DNA of 64,000 nucleotides from a virus. This document shows positions 1 to 64,000 of the stretch, piece by piece. Below the pieces are notes generated by a model. The model saw only the letters and a list, made by a program, of their open reading frames with translations. It did no database searches and was not told the origin of the DNA. The translations under genes were made by a program, and so were the position numbers. The stretch lies in the IMG/VR virus record IMGVR_UViG_3300037092_000015, positions 1 to 64,000 of that record; one strand, written 5' to 3'. Every line of letters starts with the position of its first letter. Position 1 is the first letter of the stretch.

Positions 1-293
1 AGCCTCACCACCGGGCAGCTTCCCCCCGCCGCAACCACCGCCGCCACGAACGCAGCCGCTTTCGCCGCATAGCCCGCGCTCGCCTTCCGCGACACCTTGG
101 ACTGCCGCCGCACCCGCTTCCTTTCCGACGGCTCCGCTACCGCAACCGCCCCGGCCACCGTCGTCCAGTTCGCTTTCTTTTGACGCTCAGCACCAGCCCG
201 TTGCCAGGGCCGCACCGCCGCCGATGCCTGCGACGGAAACGTGCGGAGCCAGAGCGCCGGCTTGCCTTTCTTGACGTAGTCTTTTAGACTCAC
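1..293 (-). CDS. Hypothetical protein, cut by the window edge
   Basis: An open frame starts with GTG directly after the TAA of the methyltransferase gene and runs off the left edge, so the C-terminus is missing. The N-terminus reads VSLKDYVKKGKPALWLRT and is followed by a basic, then Ala-rich stretch. Tight spacing and phage-like codon choice support it as the next gene of the same operon. I do not recognise a family. Confidence 0.6.
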   Translation of the reverse strand, partial: MSLKDYVKKGKPALWLRTFPSQASAAVRPWQRAGAERQKKANWTTVAGAVAVAEPSERKRVRRQSKVSRKASAGYAAKAAAFVAAVVAAGGSCPVVR

Positions 294-1010
294 TTAGTCG
301 CGTCCTCGTGACAATGTTTGCCATGCAAGCCTAACCACTGCTGGAACTTGTCCGTTCCCAATGGCTTGCAATCTGTCCATCCAATAGGCCAACCCATCAG
401 CCTTTCTACCCATATCGGGTTCGGTAGAAATCCCTTCGGACATAGCTCGAATGGATTCTTTGCTTGGCTCATAAAAACTTCGCTCCGGCTCCTTTGTGTT
501 TTTATTGGTGTTCCTATCATAGGCAACAATCCACATTCTCTGACGCTCGTGTCGTGCTCCAACGTCGCCAGCCGAAAACACTCCCCATGTCGCATCATAC
601 CCCATCGTATCCATATCCCCAAAGACTCTTCCAATTCCTTGAACAGTGATAGCTGGCGAGTTTTCCACGACGATGTATCTCGGTCGTACTTCGCAAACCA
701 CTCGCGCCATTTCCGACCAGAGCCCACTTCGTGCACCATCCAATCCTTTTCTGTTTCTTCCTGCTGTGCTAATGTCTTGGCAGGGGAACCCGCCGCAGAC
801 AACGTCAACGAGTCCTCGCCACGGCTTTCCGTCAAAGGTTCGCACGTCATCCCAGATGGGGAACTTTGGCAAGATGCCGTCTCGCTGCCGTTGCAACAAG
901 ACTTCACGGCAGTAAGGCTCAATTTCGACAGCACAGACACAGGTATGTCCGAGAAGCATTCCGCCGAGGATACCACCCCCTGCTCCTGCAAATAGATGTA
1001 GCTCATTCAA
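294..1010 (-). CDS. DNA (cytosine-5)-methyltransferase
   Basis: Predicted to transfer a methyl group from SAM to C5 of cytosine in DNA. Visible motifs are FAGAGGG (motif I, SAM binding, residues 7-13), GGFPCQDIS with the catalytic Cys77 (motif IV), VVENS (motif VI, about 114-118), RHERQRMW (motif VIII) and the C-terminal IGNGQVP (motif X). At 238 residues it is short, with a reduced target-recognition region, as in many phage orphan enzymes. No restriction endonuclease gene sits beside it, so protection of phage DNA or epigenetic control is more likely than a restriction-modification pair. The recognition sequence cannot be read from the protein. Confidence 0.93.
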   Translation of the reverse strand: MNELHLFAGAGGGILGGMLLGHTCVCAVEIEPYCREVLLQRQRDGILPKFPIWDDVRTFDGKPWRGLVDVVCGGFPCQDISTAGRNRKGLDGARSGLWSEMARVVCEVRPRYIVVENSPAITVQGIGRVFGDMDTMGYDATWGVFSAGDVGARHERQRMWIVAYDRNTNKNTKEPERSFYEPSKESIRAMSEGISTEPDMGRKADGLAYWMDRLQAIGNGQVPAVVRLAWQTLSRGRD

Positions 1011-1199
1011 TCAATTTCCTTTCGCTGTTATTACCATTGACACTGCTAGCTTCCCGCGCCTCCCTAGCTTCGGCCACTTCCTGACACACACCTTGCACAG
1101 CGGCGCCACGTATTCAATGCCGCACTTGTTTATCACCTCGGCTACGGCAAAATCGTCCTGTGCAACATCTTTGTAAATGTTGTCGTGGAATAAGTTCAC
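1011..1199 (-). CDS. Small hypothetical protein (62 aa)
   Basis: GTG start, directly upstream of the C5 methyltransferase and 4 bases after the preceding stop. It holds a CKVC pair (residues 35-38) and a basic C-terminal half. The spacing supports it as an operon member. Function is unknown. Confidence 0.6.
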   Translation of the reverse strand: MNLFHDNIYKDVAQDDFAVAEVINKCGIEYVAPLCKVCVRKWPKLGRRGKLAVSMVITAKGN

Positions 1200-1203
1200 T
1201 GCT

Positions 1204-1590
1204 TTACCGCTCCTCCGGCATCTTGCCTTTTATCCACTCGCAGATGCTACCCATCTTCATGGCGTAGTATAGGTCGAACGACTTAGCTTCTTCCGCCGTG
1301 CACTTGCTAGACTCCTTTTCGTACTTCCACAGCACGAACAGGCAGCTCCGCAACCGCTGCGACGGCGTCTTCTGCTCTAACTGCCCCTTTACCTCAAGTG
1401 GAGCGTCCACCGTCACGCCTTGCGGAGTCAGCGACATGGTTAGCGCCATCTGTTGAAGCCTGAACAAAACCACCTGCTCCGTCGCCTCCAGTTCGCACGT
1501 GCTGAACCGTAGCGTCACGCTCCGGTCTTTCCTTGTTGACGCGCCCTCAAGCACTGCATCCAATACTATCGGCTTTATTTTATCACTCAT
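1204..1590 (-). CDS. Hypothetical protein (128 aa)
   Basis: Soluble protein of mixed composition with an ATG start. The N-terminal half looks beta-rich (SVTLRFSTCELEATEQVVLF) and the C-terminal half helical. It is co-directional with the early/replication operon. I recognise no domain. Confidence 0.65.
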   Translation of the reverse strand: MSDKIKPIVLDAVLEGASTRKDRSVTLRFSTCELEATEQVVLFRLQQMALTMSLTPQGVTVDAPLEVKGQLEQKTPSQRLRSCLFVLWKYEKESSKCTAEEAKSFDLYYAMKMGSICEWIKGKMPEER

Positions 1591-1602
1591 AGTTTTACGT
1601 AG

Positions 1603-1749
1603 TTAAATGCTTTCACTGCCGCACTCCGGACACTCGTCAACGGGCGTCACATCTTCCCTGCTCCCGTCGTCGCCATAGGTGTGCACGCAATCCCGCACCC
1701 GGCACACGTGACCACAGTCGTCGCACCGAACCGGATCTCCGCAGCACAT
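1603..1749 (-). CDS. Small Cys-rich putative zinc-binding protein (48 aa)
   Basis: Short ORF starting ATG-TGC-TGC. The Cys pattern CCGDPVRCDDCGHVCRV with a later CPECGS near the C-terminus suggests a zinc ribbon or treble clef. Its 5' part overlaps the 3' end of the 1637-2038 frame. Either the two overlap, or that frame really ends earlier. Cys spacing is the main support. Confidence 0.5.
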   Translation of the reverse strand: MCCGDPVRCDDCGHVCRVRDCVHTYGDDGSREDVTPVDECPECGSESI

Positions 1750-2038
1750 CCGCCTCCGGCCACTTCGAGTTAGCCCGGTACGGCGCCCCGCGCTCGCACC
1801 GCCTATCCTCGCCGCCGTCCTGCACGTCCCGGTAGTGCATCCCTAGACCGCGCCAGCTAGCCGCCACCGTTAGCAGCAGCATCAGCGCGTGGTGCATCGC
1901 GCTCCGGCTCCCCACCATCCGACCTACGTCCTCCGGATGCGGACACGCCCGCAACGACAGCCGATTCCCTACCCGCTCCAACTCCACCAGAAGCTGCCTC
2001 ACTTCTTCCGCCGCCACTAACCCGCAGGGCTTTGTCAC
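1637..2038 (-). CDS. Hypothetical protein (133 aa), C-terminus uncertain
   Basis: The GTG start forms a GTGA overlap with the stop of the upstream membrane-protein gene, which fixes the start. The first 90 residues look genuine (EEVRQLLVELERVGNRLSL, then the hydrophobic MHHALMLLLTVAASW). The last 40 residues are Arg-rich and overlap the zinc-binding ORF at 1603-1749, so a frameshift or a shorter protein is possible. Function is unknown. Confidence 0.5.
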   Translation of the reverse strand: MTKPCGLVAAEEVRQLLVELERVGNRLSLRACPHPEDVGRMVGSRSAMHHALMLLLTVAASWRGLGMHYRDVQDGGEDRRCERGAPYRANSKWPEADVLRRSGSVRRLWSRVPGAGLRAHLWRRREQGRCDAR

Positions 2039-2424
2039 TTCCCCTCCTTTTGCTTTTTGATTGCTGCTTCCTTCGCTTCGCCCATGCAATACGCACCTAA
2101 CATCATTTGCAAGAACCACGCCGACGCCAACACAAAACACCCGGTTGCGGCCAGCATCGCAGTGATACCAACGTCCATCGCCCGATCTAAGAACACCGGC
2201 ACCGGAATACCCATTATGCGCTCCCTTAGCTCTCCTGCCTCTTTTACCTTTGTGCCAATGATGACCGCCATTCCAAGCGATAAAGCAACTGTTACCCACA
2301 GCCAGAACTGGAACAAGTTCCAGCACCACTGTTCTGGCTCGCTTTGCAGCTTGCCGAAGTAAAACAGCGCAAGGAACGATCCATTGCCTGCCACATACCA
2401 CACTAATCTTTTCAATTTCTTCAT
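2035..2424 (-). CDS. Small integral membrane protein (129 aa)
   Basis: Two or three hydrophobic segments are visible: residues about 33-57 (WNLFQFWLWVTVALSLGMAV) and about 88-112 (ITAMLAATGCFVLASAWFL). A basic start and a lysine-rich tail flank them. A good GAAAGGAAA site precedes the ATG. It sits between the primase-helicase and a hypothetical gene in the replication operon. No family was recognised. Confidence 0.7.
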   Translation of the reverse strand: MKKLKRLVWYVAGNGSFLALFYFGKLQSEPEQWCWNLFQFWLWVTVALSLGMAVIIGTKVKEAGELRERIMGIPVPVFLDRAMDVGITAMLAATGCFVLASAWFLQMMLGAYCMGEAKEAAIKKQKEGK

Positions 2425-2456
2425 ACTTTTGTTTTCCTTTCGTTTGGTTTGTTCAC

Positions 2457-4352
2457 TTAATCGTCACGCTGTTGCGGCACGTCTTGATTGTTTATCTTTG
2501 ACTCTGCCACCAGCCTGCAAAATTGAGCGTCAAATCTTAGTTTGTATTCACCTTTCGGAACACCACGTCCTTTCACTACCTTGACTGTCATGCTGGATTC
2601 TGCTTCGCCCATCTCTACCAGCATCACGATATTTGCGTTGTGCGCTATCACCCGCGACTCTCGCAACTTCCCTTCCTCGTTAAGCTGCGACAGTATCACC
2701 ATCGGCACCTTAGCTTCGCGTGATAGCGCCCTCAGACCGTGGCTCACTTGTGCCACCTGTTGCTCGCGGCTGTCACGTGATTGCCCGGGAGCCACAAACT
2801 GGATGTAGTCAACTATCACAAGCCTTATCCTGCCGTCGGCCTTCAACTGCATCACACGGTTTGAAATGTCTTCGACCGTCAGCAACGCAGAGTCGTCAAT
2901 GTAAAGCGGTAAAGAAACAATACTCGGCATGTGACACTTTATCTGCTCTATATCCTCGTTTGAGAACTTGCCAGTATTGAATTTGTTTCGGCTCACATCT
3001 GTCTTACGGCTCACCATCAAATCGAATATCTCTTCCTTGTCCATCTCAAGCGAGAACAGCCCTACCCCATACCCGGCGTCTAGCGCAACGCACGCAAGGT
3101 GCAACCCGAACGTGCTCTTGCCACCTCCTGTCTCGCCAGCCACTACGATGGTTTGCCCGTCCTTCAACCCGCCGGATATGTCGTCAAACTCTGGTATGCC
3201 GGTCGGCACGCCTAGCTTGCCGATGTTGTTCAACATGTAGTCGTATCTATCCAGCGACAACCGCGCCAGCGCCAGCAGTGGCTTCTCTTCAATCGCAGGA
3301 AACTTCAAGCTCCGCTCGAACTTCATCAAGTCGTCTTCTGCAAGTAATTGAGTGTTCGGGTTAAGCCACAGCAACTCTTGCAACCCACCGTTTGACGCTC
3401 CAATGATGCGCTTCGCCCCAGGCAGCCTGCTCAAGCGCGAGCAGTTCGTGTTAGCCTGGTCAATTCCGAACGGCTTCAATAGTTCTACTACCCGCTTTGC
3501 GGTTTTCTTGTAAACCTCAAGTGACGGGCTGTCTAGCTTGATCCACGCATGAACACTCTTGCCAGCCGACGACACCACCGCCGCCACTGGTAGCCTTAGT
3601 CGAGAGTAAAGCGCAAGCTGCGCATCCATTGGCAGTGAGTCAGATTCCACCAGCATGTAGCGCCAAGCCACAACATCCGCGTCTGTTACCGCGCCGTCCT
3701 TGCCTGAACCTTTTGGTGCGCACGGGTTTATTCTGAACCACGCCCCGGCATCAGAAGCTGGAACCCCTTGCGTCACGAACCACTCTATCCACTGCTCCCG
3801 TGTCTGCGTCTTTCCACCTCCGTATGGATTAGCTTTCTTGCTGTCTTTTGCGTCTAACAAGTATTTGCAGACGATATTTAGATGCTCGTTCTCTTGATAC
3901 AAAAGTCCGAGCGCAAGCCGCGCCCTATCCACATTCCCGTCCGGCAGCTTCACCGGCGACTTAGCTACCATCTTCGATTCAGTCAACCTTGCCCCTGTCA
4001 ACCACCAGTCCGCATGTTCAAGCGGTGTCTTCTCTGGCTTCTGTTCCTCCTCCATCGGCCTTGTCCCATATTCCCTACGCACTGCCTCGCGACGAGGTGA
4101 CGGGTTCCTATCGCCGCGCTTGGACGGCTCCGGCCTCTTGTTTACGGCCCACGCTATCACATCCCGCAACTCCTTGTCCGTCACGTCCGCAGCAAACTGA
4201 GACCGCAACGTGGCAAAAACAACTTCACTCGGCATCCCGTCTCCAATTAACGGAATAGCCAACTCCATAGCCGCCTTGTGACGCGTTCCTTCCGGGTGCC
4301 CACCTAGCAGCTTGCTGGCGGTCTTTGGCGGGATGTAGGCATCAGATGCCAC
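2457..4352 (-). CDS. Primase-helicase fusion with DnaB-like C-terminal domain
   Basis: A 631-residue replication protein with a GTG start 4 bases after the preceding TAA. The C-terminal RecA-like part is DnaB-type: GETGGGKS (Walker A, 406-413), LFSLEMDKEEI and VIVDYIQF (Walker B). It should unwind the phage fork. The middle (about 225-315) carries features of an archaeo-eukaryotic-type primase: an acidic strand YMLVESDS, an SAGKSVH motif (about 262-268) and RLSRLPGAKR, which suggest primer synthesis. The N-terminal 100 residues look like a helical accessory domain. Helicase is certain; primase activity is inferred from these motifs and from similar phage fusions. No separate primase or loader was seen. 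Confidence 0.9.
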   Translation of the reverse strand: MASDAYIPPKTASKLLGGHPEGTRHKAAMELAIPLIGDGMPSEVVFATLRSQFAADVTDKELRDVIAWAVNKRPEPSKRGDRNPSPRREAVRREYGTRPMEEEQKPEKTPLEHADWWLTGARLTESKMVAKSPVKLPDGNVDRARLALGLLYQENEHLNIVCKYLLDAKDSKKANPYGGGKTQTREQWIEWFVTQGVPASDAGAWFRINPCAPKGSGKDGAVTDADVVAWRYMLVESDSLPMDAQLALYSRLRLPVAAVVSSAGKSVHAWIKLDSPSLEVYKKTAKRVVELLKPFGIDQANTNCSRLSRLPGAKRIIGASNGGLQELLWLNPNTQLLAEDDLMKFERSLKFPAIEEKPLLALARLSLDRYDYMLNNIGKLGVPTGIPEFDDISGGLKDGQTIVVAGETGGGKSTFGLHLACVALDAGYGVGLFSLEMDKEEIFDLMVSRKTDVSRNKFNTGKFSNEDIEQIKCHMPSIVSLPLYIDDSALLTVEDISNRVMQLKADGRIRLVIVDYIQFVAPGQSRDSREQQVAQVSHGLRALSREAKVPMVILSQLNEEGKLRESRVIAHNANIVMLVEMGEAESSMTVKVVKGRGVPKGEYKLRFDAQFCRLVAESKINNQDVPQQRDD

Positions 4353-4356
4353 GACG

Positions 4357-5091
4357 TTACCAGAGCTTTATTGCCGCCTTCGTTGGGCCGTCGTATTTAC
4401 CCTCCATCACCTTATACACCGCATCCGGTCTTTCAACTATCCAGTCGAAAGTTGCCTTCCAACCCCTATCGTTCTTGCCAGTGAGAAAGTCGCTCGCCAG
4501 TATCCGCACTAGCGCAGCCCCGTAGTTCGCAACCCAAAATGGGTCCTCCCGCCGTGCCTTCAAATGAACCATCCTTGTTTTACCAACACCAAGGACCTTT
4601 GAAAGCTTCCCGTCACACGCGGCGTTCCACTGCTCTGCTTCCGCCGGGAATGCGGGAGTGACGGGTAGTGCGCTTGCGCCTATCCCTGGTTCTTGGTTTA
4701 CGGTTTCTGGTTTAAGGTTTGCTCCGGCTTTTTCGGGGTCTTTACCTGGTCTTTGCCGGGGCTTGCGCGGGGCTTTCACGTCTCCTTCGGTAAGGCTACG
4801 ATTTTCCGGGGTCTTCATTTTCCATGTTGCTTCCGGTAGCCGATACACCTTCACTTGTTGCGTAGCACCTACACGCTTGCCGGTATCTTTAATCACCTTC
4901 TCAGTTACAAGGTCTGCAAGCGCTTTTCTAACCGTTTCATCATGCTGCTGCGTTAGCTCGCAAATGGTGTGGACAGATGGGTAGGCAAGCCCAGTGTCCC
5001 CGGCGTAGTTAGCTAGTGCGATAAGCACAAACTTCTTGCCGGATGATATTTCTTTTTGGTCAAATGCCCATCCTAATGCTTGAATACTCAT
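4357..5091 (-). CDS. Winged-helix replication/regulatory protein
   Basis: I place the start at 5091, where ATGA overlaps the preceding stop, rather than at the longer upstream frame. The first 90 residues (SIQALGWAFDQ..., YPSVHTICELTQQ, RKALADLVTEKVI) form a helix-turn-helix of the phage replication-initiator (HTH_36) type. A Pro/Lys-rich linker and a second helical region resembling DnaD/O-type C-terminal parts follow. Position immediately upstream of the primase-helicase supports an origin-binding or helicase-recruiting role. Transcription regulation is the alternative. Confidence 0.75.
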   Translation of the reverse strand: MSIQALGWAFDQKEISSGKKFVLIALANYAGDTGLAYPSVHTICELTQQHDETVRKALADLVTEKVIKDTGKRVGATQQVKVYRLPEATWKMKTPENRSLTEGDVKAPRKPRQRPGKDPEKAGANLKPETVNQEPGIGASALPVTPAFPAEAEQWNAACDGKLSKVLGVGKTRMVHLKARREDPFWVANYGAALVRILASDFLTGKNDRGWKATFDWIVERPDAVYKVMEGKYDGPTKAAIKLW

Positions 5092-5699
5092 ACGACTAGC
5101 TCCTTTTGAATAGCGGAAATGTCTTTTCTTGATAACTTGAACCACTCGCCACGCACCCGCTTGGTATGGTAGCGTTCGTGTAACTTTCCTTCCATCACTA
5201 ACGTCCATACAGGTTGAGAAGTAAATACCATTCGGAATGACGGGTCTTCTGCCTGTAAGGTGCTCTCGCGTATTGCGGGGGTTGTAGAAAATCCTATCTT
5301 AGTGCATCCATGTCCGTTCGCGGTAGCCAAGTAGATTGATCCAAGCGACTTTGCTTTTACTATTGGATGAACCACTTGCTGTTTCGGTTTCAGATGAAAC
5401 ACTTCTGCAATCGCTATTTTTTTTCCACGCTTCGCCCTAACGGCGTTCGGTATTGCCTCACACTCGATGACCTCTTTTAGACGTGTTATTTCCTGGTCAA
5501 AGTCTTCCCCTAGCATTCCCAAGTTTACAGACCAGTCAAACGCTACAGCTACCGTTTCTAGTTGTAGCCTATATTGTTCAAATAATTTGAAGCCGTTGCG
5601 TAATGCAGAAGGTCCGTGTTTGGATAATGCACAACTGTTGTAAACAGCATTGAAGCGTGCCAACTCTAATGCAATCATCCGTTCGGGTTCTGTGATCAT
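5088..5699 (-). CDS. T5orf172/GIY-YIG-like domain protein
   Basis: The start MITEPERM at 5699 is chosen because it forms ATGA with the small leader ORF upstream. The C-terminal region carries GSIYLATANGHGCTKIG, then KLHERYHTKRVRGEWFKLS, the pattern of T5orf172/Mug113 proteins, which share the GIY-YIG nuclease fold. The N-terminal half is helical. Such proteins are common in phages and are thought to bind or cut DNA. Whether this one is an active nuclease cannot be told from sequence. It is the first main gene after the 5.9 kb promoter. Confidence 0.75.
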   Translation of the reverse strand: MITEPERMIALELARFNAVYNSCALSKHGPSALRNGFKLFEQYRLQLETVAVAFDWSVNLGMLGEDFDQEITRLKEVIECEAIPNAVRAKRGKKIAIAEVFHLKPKQQVVHPIVKAKSLGSIYLATANGHGCTKIGFSTTPAIRESTLQAEDPSFRMVFTSQPVWTLVMEGKLHERYHTKRVRGEWFKLSRKDISAIQKELVV

Positions 5700-5845
5700 A
5701 AACAAAAAGCCCCCGAACGAAGCCGGCCAGACCAAGACTCAAGAAGGGAAATGGGGCGCCAGCGCAGAAGCACTATTCGCCAAACCATTCTTGGTCCGGA
5801 TTCGGCCCCGTTCGGGGGCGTCTTACTTATTGTCAGCCCGTTCAT
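5696..5845 (-). CDS. Putative leader ORF (49 aa) over an inverted repeat
   Basis: It begins ATG after a GGAAAGA site and ends in ATGA with the T5orf172 gene. The two arms of a long inverted repeat lie inside it and encode KTPPNGAESG near the start and WSGRLRSGAF near the end. Its position between promoter and first gene fits a leader peptide with translational coupling. Real peptide or structured leader RNA remains open. Confidence 0.4.
   Translation of the reverse strand: MNGLTISKTPPNGAESGPRMVWRIVLLRWRPISLLESWSGRLRSGAFCL
5709..5819. repeat. Long imperfect inverted repeat (leader hairpin)
   Basis: The outer arms gcccccgaacg (5709-5719) and cgttcgggggc (5809-5819) are perfectly complementary. 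Pairing continues imperfectly inward to accaag/cttggt (5731-5736 / 5790-5795). It lies in the transcribed leader downstream of the 5.9 kb promoter. On the minus strand the promoter-distal arm is followed by a T-run, so attenuation is possible. Confidence 0.65.
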
Positions 5846-5908
5846 TCTTTCCATTACCGTAGGCGTTCTTGACGCGCCTCGCCGCTCTTCGCAGCTCCAA
5901 CTACGCGC

Positions 5909-5937
5909 AACATAGCGCCTTCGTTCCCGTTTAGCAA
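5909..5937 (-). promoter_or_regulatory. Predicted phage promoter P5.9
   Basis: On the minus strand: -35 TTGCTA (5932-5937), 17-base spacer beginning AACGGG, -10 TATGTT (5909-5914). The same TTGCYA-AACGG...TATGTT layout recurs at 17.85 kb and in a related form at 52.66 kb, always in an intergenic gap upstream of an operon. Confidence 0.6.
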
Positions 5938-5996
5938 GCGCATTTCGTAACTATTTTTCAAGCGGCTCGTTCAGCTACGGTGCTGTGCGGGGGCGG

Positions 5997-6191
5997 TCAC
6001 AGCGTCTCTTTTAACATCTCCACGGTCGCCGCGTCCACCGGCTTCGGGCGGTTGCTGGTCAGGTGCCAGGCGCGGCATTTCGGGCACCTGTAGGCGTGCA
6101 GGCGCTTCCAACGGCCAGACGCCAAGGCCGCCGCTTCGGTTGCGTGCCGGCGCTTCTTTCCGCAGTAGTGGTAGCGTGACGGAGGGTGCAT
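5997..6191 (-). CDS. Small zinc-ribbon-like protein (64 aa)
   Basis: Pattern YHYCGKKRRHATEAAALA... then YRCPKCRAWHLTSN: one Cys near the start, a CPxC pair and a His after it, typical of small phage zinc-binding proteins. The ATG lies 8 bases downstream of the N-type methyltransferase stop, so it is probably co-transcribed with it. Function is unknown. Confidence 0.75.
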   Translation of the reverse strand: MHPPSRYHYCGKKRRHATEAAALASGRWKRLHAYRCPKCRAWHLTSNRPKPVDAATVEMLKETL

Positions 6192-6199
6192 TGTTACGG

Positions 6200-6886
6200 C
6201 TATAGCAGCGCCCTTTGCGCGGCTTCACGCTGCCGTTTTGTCGGCTCCGGTGCCTGCTCACGGAATAAAGTGCCCTGTTGCAACTCGCGACGGATGCGGT
6301 CGCACGCGATTTGGAAGTAGGCCGGGTCAATCTCGCACCCGATGAACTTTCGGCCCGTGCGGATGCAGGCGACTGCGGTCGTCCCGGAGCCAAAATAAGG
6401 GTCACAAATAAGCCCGCCAGCCGGAGTCCATTCATTCAATAGCACCTGAAACAAGTCAACAGGTTTTTGCATTGGATGGAACGATGGTTCGCCTCGTATT
6501 GTGTGTGGTATCCAAACCCGTGTATATACCCTGCATTGGTCTGTTACATTTGACCAAGCAATTTCCGCGTCAGAACCAGGTAGTTTGCGGTCTGTTTCGT
6601 CCTGTTTATTCCATATCAACCACCCACCGCTAATTGGCAACCTGTCCGCATACCAGTTCCCCCCAAATAGAATACACTTACCAAACCGCAATAACGGAGT
6701 GGGGTCAAACCTATTGCTATCCCCATGAATCTTTGCACCATGCCATTTGAACTGCTTTGACGATTGGTAATCAATTCCATACGGTGGGTCCGTAACCACC
6801 GCGTCCACCCCTTGCAGCGTCGGCAGCACAGTCAAGCAGTCGGCGTTGTATAACACGCAAGGCCCGATAACGATTGGCTCCTTCAT
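6200..6886 (-). CDS. DNA adenine/N4-cytosine methyltransferase (DPPY type)
   Basis: The start MKEPIVIG at 6886 replaces a longer frame, since NADCL and the DPPY motif follow at the expected distance. Motif IV TDPPYGID (32-39) and motif I-like DPYFGSGTTAVACI near the C-terminus give the beta-class order of amino-methyltransferases. It transfers methyl from SAM to N6-adenine or N4-cytosine. It resembles the cassette-borne enzyme at 60947-61630 throughout (GGWLIWNK versus SRWLIWDK, HPMQKPVDL versus HSNQKPVAL), so the two are homologues. There is no restriction partner nearby. Confidence 0.92.
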   Translation of the reverse strand: MKEPIVIGPCVLYNADCLTVLPTLQGVDAVVTDPPYGIDYQSSKQFKWHGAKIHGDSNRFDPTPLLRFGKCILFGGNWYADRLPISGGWLIWNKQDETDRKLPGSDAEIAWSNVTDQCRVYTRVWIPHTIRGEPSFHPMQKPVDLFQVLLNEWTPAGGLICDPYFGSGTTAVACIRTGRKFIGCEIDPAYFQIACDRIRRELQQGTLFREQAPEPTKRQREAAQRALL

Positions 6887-6890
6887 ATCA

Positions 6891-7277
6891 CTACCACGTC
6901 TCCGCGCCACGGTCCCGCTGCACGATGGGAGGCGGTAGATCCACATTCACCCCATGCTTGCCGAGTTCCGAAACCCAGAACTGCCGTATGTCGGGTTCAC
7001 AGTGCGCCATTGCGTCTGCCCACGTCGGCCACCGTTGGTGCTTGCCGTGAAACCAGTATTGCCAGTAGAGGCTCTGTTGATTGTGCGGCTGCTCAGGCGA
7101 GTGCTTTACGGCGCACGCTTGGCACACGTCCGGCCTTGGAGGCAGCAAATACGCTCCTGAATTGATTGGGATTTCCGCGGCAGCATCTGCTACAGCCGCA
7201 CGCTTCGGCGCTTGGCGCTTGGTTTGCGGCGCTTTGACGCCCGGAGCGGGGCTTGGCAGCGGTTTAGCCGTGCTCAC
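6891..7277 (-). CDS. Hypothetical protein (128 aa)
   Basis: The GTG start at 7277 overlaps the preceding TGA (GTGA), which decides it against a longer frame. The N-terminus is Pro/Lys-rich and low complexity. The C-terminal half is compact with CQACAVKHSPEQ and many Trp residues (YWQYWFHGKHQRWPTWADAM). It sits just before the methyltransferase and may be coupled to it. No family was recognised. Confidence 0.65.
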   Translation of the reverse strand: MSTAKPLPSPAPGVKAPQTKRQAPKRAAVADAAAEIPINSGAYLLPPRPDVCQACAVKHSPEQPHNQQSLYWQYWFHGKHQRWPTWADAMAHCEPDIRQFWVSELGKHGVNVDLPPPIVQRDRGAETW

Positions 7278-7708
7278 GCGCCAGCGCCCTCGGTAGCAGA
7301 CGCCTTGGCCGCCAATTCTCCGTAGGTCGCCCATAGGTCCGGGAACGCTGCCTTGATCCGCGCTAAGTTGCTGGCGTCCGCTCGGTATCCCGCTTCCGCT
7401 AGCATGGAAACGAATCCGCCGCCGTTTACCCGCATCTGCCACAGCACCGCCTGGTCGCTTACAAGCTGCGTGTGTGTTGGCGTCTTGACTACGTTCGGAT
7501 GCTCGCTACCGCTTACGCCCAGCAGCACCGCCAACCCTTCCTCAAGGTCCGCCACGTGCTTCGCCTGAGCCTCCGACGTGGCGTAGTCGTCTGGGTGCGC
7601 TCGTGCTAAGTTTAAGGCGAAGCGCAGACCGCTTTCAAAAAAACGCTTCATTCCGTGCTCGGTGTCTAGCACCACTTCGTTGCCGTCTTTAATCCACTTG
7701 CTTTGCAT
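7274..7708 (-). CDS. Hypothetical protein (144 aa)
   Basis: A strong GAAAGGAAACT site precedes the ATG. The protein is soluble and largely helical. The N-terminal part contains GMKRFFESGLRFALNLARAH. No recognisable domain. It overlaps the next gene by GTGA. Confidence 0.65.
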   Translation of the reverse strand: MQSKWIKDGNEVVLDTEHGMKRFFESGLRFALNLARAHPDDYATSEAQAKHVADLEEGLAVLLGVSGSEHPNVVKTPTHTQLVSDQAVLWQMRVNGGGFVSMLAEAGYRADASNLARIKAAFPDLWATYGELAAKASATEGAGA

Positions 7709-7764
7709 AGTTTCCTTTCATTTGGTTGTTGTTCTTGCTGTCACCATCCTTGCGTGTTTGTGTC

Positions 7765-8127
7765 CTACTTGACTATCATATCTATCAACGTCGCGCCACT
7801 GTAGATAGTGTCCGCCGGCTTCTTGTCCGCTTCGTAGCTATAGCCTTTGAGCAGCGCCAGCACCGCCTCGCTTTCCTTGATAGATGTGCCGCACTGTTTT
7901 GCCCGCTGCTCCGACGCTAATGCTTCACCTTCAAACACTGCCGCTACCACGTTCGGCTGGCCATCCTTGCGCTTCATCCGGGATGCCGCTCGGCGCATCT
8001 TAACTGCCTTTGACTCTGCCTTCTGTTCCTCGCAGGCAAGCTCCTTCATGCTCTGCATTACTGTCTGCCGCGCCAAGTCCACCAAGTCCTCCTTGTCTGC
8101 GTCCCGCTGCCGCGCTAGTTCTACCAT
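7765..8127 (-). CDS. Hypothetical helical protein (120 aa)
   Basis: The start at 8127 uses the A of the upstream TGA (TGATG), which fits the packing here better than the longer frame. The protein is charged and helical (MVELARQRDADKEDLVDLAR) with a basic middle. No domain was recognised. It follows the SNF2-like helicase and may be translationally coupled to it. Confidence 0.65.
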   Translation of the reverse strand: MVELARQRDADKEDLVDLARQTVMQSMKELACEEQKAESKAVKMRRAASRMKRKDGQPNVVAAVFEGEALASEQRAKQCGTSIKESEAVLALLKGYSYEADKKPADTIYSGATLIDMIVK

Positions 8128-10013
8128 CAACGCGCACAGATTCTGCACCGCCGCATCCGGCTTGTTTCGATCTCCAGTGTCGCCAGTCCGGTCGTAGCAT
8201 TCTCGCCGCGCACGCCTGCCCCGTCGGAGGTGCCCGACACTGGAAGAGCATCGCCGCACGCCGCCGCATCCGAATTGTCTAGCACGCTGCCCAGTTCCAC
8301 CGCCAGCACCGGCTCCGCGCCGACCACCATAGCAGCGCCCTTGTCTAGTACCCGGTCGGCTACGTCTTGCTTGCGCACGATAGTCTTCACCATCTTCGCG
8401 TCTAAGCTCCCTTCAAGAACTAGGTGCTGAACTAGCACTGCGTCTGCCTGCCCGATGCGGTGCGTCCGATCTTCTGCCTGGCTCACGATGCCGGGCCTCC
8501 AGTCCAGTTCAGCCATGACTACATGACTGGAAGCCGTCAGCGTGATGCCGACACCCGCCGCTGTGATGCTCCCGATAAACAGCGTGACTGTCGGATCTTC
8601 TTGGAATGCCCGCACTGCCGCATCTTTATCCGCTTCTGTCATGCCGCCGTAGAGGTGCACCGCCGCCGCTCCAAACTCCGCTTGCAGCGCGTCCACTACG
8701 TCCCGGTGGTGAGCAAAGCAGACAACTTTACCCTCGTCCATTGCAAGCCGCAAGTGCTCTATCACAGCCGGTATCTTTGCGACCGCAACCGCGTGCCGTT
8801 GCTTTGCAATTTCTTCGAAGGCAACCGAGTAGGCTTTCTTTAGCTGGTCCGCTAGCGCCGCGTATCCCGTCTGGTCGTCCGCCATCGCCGCTGCCGCAAC
8901 TTTAGCCTTGAGCGTGGTCAGCCGCGCCTCATGCGCCGCGAACGCTTCCGCTTCCTCACGCACCAGTCCGGCGCTACCGTTAGCTGCGATCTCAATTATC
9001 TGCCTGCGCTTCGGTGGCAGGTCTTTCAGCACGTCCTTTTTTAGCCTTCGCACCATCACAGTTGAACGGAGACGGTTGTGCAACTCATCCAAGTGCGACG
9101 CACCGCTAAAATCCCATCCCCACCCGTTTTGGAACCCCGCGCAATAACGTATCTGGTCTTTGAACCCCCACTTGCCGGGCTCTAGCGACCGCAGCAACGG
9201 GAACAGTTCGATAGGCCGGTTGATCAGCGGCGTGCCAGACATGAACACCCGGCGCCGCGCCTTCACCCCGTCATGCCCAGGTTCTTGCCCACGCGCCTTC
9301 TTGCCGAGCACGATCTTGGTTCTGGCTGCTTTTGGATTTTTCAGGTGGTGGCACTCATCGCAGATAAACAGGTCCCACACCGTCGCAGTTATCGCTTTCT
9401 CGAACTTGCCTGCAATATCGTAGTTCATCACCACCACGTCGCACACGTCTCCTATCCATGCCTCTTTTGCCAGTTGGACACCCACCCTAAGCGGTCTCAC
9501 GGCCCACTTCGCTATCTCCCTGCTCCAGTTGAGCTTGAGCGATGCGGGACACATAACCAGCACCCGCTTCACCGTCGGGTCCATGTTGATTATTCCGATA
9601 GCTTGGATCGTCTTCCCCAGCCCCATCTCGTCGCCTATCAGCGTCCCGGGACGACCGGCGGCGAACGATATTCCCGCCTTTTGGAACGGCATGTAAGCCA
9701 GACCGTCTGGCACTGGTATCGCCACGTCCGCGTCTATCGCCTTGCTGGCTTCAATAGCTTTGTTCTCTTGCGCCGCCTGACCCGCACTCACCGGCTGCCA
9801 CCAGCAACATTCCCAGTTCCCGGTTCGTTTGTCCTTGGACCAGCTCACGCCCGCCGATTTGAGCGGGTGGTCCGGCATGGCTTTGCTCGCCTTCCACGCT
9901 GCGCTGAACGCTTCCGTCGGCGATGCCTTACGGAGCAACCGCCGCCCGTTGCTCGTCAGCACTTCTTTTGAAGCAGACCATGCAGCCAGCTTCTCAATTT
10001 CAACGGTGTTCAC
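8127..10013 (-). CDS. SNF2-family DNA-dependent ATPase/helicase
   Basis: A 628-residue superfamily 2 protein with a GTG start overlapping the previous stop. Motif Ia GDEMGLGKTIQA (127-138), DExH box DECHH, MSGTPLINRP (motif III) and EDRTHRIGQAD (motif VI) are all present, so both RecA-like lobes are intact. Such phage proteins translocate on duplex DNA and probably act in replication, recombination or transcription. The last 60 residues are of unusual composition and may be disordered. It lies in a run with UvrD-like and Rad50-like proteins. Confidence 0.92.
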   Translation of the reverse strand: MNTVEIEKLAAWSASKEVLTSNGRRLLRKASPTEAFSAAWKASKAMPDHPLKSAGVSWSKDKRTGNWECCWWQPVSAGQAAQENKAIEASKAIDADVAIPVPDGLAYMPFQKAGISFAAGRPGTLIGDEMGLGKTIQAIGIINMDPTVKRVLVMCPASLKLNWSREIAKWAVRPLRVGVQLAKEAWIGDVCDVVVMNYDIAGKFEKAITATVWDLFICDECHHLKNPKAARTKIVLGKKARGQEPGHDGVKARRRVFMSGTPLINRPIELFPLLRSLEPGKWGFKDQIRYCAGFQNGWGWDFSGASHLDELHNRLRSTVMVRRLKKDVLKDLPPKRRQIIEIAANGSAGLVREEAEAFAAHEARLTTLKAKVAAAAMADDQTGYAALADQLKKAYSVAFEEIAKQRHAVAVAKIPAVIEHLRLAMDEGKVVCFAHHRDVVDALQAEFGAAAVHLYGGMTEADKDAAVRAFQEDPTVTLFIGSITAAGVGITLTASSHVVMAELDWRPGIVSQAEDRTHRIGQADAVLVQHLVLEGSLDAKMVKTIVRKQDVADRVLDKGAAMVVGAEPVLAVELGSVLDNSDAAACGDALPVSGTSDGAGVRGENATTGLATLEIETSRMRRCRICAR

Positions 10014-10426
10014 TTACCACCTCCCGCTGTCCGCGCCGACCACTTCACCAGCACCGCCCGCAGCGCATCCCGCTCCTCAGCAACCGCGATTGCCGCCCTC
10101 TGGGTGGCCAGGAGCAACTCCTTGGCCGCGTCCCGCTCCGCAAGCAGGGCGGCGTGCGCGTTTCCGGACTCCGCTTGAGTTGCTTTAGCGTCAGTAATAA
10201 TCCTTGCCAGAGCCTTTTCAAACCTATCCCGCATTGCATCGCATTTCGCGGAAGGGTTTGCAATGCTTCCAGTTAAAAACGCCGTCCCCAGGGCTTCCAA
10301 TACTTGCAGTGTTTTCGCATTCATGTCTTGCTTTCGTGCTTGGAACCGGGCTGCCACGGTCGCGGGCGCTTCCTGCCCCGCTTCGCTGCCGCCGCTCTTT
10401 GTTGTCTTTGTTGTTGTCCGATTCAC
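10010..10426 (-). CDS. Hypothetical coiled-coil protein (138 aa)
   Basis: GTG start; a low-complexity Thr/Lys/Gly N-terminus is followed by long Ala/Glu-rich helices (AERDAAKELLLATQRAA, AEERDALRAVL) that should form a coiled coil. The stop overlaps the helicase start (GTGA). No family was recognised. Confidence 0.6.
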   Translation of the reverse strand: MNRTTTKTTKSGGSEAGQEAPATVAARFQARKQDMNAKTLQVLEALGTAFLTGSIANPSAKCDAMRDRFEKALARIITDAKATQAESGNAHAALLAERDAAKELLLATQRAAIAVAEERDALRAVLVKWSARTAGGGK

Positions 10427-10532
10427 ATGGCAAATATTTTGTTCACCGATTCCGTCCTTTAGAATCGAGCATTTGCTACGTTTCTAATAGTTCGGCAAGA
10501 TTGCTTAATGCCATTTTCATCGTTCTATCCGC

Positions 10533-10784
10533 CTATTTCTTTCCACCGCTCGGTTTACCGTATCGCCACGCCCGCAAGTCCTGCGGCAAGTCCGGCAGCT
10601 TGCCGGTCACTTTAGCGAACGCGACCCGCCTGTTCACGAACCGCACCCGCACCCTCGGGTAGTGCCCTAGCCACACCCGCCGCCTCACCTTGTAAGGCGA
10701 CACGTGCGTCCGCGCCGCCTCGCTGTGAATGAACTCCTGTAGCGGCACTTCACCGCGCATCGCTTTTGCTTTCTGTTTTGTCAT
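10533..10784 (-). CDS. Small basic hypothetical protein (83 aa)
   Basis: The start at 10784 makes ATGA with the upstream gene, against an alternative 27 bases earlier. The N-terminal basic helix (MTKQKAKAMRGEVPLQEFIH) and an Arg-rich core (VSPYKVRRRVWLGHYPRVRVR) suggest nucleic-acid binding, possibly a small HTH or KOW-like fold. The 106-base gap downstream holds only very short frames, one of 14 codons. Confidence 0.6.
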   Translation of the reverse strand: MTKQKAKAMRGEVPLQEFIHSEAARTHVSPYKVRRRVWLGHYPRVRVRFVNRRVAFAKVTGKLPDLPQDLRAWRYGKPSGGKK

Positions 10785-11092
10785 TGTTTGCCTTTTATTT
10801 TTGTCAGCCATGATTCCAGTCTCGCCCTGTAGTCAACCACCCGGTGCGCCGTGGCCACGCCGCCTAAGTGAACAATCCAACCGTCGCCAAGCTTCCCGGT
10901 TTCGCCGTCGCGCTCAAGCATGAGTCGGTAGTGAGACACCTGAATGCTGTAGCGGTGCAACTCGTCGTCTGGCACGTCGCGCACCACGTAAACTAAGCCC
11001 TTCTTCGGCAGCGCTGTGTAGAGCGAGGCTATGGTTGAATGAAACACCGCATCAATGCAAGCTACCTTGTCTCCTGTGCTGAACAGCTTCAC
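10781..11092 (-). CDS. Hypothetical protein (103 aa)
   Basis: GTG start overlapping the UvrD-like stop (GTGA). It resembles small beta-barrel proteins: an opening FSTGDKVACIDAVF, then LVYVVRDVPDDELHRYSIQV. It is a common type of small phage protein of unknown role. Confidence 0.65.
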   Translation of the reverse strand: MKLFSTGDKVACIDAVFHSTIASLYTALPKKGLVYVVRDVPDDELHRYSIQVSHYRLMLERDGETGKLGDGWIVHLGGVATAHRVVDYRARLESWLTKIKGKQ

Positions 11093-12891
11093 GGTCTTAA
11101 CCCGCTTTCCGTAATGAACCGGCTAGGCGACCGCGCCTCCATCGGCCCTGGCGGCATCGCGTCGCCCCTGTTTTGCGGACGCTCGCGGCAATAAGTCAGT
11201 AGCAAATTATCCTTCGCTCTGGTGCACGCGACAAAGAACAAACGTCGTTCCTCATCAATATCTGTGTCCTTGCGCCCACTTGGTAACACGCCTTCCTCGC
11301 AACCTACTACGATCACGGTTTGAAATTCACGTCCCTTAGCAGCGTGACAGGTGCAGACTGTGACACCTTCCCCGTTTTCTTCTTGCGCCTGTTCCGTCGC
11401 ATTCAAGTAGAGCAGCAAGTCCGGTATCGTCCACGGCCCGCCAGCCGACAGTTCCCGGCAAGCCGTGTGTATCCGCTCCCGGCTATCCGCGCTCAATCCG
11501 TGACGAAGCAAGTCAACGTCAGACACCGCACCGTCGCCCTTGCCGAACGGCCAGCCTAATGCCTCGCTCACGCTCATCATTTCAATTTCCGCCATCCGCT
11601 TTGCGTGAACCGCATCTTGTCCTGGCGTAGCCTTGAGTAGTTGAAGCACCAGCATATCATTAAACGGGTTGTCTATCACCGACAGGAGCAGCTTCGCCCG
11701 CCGCCAGTCACCCGGCTTCACGCGGGGCTTGCTCTGTTTGACCGGCACGCCGTTAGCCCGCAAGTGCTGCGCTACGGCATCGCAAAGACGGTTCGTGCGG
11801 GCGAGAATTGCAACCTCAGTTAATGGTGTTACAGGTTCGTTTTCCACCGGGGTTGGTGTATGCCCCTCGTGAGCAAATCCTTTGATTGGATCACCGCAGT
11901 GGCATACTAGCTCCGGTGCCTTTGTAACTGCTTGCACCTGCTCCAGAACGTAGCTTAACTCGTCCGCTGGCTTGTCACACTCGTGCACCGTGACGCTGCC
12001 GCCCGGACGCATGGCCTGCGTAACCTTTGGAATACGGTTGACGTTGTGCTCTATGAGCCTCTGTGCGGTGTCGCAGATAACGACTCCCGACCTGTAATTG
12101 TTTTCTAGTTTGAACACCGTCCATTGCTTTCCCGCTTTATGTAAAGCTACGTCAATGAACTGCTGAACCTTGGTATCGCGAAACGCGTAGATCGACTGGC
12201 AGTCATCCCCGACTATAAACTTGTTCCCGCACGGCATTGCTTCGTAAATAGCGAAGTCCTGCTCTGATGAGTCTTGCGCCTCGTCTATCCAAACGTGCGT
12301 GTATGGCCAAGGAACCTTACCATCCATCGCCATTTGCGCCGCTCGCAAACCGTGGTGCAGAAGCATGTCGAAGTCGCACATTCCCGATTCAAGAAGCAGC
12401 GCGTGGTAACGGCGCACGACTAGCTCCGCCCGACTCGGCAGCCGAGTCAACGGGTCGCCGCCCTTGCTCGCCGCCAGTGTCGCCAGCGCAACCTTCGTGC
12501 TGCTCTTTTCACCCATCAAATCCATGATGGACAGGAGCAGCGGTTCTACCTGCTCATCGTCCACCACCCCGATGCGCTCCGGCAACCCTAGCGCCACATG
12601 ATGCTCCCGGCACAAACGTAAGCAGAAGCTGTGAAGCGTCCCTACGAACCCGAGCTTGGACGTGACGCCGTGCTCCTTGGCCAGCCTATCCACAAGCTCC
12701 CTCGCTGCCGCGACCGTGTAAGTCACAACCAAGACGGACTCAGGCAGCACGCCCTGCGACACGGCGTAGGCCACGGCGGCTACTAGGGTGCGAGTCTTGC
12801 CGCTCCCCGGACCCGACACAACGAGTTTGTGTGTGGCTGGTGACTCCACGGCGGCCCGTTGCTCTTGGTTTAGCTTCTCAAGTATGTCCAT
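11089..12891 (-). CDS. UvrD/PcrA-like superfamily 1 DNA helicase
   Basis: The start at 12891 is set by a GAAAGGAAACCAGA ribosome site. All SF1A motifs are visible: Q motif LNQEQRAAV, Walker A GPGSGKT (27-33), DEAQD (motif II), GDDCQSIYAFR (motif III), NYRSG (motif IV), HAAKGREF (motif V) and VACTRAKDN (motif VI). At 600 residues it lacks the long 2B insertions of bacterial UvrD but is complete as a 3'-5' helicase. Expected role: unwinding during phage replication, repair or recombination, together with the neighbouring SNF2-like and Rad50-like proteins. Confidence 0.93.
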   Translation of the reverse strand: MDILEKLNQEQRAAVESPATHKLVVSGPGSGKTRTLVAAVAYAVSQGVLPESVLVVTYTVAAARELVDRLAKEHGVTSKLGFVGTLHSFCLRLCREHHVALGLPERIGVVDDEQVEPLLLSIMDLMGEKSSTKVALATLAASKGGDPLTRLPSRAELVVRRYHALLLESGMCDFDMLLHHGLRAAQMAMDGKVPWPYTHVWIDEAQDSSEQDFAIYEAMPCGNKFIVGDDCQSIYAFRDTKVQQFIDVALHKAGKQWTVFKLENNYRSGVVICDTAQRLIEHNVNRIPKVTQAMRPGGSVTVHECDKPADELSYVLEQVQAVTKAPELVCHCGDPIKGFAHEGHTPTPVENEPVTPLTEVAILARTNRLCDAVAQHLRANGVPVKQSKPRVKPGDWRRAKLLLSVIDNPFNDMLVLQLLKATPGQDAVHAKRMAEIEMMSVSEALGWPFGKGDGAVSDVDLLRHGLSADSRERIHTACRELSAGGPWTIPDLLLYLNATEQAQEENGEGVTVCTCHAAKGREFQTVIVVGCEEGVLPSGRKDTDIDEERRLFFVACTRAKDNLLLTYCRERPQNRGDAMPPGPMEARSPSRFITESGLRP

Positions 12892-13081
12892 TCTGGTTTC
12901 CTTTCGTGCTATGCAAGTGAGCGAGACAGGGTTCACACCTGCTCTTGAGGCCCCACGCTGCCAGTTGCCCGGCAGCGGCTTTTGACATACCGGCTAGTCA
13001 TACGCAACCTCTGTGCTTGCTCCGGCTCTTACACCACTCGCTCATTGTTGTTGCTTGATTCACTGCGCCAACCTAACGCAA
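12892..13081 (-). other. Intergenic stretch with a small hairpin
   Basis: No clear gene. A 7-bp stem (cgctgcc 12956-12962, ggcagcg 12971-12977) is present without a T-run. A 35-codon frame beginning near 12984 overlaps the helicase start and could be a leader peptide, but support is weak. Confidence 0.3.
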
Positions 13082-13603
13082 TTACTTGCCTTCCGCAAGC
13101 GCCTTCTTCGCCTCCTCAGCCTGCTCTGGCATCAGCGCCGGGTTTGGCAAAGGCTCCGTCCCCGTCACCACGCCTGTCGCCGTGCCGTCCGTCACCTTGT
13201 CGCCCGGCTTCGGCTCCGGCTGGTCCGGCAGCGGCAGCTTGTCGAACTCGTCTTCGTCCATCGCCGACTTGCGGATAACCTTGCCTTTGTCCGGGCCGTC
13301 AGCGAAGCGGTAGGTCTTCATCCCGTTCTTGCGGTCGAACTCCACGTCCGCCGGCACCTTGCGCGACTCCGCGCCGAGCCGCAACTGGTTTCCCAGTTCG
13401 CTGCACTGGCTCTCCAGTTCCTTGATGACCGCCTTGGCGCTGGCCGCCGACGCCTTGACCGCCTCCTTCTTGAGGCTCACATCAGCCATGAGTTGCGCCA
13501 GTTCCTCGCTTTTGGATTTATACTCCTGAAGCGTGAACTGGTGCTGGATTTCAACCGTCTCCCGTATCGTGTGCTTCTTTTCCTTTGTCTTCTTGCTGTC
13601 CAT
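13082..13603 (-). CDS. Hypothetical coiled-coil protein (173 aa)
   Basis: The start MDSKKTKEKK at 13603 follows an AAAGGAAAGG site. Residues 1-100 form charged helices with heptad character (SKSEELAQLMADVSLKKEA). An Asp/Pro-rich C-terminal region (PLPDQPEPKPGDKV) looks disordered. It resembles small phage scaffold or recombination accessory proteins but has no firm match. Confidence 0.65.
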   Translation of the reverse strand: MDSKKTKEKKHTIRETVEIQHQFTLQEYKSKSEELAQLMADVSLKKEAVKASAASAKAVIKELESQCSELGNQLRLGAESRKVPADVEFDRKNGMKTYRFADGPDKGKVIRKSAMDEDEFDKLPLPDQPEPKPGDKVTDGTATGVVTGTEPLPNPALMPEQAEEAKKALAEGK

Positions 13604-13637
13604 GTATTGCCTTTCCTTTGTTGTTTTGTTGTGATGT

Positions 13638-13790
13638 TTACTTATCCCGATCTGCCCGGCGCTGCTTGATGACTTGGCGCCGTTCGCTCTTGCCGTGCCA
13701 AGGACGTTGCGGATCAATTCGCGTCCGAACCCCGCGACCGTCAACGAAGTAGGTGACGCCCGACCATGTTTTCAATGTTCCTGTTTTCAT
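13638..13790 (-). CDS. Small basic protein (50 aa)
   Basis: A GCGAAAGGAAAGA site precedes the ATG at 13790. The product MKTGTLKTWSGVTYFVDGRG with a strongly basic C-terminus resembles small phage RNA/DNA-binding proteins. Function is unknown. Confidence 0.55.
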   Translation of the reverse strand: MKTGTLKTWSGVTYFVDGRGVRTRIDPQRPWHGKSERRQVIKQRRADRDK

Positions 13791-13812
13791 TCTTTCCTTT
13801 CGCTTGTTTCGT

Positions 13813-14194
13813 TTACTTACCAGCCAAGGCCGCAGCAACCGCCGCTGCCTCTGCCGGCTCCAAATTCCAAATGCCCTGTCGCCCGCGCACCGGCACGGGC
13901 TTCGACAGAACCCGAAGGTTCCGCGTCAGCCACGCGAACCTGCCTGGGGTGTAGTCGCCAAGGTCGCGCAACACAGTCGTAAAGTTCCACCACGCACAGC
14001 GCCGCGCCGTAGGGCATCGCCATAGCCGCTGCGTAGGTGGCAACGTCACCGCACTCTTCCAAAGACGGCTTGCGCTTGCTTGCGCATATCACTAAGTTAC
14101 CCCTGTAGGATGTTGGCCAGCTACGAGTTTCGTTCTGCTTCACGCCGCTAGCCATTGCAGATGCCCACGGCTGCCACAAACTAACAGCTTTCAC
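13813..14194 (-). pseudogene. ASCH-domain protein, split by a frameshift
   Basis: The first frame (from 14194) gives MKAVSLWQPWASAMASGVKQ and NETRSWPTSYRG, the classic ASCH N-terminus. The matching C-terminus, RDLGDYTPGRFAW ... RGRQGIWNLEP, is in another frame ending at 13813. The switch falls near 13980-13995, around the codons for VELYDCV. A single-base indel (mutation or sequencing error) or recoding would restore a protein of about 125 residues. ASCH domains are beta-barrels thought to bind RNA or modified nucleotides. The ATG forms ATGA with the upstream gene. Confidence 0.8.
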
Positions 14195-14697
14195 TTACGA
14201 CCTCCTGTTCGCCTTACGCGGCCAGCAGTAGGCGGCGTCACCCACACCCTAACCGGGAAGTGGCACCGCTCTCCGCCTAGCCCGTCGCGTCGCAGCATGT
14301 CGCACACTGCTTCCGCCTGCTCCTTGGTGGCATGGTAGTCGTGCGTGGTGTTAGGCGGTTCCGCGCCAATAATGTGGCCCGGTGGCCATTCCGCCCACGA
14401 CGCCCATCGCGCTTCGGTAGCCGGTGGCGCACCAGAAGCCTGATTCCCGGCACTAGGGCTTGATTTGCCGCACCTTTGCTCCGTAACCGTGCCGCCAAGG
14501 CTGTTTTGCGCCCCGCCGCGCCACGGGCCGGCCTCGGCAAGTAGCCAGAACACAACCGTCGCGGCAAATAGCAGCCCGAAGCCTGCCGCACATAGTTTTT
14601 GCCCGCCGTTGAAGTGCGCCAGCAAGACGCACAAAGCTGGCGTCGCTACCATCAGGAACAGGCAGACGCCGATTAGATGCTTGCGCGGGTTGCTCAC
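14191..14697 (-). CDS. Membrane protein with soluble C-terminal domain (168 aa)
   Basis: GTG start overlapping the Rad50-like stop. Two transmembrane helices lie near residues 9-28 (GVCLFLMVATPALCVLLAHF) and 36-54 (LCAAGFGLLFAATVVFWLL). A hydrophilic region with WASWAEWPPGHI and YHATKEQAEAVCDMLRRDGL follows. The latter resembles small alpha/beta domains found in phage proteins. Role unknown. Confidence 0.7.
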   Translation of the reverse strand: MSNPRKHLIGVCLFLMVATPALCVLLAHFNGGQKLCAAGFGLLFAATVVFWLLAEAGPWRGGAQNSLGGTVTEQRCGKSSPSAGNQASGAPPATEARWASWAEWPPGHIIGAEPPNTTHDYHATKEQAEAVCDMLRRDGLGGERCHFPVRVWVTPPTAGRVRRTGGRK

Positions 14698-16754
14698 GAC
14701 AGCACCTCGATTTCCACGTAACCCGGAACCGTTGGCGCGTCGGCGCCTAGCGGTCGCACATCGGTGAGAACCGCCTGGTCTAATTTATCGGTGCGGATTA
14801 ATTCCAGAAGCAATGCTACGAACGCGACCTTGTTATGGTCATCCAGGCGTCCTATCTCGTCCACCATAGCCAGCCGGAACGGCGCGTCCGCTGCCAGTGC
14901 AACAGACAGGGCACAGTAAGTCAACGCCTGCTCTGTCCCTGAGAACATCTTGTGAGTGATCAGCTTCCCGGCTGTCGCCATACCGATTTCACCGTCTTGC
15001 CATACCAACGGGCTTCGTAGAATCCCGCCGCACAACTCGTTAGCCCGCACCACCAACGGACCCACCGCCGCGTCCAGCAGCTTGGATTGCAGCGCCGCCA
15101 CCAATTTTGCGGTCTCTTTCCAGACCTCGCACTCCACCCGCGCCCGCGCTAGTTCCGCCGCCGCCCGGGCGCTGGCCGCCTTCTCCGCTCGCAGCGCCAA
15201 GAGTTGCTTGTAGGCTGTGTCCGCCGTGGCCACTTCGATGCGCTTTGTATCCGCTGCCAGTTTCGCTGCCGTGTAATCTGACCGCGCCTTGTCTAGCGCA
15301 ATCGTGAGAACCGGAACCTTGCCCGCCGCTTCTGCCGCCGCCGCGTTGTGCGCTACCTTCTCACGCAACTCCGCCACTTGGTTAGCCATCACCTTGAGCG
15401 CGTGCTGTGCGCCAATGTAGAGCGTGTTCTTGTGCGTCCAGTCGGCAACCGCGTTCTGGTAGCTGGTATGGGCTTCGGCTGTAGCTTTGTCCCATGATGC
15501 TTGTGCCTGATAAACCTCGCTCAAGGCCACCGACGCCGCCGTCGCCGTAGGGTTGAAGTCCAGTCGCGCCTGTGTGGCCGTCTTAACCGACTTGCTCGCT
15601 GCCTTGATTAAGGTTTCCAACCCCTTCACCACCTTGGATTGCAAGTCCACTATGCTCTGGCCGCACTTGCTGCACTTGACCGCACCCGCCGCGTCTTTCA
15701 GTTCCTTTTGAAGCCGCGTTATATCGGCTTCCGCTTGTCGCACGTCGCCGTCGAGCTTGTTCGCTACCTTGGCAGCGTTCGCAACAGCATCCCGCGCCGC
15801 CGTGTCATCCGGGCGATTGCCTGTCGCCGTCGGCCTCGCTGGCTCCGGACCAGCGGGTAGCATTTTGGAACTAGCTCCGATCTTGATCTCGTTCTCCAGT
15901 TTTGCGATGCGGTTCTGCGTAGCTTCCAAGTCAACCGCCGTAGCCGCTAACTCCTTGGCGTCGTTTAGCGCGTTCAGTGCGCCTTGCCCAACCTCCGTTA
16001 TACGCGACTGCTCCTGCACCGCCGTCTCTAGCAGCGCACGCGCACGCGCCAACCGTTGCTCCGCGTCAACCGGCGGTGGCGGCCCGGTCAGAGCGATCTG
16101 CGCCTGCCCTTGCCCAGTCTTCTGCATCCGCTGCACACACGCTGCGCTTGCCTTCTTTTTCTCCCCCACCATTTCCACCATGCTCTCAACCCACGCTTGC
16201 GGAGTCCGATCAGAGTCGGTGGTTAGCGTCGTGCCGTTCAATAGCTTCACCACTTCCTCCAACCCCGCCTCGCTCTCCGGCGTATTGTCTTCCAGCTTCA
16301 CGTTCTTGACGTTAGCTACAAGCGCCCGCACCATCGCCTCGATGGTCATGTCCTCTGGAAGCTTGCACCGTCCGAACAGGAACCGCGTCCGCGCCGGGCC
16401 GCTCAGCCCCAGGAACTCCCCTTGCACATCCAGCGCCACTGGCGGCATCTTCAAGTCTCCTTCTTGCGTAACCCTCACGCTGCCGCCAACCTCCTGCCAT
16501 GTCCGGCTCAGAACCGTGCCGTCGTCCATCGTCCCTGCGACGTGGAGAGGGTTGCCGCTCGCCACCGCGTCGAATACGTCTCGGGGCTTGGAACTCATGC
16601 CGGGCAAGCTGCCGCCTAGCAGTAGCGATATGGTGTTCTCTCTGGCCGTCTTGCCGGCAAAGTTGCGTCCGTATATCAACGTGACGGCGCCAAGCTTGTG
16701 CGTGAAGGTTTGCCCCTTTACGTTGCGGCCTGTCAAAGTGTCTATCTTTCTCAT
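14694..16754 (-). CDS. Rad50/SbcC-like SMC-type ATPase
   Basis: A 686-residue protein with the SMC layout: Walker A GRNFAGKT (29-36), long coiled-coil arms broken by a zinc-hook motif CSKCGQ (361-366), and a C-terminal Walker B-like AMVDEIGRLDD. The hook should dimerise two molecules through zinc. In phages (as in T4 gp46) the partner is an SbcD/Mre11 nuclease for end resection, but none was found in this window. An AAAGGAAAAGC site supports the ATG. Confidence 0.88.
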   Translation of the reverse strand: MRKIDTLTGRNVKGQTFTHKLGAVTLIYGRNFAGKTARENTISLLLGGSLPGMSSKPRDVFDAVASGNPLHVAGTMDDGTVLSRTWQEVGGSVRVTQEGDLKMPPVALDVQGEFLGLSGPARTRFLFGRCKLPEDMTIEAMVRALVANVKNVKLEDNTPESEAGLEEVVKLLNGTTLTTDSDRTPQAWVESMVEMVGEKKKASAACVQRMQKTGQGQAQIALTGPPPPVDAEQRLARARALLETAVQEQSRITEVGQGALNALNDAKELAATAVDLEATQNRIAKLENEIKIGASSKMLPAGPEPARPTATGNRPDDTAARDAVANAAKVANKLDGDVRQAEADITRLQKELKDAAGAVKCSKCGQSIVDLQSKVVKGLETLIKAASKSVKTATQARLDFNPTATAASVALSEVYQAQASWDKATAEAHTSYQNAVADWTHKNTLYIGAQHALKVMANQVAELREKVAHNAAAAEAAGKVPVLTIALDKARSDYTAAKLAADTKRIEVATADTAYKQLLALRAEKAASARAAAELARARVECEVWKETAKLVAALQSKLLDAAVGPLVVRANELCGGILRSPLVWQDGEIGMATAGKLITHKMFSGTEQALTYCALSVALAADAPFRLAMVDEIGRLDDHNKVAFVALLLELIRTDKLDQAVLTDVRPLGADAPTVPGYVEIEVLS

Positions 16755-16776
16755 GCTTTTCCTTTCGTTAGTTGAG

Positions 16777-16906
16777 TGGTGGGCGTGGCAGGATTTGAAC
16801 CTGCAAGTGCGACATAGCCATTAGAAATGTTGTTCGCTACTCAGCAAACGCTGGAAAGCCATGCAGCCCCGTTTCTCTCCGGTGCGTTTTACATTCCGCC
16901 ACGCGC
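16777..16906 (-). tRNA. tRNA-like element, 130 nt, anticodon not assignable
   Basis: The 3' end is convincing: T-arm GCAGG-TTCAAAT-CCTGC, then CACGCCC-A-CCA. The 5' end GCGCGTG pairs with CACGCCC with one mismatch and is followed by a Leu-type D-arm, GCG-GAATGTAAAA-CGC. Between D-arm and T-arm there are about 80 bases, and I could not find a normal 7-base anticodon loop with U33. It may be a class II tRNA with an insertion, a degenerate phage tRNA or a tRNA mimic. Confidence 0.4.
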
Positions 16907-16922
16907 TCACAAATTGCATCTA

Positions 16923-17717
16923 TCAAAAAGGAACATCCTCAGGCTCCGGCTCCGCCGCTTCGCCTTGCGGCTCACTCGGTGGAGGTTCGTTTTCTGGGGC
17001 TTCCGGTTGTGCCTGCCCGTCGTCAGTCGGCTGTGCGGCGGAGCTCTTGGTTTTGGCGAAGTAACCTTCCAAGAACACTGCCAGTTCGGCGTCGCATACC
17101 TTTGCCATTGCGTCCGTCTCTGGCTTGATGTCCACCATCGAGAATTTTGGTAGTATGTAAGTCACGTCGCCATTCACAATGGTATCGCCCTTTGCGATCA
17201 CCACTGCCCTTTCATACACTTCCCCTTGAGGGTGGCTTGATCCTCGCCGGTGAGCCTTCTTGAACTCAATCCACGCGTTGACACTTGAACCTTTGATGTG
17301 TAATCCTCCAATCTTCAGCACTGGCACCTTTGGGTCTGGGAAGAACCCGATGTAGATGCTGTTGTAGAAGTGCCCGCCAACGGCCTTGCTCGTAACGTGG
17401 TCTTTAATGTCCTTGTAGAACCCTGACGTGATTACGTCGCCTTTGTAAGACTTCACGACCATCACTTCGGAACGGCTGTCCCGCACTTCGTTGGAGTAGA
17501 TGCCGCCGATCTGCTTTGAGTATCCACGGACGCAGGACAACTCGTCCAGCACCAGGAACTTAAACCCGTCTCTGACGTTCACCCGCATTCCTTTCTTTTG
17601 CGTTTTCGGGTTGTCTAGGTCCTTGTCCCAGTATTGTAACTGGCCCGTCTTACCGCTCCATTCAAACCACCGGACTGCTGGATTTGGTCTCGTGTCAACT
17701 GGATTTGATCTGCTCAT
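16923..17717 (-). CDS. SSB-like phage replication protein (264 aa)
   Basis: The start MSRSNPVDTR follows a GGAAAGGAAAAAC site and makes ATGA with a leader ORF. The core (about 20-190) looks beta-rich. A Pro/Glu-rich linker then ends in EPEDVPF, much like the acidic tip of single-stranded-DNA-binding proteins that recruits partner proteins. First main gene after the 17.85 kb promoter and upstream of the recombination/helicase genes, which fits an SSB role. The fold itself is not recognised, so the call rests on tail and context. Confidence 0.55.
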   Translation of the reverse strand: MSRSNPVDTRPNPAVRWFEWSGKTGQLQYWDKDLDNPKTQKKGMRVNVRDGFKFLVLDELSCVRGYSKQIGGIYSNEVRDSRSEVMVVKSYKGDVITSGFYKDIKDHVTSKAVGGHFYNSIYIGFFPDPKVPVLKIGGLHIKGSSVNAWIEFKKAHRRGSSHPQGEVYERAVVIAKGDTIVNGDVTYILPKFSMVDIKPETDAMAKVCDAELAVFLEGYFAKTKSSAAQPTDDGQAQPEAPENEPPPSEPQGEAAEPEPEDVPF

Positions 17718-17824
17718 GTTTTTCCTTTCCTTGATAAACCGCACGCCCCGGGCAGGTGCATCAAACGTGAATTGGACGCACCGAAGTCCCGAGGCGGCGG
17801 TAAGTTGTTTGTCGATTGATTCAC
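17714..17824 (-). CDS. Putative leader ORF (36 aa)
   Basis: A GTG-initiated frame, only a few bases downstream of the predicted transcription start, ends in ATGA with the SSB-like gene. An inverted repeat GGTGCGTC/GATGCACC lies inside it. The same promoter-leader-coupled-gene layout occurs at the other two promoters. Confidence 0.35.
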   Translation of the reverse strand: MNQSTNNLPPPRDFGASNSRLMHLPGACGLSRKGKT

Positions 17825-17844
17825 GTTATGCAGGCAACATAACG
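17824..17844. promoter_or_regulatory. Palindromic operator-like site
   Basis: The perfect inverted repeat CGTTATG-N7-CATAACG (17824-17830 and 17838-17844) overlaps the -10 region of P17.8, a typical place for a repressor or activator site. Confidence 0.5.
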
Positions 17845-17865
17845 CAACTCCTGCCCGTTTGGCAA
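17836..17865 (-). promoter_or_regulatory. Predicted phage promoter P17.8
   Basis: On the minus strand: -35 TTGCCA (17860-17865), 18-base spacer beginning AACGGG, -10 TATGTT (17836-17841). It separates the structural block from the replication block and should drive the latter. Close relative of P5.9. Confidence 0.6.
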
Positions 17866-17985
17866 CAACTATTTTGAGAAATCTTTTAAGCCGGTTTCAT
17901 CCACCGACACCGCGCACGGCAGACACTACGGATACGGCACCGGCGCCAGCAGCTTGATCTTCTGGACGCTCCGCGCCGTGCCGAC

Positions 17986-18270
17986 TCACTTCAACCCCAC
18001 CCTGACCATCCACACCACATTCGTGCCGCGCTGCTGCTGGACCACCGAAAAGCTCTGTAGCCCATTGGTCCGGGCGGATTGCAGCGCGGCGAGCACGGCG
18101 TCCATAGTGGTGAACGTCTGAGGGTCGGCCTGGCGCAGCGAGCTGGTATGGACTATCCAGCCGGTAAAGTTGGTGCGGACTCCCGACCAGGGATTCACCG
18201 GCGTATGATTGGTTTGTGCGCCAGCCGACACGGCCAGAGCGACGATTGCGATTGCGATTATGTGTTTCAT
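17986..18270 (-). CDS. Exported small protein (94 aa)
   Basis: The N-terminus MKHIIAIAIVALAVSAGAQ is a Sec signal peptide with a cleavage site after SAGA. The mature part is about 75 residues, Thr/Asn-rich. After the TGA the same frame stays open for 19 codons to a TAG at 17926 and reads as plausible protein, so stop readthrough or a recent nonsense mutation is possible. Last gene of the structural block. Confidence 0.65.
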   Translation of the reverse strand: MKHIIAIAIVALAVSAGAQTNHTPVNPWSGVRTNFTGWIVHTSSLRQADPQTFTTMDAVLAALQSARTNGLQSFSVVQQQRGTNVVWMVRVGLK

Positions 18271-18276
18271 AAAGCG

Positions 18277-19191
18277 TTAAGGGGACGTGGTCCAAGTGGC
18301 CACCCCGAGCGAGGTGACGTGCAGATACATCGGCACCCCATTGTCCGATGCTTGCAGCATAAGCGTGGTGCCGCCGTTGCCGCCGGAGTCCGGGCCGATT
18401 ACAGCAGTCGAATTGAGGGTCAGGATGTTAGCGGTGAGCGAGTCCCCAGCCGGGTCTGCAAACGACGCGGCCACGACGTTACCGCTGCTATCAATCGTCG
18501 CCGCGCCGCCGTAGAAATTCAGCGGGGCCGTGCTATCTTGAATTGTGTTTCCATTCAGGTTGGCCGGGCTTCCGAAGGTCACCGAGCCGCTGATTGTGTC
18601 CACCAATGTAGTCCCTTGAAAATCAATACCAACCCCCGTGTCTTTGGATGCTATGACGACCGGCCCATAGAAAGTTGGTTGAGCAAAGTTAAGGGATGGC
18701 GGGAACTCGATGTTGGCCGCCTGAAAAACGATGGTGTTTGGGTAGCCATAGACCCCCTCTCCAAAAGCCCCAAATCCCCAAGTGCCGTCGCCGCTCGCAT
18801 ACCACGGCGGCGTTCCCACTATCCCAAGCGTTGGGTCAAATGCGCCACCCGGCCCGCAAATGCCCGACAGGTTGGTTGCGAAGTGCGTCTGCCAGTCCAC
18901 ATCCTGCAACACCGGCGTCTGGCTGCCGCCGCCTCCCGTAACATTGGTCCCCATAAAGTTGGTCAGCGCCCAGTTCAACCCGGCGATGCTGTCGCTCTGG
19001 AATTGGAAGTTGTGGTTGATCTTGTTCCAAATCACGATGTATGAATCGCGCGCCGAGTCCGCCCCGTTTGTGCCGCAAAAGATGTTCGTGGTGAACGGCA
19101 GCGCGTAGTAGAGGTTGGTCGAGTAGGTGAAGTCCTGCCCTGGAGCCATAGAGGCCCAGAGCAATCCGATCAAGCAGAGTAGTCTTTTCAT
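18277..19191 (-). CDS. Exported fibre-like protein (304 aa)
   Basis: Signal peptide MKRLLCLIGLLWASMAPGQ, then Gly/Thr/Asn-rich, beta-prone sequence with repeats such as GTTLVDTISGSVTFGSPANL, typical of phage fibre or receptor-binding shafts. No tail-fibre family can be named. The Sec signal is odd for a virion protein and is shared by several neighbours. Confidence 0.65.
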   Translation of the reverse strand: MKRLLCLIGLLWASMAPGQDFTYSTNLYYALPFTTNIFCGTNGADSARDSYIVIWNKINHNFQFQSDSIAGLNWALTNFMGTNVTGGGGSQTPVLQDVDWQTHFATNLSGICGPGGAFDPTLGIVGTPPWYASGDGTWGFGAFGEGVYGYPNTIVFQAANIEFPPSLNFAQPTFYGPVVIASKDTGVGIDFQGTTLVDTISGSVTFGSPANLNGNTIQDSTAPLNFYGGAATIDSSGNVVAASFADPAGDSLTANILTLNSTAVIGPDSGGNGGTTLMLQASDNGVPMYLHVTSLGVATWTTSP

Positions 19192-19198
19192 AAGTCAA

Positions 19199-19378
19199 TT
19201 AAGGCCCGCACCCAGCGCAAGGCCGTTGGTTTGTGACGCGGAAAATCTCATTGGCCAGCGCGTCCTCGATGTCGCCAGCCGCCGCTCGGCTAGGCACTGT
19301 TGGCGCTTGGCGATTCCTCTTGGCCTTTGGCTTCGCCGGCCGCATCTGGAATACCTTGGTGACGTTGGCTTTCAGCAT
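19199..19378 (-). CDS. Small basic protein (59 aa)
   Basis: Start chosen at MLKANVTKVFQM, 7 bases inside the end of the large upstream gene. Lys/Arg/Pro-rich N-terminus and a CAGCGP end. Function unknown. Confidence 0.5.
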   Translation of the reverse strand: MLKANVTKVFQMRPAKPKAKRNRQAPTVPSRAAAGDIEDALANEIFRVTNQRPCAGCGP

Positions 19379-22300
19379 GACGTGAATTTCTTGTAAGCAT
19401 CGGCAAACACTGGAGTATTGGCCGCAATGGTTCGGCACGCAGCCAAGTAGAACCCGTAGATCGTCGCCACGTCCCCGTAACTGCCGTCCCCGTTCGGTGG
19501 GGTGGGGATTCCGGTTGGCAATCCGTCCGCAAAGTCCGCTGTGACAACATTCGTCGTCGGGTCATAGGGCAGCGTGATGCCAGTCGGCAGTATCGGTGCG
19601 GTTTCGTTTTTAAGCCATCCGAGATTGGCCGGGTAAGTGGCGCGGGCCTCGACCAAAGGAGGCGCGGGGTAATACTTAACCATCGGAATGGGCGGGTCGG
19701 AATCCGGGTCTCCGGCTATGTCCGCCAGGCCGCTCCCGTCATCCGACGACCATTGGAATTGCGGACTGGACGCAGCGGTTTCCGGCGCGAACGGAGGCTG
19801 CCAAAACGGGTCCACCATCGCCGTCGGCGCAGCCCCCATCCAAAACGCCCCAAACGCATCATCAAAAAGAAACGTGCCCGGGAAGTCGAACAGCTTCTGG
19901 TTGCGGAAAGATTCCAACGGCACGGGCGGCGGCGGGAGCGAGCCGCCGGTGTGTGCTGGCCCGCTGCCTGTGTCCGCTGGCGGCGAGTAGAACGGCACAA
20001 ACCCTACCACCGCCGGGCAGCACGGACTCATTCGGATATTCGCATCCAACACTTGAGCCGGCATCACTCCCGGCTGCGGGGCACTCAGGCCGGCCCCATT
20101 CCATGCCACCGCCGGGCCGGTATAGCCTGGAGCCGGTGTTGTCTGTACCGCCCGAATGTTGAACCCCCACTGCACCTGCACGAAGTCGCCTTTGGGCCGA
20201 TTGTCATCATACTCTGGCTTGAACACGTTGTCTGTCGTGCGCAGCTGGGTTCCAACCGAATAGAGCAGGTGCGGGCAAAGGAATGCCGCCGTGGTGAAGT
20301 TCCCAACGGCGTAGGCCACTGCGCCAACCGGCACTGTGCCGCCCGTCGTCCACGTCACCTCGTCGTCCGAGGTAGTGCCGCCGACCGTCGGGTTCCAGGT
20401 CGGCGCTATGCCGTTGCTGGTGCCTCCGGTGGTAGCCGTCTGGATTGTCTGCCCGACGAGAATCTTCTGGCCGGTGACGTAATCCGTCGATGCTTCCCAT
20501 GCGCCGTATTTTGTGAGGGTCGCGGTGCTGCCAACTTGCGCGTGCGGGTTCCTGTTGCTCGCGTCCGGAGCGTAGCAATCCACCAACAGGGTCGGGTTGC
20601 CGCTGGCCGCAAGCCAGTAGGGGGTTGCCGGCATCACGAAGTTGGTGTTCGCCGTGCCGTCCCACCAAGCCGCGCAATCCAGCACCCCAAACGGCGGCGC
20701 GGTCCAGAAGCGCATCATACCGACGTAGCCCTCGCCAATGTCTGCCCCGGTTGGAATGTCGCCCAGTCTTGTTCCTACGCTCAAAGTGAAAGAGCCGTCT
20801 CCGTTGTCTGTGCAACCTGTCACTGAATACACCCCGTCGCCGCCGATCATCACGTTACCGCTTGCGACCAAACCTCCCAGAAGCGGCGTAGCAGCGTTAT
20901 TGGTTTTCGTCACGTTCAAACTTCCGCTAGAGCCAGAGCCGGAATTGACGGCGCATACTGTCGTCTGGTCCACCGCAAACTTGTCCAGCCCGTAAGGCCG
21001 GGCGAAGTTCACTGACTGCCAAATCTCCTTCGCCTCGACATACTTCCCGCCGACCATGATCGCGTCCTTCTCCCGGAGCCAGGAGTTCGGCAGGTTCCCG
21101 TATTGCGCTCCTGAGTCGTATTGGGACTCGAATCGGTTCATCCAGCGCATCGCCGTCGCTGGCAGGCTCCCGTCGAATGTTCCGCCGTGCGAGATGCAAG
21201 ACCACACCCATCCTCCATCATCGGATACGGTGTCATTCCAGCGCAACCAGTTCTGCGCGGCGAACCAGAAGTGCTCGTCGCTCCCGGCGGCGTTATGGCT
21301 GACAATCGCCCCCGAGTATAGCGGCCCGGCAAGGTGACTGCCTGCCACGTTGCTGTTGTTCACACTACCGTCTAGCCCGACCCACATGAAGCCCGTCGGG
21401 TCGAAGTATGTCCGCTGCGGCCAGGTGGAGTCCTCATTCTGTGCCTGGGTATAATCGTTCACCGTCGCCATCGTCGGCTGCGGCTCCGTCGGCCCCACCT
21501 CCACCTCGTCAAAAACGACCAGCGGCGCGTTGGCTAGCTCCTCATCCATTCGATACGGATAGATGGTGTCACTCGTCATGTTCCACGCATCTGCAAGCGC
21601 CAGCCAGTCCGCGTAGCAGTCCGCCGAAGTGTAGGGGTCGGTCAGCGCCAGCGTCGCTGCATTGGTCTGCGTATAGATGGTACCCTCCGAGGATGCAGCT
21701 GCTTCTGAATAGCCGTAGGATAGCAAAGTATTTCCCCACGTAGCCGACTCGGTGGTATCATACGCCTCCACCGTCTTCACCACCGTCTCCACCACCGAGG
21801 TTTGCAAGTAGTGCGTCGTTAGCGAGCAACTGCCGGAAGAAATAACCACCACTGCCGTCGCGTTGGTGACATTCCCCTCACCGTCGTCCGTGCCAAACGT
21901 CCACGTCCATGAAGTGCCACCGCCCGTCACGACCCCACTAACTCCGCCGTCAGAAACTAGAAGCGGATAGTTCTGAAACTGCGCTATGAAATAGAGAATA
22001 ATTGCGTCGTGGTCCCACCCCACAATTTGCGCGAATAGCCCGCCAGCATCCACCCAGGGATTAACGTCCCCCACCGGAGTATATGCCGGGTCGGGTGTAT
22101 AGCTCAGCACGTTTCCGAGCGAGTATGTCTGGATTCCCGTGTAACGCCCCACCGTAGAAGCCCCGCTAACAGTTCGTATGCTGGTCCCAGGTCTGCCGTT
22201 CTGCTCTGGGTCGGTCGGGTCCCATATTGAAACGACCCGCTCCATCGTTAGGCTTGTGATTGCCGCCGTCCGGTAGCGCACCTGCGGAGCCACATTGTTG

Positions 22301-22866
22301 AACCCCGTAACCGTGGACCACATTCCGGCGGGCGGGTTTTGAACGTTACCATCCGTCGAACCCGTCGTGCAACTCACCGAGACAATCGGAGTCGGGTCGT
22401 TCCGGTCGTTTATGCCCAGTATGCCCTGCCAGTATTTGCGGGCGTTGACCCATTTCGCGCCGACCTTGTGGCATTTCTTGAAGCTGACCTTCGTTCTGTC
22501 GGGTGAGTAGCAGTTGTGGTCAATGGCCTGGACCGGCAGACCTCCGCAAGCCATGATGTCGTTCACCGTGTCCTGAATTTGCTGGGCGCTGATGCCGTTC
22601 AGGTCCCCGAACAGCCATGCACCGCACAGTCCAGTGCTTAGGACGCACGGCACTGGCGGGTCCAGTAATCCATCGTAAGCCTGATCCGTCCTGGGAACCG
22701 GAGACCCTGTGCTATAAGTCGGCGGCGATGCCCCGTCCGACTTCCGAACCGCCGTCACGTTCGCCAGCCGAGGAACCACGTCGCATCCGCTAAGGTGATT
22801 CGGATGCGTGTAGATGATCGAGCCGAGAGGCGGCAGCCTATACGGGAGTGCGAAATTGCCAGGCAC
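19372..22866 (-). CDS. Large tail/fibre structural protein (1164 aa)
   Basis: One of the longest proteins here. It is rich in Gly, Thr, Trp and aromatic residues, with many short beta-like segments and no long helices except about 380-450. No signal peptide. Position among fibre-like genes downstream of tape-measure and tail genes suggests a tail-tip or host-contact component. I cannot assign a family. The region around 650-870 (GSGSSGSLNVTKTNNAATPL and following) looks like a separate beta domain. Confidence 0.7.
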   Translation of the reverse strand: MPGNFALPYRLPPLGSIIYTHPNHLSGCDVVPRLANVTAVRKSDGASPPTYSTGSPVPRTDQAYDGLLDPPVPCVLSTGLCGAWLFGDLNGISAQQIQDTVNDIMACGGLPVQAIDHNCYSPDRTKVSFKKCHKVGAKWVNARKYWQGILGINDRNDPTPIVSVSCTTGSTDGNVQNPPAGMWSTVTGFNNVAPQVRYRTAAITSLTMERVVSIWDPTDPEQNGRPGTSIRTVSGASTVGRYTGIQTYSLGNVLSYTPDPAYTPVGDVNPWVDAGGLFAQIVGWDHDAIILYFIAQFQNYPLLVSDGGVSGVVTGGGTSWTWTFGTDDGEGNVTNATAVVVISSGSCSLTTHYLQTSVVETVVKTVEAYDTTESATWGNTLLSYGYSEAAASSEGTIYTQTNAATLALTDPYTSADCYADWLALADAWNMTSDTIYPYRMDEELANAPLVVFDEVEVGPTEPQPTMATVNDYTQAQNEDSTWPQRTYFDPTGFMWVGLDGSVNNSNVAGSHLAGPLYSGAIVSHNAAGSDEHFWFAAQNWLRWNDTVSDDGGWVWSCISHGGTFDGSLPATAMRWMNRFESQYDSGAQYGNLPNSWLREKDAIMVGGKYVEAKEIWQSVNFARPYGLDKFAVDQTTVCAVNSGSGSSGSLNVTKTNNAATPLLGGLVASGNVMIGGDGVYSVTGCTDNGDGSFTLSVGTRLGDIPTGADIGEGYVGMMRFWTAPPFGVLDCAAWWDGTANTNFVMPATPYWLAASGNPTLLVDCYAPDASNRNPHAQVGSTATLTKYGAWEASTDYVTGQKILVGQTIQTATTGGTSNGIAPTWNPTVGGTTSDDEVTWTTGGTVPVGAVAYAVGNFTTAAFLCPHLLYSVGTQLRTTDNVFKPEYDDNRPKGDFVQVQWGFNIRAVQTTPAPGYTGPAVAWNGAGLSAPQPGVMPAQVLDANIRMSPCCPAVVGFVPFYSPPADTGSGPAHTGGSLPPPPVPLESFRNQKLFDFPGTFLFDDAFGAFWMGAAPTAMVDPFWQPPFAPETAASSPQFQWSSDDGSGLADIAGDPDSDPPIPMVKYYPAPPLVEARATYPANLGWLKNETAPILPTGITLPYDPTTNVVTADFADGLPTGIPTPPNGDGSYGDVATIYGFYLAACRTIAANTPVFADAYKKFTSC

Positions 22867-22869
22867 AAC

Positions 22870-23430
22870 TCAACAGGTTGATTTCCAGAGCAGCCAATAC
22901 ACCTTGTATGGGTCTGCCGTTCCATCCAAGTCTCCCTTCAGCGGAGATCCGCTCGTGGCTGCCACCCCACTCGTAGGCACCGGGTCTTGCGGCATGTTGT
23001 AAGCCCCGCCAGAAGTCTTTTTGGGAACGTCGCAAAGCGCCTGCCAGATTCCCGGAGTGGCGAGGAGGGTTTGTGATCCTGGCAGTACCAAATCAATCAA
23101 ACCCACCGTCGCAATCGGATTCTGCGGCGAGATGCAAACGAACGTGTTCTTTTTAACCGCCACGGATGGGTCAAGTTCCTTGTAAGGCGTCTGCCACGGA
23201 AACTCGCTTGACGGCGAGTCCTGGCTCCCGCCCCGGCGTCGCAAGTTGTTGATCGCTTCTTGGTGTGACCGCACAGCATTAGTCAACGACCCTAACTGCG
23301 AAGCGGTCTGCTGGTTCTTGATCCACTGCCTGCTAGTGTCTCCCGACTCTCTATGAGAAGACAAAGCTGAGTTTTCACGCAGACGCGGAGACGGAGGCGT
23401 TGTAATGCGGCTGAGTCGTGTCGGGTTCAT
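22870..23430 (-). CDS. Hypothetical structural protein (186 aa)
   Basis: Soluble protein with a helical N-terminal segment (SRQWIKNQQTASQLGSLTNA) and a C-terminal beta-like half. It sits between the large tail protein and the DUF1353 gene. No recognisable domain. Confidence 0.65.
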   Translation of the reverse strand: MNPTRLSRITTPPSPRLRENSALSSHRESGDTSRQWIKNQQTASQLGSLTNAVRSHQEAINNLRRRGGSQDSPSSEFPWQTPYKELDPSVAVKKNTFVCISPQNPIATVGLIDLVLPGSQTLLATPGIWQALCDVPKKTSGGAYNMPQDPVPTSGVAATSGSPLKGDLDGTADPYKVYWLLWKSTC

Positions 23431-23849
23431 GGTTTCACATATTCCGCCCTATCCTTGTCAAATGCCGCCTGCCCGCCCACTCGTAGAGCGTTGTAAATCG
23501 TGTAGGCATGAATGTAGTCCTCACCGAGCCACAGCATGATTTCAAGCAGGAGGTTGTCGCACTCTAGCCGGGTCCAGTCCAGGCCCAGAAGTCCCTTGTA
23601 GCCCGCGTCGTGGTAAACGTATCCCGGCCACACCAGCCCGAATGGCGCAAAGCCGGGGATGGACCAACAAATACCAGGGATAGAACCCCCGTCCGTCGCG
23701 TAGCCTTCTGGCAGTTCTAATACCTCAAGCGTGGAGGTGTCGCCGGGGACGTTGCGAACCTGCGTGGCGTAGCGCGGCAACGGCGGAACGCCGACCATGT
23801 TGCGGCCATCCCGAGTCCGCACCGTGAAGTCTGGAATTATGAATGGCAC
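23427..23849 (-). CDS. DUF1353 family protein
   Basis: GTG start one base after the preceding TGA. The family pattern is clear: ATDGGSIPGICWSIPGFAPF, then VYHDAGYKG and an AYTIYNALRVGG C-terminal helix. DUF1353 proteins occur in many phage tail/lysis regions; their function is not established. The conserved His-Asp pair suggests metal binding or enzymatic activity. Confidence 0.8.
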   Translation of the reverse strand: MPFIIPDFTVRTRDGRNMVGVPPLPRYATQVRNVPGDTSTLEVLELPEGYATDGGSIPGICWSIPGFAPFGLVWPGYVYHDAGYKGLLGLDWTRLECDNLLLEIMLWLGEDYIHAYTIYNALRVGGQAAFDKDRAEYVKP

Positions 23850-23850
23850 A

Positions 23851-24000
23851 TCACTTCACCCGCGTCAGAACGCTATACCACCGCCCGGTCTTGCGGTCCC
23901 GCTTGCAGCGCTCGGTGTATTCGCTGCCGTTCAAGAACCGCAGTCGGGGCTGCGGCGTGCGCCGAAACAGCCCTACGATGAATGACCAAAGGTGATTCAT
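23851..24000 (-). CDS. Small hypothetical protein (49 aa)
   Basis: A short frame fits exactly between its neighbours: ATGA overlap with the protease stop upstream and one base before the DUF1353 GTG. Product MNHLWSFIVGLFRRTPQPRL, then NGSEYTERCKRDRKTGRWYS: a hydrophobic N-terminus and a basic C-terminus. Confidence 0.65.
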   Translation of the reverse strand: MNHLWSFIVGLFRRTPQPRLRFLNGSEYTERCKRDRKTGRWYSVLTRVK

Positions 24001-24749
24001 GTCACGCGCTGGCAGAGCCAGAAGTCACTAGCAAGGTCCGGATCGGTAAAGTAGGTGTATGGAATTGTGAAGTAGCCTTTGAGGCCCCAAGTCGTGCCCC
24101 ACGAGTTTCTCACGATGAACGCCTGCTTGCTGTCATCGTATCCGACCAGCAGAACGGCATGGCCGCCTTGAACAGACTCTTTGGACAGGTCCGGCATCGG
24201 CACCACCCCGGAAGCGGATACAGAATCGCTCTCGAAGCTATCGTAAACGGTGAACCCACCAACGACGGTCCCCTGCACCAGAGCAGCCTTGAGGTCTTCC
24301 AGAACGGTGTTGTCCACGGCCCGGTATTGAAGCAGGAGTTCCTTGGCTGCGTCCGCGTAGCAGTTGGCTAGCGGCGACGCGGCGAACTGCAATTCGTCAT
24401 AAGGCCACTCGCTCTCAGGACAGCATCCTTGAGAATTGATGCTCTTGATTCCGTCCCGGATTTCCGCTCCCGAGTCGCTGTCAACACTGTCCTCGATCAC
24501 GCGTTCGTTGAAGTAGATGAACAGGCGCGACGGCATCACCAACGGCTCGTTCTGAGCGGCTTGCAGGAATTGCAGCGCACCGGCCAGCGCATTGGCTGTG
24601 CATGAACCTAGCTGGCCCTGGTCGTAGCACGGCGGCAGCTTGTCCGTCCAGTCCACTGAGGCGGGTAGCGCGACGGGAGCACGAAGAAAGCGCCGGTCTC
24701 GCTTGTCCGGCCCGGAAGGATGCCAACCGTAACAGTGGTTCGTTCTCAT
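23997..24749 (-). CDS. Papain-like (C1A) cysteine protease
   Basis: The catalytic elements are in order: oxyanion Gln and nucleophile in QGQLGSC (Cys50), GGHAV (His197) and RNSWGTTWG (Asn215). At 250 residues without signal peptide or long prodomain it matches compact C1A domains found in bacteria and some phages. It lies among tail and exported-protein genes, so it could process virion proteins or act on the host envelope. A murein hydrolase role is less likely. Confidence 0.9.
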   Translation of the reverse strand: MRTNHCYGWHPSGPDKRDRRFLRAPVALPASVDWTDKLPPCYDQGQLGSCTANALAGALQFLQAAQNEPLVMPSRLFIYFNERVIEDSVDSDSGAEIRDGIKSINSQGCCPESEWPYDELQFAASPLANCYADAAKELLLQYRAVDNTVLEDLKAALVQGTVVGGFTVYDSFESDSVSASGVVPMPDLSKESVQGGHAVLLVGYDDSKQAFIVRNSWGTTWGLKGYFTIPYTYFTDPDLASDFWLCQRVT

Positions 24750-24958
24750 TTTACGGCGTCAAAAACGAACCCCTCTCGAAATGCTGCTTCGCTGCCGAAC
24801 CAAGACAGTATCGGGTCCATAGAAAACGAAGTGACGGTCGCCACTTCAACCTCATGGGTGTCCGCGTCCTCGATCACCCCAATTACCTTGTGCCGCAGGA
24901 ACTTCACCGGCCCCGCAGGTTGCTTCCACCAATGGCCTTGTTTAATCTCCATTTTCAT
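24746..24958 (-). CDS. Small hypothetical protein (70 aa)
   Basis: The ATG at 24958 overlaps the preceding stop (ATGA). Beta-rich sequence (PVKFLRHKVIGVIEDADTHE). ATGA overlap with the downstream protease suggests coupling, perhaps as an inhibitor or chaperone, but there is no direct evidence. Confidence 0.55.
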   Translation of the reverse strand: MKMEIKQGHWWKQPAGPVKFLRHKVIGVIEDADTHEVEVATVTSFSMDPILSWFGSEAAFREGFVFDAVK

Positions 24959-25413
24959 AGTCTCCACACCAGCCCAGCCACCAGCCACGGGCTTCGTTCC
25001 GTCGTTGCCTTAACCACCCCGAGCGTCAGGTCCAGCGTCTTGACCGGCGTGTCCACCGAGATTCCACCATAGGCCAGCCCGACTGCCGACCCACTGCCAG
25101 AGCCATAAAGCCCCGTAGCCGCCCCAGTGCCCATCCAGGGTGTAATCGTCACCGGCCCGAGCGTCAGCGGGTACTTCAGTTGGAAGTTGGCCGACGGCAT
25201 CGCCACGGTAACCGGGCGCGGGAAGTAGTAGAACCCCACCCCGGCCCCGACGTAGGGCGTGGCGTTGTAGATCGCCAGAACGCCCGCGCCAATCTGCCGG
25301 GTGCCCGCGTCGTAGAGGCCGAACGCCGCCACATCGAAGCCGTTAGTCTGCGCCCGCGCTGCCGGGCACAGCAGCGCGGCGGCAAGGGCGATGAATGCCG
25401 CAAGGCGCTTCAT
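24955..25413 (-). CDS. Exported beta-barrel-like protein (152 aa)
   Basis: Signal peptide MKRLAAFIALAAALLCPAARA cleaved at ARA. The mature part alternates aromatic/hydrophobic and small residues in strands (VLAIYNATPYVGAGVGFYYF) and ends in VWRL, as small outer-membrane barrels do. If so, it would sit in the host outer membrane, possibly for superinfection exclusion or lysis. Confidence 0.65.
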   Translation of the reverse strand: MKRLAAFIALAAALLCPAARAQTNGFDVAAFGLYDAGTRQIGAGVLAIYNATPYVGAGVGFYYFPRPVTVAMPSANFQLKYPLTLGPVTITPWMGTGAATGLYGSGSGSAVGLAYGGISVDTPVKTLDLTLGVVKATTERSPWLVAGLVWRL

Positions 25414-25414
25414 A

Positions 25415-25873
25415 CTAACGCAAATGTGGCGGGAGCAACTGGGCGGAGACGCGGCGCACGGCGGCGGGTGCGGCGACGGGCGGTAGCCCGGCGGTCAGCC
25501 CGGCGCACGTCGCTTGCAGGTAAGGCTCCATCGCGGTAGTCGCGTTGGTGCCAATGAGCGACCAGACGCCTTCATAGGCCAAGAGGGCACCGTCCACGAT
25601 CAGCTTGGAGTTGCTGTTCGTGATTCCAGCAGCCGACAGGTCGTTGACGATGGTGGCCGGGTTGACGTTGGTGCTGGATGCTTCGGCGCAGATTACGTCA
25701 CGCGCCAGGGCCACATCGGGAGCCGCTTGCGGATAAACATCCAGGCCGACTTGAACCCCAGTGGAGACGGCGGTTTGCAGCGCGGCGGGCGTCATGACTG
25801 AGGTGGTGGAGCATCCGGTCAGCGCGAGGCCGGCCAGGAGCGTGAGGGTGAGTAGTGCTGTTTTGAACTTCAT
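25415..25873 (-). CDS. Lipoprotein (152 aa)
   Basis: Signal peptide MKFKTALLTLTLLAGLALTG followed directly by Cys; the lipobox LALTGC is clear. Thr/Val/Ala-rich mature region with VICAEASSTNVNPATIVNDL. Close to small membrane proteins, so an outer spanin-like (Rz1) part is possible, but it is longer than usual for one. Confidence 0.7.
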   Translation of the reverse strand: MKFKTALLTLTLLAGLALTGCSTTSVMTPAALQTAVSTGVQVGLDVYPQAAPDVALARDVICAEASSTNVNPATIVNDLSAAGITNSNSKLIVDGALLAYEGVWSLIGTNATTAMEPYLQATCAGLTAGLPPVAAPAAVRRVSAQLLPPHLR

Positions 25874-26217
25874 AGTTTGTCTTTCTTTGGTTGTGCCTTG
25901 CGGCGGTTTAACTGTTCTTGAATCGCTTTAATTGAGTCTTGACAGGCGGCGATGTAGGAGAGGTCTTGTTTCTCCGGCGCTGCCTCAATCTTGGCCTTCT
26001 CTACGGCTTTGACAAGCTCTATGGCGAGTTCCAATCCGCCGGCCAGAGACTCGTTCGCCAGGTCAACGGAATGGTGCCCTATCCAGTCCGCGATGGCGAT
26101 GTCCTCGTTCGCGGCCCCGGATCGGTAATGGCCTTGCTCCGTGTCGAGTCCCCATTCGCGCGCGCCGTCGCCATTCACGGCAGCCTGCGCTTTAAGCCAT
26201 TCCAGAAGTAGGCCCAC
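25870..26217 (-). CDS. Hypothetical protein (115 aa)
   Basis: Soluble helical protein (LAIELVKAVEKAKIEAA, then SIKAIQEQLNRRKAQPKKDK). The stop overlaps the lipoprotein ATG (ATGA). No family was recognised. Confidence 0.6.
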   Translation of the reverse strand: MGLLLEWLKAQAAVNGDGAREWGLDTEQGHYRSGAANEDIAIADWIGHHSVDLANESLAGGLELAIELVKAVEKAKIEAAPEKQDLSYIAACQDSIKAIQEQLNRRKAQPKKDKL

Positions 26218-26259
26218 GGTAATGAAATTGGTGCCCGTGACACCGCACGGGCGACGGGG

Positions 26260-26574
26260 TTAGGCAGCCGGAGCCGCCGGAGTGTTCGCCACGACCGCAG
26301 CAGCCATAGCCGCCTTGTCGGTGTCGATCTTGGCCTTCAACGCGGCCAACTTGACCGGGTCGGTGCCCGCCGCCGCCAAAGCGGCAGAGAGGTTAGTCAG
26401 CAAGGTCGTCATGCTGGCTTCGACCGTTTCTTCATCTTCAACATCAGCGATGATGTCATCCAATAATGCCATGATACGTTTCTCCATGTTTGCCAGGTCT
26501 TTGCGTGTTGCCAGTGGCGACTCGGGCCTGCGAGAGTCGTCAGGGACATCTTTTGGGCTGTGGATTGGGTCCAC
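26260..26574 (-). CDS. Hypothetical helical protein (104 aa)
   Basis: An acidic N-terminal half (MALLDDIIADVEDEETVEAS) and an Ala-rich C-terminal helix ending in AAPAA. Amphipathic coiled-coil character. This type, LSAALAAAGTDPVKLAALKA, is common in phage tail regions. Function unknown. Confidence 0.6.
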   Translation of the reverse strand: MDPIHSPKDVPDDSRRPESPLATRKDLANMEKRIMALLDDIIADVEDEETVEASMTTLLTNLSAALAAAGTDPVKLAALKAKIDTDKAAMAAAVVANTPAAPAA

Positions 26575-26578
26575 AGGC

Positions 26579-26836
26579 TTACCAGTGGATGAACCCGTGT
26601 CCGGTGATACTGAACAGCAGGTTGATCGCCCAGATCAGCCCGAGCAGGACAAAGAGAATGTCCCACGCCTTACCGACAATCGGTGGAGCGCCAAGCTGTC
26701 CGAATATCCACTTGCCCACCCACCAGATGAGCAGAAAGGCCACGCCCATGATGAGAATGAAGATGAGGGTCTGGGCCATTCCGCCACCCCCGCCGGTGTT
26801 CAAGCTGAAATCTGCGAGTATCGGGACTAAGTTCAT
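26579..26836 (-). CDS. Holin-like small membrane protein (85 aa)
   Basis: Two transmembrane helices: about 21-43 (AQTLIFILIMGVAFLLIWWV) and about 58-78 (AWDILFVLLGLIWAINLLFS), with a short loop and no signal peptide. Size and topology suit a class II holin, and two further small membrane proteins follow. No endolysin was recognised nearby, so this is tentative. Confidence 0.6.
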   Translation of the reverse strand: MNLVPILADFSLNTGGGGGMAQTLIFILIMGVAFLLIWWVGKWIFGQLGAPPIVGKAWDILFVLLGLIWAINLLFSITGHGFIHW

Positions 26837-27147
26837 AATGTTCTCTCTTGGCCTACCGTGGTTAGTTTCGGCTCCGGTGGCGAGGCCGCGCCCCCAGTTC
26901 CGGTTGACTGCTTCAAATCTTTCACCACGATGCTGTCCGTGCTCTGAAGGTGAGCATCAATTTGCTCTATCTTCTTTGAGTCCGGAGAGCCGTAAATGAT
27001 CTTGCGCCAGAGACCTACCAGGCCATTGTTCTTGGCCAGAATTTGAACCACATGGTCAAGCATCCAGTAAACGGCGACGGCAGCGTTGATGTAAACCAGC
27101 CACTTTGACGGGATGGAGTTGATTATACCGGGTGGCAATTGGTCCAT
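26833..27147 (-). CDS. Small membrane-anchored protein (104 aa)
   Basis: One hydrophobic segment at about 14-34 (KWLVYINAAVAVYWMLDHVV) and a hydrophilic, charged C-terminal tail. ATGA overlap with the downstream holin-like gene. It may belong to the lysis cassette as antiholin or spanin. Confidence 0.55.
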   Translation of the reverse strand: MDQLPPGIINSIPSKWLVYINAAVAVYWMLDHVVQILAKNNGLVGLWRKIIYGSPDSKKIEQIDAHLQSTDSIVVKDLKQSTGTGGAASPPEPKLTTVGQERTL

Positions 27148-27148
27148 A

Positions 27149-27418
27149 TTATATGTGCTTTACGATGTATTGGACTCCAATGGCCAGCACAGCCCCAGCC
27201 CCGGCAGACATGGTGGCGATTAGCCAACTCTTTAGCTTGGTTAATGCCACGACTTGCTGTGCGATTCCACCTACAGAATCACGACCGTAAATCACACGCT
27301 CCAATGCGGAGACCCTGGCCAGGATTCCCGGTGCTGCTTCGCCTTCCCCTTCAAGCAGTTGAAGGACTCGGTTCAGCTTGTTGATAAGGTCTTGACGACT
27401 TGGTTCTTCTGTTCCCAT
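27149..27418 (-). CDS. Coiled-coil protein with C-terminal TM helix (89 aa)
   Basis: An N-terminal helix (LINKLNRVLQLLEGEGEAAP) is followed by a C-terminal transmembrane helix (LIATMSAGAGAVLAIGVQYI). This order is that of XhlA/hemolysin-like phage lysis proteins. The ATG is within the 23-bp repeat found again at 29979. Confidence 0.55.
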   Translation of the reverse strand: MGTEEPSRQDLINKLNRVLQLLEGEGEAAPGILARVSALERVIYGRDSVGGIAQQVVALTKLKSWLIATMSAGAGAVLAIGVQYIVKHI

Positions 27419-27438
27419 AAATCAATGTCCAACATGCA
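27416..27438. repeat. 23-bp direct repeat, copy 1
   Basis: Spans the stop of the tail-spike gene and the start of the next. Identical to 29979-30001. On the minus strand it encodes a C-terminal HVGH-stop and supplies the next ATG. Confidence 0.8.
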
Positions 27439-29134
27439 CAGTGCCCGCATAGATTGTCAATCCGCTGGCCGCTGGCGGGTTCGTTGCTGGCGCACCGGCA
27501 GGCGGGTCCATTCCAAACGCGGCCCGGTAGCCAGCCGGAAGGTTCGTCGCGTCCATCTGCGCGGCGCTGCTCCGGCTCGGGTCGAACGGCGGCCATGTCA
27601 GGTTGCCGAACCATGACGGCGCGTTGGCGTAGAGGTAGCTGTTGGCGATTACTTGGCCATTGGTCAGCGCCTCGCCGGAAGCCACCCCAGGCCCTCCTTC
27701 CGTGGTAACAGCGCACCAGTTTCCAGCCCGGATAAGCCCGGTTTGACCTTCAAGGCTGTAGCAGGTCTGCCAGTCACCGCCAACAGCATCGGCTGGCTTG
27801 TCGTAATACTGGGTGAAACCCACTTTGCCAATCAAACATCCCACAATGGAGTTGCTATAGCCTGGGTTCAGGATAGTGATTCCGTAGGTCTGGTAGAGCT
27901 TGCCGCCGTCTGATCCATCATCTGTTACAACGCGATCTCGCACTTCCGTAAGTCCCCATGTGATAGTCGGGTCGTTCGAGTTGTTGGTAAGGCCGTCGTG
28001 ATAGTAGCACGGTATGGAGTTGCCTTCAAAAAGGGGATAGCCATTAAACCCGCCGTGGCAATAAACAAGCTGCGAAATCGTTTTCGGGCTTTGAGAATAC
28101 GGGCAGTTGGTGATGAAATTGTAGGCGAACACAGAATGCCAACTGCACATCATCGGGTAGAAGTTCGGGGCGTTGTGCAGATAGCAATTCTCAACCTTGA
28201 TGCCGGTTCCGTCTTGGTTGAATAGCGCGTAGTCGTTCGCCCCGCCCGCGCTGATGCCGCCCACGTCGCTGTGCTGAACCTCGCAGCGGTTGCAGGTGAA
28301 GAAGTAAATCTGGCGCGTCTGCGTTGACGAGCCGGTGATGGTGCAGTTCTTAACCCAGCACTCGTCGCAGCCCGAGAACGAAATGTAGGTGTTCTCGGTG
28401 CCCGTCATGGCGATGTTCTCAACTCCCATCCTGTGATAGACGGTGCCCTTCGACACGCTGGCCTTGAGCGTGGCCGGGTAGGCCGAATCGAGTGGCGGGT
28501 AGAACGAGACTGAGTTGCCCGAGATCGCTGTCACCTTGACGATCATCACGCATGGGTCAGTCCCCAGGAACAAGCTGAACGTGTCTCCGGACCAGCCGCA
28601 GTCTGCCGGGGCAGCGGAGAACCACAAGAGGTTGCTGACCGCGCACCCTGCCGGTATGGACGCCAGCGTGACGTTGCTGGAGCCGCGGGCGATGCCCGCC
28701 GTGACGGCGACGGTATTCCAATCTCCCGATACGCCGGTCAGGAAGTGGTTGCCGTCGCCAAGGTAGATCGTGTAACCAGCGTTGAAGAAGGTGGCGGGCA
28801 GCCCGTTCGCGTTTGTCGCCCCGCGCAGCGTCAGGCCGTCTTTGGCCATGAACAAGTCTCCGTCCATCGTGTTGGTTCCCGCCGCGATGGTGACAACCGA
28901 GTTGGACGGGCACGCCGCGAGCCAGGCGTTAATCGTCGCTGCGTTTGCGGTGATGGGCAGGTTGGTAAAGATGCTGGTCCGCGCCGGGATGCCGCCCGAC
29001 ACGCCGGCCAGCCCCGCCCAGGAGCCGCCGTAGGGCAGCCGGGCCGAGGGCACCGGGTCTGAGGCGTGGCAGCACAGCGCAAACGCCATTAGTATGAGCA
29101 AGGCCGCCAGTATTATGAACAGCGTGCGCTTCAT
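27422..29134 (-). CDS. Exported beta-helix (pectate-lyase-like) tail-spike candidate (570 aa)
   Basis: The start MKRTLFIILAALLI at 29134 forms ATGA with the upstream gene and gives a signal peptide ending C-H-A. Rungs typical of right-handed beta-helices are visible (TNTMDGDLFMAKDGLTLRGA, then GVENIAMTGTENTYISFSGC, EVQHSDVGG). Such folds make phage tail spikes or polysaccharide lyases. No catalytic residues can be assigned. The Sec signal argues for export, unusual for a virion spike. Confidence 0.7.
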   Translation of the reverse strand: MKRTLFIILAALLILMAFALCCHASDPVPSARLPYGGSWAGLAGVSGGIPARTSIFTNLPITANAATINAWLAACPSNSVVTIAAGTNTMDGDLFMAKDGLTLRGATNANGLPATFFNAGYTIYLGDGNHFLTGVSGDWNTVAVTAGIARGSSNVTLASIPAGCAVSNLLWFSAAPADCGWSGDTFSLFLGTDPCVMIVKVTAISGNSVSFYPPLDSAYPATLKASVSKGTVYHRMGVENIAMTGTENTYISFSGCDECWVKNCTITGSSTQTRQIYFFTCNRCEVQHSDVGGISAGGANDYALFNQDGTGIKVENCYLHNAPNFYPMMCSWHSVFAYNFITNCPYSQSPKTISQLVYCHGGFNGYPLFEGNSIPCYYHDGLTNNSNDPTITWGLTEVRDRVVTDDGSDGGKLYQTYGITILNPGYSNSIVGCLIGKVGFTQYYDKPADAVGGDWQTCYSLEGQTGLIRAGNWCAVTTEGGPGVASGEALTNGQVIANSYLYANAPSWFGNLTWPPFDPSRSSAAQMDATNLPAGYRAAFGMDPPAGAPATNPPAASGLTIYAGTVHVGH

Positions 29135-29562
29135 TTCGTCGCAAACCCGCTTGGCAATCGGCGCACAGTGTTGCTGGCTATCACTGAGAATACCGGCATA
29201 CCACTCGCAGCTTGATTGATCGTGTTTGTCCATCGCTGAACATGGGTGACGCCGACAGGCATCCAAGGCAGTGATGCCAATGAGCAACCGTTGGTTATCC
29301 CGTGCGCCAGAGTCGTGCTTCTCACTATGAACACCACGTTGCTGGATGGGTTGTTTGTGTCAGCCAACCAATTCCACGCAAACACGAACACCGGCGCGGG
29401 CGGCACGACAGCCTTTGGAGCTACCAGCATTTCGGCTCCGCGCTTCTCCACCGCCGCCGCCTTGTGGTGCCGGTGCATCGGCACGTTAGGCGGCATCGGC
29501 GGCAGTTCGGCCCCGAGCGCAGAGACGCACAGGGCCGCGAGGATGACGGGGCGGAGGTTCAC
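29131..29562 (-). CDS. Exported protein with Fn3-like domain (143 aa)
   Basis: Signal peptide MNLRPVILAALCVSALGA. Residues about 55-135 (FVFAWNWLADTNNPSSNVVF and onward) resemble a fibronectin type III or similar beta-sandwich. Adjacent to the tail spike and overlapping its start. Confidence 0.6.
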   Translation of the reverse strand: MNLRPVILAALCVSALGAELPPMPPNVPMHRHHKAAAVEKRGAEMLVAPKAVVPPAPVFVFAWNWLADTNNPSSNVVFIVRSTTLAHGITNGCSLASLPWMPVGVTHVQRWTNTINQAASGMPVFSVIASNTVRRLPSGFATK

Positions 29563-29826
29563 TCAGCCGAAGCAATCGCTGGTGGCAAACTCTTGGCCGG
29601 CGTTCGGAAGGAAGTTTGGCAGCGGAGAGCCTTGGATGTTCGTCGAGTTGATGTTGTGCAACCAAGCGTTGCACGTTTTCCCGGGTACCGTCGGGTCCAC
29701 CAGGAACTTGAGGGCCAGACCAGCACCGCTAGGGAACAACCCTAGGCAGAACCGTGGCGCGAATTTGAATGTGATGGGCTGTGCCACGTCGTATTTTATG
29801 GCCAGCGCGTGTGTTTCAACTATCAT
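29563..29826 (-). CDS. Hypothetical protein (87 aa)
   Basis: Start at MIVETHALAIKYD after an AAAAGAACAAACT stretch. Beta-rich, no signal peptide (PITFKFAPRFCLGLFPSG). Possibly a small structural or adaptor protein. Confidence 0.55.
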   Translation of the reverse strand: MIVETHALAIKYDVAQPITFKFAPRFCLGLFPSGAGLALKFLVDPTVPGKTCNAWLHNINSTNIQGSPLPNFLPNAGQEFATSDCFG

Positions 29827-29858
29827 AGTTTGTTCTTTTGTTGTTTGTTTGCTGTAGA

Positions 29859-29981
29859 TCAAGGTGCAATCTTCACTGCCGCGTTGCTGGTTGTCCCGTC
29901 GTCGGTCCAGCTATAATACAGAAAATGGTTGCTGGTTTGGGTTTCATCGTCTGTTTCCGATTCTTGATGTGGATGGTTCAT
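29859..29981 (-). CDS. Small ORF (40 aa)
   Basis: ATG supplied by copy 2 of the 23-bp repeat. Product MNHPHQESETDDETQTSNHF, then LYYSWTDDGTTSNAAVKIAP. The second half resembles the end of a beta-sandwich, so it may be a remnant of a recombined fibre gene. Confidence 0.4.
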   Translation of the reverse strand: MNHPHQESETDDETQTSNHFLYYSWTDDGTTSNAAVKIAP

Positions 29982-30001
29982 AAATCAATGTCCAACATGC
30001 A
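29979..30001. repeat. 23-bp direct repeat, copy 2
   Basis: Identical to 27416-27438. Read on the minus strand it holds the short frame ATG-CAT-GTT-GGA-CAT-TGA (MHVGH) and then the ATG of the 40-residue ORF. Confidence 0.8.
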
Positions 30002-30037
30002 TATTTGCTTTGTTCTTTCTTGTTGTTCTGTGATTGT

Positions 30038-32935
30038 TTACTGCACCTTCATTATTATCCCATTGGTGATGCAAAGTTGGTTTGGAGTCGTTCCCACCAC
30101 CCCCGTAAAGATGCTTGGACCGATATTCCGAAAACTCGCTATAGTAATTCCCACCGTTGAGGCAGCGGTTAGCGTATATGTTGAGTTGTCTGTGTCCAAT
30201 CCGGGGCCAGAAATTAACCACTGATCTGGATTCTCCGCACTGCCGGGTGTCCAAAAGTACGTCGCCGTCTCTGGGTAAACCAGCGACAACCCTACAGACC
30301 CAGGAACGTCCGTTGCGAACATCTTTATGTTCGCTTCCAAGTCGGTATGCTCCAACATTGAACAACCCATTTCTGGGTCGTCGCTAATTACTTGTCTCCC
30401 AAACGTGGCAAGGCACAAAGCACACTGGTAAATATGGCCCCCGAAGAACGTAGTGTTTAAGCCCAAGTGATCTACGACCGCCGCCCCGAGTGAATAAACA
30501 CTTGTAGATGGCCATGTAGGCTGGGCGCTGAGAACGTCGCCAACCACCTTAACGCCAATGCTGTCAAACTTAGCAGAGTAAAATTGTTTGTGATCTGAAC
30601 TGCAATCCAGTCCAGTGGCCAACCAGCAGAAGAACGGACTTTGCATCACAAAAATATCATCCCCGCCAGTTCCGCCCACCAACCCTACCAAAGCCGGGGC
30701 AACGGAAATATCCGGCAATCCCCACTCATCTGGGCCAACGTCTTTATGGCCCGTGAAGTGGCACCCGTTGATGTGAGTGGTTGTTTCATTCACAATTCTT
30801 AACAGCACGTTGTTGGTGTTGGCAACGGCGGTAAAGCGGATATTGTTTAACTCCACGTTGAACGGCCAAAAAACGGAGTCCGAACCGGCCAACGTGATGC
30901 AGTTCGTTCCAACTAAGTTGCCAGCGTAGATAAACTTCGTCGAGTAGCCCGACATTCCATCCATCCTGATTGATGCTTGCTTGTTGTAGTTTGAAAACCA
31001 AAGCACGTTGGTAAAGTAGAAGTCCCCCAGTCCGGCCTGAATCGCTACCTGCACCACGAAGTTAGAAGTAGATGCCGTGTTTATTGCTTCTTGGAGTCCG
31101 CACGTTGATGTGCCAGGCGTGTCCGGCCCAAACTTCAAACCGTCGTTGATGTTTGTGGACAGTCCGTTAGCGATGCCTTTCGACGAAACCGTAACAAAAG
31201 GACTTGCTCCACTCGTCACGCCCCCGCCACTATTCCCACCACCGCCCGAAAGATTGGTGGCGTTGACCCACGTGCTGCCGTTCCAGAAATATCCGTTAGT
31301 GGAGTAGCTGTTCGCCACCGCCAGCGTCCCCGTCCCCAGGTCCACCGAGCCGTGAAAGGTTCCGCCTTGAGTGACCATGCTTGACAGCGTGTTGGTTGGC
31401 ACTTGAGCCCAGTCCACTACAGGTTGCGGTAGCCGTGGTATGGCGACGGAGCCCATAATCTGAGCATAGAACGTAGTATTCATCATGTTGGATGTCACCG
31501 TCCCGTCGTTAATTGCGGCAATGTTTGCCATTAGTTCGATGGAGCTTGAGTTCAGGTTGGTGGGGTCAACCGTGTAGGCTTGTAGCATTCCGATTGCCAG
31601 CGCGTTCTTTTGGTTGTTCGTCACCACCGCCGATGGTATCGCTGCCAGTGGCACCTTGCCGCTAGTCAAGTTGTTCGCGTTCAAGCTGGTGATAGCCGCC
31701 GCCGCTGCAAGCTGCCATGCGTTCGTCACAGCAGGACTTACCCCTGACGCGTTAGTAGCTGTTCCGTAGAGAGGTCCGTAGAAAGCGCCAGTGATGACCG
31801 CTGCCGTAGGCGGGTTCGCAGCCCACGCGGTCGTGACCGGGTTTGTAGCTGGTGGCGTGAAGCCAAGGATGCCGACCAGTTCCGCCGCCGTCTGGTTCAC
31901 TACCCCCGCGTGCCCGTTGATAGACACCACCCCGGCAGTGTTGCTGGCTACCAGACCCGCCAGCGTGTTGGACATGCCTACCGTATAGACAACGTTGTTC
32001 GATACCAGCCCTGCAACCGCGTTGCTCACCGCCATGCTGTGCGTAGCCGCGCTCGCGTCTGCGTATCCATTCACGCTGGCAGTCGTCAGATCGTCCAGCC
32101 CTTTGGCTATGTCAGCGAACGTCGCGGTGCCTATCAGGCTTCCGTTAAACTGATTCGCCATCACGCCATCAACAGATAAGTCCGCCGGTGCTCCACTGTT
32201 GTCTGTCAACGTGAGCAATCCGTTGGTTGCGCTAAGCACCACATAAACGCCGGAGCTTGGCGCACTTTCGACGGTAAAATCCCCTGCGTTTATGAGCCTT
32301 GACAGCGTCGCGTTAGTTTGCCCGTTCACTAGCGCGTTCGTGCTGACGCCAGCCACCGCCGCCGCCAGCGCCCCGGTAGTCGCTAACGACGTGGGCGGCA
32401 GCGTCGCATACTGCGTCAAGTAAGGCGCCGCCGGTTGCGGCAAAAAGCTCAATCCGCCGCTCCCTTGCAGCGCGTAGCGTGCGTCGCTTGCCGTGCTTGA
32501 GTAAGGGTAGTCCTGCGGACGCACGATGTTCTGCGGTATCGCCGTCTCGTTAGCCTCCACCCTAACCCAGTCACCCACTCCGCTGACGTGGTTTGTCGGC
32601 ACAAGGAACCCCTGCGTCGTGGTCTCCGGCGGCCACTGTGCCGTCCATGAGTAGAGACCGACGCTCATGTTGGTCCAGTAGATTTGCCCGTTGGTGTCCG
32701 TAGTGTAGCTGCCTTGGTCGTAAGCCTTAGACTGCGCATTCGGATAGACCTTGAGAGGCGTCAGCACTACGCTCCTGCCTGGCGAACCAAGAGACAGCAC
32801 CATGTCAGTTCCGGCAATAGCAGCCACCGGCGACCAAAGGAGCGTCGCCGCTGTCAATGCTGCCAGCACCATGTTGCGCATAAACCTAACGTAACATTTC
32901 CCGCTCTTCAAATGCAAGCCTTTAGGCACGTTCAT
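30038..32935 (-). CDS. Large fibre/tail-spike protein (965 aa)
   Basis: The N-terminal part holds a hydrophobic helix (MRNMVLAALTAATLLWSPVA) that would be a signal peptide if translation begins at the internal ATG at 32881; the longer start adds 18 residues. A repetitive Ala/Asn/Thr-rich shaft (LAAAVAGVSTNALVNGQTNA) follows. The C-terminal part (about 620-965) has beta-helix-like rungs, seen in lyase or spike domains. Candidate receptor-binding protein. Confidence 0.75.
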   Translation of the reverse strand: MNVPKGLHLKSGKCYVRFMRNMVLAALTAATLLWSPVAAIAGTDMVLSLGSPGRSVVLTPLKVYPNAQSKAYDQGSYTTDTNGQIYWTNMSVGLYSWTAQWPPETTTQGFLVPTNHVSGVGDWVRVEANETAIPQNIVRPQDYPYSSTASDARYALQGSGGLSFLPQPAAPYLTQYATLPPTSLATTGALAAAVAGVSTNALVNGQTNATLSRLINAGDFTVESAPSSGVYVVLSATNGLLTLTDNSGAPADLSVDGVMANQFNGSLIGTATFADIAKGLDDLTTASVNGYADASAATHSMAVSNAVAGLVSNNVVYTVGMSNTLAGLVASNTAGVVSINGHAGVVNQTAAELVGILGFTPPATNPVTTAWAANPPTAAVITGAFYGPLYGTATNASGVSPAVTNAWQLAAAAAITSLNANNLTSGKVPLAAIPSAVVTNNQKNALAIGMLQAYTVDPTNLNSSSIELMANIAAINDGTVTSNMMNTTFYAQIMGSVAIPRLPQPVVDWAQVPTNTLSSMVTQGGTFHGSVDLGTGTLAVANSYSTNGYFWNGSTWVNATNLSGGGGNSGGGVTSGASPFVTVSSKGIANGLSTNINDGLKFGPDTPGTSTCGLQEAINTASTSNFVVQVAIQAGLGDFYFTNVLWFSNYNKQASIRMDGMSGYSTKFIYAGNLVGTNCITLAGSDSVFWPFNVELNNIRFTAVANTNNVLLRIVNETTTHINGCHFTGHKDVGPDEWGLPDISVAPALVGLVGGTGGDDIFVMQSPFFCWLATGLDCSSDHKQFYSAKFDSIGVKVVGDVLSAQPTWPSTSVYSLGAAVVDHLGLNTTFFGGHIYQCALCLATFGRQVISDDPEMGCSMLEHTDLEANIKMFATDVPGSVGLSLVYPETATYFWTPGSAENPDQWLISGPGLDTDNSTYTLTAASTVGITIASFRNIGPSIFTGVVGTTPNQLCITNGIIMKVQ

Positions 32936-32955
32936 ACGTTTTTATTTCTGATCTT

Positions 32956-34188
32956 TCAAGCCGCCATGTTGTAGTCGCTCGGATTCGTCGGCCTGTCTTT
33001 CTGAGTGAACAAGTCCGGGTCCCAGTAGCCGTTGAACACAATGACCCACTTGTGCTGGGTAGCCCAGAACGTCCTATCCCGCATTGGCTGGTCTGGCTCC
33101 CGCCGGCAGCTCATTGACACCATGCCGCCAGAAGTCCCGTCGCTTGAATAGCACTGCGGGTTTATCCTTGCCATGTTGGCGAACATGCCGTCCACCATAG
33201 GAGTGTCTGAGTCGCTGGGCGGAAAGTGCGTGTCCCAGAAGTAGTCCGGAAGCGGGTTGTAAGGGTCGCTCTCCGGCCCTGCCCACCCGGACGAGTCTGG
33301 AAGTATGACGTAGCCGCCAGGATTGATCGGAATCGGCGTCCATGAGAACTCGGTCATCACGACTTGGAACCCGTAAACCGGAGGCTGCTCTAACCCGCGC
33401 CAATACTTAGTGACGATCTCAAGCGCCGCCGCTAGCGCTAGCGCCGTTCCACTGACAAGCGCCTGCGTCCCGTCCGGTGGGTTGCCCCAGTTCTGCCACG
33501 ATACATTCCCGTTAGAGTCTGGCGGCAGAGCCGTTGGAGGTTGCGGACCTACCCCGGAAGACGAGCCTGCTAAAGCAGCGTCCAAAGATGCCTTAAACAT
33601 CGCGTGTATAGCATCCCTGAACGGCGCCGTCGTGTTCTCAAAGTAGTTTTGCAAAAGCCGAATCACCATCTGGTTCTGCTTCTCAGTGTCGCTGCCTAAG
33701 CCGTCCCCGAGGAAAGAGTAGAAATAGCGCGGGTGCTTGATTATCGAAAGCGCCAAGTCAACTGGAATTATTTCTATCGTGTCCGGCGCTGTGTCGCCGC
33801 TCATCACTTCGTCCACTGTCTCAAGCGTGGCCTGGTGCGCGTCCTTGTAGCTGGCCACCGCCGAAAGCAGCTTGTGAAAGTAGCCTTGGCTGTCTGTGCG
33901 GATGATACCACGGTGCAGATTGTCTAGCTCCGTCAGGATAGTGTTCGCCCCGCCGTTGAACCTGTGCTTGATGGTTTGCTGCTCCGCGTTCTCGCACACG
34001 GGAGAATCTGGCTCCTCCTCTATTGGTCGGTTGGCTCCGTTGTCAACTGCCAGGCCCTGAGCCGACACCAGCACTTGTCCGTCTTCTGCCGCCGTCCCCC
34101 TGTTCACGTCCACGCCTTCTGCGCGGTCGTATCCGCACGGCAGCGCGTTCTCGTCGAACAGTATCGGTATGCCTGTTTCTGAACTCAT
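32956..34188 (-). CDS. Hypothetical structural protein (410 aa)
   Basis: Soluble. The helical middle (FHKLLSAVASYKDAHQATLE, YFENTTAPFRDAIHAMFKAS) precedes a Trp/Pro/Asp-rich C-terminal beta region. Position between the fibre and an Ig-like tail protein suggests a baseplate or tail-tip role. No match to a known family. Confidence 0.65.
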   Translation of the reverse strand: MSSETGIPILFDENALPCGYDRAEGVDVNRGTAAEDGQVLVSAQGLAVDNGANRPIEEEPDSPVCENAEQQTIKHRFNGGANTILTELDNLHRGIIRTDSQGYFHKLLSAVASYKDAHQATLETVDEVMSGDTAPDTIEIIPVDLALSIIKHPRYFYSFLGDGLGSDTEKQNQMVIRLLQNYFENTTAPFRDAIHAMFKASLDAALAGSSSGVGPQPPTALPPDSNGNVSWQNWGNPPDGTQALVSGTALALAAALEIVTKYWRGLEQPPVYGFQVVMTEFSWTPIPINPGGYVILPDSSGWAGPESDPYNPLPDYFWDTHFPPSDSDTPMVDGMFANMARINPQCYSSDGTSGGMVSMSCRREPDQPMRDRTFWATQHKWVIVFNGYWDPDLFTQKDRPTNPSDYNMAA

Positions 34189-34195
34189 GCCATTG

Positions 34196-35227
34196 TCACG
34201 TCACGGTCAGCGTAGCGGCCCCGGTCGTTCTTGCACCCGCCGCCGCGTCCGTCGCCGTGCAACGGTAGAGGTTTCCACTTAGACCGATGTTCGCGCTCCT
34301 GTCCGTGATTCCTGAGCTGGTGTTGGCCGGCGTCACTGTCAGCGTGCTTATCAGCCCGGTAGAGTCCGTGGCCAGCCCGTAAACGCCGCCTGCCGACACG
34401 TTGCTCCATGTGCTGCCGCCGTCCGCGCTCACTTGCCACTGAAATGCTAACGCAAGCTCGCTGCCGAACGAAGCCGCGAACGGAAGCCCAGCCGCCGCCG
34501 CTCCGCCTGCCAAAGTAGCGCCGCCCCATGCCATGACTGCCCCGGTGGACGACACCGTAGTTCCGTAAGCGTTGGCGGTTGCCCCGCTGGCCTTGGCAGT
34601 CACTTGAACCGTCGTGCCGGTCGCTACCGCCGTCACCGACGCGTTAGGCGACGTAGCTGTGGCTACATACTTGGAGCCAGCGCCAGTCCCCCCGTTGATG
34701 CAGGCCGCAAGGTTGGACAGCGTGAGCGCCAGCGTCGTGTCTATCAGCACGTTGCCAGCCGTCACTCCAATGGCGGATACGAAGTGGTAAACCACGCTAT
34801 TGATCGTCACCGTGTCGCCCGCCGTCGGCTGCGCCGTGGCTGTGAGCAGCCCTTGAGCGTAGAACGCGCCCGCTTGGCTTGCAGGGTTGGCCAACACCAC
34901 CGGAGGCGTCCATGTAAGCGTGTTCTCTAGCATCACAGAAATCTGGTTCAGCACCGCCGTCAACCACGCGACGCCCTTAGCACCTACCCTGACGATGGAC
35001 ACTGCCGAGCTTCCTGCCCGCACGTTCTTCGGCCAGTTCGGGTTGAGTGCCGAACGGTAGCCTACCGTGGTCTGCTGCGAGTTCATCACCGGCGCTTGGT
35101 CTGCCACGCTGAACACCGCTATCACATCCCCGGCGGCCAGCGTCACCAGCGACGTGCCGCCAACGTCCTTAATGGTCTCCGTCCCTATCGCCACCCGCGC
35201 CAACTTGATTCCTGTTATCGTTGTCAT
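34196..35227 (-). CDS. Tail protein with C-terminal Ig-like domain (343 aa)
   Basis: Two phage-tail style domains are visible: a middle one (DTVTINSVVYHFVSAIG, then ALTLSNLAACINGGTGAG) common in decorated tail-tube and fibre proteins, and a C-terminal Ig-like fold (FQWQVSADGGSTWSNVSAGG, then GNLYRCTATDAA). Located directly after the tape measure. Likely a distal tail or tail-surface protein. Confidence 0.75.
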   Translation of the reverse strand: MTTITGIKLARVAIGTETIKDVGGTSLVTLAAGDVIAVFSVADQAPVMNSQQTTVGYRSALNPNWPKNVRAGSSAVSIVRVGAKGVAWLTAVLNQISVMLENTLTWTPPVVLANPASQAGAFYAQGLLTATAQPTAGDTVTINSVVYHFVSAIGVTAGNVLIDTTLALTLSNLAACINGGTGAGSKYVATATSPNASVTAVATGTTVQVTAKASGATANAYGTTVSSTGAVMAWGGATLAGGAAAAGLPFAASFGSELALAFQWQVSADGGSTWSNVSAGGVYGLATDSTGLISTLTVTPANTSSGITDRSANIGLSGNLYRCTATDAAAGARTTGAATLTVT

Positions 35228-35237
35228 AGTTTCATGT

Positions 35238-36635
35238 TTACGGGGATGCCGCGCCGACTGGCTTCCAGTAAGGGTTAGGCTGGTTAGCGTTTACCCTTTG
35301 CAACATCTTTTCCAACACCGTCACGGTCTTGGCCGTGTTCTTAGCTGTCTGCGCTGCATGGCTGCCGCCACCCATGTTGCCTAGCACTAGACCTTGACGC
35401 TCCCACTGCGATACCTCCAATCGCTTTGCAGACACAGCCGGCGGAGGTATGTTGGGCATCACGGACTTGAGTATGTTCTGAACCCACTTGGGTATTCCAA
35501 TCAATGACAGAAGGTTTAGATGGTGGGCTAACTTTGCAATATTCTCCGATCCGAATCGTAAATACTGGATAAAGATGTTCATCACTGGTGCAAATTGAGA
35601 CGCAATTTCCATTTCTGCCGCGTGTAGGTTTAGTTTCATCACCTTCCACTCCCACGACATCGCGGTTAGACTTGGAATTGACTCTGTTATACCACGCGTC
35701 GCCGTCTTTATTTGTGAGTTGAGAAACCTTACAGCTTCACCATACTGGATTACGTCATGCTCACTCACACCAATAATGTCTGCTAGGTTCCCCATTTTCG
35801 TCACGTAACCCACCGGCATACCACCGGTCTGTAATGACTTGGCGTATATCCTACTTGCTGCATCTGCGGCTTCAAGGAATGCCCGCACCATCATTTGTAT
35901 CGGTTTTATCGCTAGCGTGATCGCATATCTCCATAATCCTATAGCTACACGAACACCGGCCACTGCTGCCGTCAACCCGGCGAACGCGGCTTGCGGCTTT
36001 GACAGAGTCTTGTTAAAGAAGTTAGTCACCATTGACGCGAGGGTAGTGCCTGCCTGACCTTGCTGCTGTGGCTGCGACTTCGGCAGCATCGGCGGCACAG
36101 CGGATGCCCACCAAGACGCATAGCCTGGGGCCTGCCCGCCAGATCCGATTCCTAACTGCCGATTAATCGTAGAGCCAAGATTAGGAACAACGGCGGCACG
36201 ACCGCTACCAGCTTTCACCGCCGCCGCCTTCCTCGCTCTTTCAGCGTCCAGCGCCTCGCGTCGGGAACGTCTCTCCGCTTCTTGCGCTATGCGTGCCGAT
36301 GGAGGTTCTACTTCATTCCTTCTGCGTCTAGCTTCCCGCTCATTATTATATTCTGCTTCAGCGTAGTCCCCCTCTGTTCTTACAGAAAAACCTCTATTTT
36401 GAAGGTCCCTAAACTTCCGCATCGCCGCCGTCAGCTTCACCACGCTCGCTGTCGTTTTGTCCACCCCGGTAGCCCCAGCCGCACCTTGCGCCGCCAAGTT
36501 TGGAAGGCTGATGCCACCCGTAGCTCCCGCCGTGCTGAGCTGCTTCTGGATATTGCGCCCCATCTGCGCCACCAGTTTTTTGTTCGCCGCCGCTTCGACT
36601 AGCATCAACTCTACAACTATGCGTCCATCAGGCAT
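35238..36635 (-). CDS. Tail tape-measure protein (465 aa)
   Basis: The N-terminal half is charged and helical (ERARKAAAVKAGSGRAA). The middle has hydrophobic segments (GLTAAVAGVRVAIGLWRYAI, PIQMMVRAFLEAADAASRIY) and the end a helical tail, the typical tape-measure layout. It follows a frameshifted tail-assembly-chaperone pair, the hallmark location. By the usual length rule it would give a short tail. Confidence 0.8.
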   Translation of the reverse strand: MPDGRIVVELMLVEAAANKKLVAQMGRNIQKQLSTAGATGGISLPNLAAQGAAGATGVDKTTASVVKLTAAMRKFRDLQNRGFSVRTEGDYAEAEYNNEREARRRRNEVEPPSARIAQEAERRSRREALDAERARKAAAVKAGSGRAAVVPNLGSTINRQLGIGSGGQAPGYASWWASAVPPMLPKSQPQQQGQAGTTLASMVTNFFNKTLSKPQAAFAGLTAAVAGVRVAIGLWRYAITLAIKPIQMMVRAFLEAADAASRIYAKSLQTGGMPVGYVTKMGNLADIIGVSEHDVIQYGEAVRFLNSQIKTATRGITESIPSLTAMSWEWKVMKLNLHAAEMEIASQFAPVMNIFIQYLRFGSENIAKLAHHLNLLSLIGIPKWVQNILKSVMPNIPPPAVSAKRLEVSQWERQGLVLGNMGGGSHAAQTAKNTAKTVTVLEKMLQRVNANQPNPYWKPVGAASP

Positions 36636-36638
36636 TTC

Positions 36639-36895
36639 TTATATCTCGTTGCCGTGCATTATCTGCCGAATTTCACTCTTAACATAGCCGGGCGATGTAC
36701 GCCGCAAGTTTCCACCCCACATTCGAGCCTCGTTCTCGACCGCCCACACGTAGAGCATCCACCCTTGCGCTCCTGTTATTTCTTCGGCTATGTGCTGCTC
36801 TGTCATCTGCGGAAATGTCGCCATTATTCTAAACCGTTTTTCAAAAAGCCAACCCAGACCGTCTGTGGCCGAGCCGACTATGTGCTGAAAGGGTT
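36639..36895 (-). CDS. Tail assembly chaperone, -1 frame extension (gpT-like)
   Basis: The -1 frame stays open from the slippery site through QHIVGSATDGLGWLFEKRF and continues into the 61-codon ATG-started ORF (36639-36824) that ends 3 bases before the tape-measure gene. Expected product: a GT-like fusion made by a fraction of ribosomes. Translation from the internal ATG (MATFPQMTEQH) is an alternative. Confidence 0.7.
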
Positions 36896-37612
36896 TGCCG
36901 GGGCGTCCGCCGCCGCGCTCCCCTCTTTGCCGACTGGAACTTCTTCATGACTGACCGTGGTGCTCCAATACACTTTCATTTGCTTGTCAATCGCTAAGTA
37001 TAGTTCTAGCAGTTCTTGCGCAGTGCAGTCTCCGAACTCTGCTTCCGCCGCGTCTTTGAACAGTTCTAACCCGTTTTGCTGCTTTAGCAGCGTCCGCACC
37101 TCGCTCGGCTTGCGCGTTACCAGCATCGCCAGTTGCCACAATGACGCGCCGCGTGGAATGTAAGTGTCGTCCACGCTCGGCTCAGCCCTCTTTCCTCCAA
37201 GCTTTCCATACGCTTCCGCTACGTCAATCCAGAACTGGTCCCAGTCCACTCCCTTTTTATCCGTCTTCTTAGCGGCCAGTGTCTGCGCGACTTGCCCCTT
37301 GGCCTTCTCCCACAGCAAGTCGTCCACTACCCACACCGGCTTGCCCGTGACGTTGGCGATTAGCTCCTTGGTTTGTATGCGCTCGATAGGGTGCTTCAAC
37401 AAGCCAAGCCACTCGTAATGACGGTCACGGAACGGCCCGACAGTCCACTTGCCAACCTGAATGTCTTGGCATGGGTTCACCGCCGCCGCCGTTGGACCCG
37501 GCAGCGGTGCCACCAGTGCTACCCGCGCCGCATTGTCCACCTCTCCGTCCTTGGCCTCCTGCGCCGCTACAGCTTGCTGTATCGCCGCCGTCATTCCTTT
37601 GTTTGCTTCCAT
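36878..37612 (-). CDS. Tail assembly chaperone (gpG-like, 244 aa)
   Basis: The start MEANKGMTAA at 37612 is preferred over a TTG 27 bases upstream. Helical, charged protein lying between the tail-tube candidate and the tape measure, as gpG does in lambda-like phages. Near its 3' end it carries a canonical slippery heptamer and the frame ends 7 bases later. It should bind the tape-measure protein and direct tube assembly. The sequence itself is not close to named families; order and frameshift carry the call. Confidence 0.75.
   Translation of the reverse strand: MEANKGMTAAIQQAVAAQEAKDGEVDNAARVALVAPLPGPTAAAVNPCQDIQVGKWTVGPFRDRHYEWLGLLKHPIERIQTKELIANVTGKPVWVVDDLLWEKAKGQVAQTLAAKKTDKKGVDWDQFWIDVAEAYGKLGGKRAEPSVDDTYIPRGASLWQLAMLVTRKPSEVRTLLKQQNGLELFKDAAEAEFGDCTAQELLELYLAIDKQMKVYWSTTVSHEEVPVGKEGSAAADAPANPFST
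36887..36893 (-). promoter_or_regulatory. -1 ribosomal frameshift site (C CCT TTC)
   Basis: On the minus strand the zero frame reads AAC-CCT-TTC-AGC-ACA-TAG, so C CCT TTC fits X XXY YYZ exactly. The -1 frame is then open for about 82 codons. Confidence 0.8.
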
Positions 37613-37622
37613 AGACTGCGCG

Positions 37623-38081
37623 TTACTGGCCTGCGTCAACGAGGATGATCTTTTCCAGCTTCAAGTCCCGCTCTCCAGGGACTCCGGACGACGCCTTGTA
37701 AGGTGACTCCACGACAAATGCCGTTACTTGCGCTCCGATGCCGTAGCCGAAGTGGTTTGCCATGTCAACGATGGTTATCGTGTCGCCGACCTGCGGGAAT
37801 GTTACGTCCGTTCTGTCCCTGACAGTCAAGTCCCACATGCCGCCGTGTTTGATTATTGACCGGCCAACCTTGGCCCCGCTGCCCTGCTTGTAGTGCTCCA
37901 AGCTCGTGTCCTGAGATTGGTTGCAGGTGAGAATCGACAGCAAAGTCAACCCGTCCACGTCGCCTGCTTGCGCGTCGAGCGTCGGGAGCAGCCCGTCCGT
38001 CCCCCACCGAGACTTTGACACGTCGCCTTGCAGAATGATCTGCGAGCTTGTCCCGCCTGTTACTGGCCATGCAAAACCCAT
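37623..38081 (-). CDS. Putative major tail tube protein (152 aa)
   Basis: An AGAAAGAGAGAACAAT site precedes the ATG. Small, beta-rich protein (SIIKHGGMWDLTVRDRTDVT, then GAQVTAFVVESPYKA), size and position right for a siphovirus tube subunit: just upstream of the chaperone pair. No family signature could be confirmed by eye. Confidence 0.5.
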   Translation of the reverse strand: MGFAWPVTGGTSSQIILQGDVSKSRWGTDGLLPTLDAQAGDVDGLTLLSILTCNQSQDTSLEHYKQGSGAKVGRSIIKHGGMWDLTVRDRTDVTFPQVGDTITIVDMANHFGYGIGAQVTAFVVESPYKASSGVPGERDLKLEKIILVDAGQ

Positions 38082-38135
38082 ATTGTTCTCTCTTTCTGTT
38101 CTTGTGTTGTCTGTTTCTGGTTACGAACGTGCCTG

Positions 38136-38396
38136 CTAGCTGCTAGCAGGTTTCACGGGCTGCGACGCCTGCCGCTGTGCGCTCGGCGCGAACTGCTTGG
38201 ACGCCTGCTCGATGTAGCGCCGCTCCGCCACAAAGAACTGCTTCCACAATTGATAGTCGATTGGGTCCTCGCCTGACTCCTCAAACTTAGCCAGCGCCAG
38301 CTTGTCCTGCTCCAACGGCGTCGCCGCCTTGATTTCCACGGACGCGGCTGCCGCCGAACGTGCGCTTTTGATTAGATCGAGATGTGTCTTCTTCAT
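38136..38396 (-). CDS. Hypothetical protein (86 aa)
   Basis: Helical, soluble; QDKLALAKFEESGEDPID, then YQLWKQFFVAERRYIEQASK. Ala/Gln/Pro-rich tail. In the tail-completion region; role unknown. Confidence 0.6.
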   Translation of the reverse strand: MKKTHLDLIKSARSAAAASVEIKAATPLEQDKLALAKFEESGEDPIDYQLWKQFFVAERRYIEQASKQFAPSAQRQASQPVKPASS

Positions 38397-38408
38397 TGTT
38401 TCTGTTCC

Positions 38409-38807
38409 TTAGTTTGGCCACGCGCTGACCGTGACCGTGTTTGTTTGGACTGACATGCCCCTGGCATACAGCGTCAAGTTGGTCGCACTCGCATACCAGA
38501 TGTAGGCGCCAGCCGCGTTGCTTGAAGGGTTCCACTGGGCCGTAACCGTCACCCAGTTGTTAGTGCTGCCGAGCGACACTTGGCCCCACACCGGCAAGTC
38601 GTTCGTGCTGGCCAGCGCCCCGGTTTGGACCGTGTAGGACTTGCTCGGAATGTTCACCGTCGTGAGCGCGAACGCCGCGGAATAGTTGGTCCCTGTCGTC
38701 AGCGTCGTTCCGCTGCCCCATATCAAGGATGCCTTCATCGAAAGCATCCCGGCTGCGAACGCCACCGCTAGCGCCACCACCACCACTATCTTGCTTCTGT
38801 CTTTCAT
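38409..38807 (-). CDS. Exported Thr/Asn-rich protein (132 aa)
   Basis: The start MKDRSKIVVVVALAV gives a Sec-type signal with cleavage near SMKA; longer starts exist. The mature part is a beta-rich domain (TTLTTGTNYSAAFALTTVNI and GQVSLGSTNNWVTVTAQW). It resembles the exported protein at 44704-45324 in style, and both may be surface decorations. Confidence 0.6.
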   Translation of the reverse strand: MKDRSKIVVVVALAVAFAAGMLSMKASLIWGSGTTLTTGTNYSAAFALTTVNIPSKSYTVQTGALASTNDLPVWGQVSLGSTNNWVTVTAQWNPSSNAAGAYIWYASATNLTLYARGMSVQTNTVTVSAWPN

Positions 38808-38839
38808 TTTGATTTTGTCTTTCTGTGTTGCCGTCATTT

Positions 38840-39400
38840 TCACCAAGTTCCAACTTCCCCGATGTCGTTTGCCGTGGAAAATGTAAGCTCAGCCCCAGAC
38901 AAGAACACGTTCGCCATGCCGGGCCTTGCCACCGGACGCAGCGGCATCCAGCCGTCGTAATGCAGCGGGAACTCTTCGCTCATGTTCGACATGCTCCGCA
39001 CAGTGTCGCGCAGCGCCGCTATGCTCTGCGTCAAAGACTCCTTGCCGGGTGGCTGACCGTCAGCTTGCGGCAGCCGGTTCCTGAACCCGTGCCCTTGGAG
39101 CAGCACCACGAGCCAGCGCCGGTCGGCCCGGTGCGTCCGGTCCGCGTCCTGCAAGCTGACCCCAGGCCGCTGCTTTTCTCCGTTCAAGCACACCAGCACC
39201 GTCGGCTCGTCGTTGGCGACGGTGTAAACGTATTCCCAAAGGTGCGACTCGCCTTCCATGCTCTTGGTGTTAGGCTCAGCACTTGGCGCAACGCGGGGCT
39301 GAGTGAACATCTTGTCTATCCAAGAGCACAAGGCGTTCAACTGCCAGTCTTCCGTCACTGGCGGCTTTGGCATGTTCGGCCTGCGTTCACCCCAAGCCAT
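38840..39400 (-). CDS. Putative tail completion/terminator protein (186 aa)
   Basis: Soluble alpha/beta protein with DWQLNALCSWIDKMF at the start and VYTVANDEPTVLVCLNGEKQ in the middle. It directly follows the virion-morphogenesis gene, where tail terminators normally sit. No family was confirmed. Confidence 0.5.
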   Translation of the reverse strand: MAWGERRPNMPKPPVTEDWQLNALCSWIDKMFTQPRVAPSAEPNTKSMEGESHLWEYVYTVANDEPTVLVCLNGEKQRPGVSLQDADRTHRADRRWLVVLLQGHGFRNRLPQADGQPPGKESLTQSIAALRDTVRSMSNMSEEFPLHYDGWMPLRPVARPGMANVFLSGAELTFSTANDIGEVGTW

Positions 39401-39897
39401 TATGAAAGCACCCCCTTCACCGCTAGCTTAGCCGCCTGCTCCACCAACCGCTTGGTCCTGTCGTTCACTTCGTCGTTGAACGGGTTCAACGGGAACACGC
39501 GCCGCGCCGGCAAGTCGCCAGAGCCAGGCTGCGTCCACCCGAAGTTGCCGGGGCTGCCGTGGTGGTGCGCCAGCGCGTAGGGCACCTGCCCGGTGTTGCC
39601 CATGCTCACTGTCGCCGCCCCTTCGCCGTTGGATTCCTTCTGTAGCGTAGCCTTGAGAGCGCCAGTGACGAACAGTGTGGCGAACGTCCGGCCAACCTTC
39701 TTCGCGTAGCGCGGAGACAGCGCCTGCCACTCGTTGCCACGGTCCCAGCCCGTGCTGCCAAAGTTGCTCTCCACCACGCCAAAGAAAGTGTCCGCCATAG
39801 CCGCCTGAACCGGCTGCCGAACCTCTCCTAGCTTACGCGCAATAGCCGCGTGCAAGTCGCGCAAGGAGGAAGCGTTGATTTGAAAGGTAGCGTTCAT
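39400..39897 (-). CDS. Phage virion morphogenesis protein
   Basis: Matches the layout of the Mu gpG-type/HK97 gp10-like family: an N-terminal helix, WQALSPRYAKKVGRT, LFVTGALKATLQ, PYALAHHHGS and a C-terminal PARRVFPL motif. These proteins join head and tail and influence tail completion. ATGA overlap with the small upstream gene. Confidence 0.8.
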   Translation of the reverse strand: MNATFQINASSLRDLHAAIARKLGEVRQPVQAAMADTFFGVVESNFGSTGWDRGNEWQALSPRYAKKVGRTFATLFVTGALKATLQKESNGEGAATVSMGNTGQVPYALAHHHGSPGNFGWTQPGSGDLPARRVFPLNPFNDEVNDRTKRLVEQAAKLAVKGVLS

Positions 39898-40028
39898 GGC
39901 TTGACTACAAACCTTTCCGTTTTCACCACCTTGCCGTTGTGGTCCAGCGTCAACCGCACTGCATTGACAGCCTTTTCTGGTGGCTGCTCTTTGCCCTCTC
40001 GGTCGTAAAACTTGATAACAGTCTTCAT
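39894..40028 (-). CDS. Small protein (44 aa)
   Basis: Fits with ATGA overlaps on both sides. Product MKTVIKFYDREGKEQPPEKA, then VRLTLDHNGKVVKTERFVVK: two or three beta strands. Function unknown, but the double overlap makes it credible. Confidence 0.7.
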   Translation of the reverse strand: MKTVIKFYDREGKEQPPEKAVNAVRLTLDHNGKVVKTERFVVKP

Positions 40029-43000
40029 GTTGCTGCCGTGTTGCAGGAACTATTATACTTAGCCTTCACGGCTGCGTCAATAGCCTTTTTGAGAGCTAGG
40101 AACGCGTCACGCCCATCCTTACCATCCATCTTAGCAAACGGCTCCTTGTAAACTTCATTTCGGTTCACCAATCCGTCATTGACTAATTTGTCAATTACAC
40201 GCCCAGCAGAGAACTCCGCATAGGCTTCGTGCAGGCTTCGCATGGTCCAAAGTTCTGTTGCAATATCTTGTTCATGCCCTTTGCTGTCTGCGACATACAC
40301 AGGCCACTCCGTCTTATCTACGATAGGTTCTTTAGCCCAGCTTTTAGCGTAATCAGTAGGAAGCCGGCTTATGTCGTGACCAATGGTGCTACGGAATTTC
40401 AGCAGCGCATTGTAAAGCTCCTGATCCGCTGTCTTTGGTTCTGCAATGCTAGCATCCGGGTGAAGTAAACCACCGTCAGCCCATTGGTCTCGCCACACTC
40501 TAAACTTGTCCCCATGAGCTAACATTGCTACATCCCGAGCTTCTCTTATTCCAATCACCGCCCGATCTTTAGCGAAATCAAACTCAGCGTGCCCTAGCTC
40601 GTGCGCTAAAACATCCGGCACTGGCGTGGACACCGCCGTCTTAGTTTTGTTGTTCCACTCGCCCGCCTTGCTCCACGTCTTGCCACCTGCCTCAAAGCTA
40701 CCAAGCGCATCCGGTTCCACCAGCCGCACCACGCCGCAAATCTCGTCGGCTGCGAAGTAGTCGCACACCGTCCGCACCATCATCTTTTCAGGCAGCGACG
40801 GCGCATGGCCGATTCCTACCGTAACCACAGGCGCAGCCATGTGCGCCATGCTTGGCACCGGCAACCTTGCCGCCTCCCGCGAGTCCCGGTGCGGCGCCAC
40901 CTGCACCAGCCGCCCCGTCCGCGTGTCCTGACGCATGTAGCCGGATACCTCCACCGCCGCCACCGTCCCCGTGCGCACGCTGCCCGCTGCCGCGCTTCCT
41001 TTGACTGGCCTGTATGCCTGCATGTCCTTTGGGACTGTATGCTCTTCTGTCCATCCGCCCGGTGGCGCGTTCTTGTCGTTGACCTTATCAATGACGCTTC
41101 GCAGGCTGACTTTCTTTGCCTGCTCCGGCGCGGGGGGTTCCGGGGCTTTATACACCATTCCGAAATCGTGGCGCCGTTGGCTACCTTTCAGACGCACGTT
41201 CCGGTTAACGTGCGATATGTGCGCGATGCGACCGTGCGTATGTGTGCTACTATTCAACGACACCCTAACCCACTCACCAATGCGATAAGTCTGGTCGTGA
41301 AATTCACCAGTCTCTTGGTTCATGCGCCCGACCGTGAACTGGTTATGCCCTTCTGGATTGTGAACTTGTCCCAGATCACTGGCCACCAGTAACCCGGTGC
41401 GAACGGTTGCCTCGCTTCCCTGCAAGTGCCCGGTGCCAGCCTTGCGCTTGCCCGGTATAAGTGTGCAACAGCAATTTGCGTTTTCCGCCGCTCCACCTAC
41501 GGAGTCGCCGGGGCATTGCTGCCCGTTGCTGAATACGTGCCCCACCGGCACTTCGCCTTCAAGCACGTTCTCCGCGTGAGTGGCCCTTTTTGTTTCGCGC
41601 TCCAACTGGTCCCACATGCACGTCGCGAACCCCGCACGCTGCAAAACGTGGAGTTGCGCCATGCCGAGCGTAGCCGTCGCTTCGGTCTCCGCCACCACGC
41701 GCCCGCTGCCCGCCTCTACCTCTGCCGCCTTGCGCTTCACCCGCCGCGCCAACTCTTCCACGCTCTCACCAGCCGCCCGGCCTTCCGCAAGCTCCTTGTC
41801 CAGCCGGTCTGCCGTCTCCACCGGAAAATTGAGCAGCAGAGGTGCCCTGCTAGTGGCAAAGTCGGTTGCCTCCTCAGGTTCTGCCGCCACAGGTCCGCCG
41901 CCGCCCATTCGCCATGATTCCGGCTGTGCCGGATACGCGACGGGCTGACCACTGGCCGGTTGCCCGGCGCTAGGCGTGCCCTGTGGCGCATTGGTTGGCT
42001 GCGGGGCGGTGAGCGGACCTGAAATTGATTGCGGCGCTACCAAAGCCGCTAGGGAGTGGCTGGCGGCCATGTAAATCTCTTTGTGCGCCAGGAACAGGAG
42101 CAAGGCAACCGCCTCAAGCTCCTCTTCGCGCTTCTTCCGCCGCTTGGCTCCGTCCGCACGCTTGGCATCGGCTACCGCTGCCGCCTCTATCACGGCGACA
42201 GCACGGTCAACCGCCCGCTGGTAGCCAGCCTGAGCCTCACTACGGATGCGACGGTGCGCCGCCAGCGTCCGCTCGCGCTCGGTAGGTTCGGACGCTGTCA
42301 CCGTATCTGATTTGCGGGGTGCGCTAGCGGCCAGCGAGTGCCGTTCTGGGTGCCACACGTATGACGGATGCTCTGCGTCGTCCGTCTTCTTGAACCCGTG
42401 CCGCTCGTAGAAAGCATTCAACCTTCCTTGCAACTCGGGCGTGTCCGCGCCTGCCGTCAGTTCCAGCCGCCGCCCCGACTTGGTAGCGAAGTCTTTCAGC
42501 CGCCCCATAGCCTTGCTGCCAGCCCCCTTGCCTTGCTCCACTGCGTCAAGCCGCGTGATGAACACTGCGTCCGGGTGTATCTGTGCGCTCAACCTTACAG
42601 ACGGGTCGCTTGACCCGTGGTATCCCATGCGGCCTAGCGAGCCTTTCATGCGGGCCATGCCGAAGTCCTCCGGCCTGACGTGCTGGTTGCCGTGGAACGG
42701 GTGCCCGGGTGCAAACGCGCCTTGAGCAGCATTGACTACGGTGCCAGTCCTGACCGCCGTTGCCGCTACCTTTGGCTCCCACCCTAATTCCACCAGATGC
42801 CGACCCTTGCGCTCTGGTAGGCTGTAGAGCAAGTCCACCGCCGTCACCTTGCGGCCGGCGAAAGCGTCACTGCCGTCCAGTTCTTTCAACTTACCTTTTT
42901 TGAGATACGCGATGGTCAGGTGCAGATGGTAGCTGTGCTCGCTCGGCTCCTTGTTCGCAAAGAACTCTTCCACCAGTTCCGCGTGCAGCCGCTCCAGTTC

Positions 43001-43738
43001 CGGGCTATCAATATCCACCTTGAGCACGTCGTAGTCCGAGCACTCGAACCGGGATACCTTGCCGAGCGTGAATTTGACAGGCCCATAACCAGCCAAGAGC
43101 ACTTGCAGCCTGTTCGCGTCGAAGTCAAAGTTGAAGCCGTATAAGACAGTGACGTGCGTCTCACTCTCACGCCCATTCTCTGGGTCCAGCGCCGCGTCCG
43201 GCACGTTGGCCTTGCCCCACGCTAGCAACTCGTCCTCTAGCGCCCCGTGCACCATAGCCATGAGGCAACCGCGCTCCGGGGTGCTGGCCTGCACCGCGTC
43301 TTGCGTGTAGAGGGAACCGTCAACGGCTCCTAACTTCAAGTCTCTAGAGGTCGCTCGGTCTCCGAGGCTGTAATTTGACGGAACATACAGAGCAGCCTGC
43401 TCTCGATCTAAAAAATGTCCGCTCTCGGTTTCAAACCCTTCGTGCTGAACATTACTCCAGCCGCCCGAATTATCTTTCGATCTTGGATTGACTGCTGAAT
43501 ATTCTCCGAACGCTTGCCAATGGCTCGGCCCCTTGTAACGCTTCCCGCCAATGACTAGAACCGCGTGCCGTATCTTGCCGCTAGGCTCCCCTACAGGATC
43601 GTTCGCCGCGTCCTGCGCGTGCTTGCTCCATTGGTTGCCCCAGAACTTGTGACCCGCCGCGAATGCACCTTCTGCCGCCCGCACCGCCGCCAGCGCCTCT
43701 ATGCCCCGTGCCAGTTTCTCTATGCGCACCGCCTTCAT
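40025..43738 (-). CDS. Polyvalent MuF head-morphogenesis protein with 2H, GNAT and metallopeptidase-like modules (1237 aa)
   Basis: I start it at 43738 (TGATG with the small gene upstream); the longer TTG frame reads through that gene in the wrong frame. Modules in order: AGHKFWGNQ motif; a 2H (2'-5' RNA ligase-like) domain with HVTVLYG and HLTIAYL (about 195-278); a second GHPFHGNQ motif; a GNAT-like acetyltransferase (QGKGAGSKAMGRL, NAFYERHGF, about 355-450); MuF/SPP1 gp7-like domain (about 620-763); a region with DVLAHELGH and a later HEAYAEF, as in zinc peptidases (about 1040-1175). MuF acts on the head-tail vertex; the others resemble effector domains carried by polyvalent phage proteins and may be ejected into the cell. 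Confidence 0.82.
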   Translation of the reverse strand: MKAVRIEKLARGIEALAAVRAAEGAFAAGHKFWGNQWSKHAQDAANDPVGEPSGKIRHAVLVIGGKRYKGPSHWQAFGEYSAVNPRSKDNSGGWSNVQHEGFETESGHFLDREQAALYVPSNYSLGDRATSRDLKLGAVDGSLYTQDAVQASTPERGCLMAMVHGALEDELLAWGKANVPDAALDPENGRESETHVTVLYGFNFDFDANRLQVLLAGYGPVKFTLGKVSRFECSDYDVLKVDIDSPELERLHAELVEEFFANKEPSEHSYHLHLTIAYLKKGKLKELDGSDAFAGRKVTAVDLLYSLPERKGRHLVELGWEPKVAATAVRTGTVVNAAQGAFAPGHPFHGNQHVRPEDFGMARMKGSLGRMGYHGSSDPSVRLSAQIHPDAVFITRLDAVEQGKGAGSKAMGRLKDFATKSGRRLELTAGADTPELQGRLNAFYERHGFKKTDDAEHPSYVWHPERHSLAASAPRKSDTVTASEPTERERTLAAHRRIRSEAQAGYQRAVDRAVAVIEAAAVADAKRADGAKRRKKREEELEAVALLLFLAHKEIYMAASHSLAALVAPQSISGPLTAPQPTNAPQGTPSAGQPASGQPVAYPAQPESWRMGGGGPVAAEPEEATDFATSRAPLLLNFPVETADRLDKELAEGRAAGESVEELARRVKRKAAEVEAGSGRVVAETEATATLGMAQLHVLQRAGFATCMWDQLERETKRATHAENVLEGEVPVGHVFSNGQQCPGDSVGGAAENANCCCTLIPGKRKAGTGHLQGSEATVRTGLLVASDLGQVHNPEGHNQFTVGRMNQETGEFHDQTYRIGEWVRVSLNSSTHTHGRIAHISHVNRNVRLKGSQRRHDFGMVYKAPEPPAPEQAKKVSLRSVIDKVNDKNAPPGGWTEEHTVPKDMQAYRPVKGSAAAGSVRTGTVAAVEVSGYMRQDTRTGRLVQVAPHRDSREAARLPVPSMAHMAAPVVTVGIGHAPSLPEKMMVRTVCDYFAADEICGVVRLVEPDALGSFEAGGKTWSKAGEWNNKTKTAVSTPVPDVLAHELGHAEFDFAKDRAVIGIREARDVAMLAHGDKFRVWRDQWADGGLLHPDASIAEPKTADQELYNALLKFRSTIGHDISRLPTDYAKSWAKEPIVDKTEWPVYVADSKGHEQDIATELWTMRSLHEAYAEFSAGRVIDKLVNDGLVNRNEVYKEPFAKMDGKDGRDAFLALKKAIDAAVKAKYNSSCNTAAT

Positions 43739-43908
43739 CACTCCACCAAGTCCAGCCGCACCTTCACCGGCACTGCCGCCCGACCGCAACAGCCCAGCGC
43801 CCGCACGTATAGCCGCCGCTCCGGAGCCGGAAACCCCGCCGCCTTGAACATGGCGTCCAACTTCCGGCGCTCCTGCGCCTTCCGCCGCCGCTCGCTGCAT
43901 GGTTTCAC
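43738..43908 (-). CDS. Small basic protein (56 aa)
   Basis: GTG start, stop in TGATG with the polyvalent gene. Product includes SERRRKAQERRKLDAMFKAA, then GFPAPERRLYVRALGCCGRA. It looks far more protein-like than the Gly/Ala-rich frame that covers it. Function unknown. Confidence 0.6.
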   Translation of the reverse strand: MKPCSERRRKAQERRKLDAMFKAAGFPAPERRLYVRALGCCGRAAVPVKVRLDLVE

Positions 43909-43925
43909 TGGCTGTCATTGCTCCG

Positions 43926-44012
43926 TCACGTAACATGCCGGGAGAGAGGGAGGAAAAGGGACCTCTGGCTCCCGGCCCGGCCTGAGCCGGCAAATTGAAG
44001 TCGCTTGCTCAT
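43926..44012 (-). CDS. Very small ORF (28 aa)
   Basis: ATG uses the A of the preceding TGA. Product MSKRLQFAGSGRAGSQRSLF and eight more residues. Supported only by its coupling and size fit. Confidence 0.3.
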   Translation of the reverse strand: MSKRLQFAGSGRAGSQRSLFLPLSRHVT

Positions 44013-44641
44013 CACGGCGACCCTAGCTTGTCTTGTGCCCACTTTGGGAACATTTGCGGCGACCCAGTCCGCAAGTCAACCGGCGCCTCCAAGCTGCCTT
44101 GCCGAACCGTTCCCTTGATCGGCGGATTGAACGTCAAATAGTCAAACGCTCCGCCGCCTTTCACCGGCACGCACACCGGGTTGACCCAGTCGCGCCCGCA
44201 CGGGTCTGTTGGCGGTGTTATGGCGTGCGTTGCGATACCGCCGATGCGCCGTCCGCCTTCTACCCTGCCGTCCATCCACTCCTCTGCTGCTTTGTTGAAC
44301 GTCGCCAACGGAGCGTAAGCCCCGTTCTCTGTCAGCACCACCATCTGCAATCCTGCCTTGCTGTTTACCAGCCGCCAAGCGGCCATATAGACAACGTGGT
44401 CAAACGCCTCAGGAGGCACCGATCCGGGCGTCACGCTCAAAGGAGTGTGACCAGCATTCTGTATGGCCGCACGAACCTTCCGCACCATCTGCTCAAGCAG
44501 CATCGTGCTGCGCAATGGCGGTGTAGCCACCGGCGACCCGCTGCCGTCAGCCTTCGTCACCTGCTCGTAGTCGAGCGCCATGAACAGGTCCTTCTGCTCT
44601 GGCACCACCCAATTGGTGTTGATTTGCGGGGCTTGAATCAC
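44012..44641 (-). CDS. Possible head-tail connector (209 aa)
   Basis: GTG start; a second in-frame ATG at 44578 has a good AAGGA site. Helical N-terminal half (RSTMLLEQMVRKVRAAIQNA, then AFDHVVYMAAWRLV). It lies between capsid genes and MuF, where connector proteins occur. No family was recognised. Confidence 0.45.
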   Translation of the reverse strand: MIQAPQINTNWVVPEQKDLFMALDYEQVTKADGSGSPVATPPLRSTMLLEQMVRKVRAAIQNAGHTPLSVTPGSVPPEAFDHVVYMAAWRLVNSKAGLQMVVLTENGAYAPLATFNKAAEEWMDGRVEGGRRIGGIATHAITPPTDPCGRDWVNPVCVPVKGGGAFDYLTFNPPIKGTVRQGSLEAPVDLRTGSPQMFPKWAQDKLGSP

Positions 44642-44703
44642 GCGGTTGAAATTGAAGCCCGCCGCCGCGCCTGGCTGGCAACGGCGGCGAGCGTGTCAGT
44701 CCG

Positions 44704-45324
44704 TTACTGGCTGTTCGCCCACACGCTGTAGTTCGTGAGCGTCGCACCGGACGCGCCGATGCTGTAGATGTAGATGTAGGGGATCGCACCCTTGCCTGGC
44801 GTTGTGCTGACGCTATACACCTTGTTTGTCACTGTGATTGTGCCTGGCACACCGCTCAGCGCAAGCGTCACCGTGTCAAACAGTTGCATCCCGTTCGCGT
44901 TGTAGCAAGCACCGTTAGTCCCTCCAGTGCTCAAGGAAGGCGGCTGAACGGAAGCATACAGCACGTATGTCGCCGTGTAGGCTCCGCCTCCATTAGTGGC
45001 CGTAGCTGCCCCGTTGAACTGCAAGGCTAGCGAGTTCCCCGACAGCACGCCGTTAGGGCTTCCGCCTCCTCCGAATACCGTCGCAGGCGCAGCGCAATTC
45101 ACCAGCACTAGGTTGTTCGTGGTGACGCCCGAAGAGATTGACTGCGGATACAGACCGTTGGTGCAAACCAGCGGAGCGCCCGGCCCGTTGATGTTGCCAG
45201 ATACCAGCACTTGCGACGGCAATCCTAACCCGAATGGGTTAGCCGAAGCCGCTTGGCTGGTGAACGATAAGGCGACCACTGCAAAGGCCAGCGCCGCGAT
45301 GAATGTAATTTTCTTGATGCTCAT
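44704..45324 (-). CDS. Exported beta-rich protein next to the capsid gene (206 aa)
   Basis: Start MSIKKITFIAALAF after AAGAAACAAGACCAAT. Signal peptide with a SQA or ASA cleavage site. Beta-rich Gly/Thr/Asn mature part. The location downstream of the major capsid gene is that of a decoration protein, but a Sec signal is hard to reconcile with cytoplasmic head assembly. Confidence 0.6.
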   Translation of the reverse strand: MSIKKITFIAALAFAVVALSFTSQAASANPFGLGLPSQVLVSGNINGPGAPLVCTNGLYPQSISSGVTTNNLVLVNCAAPATVFGGGGSPNGVLSGNSLALQFNGAATATNGGGAYTATYVLYASVQPPSLSTGGTNGACYNANGMQLFDTVTLALSGVPGTITVTNKVYSVSTTPGKGAIPYIYIYSIGASGATLTNYSVWANSQ

Positions 45325-45409
45325 ATTGGTCTTGTTTCTTTTTTTTGTGTTGTTTGGTCCGGCCAAAGCCGCCCGGCCCGTCGCCGGGCAGGCTCAAGCC
45401 GTCGGTTCG

Positions 45410-47188
45410 CTATTTCACCACGCACTGGATGCCTTGGCGCTCGTCGCCAACGCCGACGCCGAACATGGCCCGCAGGTGCATGTTCGCCATTTCGTAGTTG
45501 TGGTCGAGGAACTTAACGCTCAGGAACGGAATCCGGAGCTTCGGGCTCATCACGATCTCCAGCGCAGCCGTGCTCGGAATCTCCGGCATGATCTTGGTGT
45601 AGTCCAGCGGTGCGCGGCTGACGAACAGCAGCGCGTTGCGCGTGCCGGCAAAGCCAAGGACCGACGCGGTGGTCGGATCCCCGGTGGACACCGAGTAGTT
45701 CGGTGGGGTGGCGCCGTCGGAAACTTCCGTCAGCGTGTCCGTCATCAACTGCGACTCGCTATACTTCACGTTCCCTACGCGGTGGTAGTTGCCAGTCTTG
45801 ATGAGGTCGTTGCCAGTCTTGCCGGCAATCGCGTCCTTGATTGCCCGCAAGGTTTGGTTCAACACAAACCCAGAGTCGGCAGGCAACAGCGAATAAATGT
45901 CTGGATGCAACCAAGCAAACCGCTCCACATCGGGGGAGTCTTCGGGCTCCTGGCCGCCGGGGAACTTGGCCATGTTCATCACGCGAGGCAGTTCCGCCAG
46001 GAACGTGCTAACAGTAGCGCCCTTGACGTTGAACACTGCGCGGTTCAACACCGGGTCAGTGTATGCCGGGGCGAACTTCTTGCCAGCCGTGACCGTGCCG
46101 TCGTTCTCGATGCGCTGCGTCCCATTGACGATTGCGTTGACCAGTTGGAACACAATGCCTTCGCACAGCCCATAGATTTGCACCGTCTTCTGCTCGTTGA
46201 AGAGCTGCCGGTAGGTGCTCGCCAAGAGCGTGTTCATGATGCTAATCGGGATGCCGATGTAGTTGTTCATTTGCACGTTGGCATTCCGAGCGTTGCCGAC
46301 GTTGCCGCCCCATGCGCTGTTAGTCAGGTTCGTCCGCTTCTGGTAGCCCGGAACGATGATGTAGCGGGTGACCGCCTCCTGCATGAACAACACCGGCTGG
46401 TTTTCAACGTCCGTGCTGATGTCGTTCAACTGCGGCAGCATGTTCTCGATGTGCCCCAGGTTCCACGTCATAATCAGGTCGCTGTTCAAGGCGCCCTGCC
46501 CGGTCGTCGGACTCGTGCTGCCCGGATCGTTGTAGTCCGCAGCGCGAATAAGGTCCAAGATCGGGGCGTCGCCGCCGAGCGCCTTGACCTTGTTTTCGAT
46601 CATGCCGATAAACGTCGCCCGCGCATTGGCCGCCTCAGTAGCCGCCATAATCGCCCGGGTGGCCGTGCCGCCGGTTCCGCAGGTGCGGATCAAACCGCCT
46701 TGGCGCCACGTCTTCAGGAAAGGCTCGCTGGCCTTGACGTAGCCTTGCACCATCTCGCCAAGCGACTGCTCGCAGCCGTGCAGCGTGCCGGTCTTCAGTT
46801 CGCCGGCCTGTATCTTCCGGTCGGACAGATCGTCTTGCTTCACCTTCACCGGCAGGTTGGCGATGTAGGCAACGCCGCGTCCCGGCTTGAGCATCTCAAT
46901 GTCGAGCGCCTCAGCCCGGATGGTGTCTTTCACCTCTTCCTTGAGCGCGATGGCCCCGCGAACACGCGCCTGCACAATGGCAGTGTCGATGCTCACTTCG
47001 GCCCGCACCCGCTCCCGAGCTTCGGCAGCCTTGATCTTCTCCGCGTTGTCGTAGTCGGTGGCGCGAACAGCCCAGCCGTCGTCCATCAGCAGGTCGACCT
47101 GCTCCTTCTCAACTTTCAGTCGTGTGCCCACTTCCCAATTCTTCTCGGGGCAGGCTTTCACCACGACGATTTCGTGTTTGTCGTTCAT
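45410..47188 (-). CDS. Major capsid protein (592 aa)
   Basis: Follows the protease/scaffold gene. The N-terminal 100 residues are charged and helical (AEKIKAAEARERVRAEVS), like a scaffold/delta domain that a protease would remove. The rest is mixed alpha/beta with a C-terminal LFVSRAPLDYTKIMPEIPST and IPFLSVKFLDHNYEMANMHL, consistent with the HK97 fold. AAAGAAAGCAGACACAA precedes the ATG. Longer than most capsid proteins. Confidence 0.8.
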   Translation of the reverse strand: MNDKHEIVVVKACPEKNWEVGTRLKVEKEQVDLLMDDGWAVRATDYDNAEKIKAAEARERVRAEVSIDTAIVQARVRGAIALKEEVKDTIRAEALDIEMLKPGRGVAYIANLPVKVKQDDLSDRKIQAGELKTGTLHGCEQSLGEMVQGYVKASEPFLKTWRQGGLIRTCGTGGTATRAIMAATEAANARATFIGMIENKVKALGGDAPILDLIRAADYNDPGSTSPTTGQGALNSDLIMTWNLGHIENMLPQLNDISTDVENQPVLFMQEAVTRYIIVPGYQKRTNLTNSAWGGNVGNARNANVQMNNYIGIPISIMNTLLASTYRQLFNEQKTVQIYGLCEGIVFQLVNAIVNGTQRIENDGTVTAGKKFAPAYTDPVLNRAVFNVKGATVSTFLAELPRVMNMAKFPGGQEPEDSPDVERFAWLHPDIYSLLPADSGFVLNQTLRAIKDAIAGKTGNDLIKTGNYHRVGNVKYSESQLMTDTLTEVSDGATPPNYSVSTGDPTTASVLGFAGTRNALLFVSRAPLDYTKIMPEIPSTAALEIVMSPKLRIPFLSVKFLDHNYEMANMHLRAMFGVGVGDERQGIQCVVK

Positions 47189-47254
47189 TTGTGTCTGCTT
47201 TCTTTTCTGTTGTTGTCTGCTTTGCCCTTGTTCTGTGTTTCGGGGGGCACCCGC

Positions 47255-50200
47255 TCACCGCGTCAGCGGTAAATTCTTCTTCGCCGGGTGGTCGCGCTCG
47301 TAGGCGAGCACCTCAAGCACCTCAAGCCCAGTGGCCGGCTTTTTCGGCGGCAGCTTAACCTTCACAGGCATGACCGAAGCCATAACCTGCTCAGCTTTCT
47401 GGCGCCGCGCCGATAGCGACTCAATAACTCCCTTGGACGCCGCGCCTACTGACGCCAGCGACGGCGGCAGCGCCGGGGTGGCCGAGTGCACCGTGGCCGG
47501 GGACGCGACAGCGGATGCCTGTGCCATGCTACCTGCCGAACCTTTTTCTGTGACGGTCGTATGATAATGCTCGTGCGCCGCTTTCATTGCTTGCCGGTGG
47601 GTGTTGAATACGCCGTGGTCTTTCCACAGACCAGCGCTGTCAGGATGACCGGCAGAACTAAGAGCGAAACCTTTGCGCCGTGACAAAGGGTTGATATTGT
47701 ATTGCACAGTGTCACCGCGCAGATGGCCGCCCGGAACTTCCTTCTGGAAACTATTAGCCTCTTGATCGTAGGCACCCGTCCCTGGCCCAAACGTATTCCA
47801 ACTATCTTCGTCAGCCAAATTGTGCGTCTTGCGTGCGTCTGCGCTGGCCTTCCTTGCGGCCTCGCTCCAAGTGGCCCGCACGGTCTCCGCCGCGTCCAGT
47901 TCCACCGCCTTGACCTCTCCGCCTTGCTCCACCCAGCTTGCCACCACCTTGCCGGCATCAAAGCCGCCCTCGCTCGCGTAGGCCAGCGCAACCTTCTCCC
48001 CACCGCCCACGACCGGAACGTAACTCGTCTTCCGCTCCACTAGCACAGCCGGGGCGCCCAGCGTCACCGAACCGCCGTCCGCTGCGACCGTGAACTGCAC
48101 CCGCAAGCTCTTGCCGTCCTTGCCGCAGACAACCGCTCCCCAGTCGCCGTCGTTGTCGTAGTCGCAAAGAATATCCTGCACCCAGATGCCGCCGCAAGGA
48201 CCGCACGCGTTGGCACCCACCTCTGGCTCCTTCTGGAACCGTGGGTCGTTCTTGGCCGCCTCGCGCACCAAGTCAGCTAAGTCGCTGTAGAGCATTGCAC
48301 TGGCGCGGACGGTAGCCTCGCTCCGCTGCTCTTGCGCCTCGGCGGCATGAACCGATCTGGATGAAGTAGCGTCGGTGGCTTGGACGCGACTGCGTAACAC
48401 GCCCGCTTTGTCCAGTTCCTTGCCGTGCTTTTCGGCATGGGATTCATGCTCCTTTGCCACAGATTCCCATTGGCTTGCAGTGTTGAGATGCCACTTCCGC
48501 AAGTTGGGTTTGTCTTTGTTGAAATCCGAACCGGCAAGTTCTCGCATCTGCGCGGACTTACCTTGCAATTCTTCCGCCGCGTCTAAGTGCGCTGAATAGG
48601 CTTTCATGTGCCCTGCCGTATTGCTTGCTTCATCCGTAAGCCTGTGCGCCCTTGCACTTCTGGATTCGGCCGCCGCCTTCCGCGCTGCATCGGACCAAGT
48701 AGCCTGCACCACATTGCCAGTAGCCCGCACGACCTCGCGCCCGCCCGCCATTAACTCCGTAGCCCGCACCGGCGGCATCGCACTGAACGCCGGCCTGTTC
48801 GTCAACGTGCCAAGGACAAAGGCTACCCCGGTGATCCGCGCCGGGTTGCTCACGCTCCCCCGCACCCCGTCCGGGAACGCCAGAGCAGGCTTCGCGCAGT
48901 CGCAAGCCGCCACACCGTTCTGGCACGTCCCGCAAACGCACTTCGCGTAGTCCGCGTCCGTGCCGAATGAAGGAGACCACCGACGCCAGTCGCGGTCGTT
49001 AACCGCCTTGGCACCGCTGCCGCTCGGCCTGCCTTCCAACAGCACCGAAGGTCGACCGTAAACCGGGTCGTTGCCAGCGCTGAACTCTGTAGCCCACACG
49101 CTCGCCTGCTTCTCGTCATGCTCGAAGCAACCGTATGGCTCCTGGTCCGGCTTCGCAGCCTTGATCGCGTCCATGCTCTCCTGGCATACCTTGGCGTCGC
49201 GCTCGGGCACAACGTCCACCGTCAAAGTCAACGCGCAGTCGCGGCCCTTGGTCACCGGGCCGGAGAACCCCGCCGTGATGGTGTGGACGCCGCCTGGCGC
49301 CCAGCAGAAACGGACGGGAGCATTCACGCTCCAAGGTTCACTCTTGATTGAAATCTCTTCCGCCACTGCCGAGTAGCAGCGCACGATGTTGCTGTTGTCT
49401 TTGCTCATAGATTGGTTGGTTGCTTTGTTCTTGCCGTAAGCTGCCGCCTCTTTTGCTTTCCAAGTTGCCTTGTGCTTTTCCGCCAGTTTTGAATGCTCAA
49501 ATTCAGCGTTGCCGTGATATTCCTGCATCACTCTGTCGTTTTGGGCAACAGCCTCGCATTTCAGTTTCTTATGCGCCTTTGCGGCATCCTTGTGCGCTTC
49601 TGCCGCCTTTGCGTGGCCCGGCATGTTGTGCATTTCAAGCGCCGTTTGCGTCCACTTCTGAGCGTCGTGTGAAAACTGTTCGGCGGACCAGTCGCGCCGC
49701 ACATCCTCTTTATCCAACACCCCTGCTAATGGACTTTTTGAATACTGGTTCCCGTGAAACTCGTGCCCCGCCGCATACGCGCCAACCGCCGCCGTTACCG
49801 TGCCGAGACGGGAGCCGGATTCTGTGGCGTTCATGCGCTCCATTTCTTGCAGTTCCATCGCCCTGTTGTGCGTTGTCACTCCGCGCTGGTGGTGTATCGC
49901 CATACCTCTGTGATACTCAGCTTCCTCGCCCGACAGTTCTATTTTCCTGCTGCAAGCCAAATGAGCATCATGCGCCTTTTCGTGCGCCGCGTGCGCCGCT
50001 TGATGTTGCCCAAAGTTCCTTGTCCCGGCAGCTTGCATTGTCAAGTTGTCTGCAATATCGCTATCCTTTGCTGCCTGCCGCCTCGCCTCCAGCGCCGCGT
50101 CCCGGGCCGCCTGGCTCCACGTCGCCCGCACCGTGCCCGTGCGAACGGTGCAGGATGCTTTTGCAGTGCCCGCTTTGCTGTGGTGAGTTGTAGCCGCTGA

Positions 50201-50488
50201 CTTGTGGTAGGCAATCTGCATCTGATGATATTGGCTATCGCCACCGTTTTCGATAGCCGTCTGGTGCCGTTCTGCCGCGATTGCGTGGAATTGAACCGCG
50301 CCATTATGGGCAACCTTGTCTCCTAGCATGTTGGCTGCACTGCTCTCCTTGTCTGCCATGTCTGAATATAGTGCCGCCAGTTTAATGCTAGGGTTTTCGC
50401 TATTCTTGGCAGCACGATGCCCCGCCGCGTTCCGGTTGCCGACCGGGGCGCCCGCCAGCACTGCGTTCCGTTGTGTCGTGTCACTCAT
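47255..50488 (-). CDS. Mu gpI-like prohead protease/scaffold with repeated His-rich modules (1077 aa)
   Basis: Start at 50488, one base after the stop of a small gene. The middle (about 360-573) matches Mu-type I protein: WSVNAPVRFCWAPGGVHTIT, RRWSPSFGTDADYAKCVCG, NPARITGVAFVLGTLTNRPA. Such proteins cleave capsid and scaffold during head maturation. Around it are several helical blocks rich in His (QFHAIAAERHQTAI, HAAHEKAHDAHLA, HKDAAKAHKKL) and three copies of an ATWSxAARxA motif at 50072-50134, 48650-48715 and 47828-47887. An AGHEFHGNQ motif is shared with the polyvalent protein. The C-terminus probably acts as scaffold. Confidence 0.8.
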   Translation of the reverse strand: MSDTTQRNAVLAGAPVGNRNAAGHRAAKNSENPSIKLAALYSDMADKESSAANMLGDKVAHNGAVQFHAIAAERHQTAIENGGDSQYHQMQIAYHKSAATTHHSKAGTAKASCTVRTGTVRATWSQAARDAALEARRQAAKDSDIADNLTMQAAGTRNFGQHQAAHAAHEKAHDAHLACSRKIELSGEEAEYHRGMAIHHQRGVTTHNRAMELQEMERMNATESGSRLGTVTAAVGAYAAGHEFHGNQYSKSPLAGVLDKEDVRRDWSAEQFSHDAQKWTQTALEMHNMPGHAKAAEAHKDAAKAHKKLKCEAVAQNDRVMQEYHGNAEFEHSKLAEKHKATWKAKEAAAYGKNKATNQSMSKDNSNIVRCYSAVAEEISIKSEPWSVNAPVRFCWAPGGVHTITAGFSGPVTKGRDCALTLTVDVVPERDAKVCQESMDAIKAAKPDQEPYGCFEHDEKQASVWATEFSAGNDPVYGRPSVLLEGRPSGSGAKAVNDRDWRRWSPSFGTDADYAKCVCGTCQNGVAACDCAKPALAFPDGVRGSVSNPARITGVAFVLGTLTNRPAFSAMPPVRATELMAGGREVVRATGNVVQATWSDAARKAAAESRSARAHRLTDEASNTAGHMKAYSAHLDAAEELQGKSAQMRELAGSDFNKDKPNLRKWHLNTASQWESVAKEHESHAEKHGKELDKAGVLRSRVQATDATSSRSVHAAEAQEQRSEATVRASAMLYSDLADLVREAAKNDPRFQKEPEVGANACGPCGGIWVQDILCDYDNDGDWGAVVCGKDGKSLRVQFTVAADGGSVTLGAPAVLVERKTSYVPVVGGGEKVALAYASEGGFDAGKVVASWVEQGGEVKAVELDAAETVRATWSEAARKASADARKTHNLADEDSWNTFGPGTGAYDQEANSFQKEVPGGHLRGDTVQYNINPLSRRKGFALSSAGHPDSAGLWKDHGVFNTHRQAMKAAHEHYHTTVTEKGSAGSMAQASAVASPATVHSATPALPPSLASVGAASKGVIESLSARRQKAEQVMASVMPVKVKLPPKKPATGLEVLEVLAYERDHPAKKNLPLTR

Positions 50489-50489
50489 G

Positions 50490-50603
50490 TCACTTGAGCA
50501 GTTGCACCCGGTTAACCGACGCTGCGTAATCCGTTTCGTGTCTGCTTCGCGGGCTATGCTCATTGAACACGCCCGCCACTGCCGTTGTAAGCCGTTCGCT
50601 CAC
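50490..50603 (-). CDS. Small protein (37 aa)
   Basis: GTG-initiated frame ending one base before the protease/scaffold ATG. Product MSERLTTAVAGVFNEHSPRS, then RHETDYAASVNRVQLLK. Its fit in the gap and protein-like sequence support it. Confidence 0.5.
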   Translation of the reverse strand: MSERLTTAVAGVFNEHSPRSRHETDYAASVNRVQLLK

Positions 50604-50643
50604 GTCCGTTTATGTTTACCGACTCTATTCAATCTTCTTTGTT

Positions 50644-52488
50644 TCAATCCGCGCCCAGCCCGCGAGGGCGGGGCGACATTCGGTTCGTCTTTGAAATTTC
50701 GTCCACGGTTGCCACGACATTTTTCCACTCGCCGTTTCCGGTTCCCGCAACCTTGCACTTCACAACGGCCTGCTCGACCTTTGCCAACTGCTCCGCCGTA
50801 GCCTTGGACAGCGCCGCTCGCAGCCGGTAGCTGCTAGCCGCCGCCCGCGCCTCAACCTGCTCCGGCTCCTGTTCGCCGCCGACTGGTGCCCCGCCTTGCG
50901 CCTCTGATTGCAAAGCCATCGACGCCTTTGCTTGCTGGACTTGACGTTCTAGTTGCTGTTCAAACTTTTCCTCTTCGGTCAGCGCCTCTCCTTGGACCTG
51001 TATCACGCCGTTCACAAGCACTTGGTCACCAGGTTGCGGCTGCTTCAACCCGACCACCTTGTAGGCTTCTTCCGCAACCACCGGCATCTTGCACGTCGTA
51101 GTGATCGTGCCCATGCGTACCGCCGCTTCCTGCGGAGACTCAATGTGCGTAAAGTCAGCCGTCACCCTCGGGCGCTCCTTGGCGTCACCGTAATTCACAG
51201 TCAGTAGCGTCGTGGCGAACTGGTACTCCAAAACTTCTGCCACCCAGTCCGTTACCGCTTCAAGCTTCTCCTGCTTAACTTCACCGTGCACCTTGCCTAG
51301 ACCGTAGCTGCCGCCGCCTTTGCCTTGGTCTCCCGTGTCGCTAGTTAGCGTTTGGCCTAGGAACAACTGCTCGCACCACTTCTCTGCAAGGGAAATCATC
51401 ACCCTTATCGGGTTGTCCGCCGTGATGCTCTGCGGTGCTATCACAGTCGGCTTCATGCTATCGCTCTGCGCTGCATAGACGATGAAACCTTGCGCCGCGC
51501 ACCGGGCCGCCGCCGCCTCGAACTGGTCAATCTCTGACTGAGAAATGCCTGGCATGTATGGGATGGCCATGAACGGGTTGCCGAACTTTTGCCCGAAGTT
51601 GCGCATCCAGTCCATCGCAAACACGATGTTCAGCCACGCCGTAGCAATGCACCGCATCTCGCCCGCCATGAGAAAGCTGCCGCTCTTGCTCTTGTGCTTC
51701 GCCACCATGAACTTGCGCGGGTCGTTCAGCAGCTTGCGCGGCACAACAGAACCCGGAAACGAAAGGTTGTCCTCTCCGCGCCCGTCGTCCGCAACCCCCA
51801 CACTTCCGTCCGCCTGCACCGCTATGTAGCGCGGGTTGACCCACCCGGACGCACGCACTGTTCGCTCTAGCTTGCCGCCGCCTACCGATGCAGGGTTTGA
51901 CCAGAGCAGTTCCGTGATGCTGATACCGTTCGGTATGGCGTCCGTAAGGTCGTAAACCATCCCCTTGAAGTTGTCCTCTTCCTTGAACCTGTCCGGCTCG
52001 AAACTACCGAAACTGCGCCGCACGAAGTCCGCCTTCTCAACCGCGCTCTTAGTCGGCGGTGTGCTTTCGTCAACCGTGAACGGAGTTACCTTGTAGTTCA
52101 CCATCTTTGCCGCCGTCCGCAACGTGTTCAAGCAGCGCCGATACGTCGGCCACGTGTCTGCGATTTTCACTCCCAAAGCTGCTTGCTGCCAAAGCGACCC
52201 CGCCGCCGCGCCACGAAGCAACGCGGAAATTTGCGGGATGGAGAGCACGTCTGGCAATCCCAACCACCAATCACTGAGCGCGTTTGCTGGCACCTGCCGC
52301 CCCGCCAAGTCCCCCGCCGCCGCCTTCGCCGGCACTTGCTTGCCGCGCCGTATCGAAGCAGGCAGTTCACCAACGGCCCTAACCAAGTTTGACACCGCGC
52401 CGCCAAATGGAAACGACACGGCCTTGACCGGCTTCCGGTTCACCGTGTAGAGGAGGTAATTAACTACTCCGGCGAGATACGCTACCAC
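50644..52488 (-). CDS. Portal protein, DUF935 (Mu gp29-like), 614 aa
   Basis: Start at the GTG of 52488, set by a GGAGG site 7 bases upstream. Conserved stretches of the Mu-type portal are visible: IADTWPTYRRCLNTLRTAAK, FKGMVYDLTDAIPNGISITE, GEMRCIATAWLNIVFAMDWM, FGNPFMAIPYMPG. Forms the dodecameric vertex for DNA packaging. A Gln/Glu-rich C-terminal region (from about 500) is probably flexible. First structural gene after promoter P52.6. Confidence 0.9.
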   Translation of the reverse strand: MVAYLAGVVNYLLYTVNRKPVKAVSFPFGGAVSNLVRAVGELPASIRRGKQVPAKAAAGDLAGRQVPANALSDWWLGLPDVLSIPQISALLRGAAAGSLWQQAALGVKIADTWPTYRRCLNTLRTAAKMVNYKVTPFTVDESTPPTKSAVEKADFVRRSFGSFEPDRFKEEDNFKGMVYDLTDAIPNGISITELLWSNPASVGGGKLERTVRASGWVNPRYIAVQADGSVGVADDGRGEDNLSFPGSVVPRKLLNDPRKFMVAKHKSKSGSFLMAGEMRCIATAWLNIVFAMDWMRNFGQKFGNPFMAIPYMPGISQSEIDQFEAAAARCAAQGFIVYAAQSDSMKPTVIAPQSITADNPIRVMISLAEKWCEQLFLGQTLTSDTGDQGKGGGSYGLGKVHGEVKQEKLEAVTDWVAEVLEYQFATTLLTVNYGDAKERPRVTADFTHIESPQEAAVRMGTITTTCKMPVVAEEAYKVVGLKQPQPGDQVLVNGVIQVQGEALTEEEKFEQQLERQVQQAKASMALQSEAQGGAPVGGEQEPEQVEARAAASSYRLRAALSKATAEQLAKVEQAVVKCKVAGTGNGEWKNVVATVDEISKTNRMSPRPRGLGAD

Positions 52489-52592
52489 TTTGCACCTCCA
52501 CAAAGGAAAAGGCCGGCGGCTTCGGGACACCTGTATCCCGGAGCCGCCTGGCCCCCCATACCCACAACCGTCACTGTGTTGCCGAATCTCAC
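52482..52592 (-). CDS. Putative leader ORF (36 aa) before the portal gene
   Basis: Frame VRFGNTVTVVGMGGQAAPGY, then RCPEAAGLFLCGGAKW, ends with TAG overlapping the portal GTG. It contains the hairpin at 52515-52548. Same length (36 codons) and layout as the leader at 17714-17824. Confidence 0.4.
   Translation of the reverse strand: MRFGNTVTVVGMGGQAAPGYRCPEAAGLFLCGGAKW
52515..52548 (-). terminator. Hairpin in the portal leader (attenuator-like)
   Basis: On the minus strand GGCGGCT-C-CGGGA / TCCCG-A-AGCCGCC pairs almost perfectly around an 8-base loop and is followed by GGCCTTTTCC. It may terminate early transcripts or gate portal translation. Confidence 0.5.
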
Positions 52593-52643
52593 CAAGGTTC
52601 TTCGCGTTCTGCTAAACTTTCGGACCGCAACTGTTACAATGCG

Positions 52644-52672
52644 AAAATAGCGACCGCCTCCGTTTCTGGCAA
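52644..52672 (-). promoter_or_regulatory. Predicted phage promoter P52.6
   Basis: On the minus strand: -35 TTGCCA (52667-52672), 17-base spacer starting GAAACGG, -10 TATTTT (52644-52649). Lies between the terminator at 52716 and the portal gene, so it should drive head and tail genes. Confidence 0.6.
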
Positions 52673-52715
52673 TAGAGGTTGCGCATTTTGTTTATTTTGT
52701 TTGCGGGCAGCAAAA

Positions 52716-52737
52716 AGCCCCGGCTTGCACCGAGGCT
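52716..52737 (-). terminator. Intrinsic terminator after the packaging block
   Basis: On the minus strand AGCCTCGG-TGCAAG-CCGGGGCT (8-bp stem with one G-T pair) is followed by TTTTT. Located just after the last small gene of the terminase operon. Confidence 0.75.
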
Positions 52738-52768
52738 GACACCGATAAGATTGAAGATGTGAACTTCC

Positions 52769-52975
52769 CTACTTGCCTCTAGCTCCGTGGAACAGCGCGT
52801 CAAACATTGCGTCGCCAGTCTTGCATTCAGCCTTGCCCGCCGCGTAGCCGTCGTTGAACGCTACCCGTATCAGCCGCTCAAGACTGTCCACCGTCATCGT
52901 GACGCGCTTAGCCGCAAACAGCTTCGCGTTGCACTGCCGCACCCGAGCCATGTAGCTATCGGCTGATGCGCTCAC
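52769..52975 (-). CDS. Small hypothetical protein (68 aa)
   Basis: GTG start overlapping the preceding TGA. Helical, with YMARVRQCNAKLFAAKRVTM and SLERLIRVAFNDGYAAGKAE. Last gene before the terminator. Confidence 0.6.
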   Translation of the reverse strand: MSASADSYMARVRQCNAKLFAAKRVTMTVDSLERLIRVAFNDGYAAGKAECKTGDAMFDALFHGARGK

Positions 52976-53193
52976 GCCGCCTGCTCCCGCCACTCGTCAA
53001 CGCCCATCTCACGCTCCACGTCCGCCTTCACCTTGGCCGCCGATTCCGCCCGCGTCTCGCCTGAGTTGAACCAAAGCTCCCGATCCACCGGCTCTCCCGT
53101 GGCGCTGGTCCCGTCCGTAAGCGGCTCCACCGACGCCCACGCCACCCACCCCGGACCCACCGCGCCGCGCCGGCACTTGAAGTAGCCTGTCAC
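52972..53193 (-). CDS. Small hypothetical protein (73 aa)
   Basis: GTG start overlapping the upstream stop. Beta-like N-terminus (FKCRRGAVGPGWVAWASVEP) and helical end. No family was recognised. Confidence 0.6.
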   Translation of the reverse strand: MTGYFKCRRGAVGPGWVAWASVEPLTDGTSATGEPVDRELWFNSGETRAESAAKVKADVEREMGVDEWREQAA

Positions 53194-53510
53194 CGGCCAG
53201 CGCCTTTCTTACCGCTGCGCGGCGGCCTGACCTCTACAGCTACAGGAACCGGCACTGTCAACACCCCGTTCTTCCGCGCAAGCATCGCCGTCGCCGCCAT
53301 TTCTGACACTGTTAGGTTCTCTGGGTTCGGGCGCCGCTTGAACACCGCGCACATCGGCCTGCCAGACGGCACGAGCCGTTCTACAATCATAAACCCGCGA
53401 CTGTCCACTTGTGGGGGTGCCCCCATGCAGTCTCCCTTGTCCATGCTCGGCTTGCGGTGAAAGTAGAAGCACTGGCCGCACGTATCCATGCCGTTGATTG
53501 TGTTGCTCAT
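53190..53510 (-). CDS. Small Cys-rich protein (106 aa)
   Basis: CGQCFYFHRK, DCMGAPPQ and RPMCAVFKRR give four spaced Cys residues that could hold zinc or an Fe-S cluster. A short basic C-terminus follows. This is a common type of small phage protein with unknown role. Confidence 0.65.
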   Translation of the reverse strand: MSNTINGMDTCGQCFYFHRKPSMDKGDCMGAPPQVDSRGFMIVERLVPSGRPMCAVFKRRPNPENLTVSEMAATAMLARKNGVLTVPVPVAVEVRPPRSGKKGAGR

Positions 53511-53512
53511 AG

Positions 53513-53767
53513 TTAAGTTTGCTTGCTGCCGCTGTTCGCTGCCGCCTCTAACGCCCTGTCGTATTCTGCCTCGTCAAACTCTATCCTGCCGTTGAACCTG
53601 TGCACCGGCCCGATACCTACCGCCGCCCGCCACTCATCATGCAACCGCTCACACCGTAGCCGCCTCTGCGTCTTGCTGTTCGGGTTCGGCAAGCTGCACA
53701 GCAACTGCCGAGCTGCCGCGTGTTTGAGGTTCGCTACCTTGCACTCGCGTCTCTGCTTCGGAGTCAT
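53513..53767 (-). CDS. Small basic protein (84 aa)
   Basis: ATGA overlap with the large terminase gene. Arg/Lys-rich N-terminal helix (MTPKQRRECKVANLKHAAAR) and a helical acidic end. Possibly DNA-binding. Confidence 0.6.
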   Translation of the reverse strand: MTPKQRRECKVANLKHAAARQLLCSLPNPNSKTQRRLRCERLHDEWRAAVGIGPVHRFNGRIEFDEAEYDRALEAAANSGSKQT

Positions 53768-55155
53768 AGCCTTCCTATCATCCTTTCCTCACCTGGACGT
53801 CCTGCCGACTGGCTCTTCCATGCGCCACTCCCAAACACCGAGGCGGAACTGAATCCGCCAGACACCCCGAGCGCCACTGCCAGATAGCGCAAGGCATCAA
53901 GCGCATGATCGTTCTCCTTCACCGGCTGGTCCTTCGGTTTGTCCGGCGCCCAGACGTAGCTCTCGAACTCGTTTATCAAATTAACGCACGATGGGTCTAC
54001 CGTCAGCCGTGGCCGCCCGTCACCTGCCACCTTGAGCAAGTTCTGTATCTTGTTGATGCCATCAATCACCCTTCCCTTTTCCCCGCGTGCGAACACCTGC
54101 ATGGAGTTCATGTCCGCTATCAGCCCAGCCGCCGCCTCGTCCACCGCTGCGAACTCGTGCCGTCGCCCTTCGGCCTTGAACCACTTGCACGCCTGCCCGA
54201 CTACAACGTTCTGTAGCTGGCCGCGCTCATACCACTCTTGAAACACATGCCAACGACCATCGCTGTCCAAACCTACGTCCAGAATCACAGCCGGGTTCGT
54301 GTAGCCCTCGTCGCACGCTAGCAGCCACCGCTTCATGTCGCCAGGCTGCCGAACCAGCACATGCACCGCTGCGCTGAACCCGTCATACACCGCACCCTCT
54401 GCCGACGCCCACGCGCCCTCGAACAGCCGCTTTCGACGCATTCCAGTCAGGTCGTTCAGCACCGCCATGCGCCGGCTACCGTCCTCTGTCAATATATAGG
54501 TGCATCCATTGCGTATAACGGAACCTTGCGGGTTGCCTTGAGGAAACTCTTTAGCCGCTTGTTCCGGTGTCAGGTTTCGGTAGATAGTAGGGTTGTCGGT
54601 GTGCACTGACGACAGCAACCGAATCTTTCCATCCTTAGCCCGCTTTCGTATCCAGTGCTGACTCCCGCCAGGGTTCGCGTCACCGTAGAGTTGCGGCCAC
54701 TTCACAACCGCCCCGCGACCGCTGCACCGTGTTGCTAAATACTCCCAGTCGTTAAGGGAAAGCTCCTCTGTCTGGCATGTGTAAATAAAATCACGCTCGC
54801 TGCTAAGGATGCGGTCTGGATTGTCCATTCCACCGCACCATATCGTTGACCCGTTCGGGTAGATGAAACGCGACGGGGTTTCCCCTCCGAACGCCTCTAC
54901 TCCGCCGTTGCCATGTGTCACCTTGGCAAACGTCTTTAGCACAGACCCCGCTAGACTAGCCGCAGTCTTGCGCACAATAGCCCCCTGGCAGCCCGGGTAG
55001 GTCATGCACAATATGTGCGCCTTCATACAGCACGGCCACGTCTTGCCAGTGTCCGAAGGACCACAAATAATAACCTCGTGCTCCCTCGACGCCACCAAGT
55101 CGTAAGCGGCCCCGCGTAGTGGCTCCTTCTTTGACTTGACGATGCGCCGCGCCAT
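53764..55155 (-). CDS. terL: Terminase large subunit (463 aa)
   Basis: Start at 55155, which shares the A of the preceding TAA. Walker A GPSDTGKT (32-39) and the coupling region CQTEELSL belong to the ATPase half; LACDEGYTNPAVILD and AAVDEAAAG fit the RNase H-like nuclease, followed by NDHALDALRYLAVAL, the usual terminase ending. It pumps DNA into the prohead and cuts the concatemer, working with the small subunit immediately upstream and the portal. Confidence 0.93.
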   Translation of the reverse strand: MARRIVKSKKEPLRGAAYDLVASREHEVIICGPSDTGKTWPCCMKAHILCMTYPGCQGAIVRKTAASLAGSVLKTFAKVTHGNGGVEAFGGETPSRFIYPNGSTIWCGGMDNPDRILSSERDFIYTCQTEELSLNDWEYLATRCSGRGAVVKWPQLYGDANPGGSQHWIRKRAKDGKIRLLSSVHTDNPTIYRNLTPEQAAKEFPQGNPQGSVIRNGCTYILTEDGSRRMAVLNDLTGMRRKRLFEGAWASAEGAVYDGFSAAVHVLVRQPGDMKRWLLACDEGYTNPAVILDVGLDSDGRWHVFQEWYERGQLQNVVVGQACKWFKAEGRRHEFAAVDEAAAGLIADMNSMQVFARGEKGRVIDGINKIQNLLKVAGDGRPRLTVDPSCVNLINEFESYVWAPDKPKDQPVKENDHALDALRYLAVALGVSGGFSSASVFGSGAWKSQSAGRPGEERMIGRL

Positions 55156-55739
55156 TACGGAAGGTCCTTCTCCGCCACGCCGCAATCCCACACTGCCGTC
55201 GCCTCAGTGCCATCCGGTGCCTTGACCGACAATGTGCCACCCTCCCGTGGCGGCTCCCGGTATGTCTTTGGGTCATGCGACTTGAGTAAGAATATGGTCA
55301 GGGTGTCGCTAAACTCCCTCACCTTGTCCACGCATACGGGCTTGCCAGCGGCATTCTTCATCCAGATGCGCTTCTCTACCCCGTCTCTTGCCCGTTTAAT
55401 CGCCGCATTTGTTAGCCTGCCGACTGCTAACTTTAAGGCTTGGTCCCATTGCTTAGCGAACAGTTGGCTTTTCTTTCGAGCATTGTAGGCGGTCGGTGGC
55501 GTGATTCCAGCCTCCTCGCACGACGCTGCTACGTTAGGCACGTTAGCTAATGCCGTAAGGAACTTACTTCGCCAATTACCTTTGCCGGCAGCCGTACTTC
55601 GCCGCCTTCCTTTTTTAATTCCTTTAGGCGTAACTTTCGTAAATGCTTCCTTGTCACCCTGCCCCGGCCTTATCGTAGTGCCTACGGGCTTGCCTTTCGC
55701 ATTTAACTTAACCCCATGTTGGCTGCCGTTGCCGTTCAT
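55155..55739 (-). CDS. terS: Terminase small subunit (194 aa)
   Basis: The N-terminal 45 residues are basic and disordered. An HTH follows (FLTALANVPNVAASCEEAGI, then TPPTAYNARKKSQLFAKQWD). The C-terminal FSDTLTIFLLKSHDPKTYRE is typical of phage small terminases. It recognises the packaging site and hands DNA to the large subunit. Confidence 0.85.
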   Translation of the reverse strand: MNGNGSQHGVKLNAKGKPVGTTIRPGQGDKEAFTKVTPKGIKKGRRRSTAAGKGNWRSKFLTALANVPNVAASCEEAGITPPTAYNARKKSQLFAKQWDQALKLAVGRLTNAAIKRARDGVEKRIWMKNAAGKPVCVDKVREFSDTLTIFLLKSHDPKTYREPPREGGTLSVKAPDGTEATAVWDCGVAEKDLP

Positions 55740-55825
55740 GCGTCGAACACCTTTCCTGCGCTAGCCACGATGCGGCCACGCTTGTCGGTCAGCCTTTTGT
55801 TGTTTGCATTTGTTGTCAGCCCCAT
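55736..55825 (-). CDS. Very small ORF (29 aa)
   Basis: ATG start, stop in ATGA with the terS start. Product MGLTTNANNKRLTDKRGRIV, then ASAGKVFDA. Credible because of the coupling, but unverified. Confidence 0.4.
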   Translation of the reverse strand: MGLTTNANNKRLTDKRGRIVASAGKVFDA

Positions 55826-56025
55826 ATTGCTCCCGTTATCTTTTCCTCCTTACTACCCCAAAACCCCATCGCCCGGTTCCTGGGGCGTGGCCTGCTCGTC
55901 TTGAACTCCTTGGCTATCTGCCGCGTCTGAGCCTCGACGAACACGTCGCCAGACTCCCACCTTATCGGCTCCCCGTTGCGACCGATGTCGGTCTCGCAGC
56001 CTGAAACTTCTAATGTCCTATGCAT
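55816..56025 (-). CDS. Small hypothetical protein (69 aa)
   Basis: Beta-like N-terminus (ETDIGRNGEPIRWESGDVFV) and a basic end. It lies at the left border of the cassette array and is the first backbone gene after it. No family was recognised. Confidence 0.5.
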   Translation of the reverse strand: MHRTLEVSGCETDIGRNGEPIRWESGDVFVEAQTRQIAKEFKTSRPRPRNRAMGFWGSKEEKITGAIWG

Positions 56026-56053
56026 TGCGCTGTTATGTAACTTTGGTTAGGGG

Positions 56054-56710
56054 TCATAGCAGCACGCCTTGGTTTGCCTCGCGTTCCAGACGGGAGCAGG
56101 CGGTTGCGTAGTGTGTCGGATTCTTCTCGATGCCCACGAAGTTGCGGCGAGTTTTCAGACAGGCCAGCCCTGTGCTTCCGCTGCCCATCCACGGGTCTAG
56201 CACGGTGTCGCCTTCCTTCGTTACGTCGAGGATGATTTGTTGCATCAGTCGCACCGGCTTCTGTGACGGATGCCCTGTCCATTCGTCGCCAGTGTATGAC
56301 GCCGCGACGGTCGAGTTGATCAGGTATTGCCGATAGACTTTGTAGTTCGCCTGACCGTTGCGCTCGTAGATGCGTTCGTATTGGCTTCCGCAGCCTGTCT
56401 TTTTATCCCAGATGTGGATTGCCGTGTAGTCGAGCGGGAAGTCCGCCTTCGCAGACCAGAAGATGAGTTGCCGACATTCTATCAGGCGCAGAGATTCGAG
56501 CAGCCCGTCCTCGTATCCGTAGGCTTCCGCGTGGTAGTCAGGATATGGCGGGTCACAGATTATCACGTCGCACTTCATCGGGAGCATCGTCTGGCAGTCG
56601 CCGAGTATGAGAGTCGCCACGACATGACCCCTAACAAATCGCTTCAGCGAACCGCCGTTGGGCGTCGCAGGCGAGTTCGGGAGCGTTAGCTCGGCGGTCG
56701 CTGAGCTCAT
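56054..56710 (-). CDS. Cassette 1: DNA methyltransferase (DPPY type)
   Basis: Motif IV CDPPYPDYHAEAY and motif I-like DPWMGSGSTGLACL identify an amino-methyltransferase (N6-A or N4-C) of the beta order. The ATG at 56710 is inside attC a, so the first 30 residues are attC-encoded. A GTG at 56620, with the core site GTTAGGGG as a possible ribosome site, would give a more natural start (VATLILGDCQTM). It is less similar to the enzyme at 6200 than the cassette 10 enzyme is. Confidence 0.88.
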   Translation of the reverse strand: MSSATAELTLPNSPATPNGGSLKRFVRGHVVATLILGDCQTMLPMKCDVIICDPPYPDYHAEAYGYEDGLLESLRLIECRQLIFWSAKADFPLDYTAIHIWDKKTGCGSQYERIYERNGQANYKVYRQYLINSTVAASYTGDEWTGHPSQKPVRLMQQIILDVTKEGDTVLDPWMGSGSTGLACLKTRRNFVGIEKNPTHYATACSRLEREANQGVLL

Positions 56711-56719
56711 ACGTTAGAC
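56630..56719 (+). repeat. attC-like site a
   Basis: Cores CCCTAAC (56630) and GTTAGAC (56713-56719). Arms TCGCTTCAGCGAACCGCCG versus AGCTCAGCGACCGCCG differ by two extra bases in the left arm (T and A). Confidence 0.85.
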
Positions 56720-56867
56720 AGCCGGGCCGCACGTTGGGTTTGCGTTTGGTTTTCGACCAGCGGGCGGCGACCGCAGCGCGGGCTTGCTCGCTGGTGCGGG
56801 CTTTTGCCGCGCCAGTCCCAGCAGACCCTCCGAGTTTTCCGAGCGCGACCGCGGCGGGATTTTTCAT
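56631..56867 (-). CDS. Cassette 2: KNPAAVALGKLGG-type small protein (78 aa)
   Basis: ATGA with the upstream gene fixes the start. Product MKNPAAVALGKLGGSAGTG, then AKARTSEQARAAVAARWSK, a small basic family seen in phages and cassettes, possibly DNA-binding. The last 25 residues (ELSDRRANAPELACDAQ and on) are encoded by attC a; the stop TAG lies in its core. Confidence 0.7.
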   Translation of the reverse strand: MKNPAAVALGKLGGSAGTGAAKARTSEQARAAVAARWSKTKRKPNVRPGCLTYELSDRRANAPELACDAQRRFAEAIC

Positions 56868-57133
56868 TGAACTAAACATTTTGCCGCGCCGAGCGCGTCT
56901 GCCGTGATTCCAATCCGAAGCATATCTTCCGCCGCCCTGCGGGATTTTGGCCCGTAGTAATTTTCCCCCAGGAAGCTGCCAGCCTTGCAGTCAATCCATT
57001 CGATTTGGTCGGGCGCGATTTGCACCCCATCGCGGTCGCAGATTTGTTCGCCTCGAATTTCGACACCCTCACTCACAACCAACATTTTCGTTACCGGATC
57101 AATCCGGTTTTTTATTCTGGCACAGGTATTCAT
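56864..57133 (-). CDS. Cassette 2: hypothetical protein (89 aa)
   Basis: Beta-rich start (TKMLVVSEGVEIRGEQICDR) with a helical end. Second of three genes in the longest cassette. No family was recognised. Confidence 0.65.
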   Translation of the reverse strand: MNTCARIKNRIDPVTKMLVVSEGVEIRGEQICDRDGVQIAPDQIEWIDCKAGSFLGENYYGPKSRRAAEDMLRIGITADALGAAKCLVQ

Positions 57134-57172
57134 ATTTTTAAGCAGGGATTAGTTTCCTCTCCCTTTGATTTT

Positions 57173-57496
57173 TTAATAGCGTTCGCCGGGAAGGTCTGGG
57201 GTTGCCCGGAGTTTGGGGCGCGCAAGGAAGGCTTTGTTGCTCGCTTCGCGAGCCGCTTTGCCAGCCTCACGTTGAGCCGCCGCCGCCGATTCTTCTTGCT
57301 GATAGGCGGCCAATTGTGCGGTATGCACACGAGCGCCAACCACTTTACCTTCGGGTGAATATTTGCTTCCGACCAGATGAAACGGAATGGCTTCACCTTT
57401 TGCGGTTTTGAAGCCGCCTTCCGGTTGAAGGATTGCATCTGTCCACTGTCCGCCGCCGGTTTGTCCGGCTGGCACTCTTGGTTCGTCTTCGTTCAT
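57173..57496 (-). CDS. Cassette 2: NEDEPRVPAGQTGGGQW protein (107 aa)
   Basis: Starts MNEDEPRVPAGQTGGGQWTD, a motif usually found at the ends of phage head proteins and in small phage ORFs, followed by a helical Ala/Glu/Gln-rich tail. GAAAGAAAAA precedes the ATG. Downstream of a cassette promoter. Related to the cassette 3 protein. Confidence 0.75.
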   Translation of the reverse strand: MNEDEPRVPAGQTGGGQWTDAILQPEGGFKTAKGEAIPFHLVGSKYSPEGKVVGARVHTAQLAAYQQEESAAAAQREAGKAAREASNKAFLARPKLRATPDLPGERY

Positions 57497-57544
57497 TTTT
57501 TCTTTCGTTGGCTTGGCTTACTGGGCCTCGCCCTTTATGCCTGC

Positions 57545-57573
57545 AATATACGCAAGCGATTGCGTATATGCAA
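57545..57573 (-). promoter_or_regulatory. Cassette 2 promoter with overlapping palindrome
   Basis: On the minus strand: -35 TTGCAT (57568-57573), 17-base spacer, -10 TATATT (57545-57550). The perfect palindrome ATATACGCAA-N4-TTGCGTATAT (57546-57569) fills the spacer and suits a repressor site. Confidence 0.6.
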
Positions 57574-57635
57574 ACAAAATCTTCATTTATTTACACACTC
57601 ACAAAACCATTGATTCTATTGACTCAAACCGGCCT

Positions 57636-57735
57636 GCCCAACAAATCGCTGCACGCAATGACCGCCGCATTGGGCGTCATTGGCGAGTTCGGGCATCGTG
57701 GGCGCGGCGTTCATGCGTGAGCTTGGTCGTTGGGC
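57636..57735 (+). repeat. attC-like site b
   Basis: Cores GCCCAAC and GTTGGGC. Left arm GCTGCACGCAATG versus right-arm complement GCTCACGCATG: two unpaired bases (G and A) in the left arm. Confidence 0.85.
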
Positions 57736-57760
57736 GCTTAGTCACTCCGCGCCCGATGCG

Positions 57761-58075
57761 TTACGGGTTTTTCGTGTAGTCCTTTTCCCCCGCCTTTTGG
57801 ATATCCTCGAAAAATCCAGGCCGATGCACTCGCGCCACCGGCGAGTTGAACCACGGATTGTTGCGTTGCGCCCAGTCCACGGCCTTCTCCCCAGCGCGCG
57901 GCAGTGCGGCCTGCGCCTCTTTGATGGCTTGCGGAATATGCGTTTGCTCGATGTTTGTCCGCTGAGGCAGGCTTTGGAGTCTGCCGATTTCGGAGCTGAT
58001 GACCGCTCCCGTCTCGGGCATGAATTGCCCGCCTTCCGGCGATCCCGCCGGGACTCTTGGTTGATCTGGATTCAT
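57761..58075 (-). CDS. Cassette 3: NPDQPRVPAGSPEGGQF protein (104 aa)
   Basis: Starts MNPDQPRVPAGSPEGGQF, about 25 bases after the core of attC c. The rest is helical (PQAIKEAQAALPRAGEKAVD). Same family as the protein at 57173; the motif suggests origin in a phage head or minor structural gene. Stop 26 bases before attC b. Confidence 0.75.
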   Translation of the reverse strand: MNPDQPRVPAGSPEGGQFMPETGAVISSEIGRLQSLPQRTNIEQTHIPQAIKEAQAALPRAGEKAVDWAQRNNPWFNSPVARVHRPGFFEDIQKAGEKDYTKNP

Positions 58076-58098
58076 TGTGTGTTTTTGTTGTTCGACGC

Positions 58099-58193
58099 GC
58101 CCAACCAATCACTGGAGCGAATGCAGGCGGGCGCTGCCTGTTCGCAAATTCGGATGTCAGTGGCCGCCTGCATCGCTCAGTTCTGCGTTCGGC
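58099..58193 (+). repeat. attC-like site c
   Basis: Cores GCCCAAC and GTTCGGC. Left arm ACTGGAGCGAATGCAGGCGG versus ACTGAGCGATGCAGGCGG: extra G and A. Nearly identical to site g. Confidence 0.88.
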
Positions 58194-58465
58194 ATCTGAA
58201 ATTCCAATTGCCTCTGGACCGGCTTGTCGAACGTTTTCCACGCTGGGTCAGTACAGAAGGGATGCAGGTCCACGAAGGCATTGTAGTAGATCCCCCAGGA
58301 GTGTGTGATGCAGATTCTGAGATTCAGTCGGAAGTTGTATTCTTCCGTAGTCAGGTATCGGTCATCATCGGCCTCCGAATGCCGAACCAGACGCTCCACA
58401 CGAACCGCCGCCAGCCTCTCGGACTCCGGGAGGCTGTTTCGTTTTCGGGCGGCAGTGGTGTTCAT
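58157..58465 (-). CDS. Cassette 4: hypothetical protein (102 aa)
   Basis: The frame begins inside attC d (MNTTAARKRNSLPESE) and ends inside attC c (PNAELSDAGGH), so both ends are attC-derived. The cassette-specific middle (TTEEYNFRLNLRICITHSWG, then YNAFVDLHPFCTDPAWKTFD) looks protein-like. Function unknown. Confidence 0.5.
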   Translation of the reverse strand: MNTTAARKRNSLPESERLAAVRVERLVRHSEADDDRYLTTEEYNFRLNLRICITHSWGIYYNAFVDLHPFCTDPAWKTFDKPVQRQLEFQMPNAELSDAGGH

Positions 58466-58494
58466 GGCGGCGGTCGGTGAGCTACTTGTTCGGC
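58381..58494 (+). repeat. attC-like site d
   Basis: Cores GCCGAAC and GTTCGGC. The longest of the set (114 bp). Arms GCTCCACACGAACCGCCG and GCTCACCGACCGCCG on comparison. Confidence 0.8.
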
Positions 58495-58799
58495 GCGCGC
58501 AGGCATTCCTCCCACGTCATGCCGCAGACTTTCTTGTAATGCTTTGCCGAGGCCACCAGTTCCCGCGCGGTCTTTCCCGACGCGACGACCTGCTCTCGCG
58601 TGTAGTCGAAGTTCACCGGCTTTCCGTCTTGGTCCTGCCATTGGCCTTCGCTGCGCTCGTTCCAGCCCAGGACCAGGAAGTGGGTTCCGTAGGGAGAAGT
58701 GATGCGCGCCGCGTCGCACTTGAACATGCGGACGAATCGCCGAACCAAGCGCTCCAGACAACCGCCGACGGGCGTCTCTTTTGAAGTCGTAGCGTTCAT
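58482..58799 (-). CDS. Cassette 5: hypothetical protein (105 aa)
   Basis: Starts in attC e (MNATTSKETPVGGCLERLV) with ATGA shared with the stop of the cassette 6 gene. The cassette-specific part, THFLVLGWNERSEGQWQDQD and YTREQVVASGKTARELVASA, looks like a small alpha/beta protein. Ends in LRAPNK at the core of attC d. Confidence 0.6.
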   Translation of the reverse strand: MNATTSKETPVGGCLERLVRRFVRMFKCDAARITSPYGTHFLVLGWNERSEGQWQDQDGKPVNFDYTREQVVASGKTARELVASAKHYKKVCGMTWEECLRAPNK

Positions 58800-58829
58800 G
58801 TCGGCGGTGTCTGAGCTTGGTCGTTCGGA
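58739..58829 (+). repeat. attC-like site e
   Basis: Cores GCCGAAC and GTTCGGA. Arms GCTCCAGACAACCGCCGAC versus GCTCAGACACCGCCGAC: extra C and A in the left arm. It contains an ATGA stop/start. Confidence 0.85.
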
Positions 58830-59176
58830 GATGCATTAATGCGCTTGATAATACAGCTTGTGCAGAGCGTTCTCCCTCGTGTGGTCGTTGGCAGACTCCC
58901 CATCCGGCCTGTGTTCTGCGGAAATGCTGCGATGATATTCCTGGCATTGCTCCGCGCTTTGGATAGCTGCTCACGCTTGTTCCCCCCCAGCCTAGGGGCG
59001 ACCAGTGCAGATAGCGCGTCCAGCAGGATTCGCTCTCGCGCTCGGACAGCCGTTCCCAGTCCTGAGACTGATGTTGGTCCGCGGACGATACCATTGCATA
59101 GGTCGGTGATCTGGCTCTCAATCGCAGAACCAAGCGGGTCGAGCGAACTGCCCGATTGCGTCTCAGGTTTATTCAT
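58796..59176 (-). CDS. Cassette 6: hypothetical protein (126 aa)
   Basis: ATGA overlap with the second gene of the same cassette. Helical (SLDPLGSAIESQITDLCNGI, RARERILLDALSALVAP, SKARSNARNIIAAFPQNTGR) with a CTSC pair near the end. Last residues NDQAQTPPT are encoded by attC e. Confidence 0.6.
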   Translation of the reverse strand: MNKPETQSGSSLDPLGSAIESQITDLCNGIVRGPTSVSGLGTAVRARERILLDALSALVAPRLGGNKREQLSKARSNARNIIAAFPQNTGRMGSLPTTTRGRTLCTSCIIKRINASPNDQAQTPPT

Positions 59177-59472
59177 AGCGTTTTGGCGGGCAGTCGCTCA
59201 CCCGCGGCGTTCGGTGGAAGCGGTTGACCGCATTCCTTGCAACAGCTTGGGGCCTTCTGCTTCTCTGCCAGTTCTGCGTCGTGGACCAGCATCGCCGCTG
59301 CCAACCTTCGGCTGGCCATCGTGAAACGGCGCCACAAATATTCTTCGTGCGTTTGCAGGCACGGCCTTGGTCTGTTCGTATGCGCCAGCGCCCATGCATC
59401 CCTCCACCAAACGCACCGAACCAATCGCGGCAGCGAACCGCCGACTGGCGTTGTTGCAATAGGGGTGTTCAT
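59173..59472 (-). CDS. Cassette 6: zinc-binding protein (99 aa or shorter)
   Basis: The frame starts in attC f (MNTPIATTPVGGSLPRLV). An internal ATG (MASRRLAAAMLVHD) may be the real start. The C-terminal SCCKECGQPLPPNAAGE has a Cys cluster fit for zinc. Function unknown. Confidence 0.5.
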   Translation of the reverse strand: MNTPIATTPVGGSLPRLVRCVWWRDAWALAHTNRPRPCLQTHEEYLWRRFTMASRRLAAAMLVHDAELAEKQKAPSCCKECGQPLPPNAAGERLPAKTL

Positions 59473-59508
59473 TGGTGGTTATCGCCGCCGCTCAGCTTGT
59501 CGTTGGGG
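59415..59508 (+). repeat. attC-like site f
   Basis: Cores ACCGAAC and GTTGGGG. Arms pair less regularly than the others. The 20 bases after the right core (GCGCTTAGTCACTCC...) recur after site b. Confidence 0.7.
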
Positions 59509-59535
59509 CGCTTAGTCACTCCACGCCCAGTTACG

Positions 59536-59811
59536 CTATTGCGCGGTGTTTTCACACGCCGGTAGTGCCGATGTGTCGGCGACTTTCTTGATGTCCCCAA
59601 GCTTGGCTCGTACGTCGTCAATGTGCAGGCATTCCGCCAGGTTGCATCCAGCTTGGTCTGCTACCGGCACGGCTAGGTTGCCGTTGCAGGCGTCGTTTCC
59701 AGGAGTCGCATCGTGGAGTATTCCGACGATGGACTTCACGTAGTATCCGGGCGGCACGATGCGGAGCACGCGGTCCCCGTTCTTTGCTTCTCTTCCGTTT
59801 GCGTAGTGCAT
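59536..59811 (-). CDS. Cassette 7: hypothetical protein (91 aa)
   Basis: MHYANGREAKNGDRVLRIVP and YVKSIVGILHDATPGNDACN are typical of a small SH3-like beta-barrel fold in phage proteins. Free ATG about 27 bases from the attC g core, so it needs no attC-encoded start. Confidence 0.7.
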   Translation of the reverse strand: MHYANGREAKNGDRVLRIVPPGYYVKSIVGILHDATPGNDACNGNLAVPVADQAGCNLAECLHIDDVRAKLGDIKKVADTSALPACENTAQ

Positions 59812-59837
59812 ACTTATGTTCTGTGTTTACCGTCGCG

Positions 59838-59932
59838 CCCTAACCAATCACTAGAGCGAATGCAGGCGGGCGCTGCCTGTTCGCAAATGGGTTTGTCAGT
59901 GGCCGCCTGCATCGCTCAGTTCTGTGTTCGGT
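59838..59932 (+). repeat. attC-like site g
   Basis: Cores CCCTAAC and GTTCGGT. Nearly identical to site c over its whole length, with differences mainly in the outer cores and the loop. Confidence 0.88.
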
Positions 59933-60123
59933 GATGTGTTTTCCACGGTCACATACCCAAGGAATGCCATCGTTTTCCCGCAACAGCGAGGCATGGGAGC
60001 ATCTGCCCCGAGATAGGCAGGCACATATTCCTCTCGCCCACACTGTCGGCAGTAGTGCTTGAAGCATCTCACCGAACGAGCCGCGTCAGCCAACGGCGGG
60101 GTTACGCTTTTAGTGTTCTTCAT
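59896..60123 (-). CDS. Cassette 8: zinc-ribbon protein (75 aa)
   Basis: Starts within attC h (MKNTKSVTPPLADAARS) and ends in attC g (NTELSDAGGH). The middle CFKHYCRQCGREEY ... MPRCCGKTM is a zinc ribbon. The smallest cassette body (about 140 bp). Confidence 0.55.
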   Translation of the reverse strand: MKNTKSVTPPLADAARSVRCFKHYCRQCGREEYVPAYLGADAPMPRCCGKTMAFLGYVTVENTSPNTELSDAGGH

Positions 60124-60162
60124 ACGTCCTTTGGCCCGCCGTGGCTGCGCTCTGTGTTATGC
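60071..60162 (+). repeat. attC-like site h
   Basis: Cores ACCGAAC and GTTATGC. Arms GCGTCAGCCAACGGCGGG versus GCGCAGCCACGGCGGG: extra T and A in the left arm. Confidence 0.82.
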
Positions 60163-60163
60163 C

Positions 60164-60241
60164 CTACCATCGGAAGGTTCCCGTATCGTCGATTTTGCGG
60201 GTGAGCCACCAGACCACGATCATCAGTATTATCAGTTCCAT
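60164..60241 (-). CDS. Cassette 9: small membrane peptide (25 aa)
   Basis: MELIILMIVVWWLTRK is a single transmembrane segment with a charged tail. It follows the 64-residue gene by 5 bases with a GGGAATAAATAAACC stretch before the ATG. Ends at the core of attC h. Confidence 0.45.
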   Translation of the reverse strand: MELIILMIVVWWLTRKIDDTGTFRW

Positions 60242-60246
60242 ATGGT

Positions 60247-60441
60247 TTATTTATTCCCTCTGAGCAGGCGGTAGGCGCGGATCGCTACAGCGTCCCACAC
60301 GGCTACTGATTCGCTTGGCAGGTCTCTGAATTTACAGAGGGGGCGCCCCCAGATTGATTTTGGCTGGCTCAGCATTTCTTTCCGGCTAGCGTTGTAGAGT
60401 TTGATAGCCAGTGTTCGGGCTTCATCTAGTTTTTGTTTCAT
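60247..60441 (-). CDS. Cassette 9: hypothetical protein (64 aa)
   Basis: ATGA overlap with the upstream gene. Basic helix (MKQKLDEARTLAIKLYNASR) and LCKFRDLPSESVAVWDAVAI. No family was recognised. Confidence 0.6.
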   Translation of the reverse strand: MKQKLDEARTLAIKLYNASRKEMLSQPKSIWGRPLCKFRDLPSESVAVWDAVAIRAYRLLRGNK

Positions 60442-60665
60442 GGCAGTAGGTCGTTGAGGCGCTTCTGGAGCGCGGTTGCCAGCACGCTAACCTTTGTCTG
60501 TTGCTCTGAGGCTGGCAGGTTTTCGATTTCGTAGCACAGGTTCAGCGCGGCGCTTCTGGCGTCCCCGATTCCCCGGTGCAGTTTGATTTCTTTCGCAGTC
60601 GTAGCCGTGGCCACCTGCGAGAGTTCCAGATACAGGCTGTTGATAGTGTCGAGTTCCATAGGCAT
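60438..60665 (-). CDS. Cassette 9: hypothetical protein (75 aa)
   Basis: The ATG at 60665 lies in the core GTTATGCC of attC i; a second ATG follows at 60659. Helical (INSLYLELSQVATATTAKEI, SVLATALQKRLNDLLP). Part of a three-gene cassette. Confidence 0.6.
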   Translation of the reverse strand: MPMELDTINSLYLELSQVATATTAKEIKLHRGIGDARSAALNLCYEIENLPASEQQTKVSVLATALQKRLNDLLP

Positions 60666-60720
60666 AACCAATCACGCCACCGAACCGGCTCCGCGCCGGT
60701 CGGTGAGTTCCTTGTTATGC
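60662..60720 (+). repeat. attC-like site i (59 bp)
   Basis: Cores GCATAAC and GTTATGC; the outer 8 bases are perfectly complementary. At 59 bp it is the size of a classical 59-base element. Arms show the same extra C and A. Confidence 0.9.
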
Positions 60721-60938
60721 CTGCACCCCAGGACGTGAGTGATGGTGCCGCCATTCGGGCCGGGGTCGTTGAGGCACTCGGGGCACTGCACGGCCATTTT
60801 GTCCGCGCAGGTTTTTCCCGGCGCATATGTCGCGCAGTTCGAGCATTCACCGAGCAGATACCATCCGCACCAGCACTTTGCTGCCGCTGGCAGGTTGCTC
60901 AGCATGTCCATGTATTCTTGTTGGTCAGAGTTAAACAT
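60672..60938 (-). CDS. Cassette 10: Cys-rich protein (88 aa)
   Basis: Start MFNSDQQEYMDML. Cys-rich pairs KCWCGWYLLGECSNC and VQCPECLNDPG suggest two zinc sites. The last residues NKELTDRRGAGSVA come from attC i. Function unknown. Confidence 0.65.
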   Translation of the reverse strand: MFNSDQQEYMDMLSNLPAAAKCWCGWYLLGECSNCATYAPGKTCADKMAVQCPECLNDPGPNGGTITHVLGCRHNKELTDRRGAGSVA

Positions 60939-60946
60939 CGCAGCGC

Positions 60947-61630
60947 TCACAATTCATCCGGTTCGCAGGCGTTGTCGAAGTGCCGCTTGTCCTTCTCGAC
61001 GCCGATAAATTTACGACCAGTCCGCAGGCAGGCGATTCCCGTGCTGCCGCTGCCCATGTATGGGTCTAGCACCGTTGCCCCGACCGGCACGCCAACTTGT
61101 TCCAGACACCACGCCATCAGCGCGACCGGCTTTTGGTTGCTGTGGATTCGCGGCTCGTCCTTTTCCTTCGCTTGCGCACCGTTCCAATAGCGCGTTTTCA
61201 GCCGCAGAACGCCGTCCTGGTTTGTCCACGCCGTCTCGCCGTCGGCCTGGTCGTTGCTTGGGATGCCTTCGCGCTTGTCCCATATCAGCCACCGTGAGGA
61301 GTTCGGCAGGCGGTTCGCGTAGTGATTCGCGCCCCACAGCACCACAATTGGATAGCCGAGCCACGGGCGCGGGTCGAACGGCTTGTCATCGCCCATGATT
61401 GCCTCGCCATCAGTGCCGAGTTTCACGCCGCCTTTACGCGCTCCGTGGCAGTAGGCGATTCCATACGGCGGGTCGCTGATTAGCGCGTCCGCGTCTATCC
61501 ACGGAAGCTCCAGACAGTCGGCATTGATTAGTCGGCAGTCTCCGATTGTGACCCCTAACAAGTCGCTGCACGCAATGCCCACCGCGTTCACGGTTTGCTT
61601 GCAATCGGGTGCTGTTGGCGCGGTGGTCAT
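60947..61630 (-). CDS. Cassette 10: DNA methyltransferase (DPPY type)
   Basis: SDPPYGIAY (motif IV) and DPYMGSGSTGIACL (motif I-like) in beta order. Close homologue of the backbone enzyme at 6200-6886. The only ATG upstream of the conserved NADCLELP lies in attC j (61630), so the N-terminus (MTTAPTAPDCKQTVNAVG) is attC-encoded unless a TTG in the core is used. The C-terminus is short. Confidence 0.88.
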   Translation of the reverse strand: MTTAPTAPDCKQTVNAVGIACSDLLGVTIGDCRLINADCLELPWIDADALISDPPYGIAYCHGARKGGVKLGTDGEAIMGDDKPFDPRPWLGYPIVVLWGANHYANRLPNSSRWLIWDKREGIPSNDQADGETAWTNQDGVLRLKTRYWNGAQAKEKDEPRIHSNQKPVALMAWCLEQVGVPVGATVLDPYMGSGSTGIACLRTGRKFIGVEKDKRHFDNACEPDEL

Positions 61631-61650
61631 GCGTGAGCTAGTCGTTATCC
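61553..61650 (+). repeat. attC-like site j
   Basis: Cores CCCTAAC and GTTATCC. Arms GCTGCACGCAATG versus GCTCACGCATG: extra G and A, the same as in site b. Confidence 0.85.
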
Positions 61651-61965
61651 TTCATGCTGTGTAGGTATTCCGTGGTCAGGGTGCTGGTATTCTGGATACT
61701 TGCGGCCCTTGACAGGCTCTCCGCGCAGCGGAGCTCCGCACTGCTCCATACATGCCACTCCAGTTGCTGTGATCTGTCGGATTTCATGCAGCGCCTTGTC
61801 GTCGCCGTGCCCTGTTACCCACGCATGGCGGGCATCGTTGCACAGTTTTTCGATGATGAGCAGCCACTCGGCTACACAGTGTTGATGATCGGGCCACTTC
61901 TGTTCTTGGTAGGCGCGTTCGCCTTCGATTGCATGTCTTACGTCTGCATCTATATGTCGATTCAT
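61645..61965 (-). CDS. Cassette 11: hypothetical phage-type protein (106 aa)
   Basis: RHAIEGERAYQEQKWPDHQH, VAEWLLIIEKLCNDARHAWV and ALHEIRQITATGVACMEQCG match a helical family often seen in phages near nucleotide-metabolism genes. Function not established. ATG 2 bases before the attC k core. Confidence 0.75.
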   Translation of the reverse strand: MNRHIDADVRHAIEGERAYQEQKWPDHQHCVAEWLLIIEKLCNDARHAWVTGHGDDKALHEIRQITATGVACMEQCGAPLRGEPVKGRKYPEYQHPDHGIPTQHEG

Positions 61966-61966
61966 A

Positions 61967-62057
61967 GGATAACGAGTCGGTTCAGCGACTGCCGGGTTCG
62001 CGTTTGGGTTTCAGTTCGGGAGTCAGCGGCCCGGCATCGCTGACCTCTTTGTTCCGG
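61967..62057 (+). repeat. attC-like site k
   Basis: Cores GGATAAC and GTTCCGG. Arms GGTTCAGCGACTGCCGGG versus GGTCAGCGATGCCGGG: extra T and C. Last site of the array on the right. Confidence 0.82.
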
Positions 62058-62368
62058 GCTGCCGATCCGGAACCTTTGCATGTGGGGCATTTCCGCCCTG
62101 GCTCAGCTTGTTTGTTCGTCGCGCCGGAATGAGCGCCGCCAGCCTCTTCCTTGGCTGCCGCAAGTTCACCCTGCCTCAGCCGAACGCTAGCCGTGATTGA
62201 CTGCCGCATGGTCCAGCCGTCCTCGTCGCGGCCTCGCGCCTTCCAAAATCGCCGCGCACCGGCCCTCACCGAAGCAGCCATCTGACGCAGCGGCTCACCG
62301 GTCGGATGCTCAAGCACCGTCTCCCAGTCTCCCTGCTGAATCGTTGCTAGATTTAGACCGTCGTTCAT
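61982..62368 (-). CDS. Border protein with DnaJ-like Cys motif (128 aa)
   Basis: Helical protein with RKCPTCKGSGSA, a DnaJ-like CxxCxGxG repeat that may bind zinc. The final 28 residues are read from attC k (KEVSDAGPLTPELKP), so the array either inserted into this gene or the gene itself was captured. Confidence 0.6.
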   Translation of the reverse strand: MNDGLNLATIQQGDWETVLEHPTGEPLRQMAASVRAGARRFWKARGRDEDGWTMRQSITASVRLRQGELAAAKEEAGGAHSGATNKQAEPGRKCPTCKGSGSAARNKEVSDAGPLTPELKPKREPGSR

Positions 62369-62372
62369 CGCG

Positions 62373-62621
62373 TCACTCCATCCACGCTATTATCCCACTG
62401 TCGTATTGCACCACAGTCACAAGACTCACTTGGCCGCATATCCTACAAACCACCTTTGCCTTACCGCCGCCGGCCCCGATCTTGAAATACCGATCTACCA
62501 CCACAGCGTCATTGTGTCCGCACCGTCTGTTTCTTCTTGGCCAGTAGTAGCTACACAATACGAAGAACGATACAACGCAAGCCGACGGCAGTAACAGTAT
62601 CACCCAGTCAAGAATCGTCAC
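62373..62621 (-). CDS. Small membrane protein with zinc-ribbon-like tail (82 aa)
   Basis: GTG start overlapping the upstream TGA. One transmembrane helix (WVILLLPSACVVSFFVLC) followed by CGHNDAVVVDRYFK and VVCRICGQVS. Function unknown. Confidence 0.65.
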   Translation of the reverse strand: MTILDWVILLLPSACVVSFFVLCSYYWPRRNRRCGHNDAVVVDRYFKIGAGGGKAKVVCRICGQVSLVTVVQYDSGIIAWME

Positions 62622-62809
62622 TTGGCACCTCGCGATTCCTTTTCCGCCTTGTGCTCGACCGGCTTCCGTATCCCAGCTTTCGGTTCCGTGAACGCCGTGC
62701 ACTGGCTTCCGTGGTTGCTGACCGCCGGCTTGTTAAAGACGCAGCACCAACCCGCAATGCCAGTGTCCAGCGCATCCCAGTAGTAGCAGGTAGCACAGGT
62801 TGCGCTCAT
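62618..62809 (-). CDS. Small Cys-rich protein (63 aa)
   Basis: TCATCYYWDALD, GWCCVFNKPAV and QCTAF give Cys spacing suited to zinc or iron-sulphur binding. Similar in style to the protein at 53190. Coupled to the gene downstream. Confidence 0.65.
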   Translation of the reverse strand: MSATCATCYYWDALDTGIAGWCCVFNKPAVSNHGSQCTAFTEPKAGIRKPVEHKAEKESRGAK

Positions 62810-62897
62810 GCTGGTGTGTTATTTTTCATGCTTACACTTTTATGAAACGCCTAGTCACTACTTGGTTTGGAAACCATGTCATTCCATCCGGCCGGGT

Positions 62898-63137
62898 CTA
62901 GCAAGCCTGCCTATATTTCTCTTCATTTTCTTGCCTCGCTAGTAAAGTAGCTGCGACCACCTGTAATCTTGAAACATCCTGCTCTACCATCATCCGCAGC
63001 GCGTCCTTGGCCGCAGTTCGCGCCTTGCCAGCCCCGCGCCCCGGCAGCCGCGTCACCGCTTGCAGCGCCAGCTTCGCCAGTTCCAAGTGCAACTCCTGAC
63101 GGCGGATACGGTCCTTGCTGGCGCGGGGCGTCTGCAT
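62898..63137 (-). CDS. Small helical protein (79 aa)
   Basis: Start MQTPRASKDRIRRQE, one base after the upstream stop. Charged helices throughout (ELHLELAKLALQAVTR, DVSRLQVVAATLLARQ). May be DNA-binding or a small coiled coil. Confidence 0.6.
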   Translation of the reverse strand: MQTPRASKDRIRRQELHLELAKLALQAVTRLPGRGAGKARTAAKDALRMMVEQDVSRLQVVAATLLARQENEEKYRQAC

Positions 63138-63138
63138 G

Positions 63139-63948
63139 TCAGTCAACACTCTCGACCAAGTGCTTGAAGAAGCTTCGGTTCAGAACCCGGAACGTCGCCA
63201 AATGGCCTGTGCCTAGCTTCTCGACATATTGTTTGGAAGCCCAGTAGGCCAGATTGTGCACAGCCGTGTCCGGTTTCACCTTGTCAATCAATGCACTGTG
63301 ACCGTTAGCAACCACCGCCTGCATTAACTCGTCGCATGTGAAAGGTTTTTCAAACTTGAGCACCGCCCGCTTCATTGCGGCCCCAAGCGTGCTAGGAGCG
63401 TCCAACAAGTCCTCAGTGCTTCGCACAGCAGCTTGAATCTTTACCGCGTCAGGCTTCGGCGTCCATTTCTGCACGACAGTCACCGCGCCTTCTGCTACAA
63501 GTAGCGGCTTTGTTTTCGACCAGTAACCGTAACCAGCCGACCACAACTTACCGTCCCGCTTCTGCCGATTGGCCCAGCAACTCACTAGGCTCTTGCTGAA
63601 CCCGGAAGCCTTTCGTATGGCCCGCAACTTCATAGGGTCCGGCATAGATTTGACTATGCCCCACAGAACGCCGTCCGTACTACCGGGCGCTGGCACTGGC
63701 TTCCTGTTGCCGTTTCCGCCGTTCCTTGAAGCAGGCTTTGACAACCGCGCACCGTGCACGGTTGAAGTTCTTTTAGGCGCAACCGGCATGGTTGGCTGGT
63801 CTGGCATATTGCATCCTGACTCCCCTTCCCGGAACGCCTCCAGTTCCTTGATTAGTGCCGTGAACCGTTCAACCCTCGCCCGTAGCGCCGCGATGGTGTT
63901 GTTAATTGCCGTCATCATGTCTTGTGCCCTTTCGGATTGGTTGGCCAT
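63139..63948 (-). CDS. Putative DNA-binding protein (269 aa)
   Basis: An N-terminal coiled coil (TIAALRARVERFTALIKELE) and a Pro/Lys-rich linker precede a region with winged-helix character (LRAIRKASGFSKSLVSCWAN) and a second helical region (FTCDELMQAVVANGHSALID). Probably a regulator or recombination-associated protein. Not assigned to a family. Confidence 0.55.
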   Translation of the reverse strand: MANQSERAQDMMTAINNTIAALRARVERFTALIKELEAFREGESGCNMPDQPTMPVAPKRTSTVHGARLSKPASRNGGNGNRKPVPAPGSTDGVLWGIVKSMPDPMKLRAIRKASGFSKSLVSCWANRQKRDGKLWSAGYGYWSKTKPLLVAEGAVTVVQKWTPKPDAVKIQAAVRSTEDLLDAPSTLGAAMKRAVLKFEKPFTCDELMQAVVANGHSALIDKVKPDTAVHNLAYWASKQYVEKLGTGHLATFRVLNRSFFKHLVESVD

Positions 63949-64000
63949 GCTTCCGCCATTGTAGCCAACGGCTGCCCTGGCGCAACATAATTCTGCTTTG

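Follow-up and report, generated by a model that had tools for sequence, protein, structure and literature searches.

A phage-borne array of attC sites with cassette genes running against the polarity of the sites

The DNA described here, a window of 64,000 nucleotides (the whole stretch that was analysed) from an IMG/VR viral record of 75,477 bp, carries an array of attC sites within a phage genome, and the genes lying between these sites are encoded against the polarity of the sites. We consider that this segment is probably a set of cassettes belonging to a phage integron with reversed cassette polarity. It is the reversed polarity that appears to be the new part of the finding; the bare claim that a phage carries attC sites lacking an integrase is not new, because integrons and CALINs in phage genomes are already described by Qi et al. 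2023 (PMC9892861). The phage location put forward in the initial annotation is real, yet not a novelty by itself.

An array of attC-like sites with lengths of 59-114 bp had been proposed from inspection of the sequence, with conserved cores, a long stem and two unpaired bases in the left arm, and these features are all borne out. A covariance model (R1) trained on 32 chromosomal attC sites from Planctomycetes and Verrucomicrobia, all of them bacterial, matches eleven sites between 56629 and 62057, all best on the + strand with E values of 1.5e-13 to 4.4e-4 (Table 1), and finds no further attC in the rest of the 64-kb window or of the record. R1 also recovers the attC of class 1, there on the same strand as the genes. 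Inspection by eye combined with folding gives 12 attC-like sites on the + strand, from 56.6 to 62.06 kb, and a structure scanner gives scores of 13.9-16.5 for ten of them, with scores of 13 or more occurring nowhere else in the window and nowhere in ten shuffled versions of the window (640 kb in all). When the sites are aligned, RYYYAAC and GTTRRRY cores are common to all, and the architecture consists, in order, of a short spacer that is unpaired, a helix of 3 bp, an unpaired left-arm base, a helix of 6 bp, a second unpaired base and the long stem; the two extrahelical bases are thus separated by 6 bp, the second being A in every clear site except that at 61967, where it is C. Two-sided changes are seen in 7 of the 9 consensus stem pairs, both strands of the sites fold stably, and Rfam contains no family that matches at the attC positions. 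The sites are confirmed as genuine attC sites that form a CALIN-like cluster, a CALIN being two or more attC sites with intI absent nearby.

Table 1. Positions of the attC sites, cassette genes and flanking phage genes in the window
Feature	Position	Strand	Evidence and remarks
Terminase-side flank, portal protein	50644..52530	-	PF06074 E 3e-38
Terminase-side flank, terminase large subunit	53764..55191	-	phrog_5653 E 7e-27, phrog_2 E 3e-25
Terminase-side flank, terminase small subunit	55155..55739	-	phrog_4044 E 3e-22
attI-like double core (putative)	56032..56053	+	GTTATGTAAC-TTTG-GTTAGGGG; array end nearest terminase
N6/N4 DNA methyltransferase	56054..56710	-	PF01555 E 1.5e-22; first ATG inside attC 1
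attC 1	56629..56719	+	R1 E 1.6e-10
Three-ORF cassette	56631..57496	-	ORFs 57173-57496, 56864-57133, 56631-56879; no family
attC 2	57636..57735	+	R1 E 4.7e-10
Cassette ORF	57761..58073	-	no family
attC 3	58099..58193	+	R1 E 3.3e-8; 92% identity with attC 8
Cassette ORF	58157..58465	-	ATG inside attC 4
attC 4	58381..58494	+	R1 E 1.4e-4
Cassette ORF	58482..58799	-	ATG inside attC 5; leader MNATTSKETPVGGCLERLVRR
attC 5	58739..58829	+	R1 E 1.5e-13
Cassette ORF	58796..59176	-	ATG inside attC 6
attC 6	59124..59215	+	R1 E 4.9e-12
Cassette ORF	59173..59472	-	ATG inside attC 7
attC 7, degenerate	59415..59508	+	eye/folding only; missed by R1
Cassette ORF	59536..59811	-	ORF list
attC 8	59838..59932	+	R1 E 3.8e-6
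Cassette ORF, zinc-ribbon-like cysteines	59896..60123	-	ATG inside attC 9
attC 9	60071..60162	+	R1 E 1.2e-7 (+), 0.0077 (-)
Two-ORF cassette	60247..60671	-	ORF list
attC 10	60662..60720	+	R1 E 4.4e-4
Cassette ORF, cysteine-rich	60672..60950	-	ORF list
Second N6/N4 DNA methyltransferase	60947..61630	-	PF01555 E 1.6e-17; ATG inside attC 11
attC 11	61553..61650	+	R1 E 1.6e-7
Cassette ORF	61645..61965	-	ORF list
attC 12	61967..62057	+	R1 E 1.9e-6 (+), 1.5e-4 (-)

The record can be placed in the Caudoviricetes on the terminase and portal genes that flank the array, which lie downstream of it in the direction of its genes and on the - strand like the cassette genes. The far side of the array carries more - strand genes, including those for a DUF5131 protein and another methyltransferase, and with phage genes on one side and further - strand genes on the other the array lies inside the phage genome. 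Ten of the cassette proteins have no family in PHROGs. The second methyltransferase has 34% identity over 210 aa with a methyltransferase beside attC of phage TJE1, and upstream of the three-ORF cassette there is a promoter-like AT-rich segment, the motif GAGGCCCAGTAAGCC being found also in the related phage L035. Countering host restriction and taking over the host are the most likely functions of the cargo, which comprises two DNA methyltransferases and small orphan proteins. An empty site was not found, and terminase relatives have no common flanking genes upstream; in genome G046 the TerL relatives have no attC nearby.

The initial annotation saw no integrase in the window, and this extends to the entire 75,477-bp record, where there are zero matches to TIGR02249 and PF00589, although the record may lack an end where intI could lie. 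The array is thus a CALIN, and the intI that would make it a complete integron is absent from the record. Position 56044, which had been taken as the left limit of the array, is a lone GTT core and not an attC site. It lies within a double core at the array end nearest the terminase genes which we regard as putatively attI-like, as it resembles the simple site of attI. Its layout is like that of the double core at the junction just before intI in G023, an intI-bearing phage (GGTAAC-AGTTATT-CTAAC), and in other intI-bearing phages; an attI-like sequence before intI is common to several phages.

It is the unpaired bases of an attC site that give it a direction. The polarity control was a class 1 integron (L064) whose genes are annotated, and reading in the direction of these genes places the unpaired bases on the left arm. 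In the window they are on the left arm of the + strand, which is therefore the canonical attC top strand, and both PF01555 methyltransferases and the other recognisable cassette ORFs are on the - strand, against attC. This strand relation was missed in the initial annotation. The canonical arrangement, in which the gene is on the attC top strand with attC 3' of it, is not found in the window.

To assign polarity more widely the coding strand of each inter-attC segment was scored by a codon model from the same contig, and the codon model and Pfam domains were used because strand calls by longest ORF are unreliable in GC-rich arrays (longest-ORF length alone gives an ambiguous 3 inverted and 1 canonical in the window). 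Chromosomal arrays of Planctomycetes and Verrucomicrobia have 93 canonical cassettes and 1 inverted among 94 that are callable. The window has none canonical and 5 inverted, the margin in codon score being exceeded in 5 of 9 scored segments with the remainder leaning the same way or uninformative. The terminase-linked phage L035 likewise has 0 canonical and 5 inverted, G023 has 0 and 6, five marine phage arrays have 1 and 9, and twelve other contigs with intI downstream have 2 and 19, so that in the phages beyond the window and L035 about 3 of 37 calls are canonical; since some of the contigs are related to one another, these numbers do not represent independent events. Both canonical calls among the twelve contigs come from one locus, L155, where Pfam puts the methyltransferase on the inverted strand, and all 12 Pfam-recognised cassette genes in these phages are on that strand. 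The first bacterial controls, the marine phages and G023 were all found by one DNA pattern, and because the bacterial controls came from that same pattern the search did not choose polarity. That the canonical polarity itself had been mistaken is rejected by the annotated class 1 integron and the bacterial chromosomal arrays. Inversion in all phages is likewise rejected, as canonical polarity is seen in TJE1, in the virus Rctr41k and in three contigs where intI precedes the array.

The related sequences are mostly metagenome contigs. L035 was found solely through its terminase, of 45% identity, and according to the scanner carries ten attC sites directly upstream of terS-terL with the geometry seen in the window. 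In G023 eleven sites precede an integron integrase that is intact (330 bits) and has the IntI-specific insertion, and around array and intI lie the genes for helicase, primase, terminase, portal and major head proteins, which all run in one direction. G023 also contains a 236-bp cassette in two identical copies, both with ends at attC cores and the second adjoining intI, a core-to-core duplication that is as expected from the action of IntI. The marine phages have whole cassettes in common, with up to 97% identity, in differing orders, and several of these cassettes have their ends at cores. Among 80 viral contigs with IntI that were examined, most arrays that precede an intI of the same direction are inverted, with L136 (an isolate-genome contig), L131, L158 and L188 as exceptions or unclear, and arrays with intI upstream are canonical (three contigs, and also Rctr41k); in both phage layouts intI is co-directional with the cassette genes. 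Head, tail and replication genes are present in several of these contigs. In the IntI tree the sister phages form their own clade and G023 groups with two other viral contigs (100/100). A single origin of the inverted arrays is unsupported, as the tree needs at least three changes of polarity. The scanner found no clear attC in P12002L, the DNA of which is AT-rich, and none in the first 50 kb of the 132 kb of phage PH101.

A further feature concerns the start of the genes. In the window, L035 and G023 together, 19 of the 31 sites contain, on the gene strand, an ATG inside attC whose frame continues for 30 codons or more beyond the site; on the opposite strand only 4 of the 31 do so. This feature is strong only in that group and is lacking in the marine arrays. 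Since an attC and the gene behind it make one cassette under reversed polarity, the frame would survive movement of the cassette. In a canonical array an attC that precedes a gene belongs to another cassette.

It might be argued that the array is an ordinary CALIN, a stretch of a host chromosomal integron, probably Verrucomicrobial, captured by the phage with normal cassettes. The attC sequences are indeed Verrucomicrobial-like, attC 1 having 86% identity over 106 bp with a chromosomal attC of Pedosphaera (Verrucomicrobia), and the TerL relatives lie in two large contigs of a genome in the class of a Verrucomicrobial bin, which together weakly suggest a host among the Verrucomicrobiota; phage CALINs are, moreover, already known from PMC9892861. 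However, every called window cassette is reversed where 93 of 94 callable bacterial cassettes are canonical, flipping a whole array cannot turn a gene against its attC, and the sister phages have an IntI clade of their own, so that capture from a host appears unlikely. Because related phage arrays carry intI, a phage integron from which intI is missing or has been lost describes the segment better than a fragment of a host integron would, and the absence of an integrase, whilst true of the record, is not general to such arrays. The transfer of cassettes between hosts that was envisaged in the initial annotation is less likely than transfer among phages, because the layout differs from that of host cassettes.

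That the hairpins work as RNA, in processing, termination or control of translation between operon genes, with their likeness to attC incidental, could be entertained given that they sit between co-directional genes, that several have a start codon in the loop and that both strands fold stably. Nevertheless cores, extrahelical bases, stem covariation and the score of a bacterial model all fit attC, and relatives show duplication or exchange of cassettes at the cores as well as intI and an attI-like site next to the array, which makes such an explanation very improbable, though a secondary RNA role may exist alongside that of attC. Since the source is a metagenome record a chimeric assembly, with an integron array misjoined to a phage, also comes to mind, but the same neighbourhood of array and terminase recurs in L035, an independent contig from another metagenome, equivalent arrays are embedded in other phage genomes, genes are co-directional over both borders of the array and the ORF at 61982-62368 ends inside attC 12; a misjoin of this kind is scarcely credible.

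The reversed phage integron that we favour is best read as one whose intI may have been lost or may be supplied in trans. An IntI from the host, from a co-infecting phage or formerly from the phage itself would act on the window attC sites, the recombining strand being the folded bottom strand of each site, which would at the same time be the strand that encodes the cassette genes (-). Each cassette would consist of attC (5') and a gene (3'), with start codon and frame travelling with the gene, and a gene newly inserted at the attI-like end would become the final one of the array, immediately ahead of the terminase genes. Because insertion would place the gene in the phage's own direction of transcription a Pc would not be needed, and expression would come from phage read-through or from the gene's own promoter. 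This layout recurs in relatives, where an intact intI lies just past the attI-like end and is co-directional with the genes. It is likely that several lineages of tailed phages possess an integron class of their own, with all cassettes reversed. In this class attC would be a 5' leader that often gives the start codon, recombination would use the strand that encodes the genes, any intI that is present would come after the array and point the same way, and expression would be driven by the phage, with a separate phage pool of cassettes for swapping anti-defence genes.

The platform would thus be that of classical integrons with the genes facing the opposite way, consistently so in these phages but almost never in the chromosomes of bacteria that were tested, and this would show a refitting of the integron to one-way phage transcription. 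Polarity may then be a simple marker that tells phage cassettes from host cassettes, and the back-to-front cassettes point to exchangeable genes that form a pool of their own among phages, suggesting a recombination system with which phages shuffle methyltransferases and other counter-defence genes. In integron theory an asymmetric folded attC inserts cassettes with their genes facing away from Pc and read by Pc. A description of systematically inverted cassettes in phages was not found in open-access literature text. A review (PMC8876359) describes how folding of the bottom strand gives the correct orientation of the cassette to Pc.

The closest known systems are compared here. Qi et al. 2023 (PMC9892861) report methyltransferase cassettes and attC clusters lacking intI in virulent phages, and recombination of 5 of 6 tested phage attC sites with attI1 via IntI1. 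The window is like those phages in its intI-less attC cluster and methyltransferase cassettes and differs from them in having 11-12 sites, a reversed polarity, an attI-like end and sister phages with intI; genes running against attC are not discussed in the available sections of that study, and the array of TJE1, which was tested in that study, has canonical polarity according to the scanner. The virus Rctr41k (KX853513) is alike in having an IntI-like gene with an attC array and intI co-directional with the genes, but its cassettes are canonical and intI is upstream of the array. In the Treponema-type integrons (PMC3607928) intI is transcribed towards attI and, as in G023-type phages, is co-directional with the cassette genes, but there it is intI itself that is flipped relative to attI, whereas in G023-type phages the order of intI, attI and attC is the usual one and the cassette genes are flipped. 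Finally, the sedentary chromosomal integrons of Planctomycetes and Verrucomicrobia resemble the window family in attC sequence family, structure and IntI homologues, and differ in having genes on the attC top strand, the gene before its attC, and a location outside phage operons.

Two cassettes of the window encode N6/N4 methyltransferases and, judged from their sequences, are paralogous, with positions 56096-56206 and 60965-61075 sharing 71% DNA identity over 111 bp. An AT-rich, promoter-like segment with GAGGCCCAGTAAGCC after it occurs both in another window cassette (at 57500-57600) and in a cassette of L035 (at 5380-5470), a phage contig from a different metagenome, despite the TerL proteins of the two phages being only 45% identical.

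Relatives of TerL are also found in two contigs of the bacterial genome G046, L220 (200 kb) and L221 (181 kb), where they are probably prophages and give a hint as to the host of the window's terminase family; no attC sites were found there. The sole bacterial cassette called inverted (1/94) lies in L213, contig C408 of genome G009, and could represent either a genuine exception or a piece of phage DNA.

Eight further contigs with cassette arrays (L094, L095, L097, L101, L103, L104, L106 and L107) come from related phages that appear to be marine, and in them the cassettes, whose cargo includes an RNA ligase, are reshuffled from genome to genome at the attC cores. PAPS-reductase-like genes are cargo in two separate phage integrons.

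Coordinates of cassette-associated features in phage contigs
Feature	Contig	Positions	Remark
IntI-like gene, then attC-like sites	L113 (KX853513, Virus Rctr41k)	4680-10101	GenBank phage
PAPS-reductase-like cassette gene	L116	89-1003	
PAPS-reductase-like cassette gene	L163	8115-8867	

Six contigs have a conserved attI-like sequence immediately before intI. It approximates AACTTAAATTC(A/T)ACGACACCC in L126, L127 and L163, and weaker versions of it occur in L120, L157 and L182; in all six it has variable cassettes on one side and intI on the other. In Virus Rctr41k the IntI-like gene carries the annotation xerD, and beyond it lie five or more attC-like sites, the polarity being canonical.
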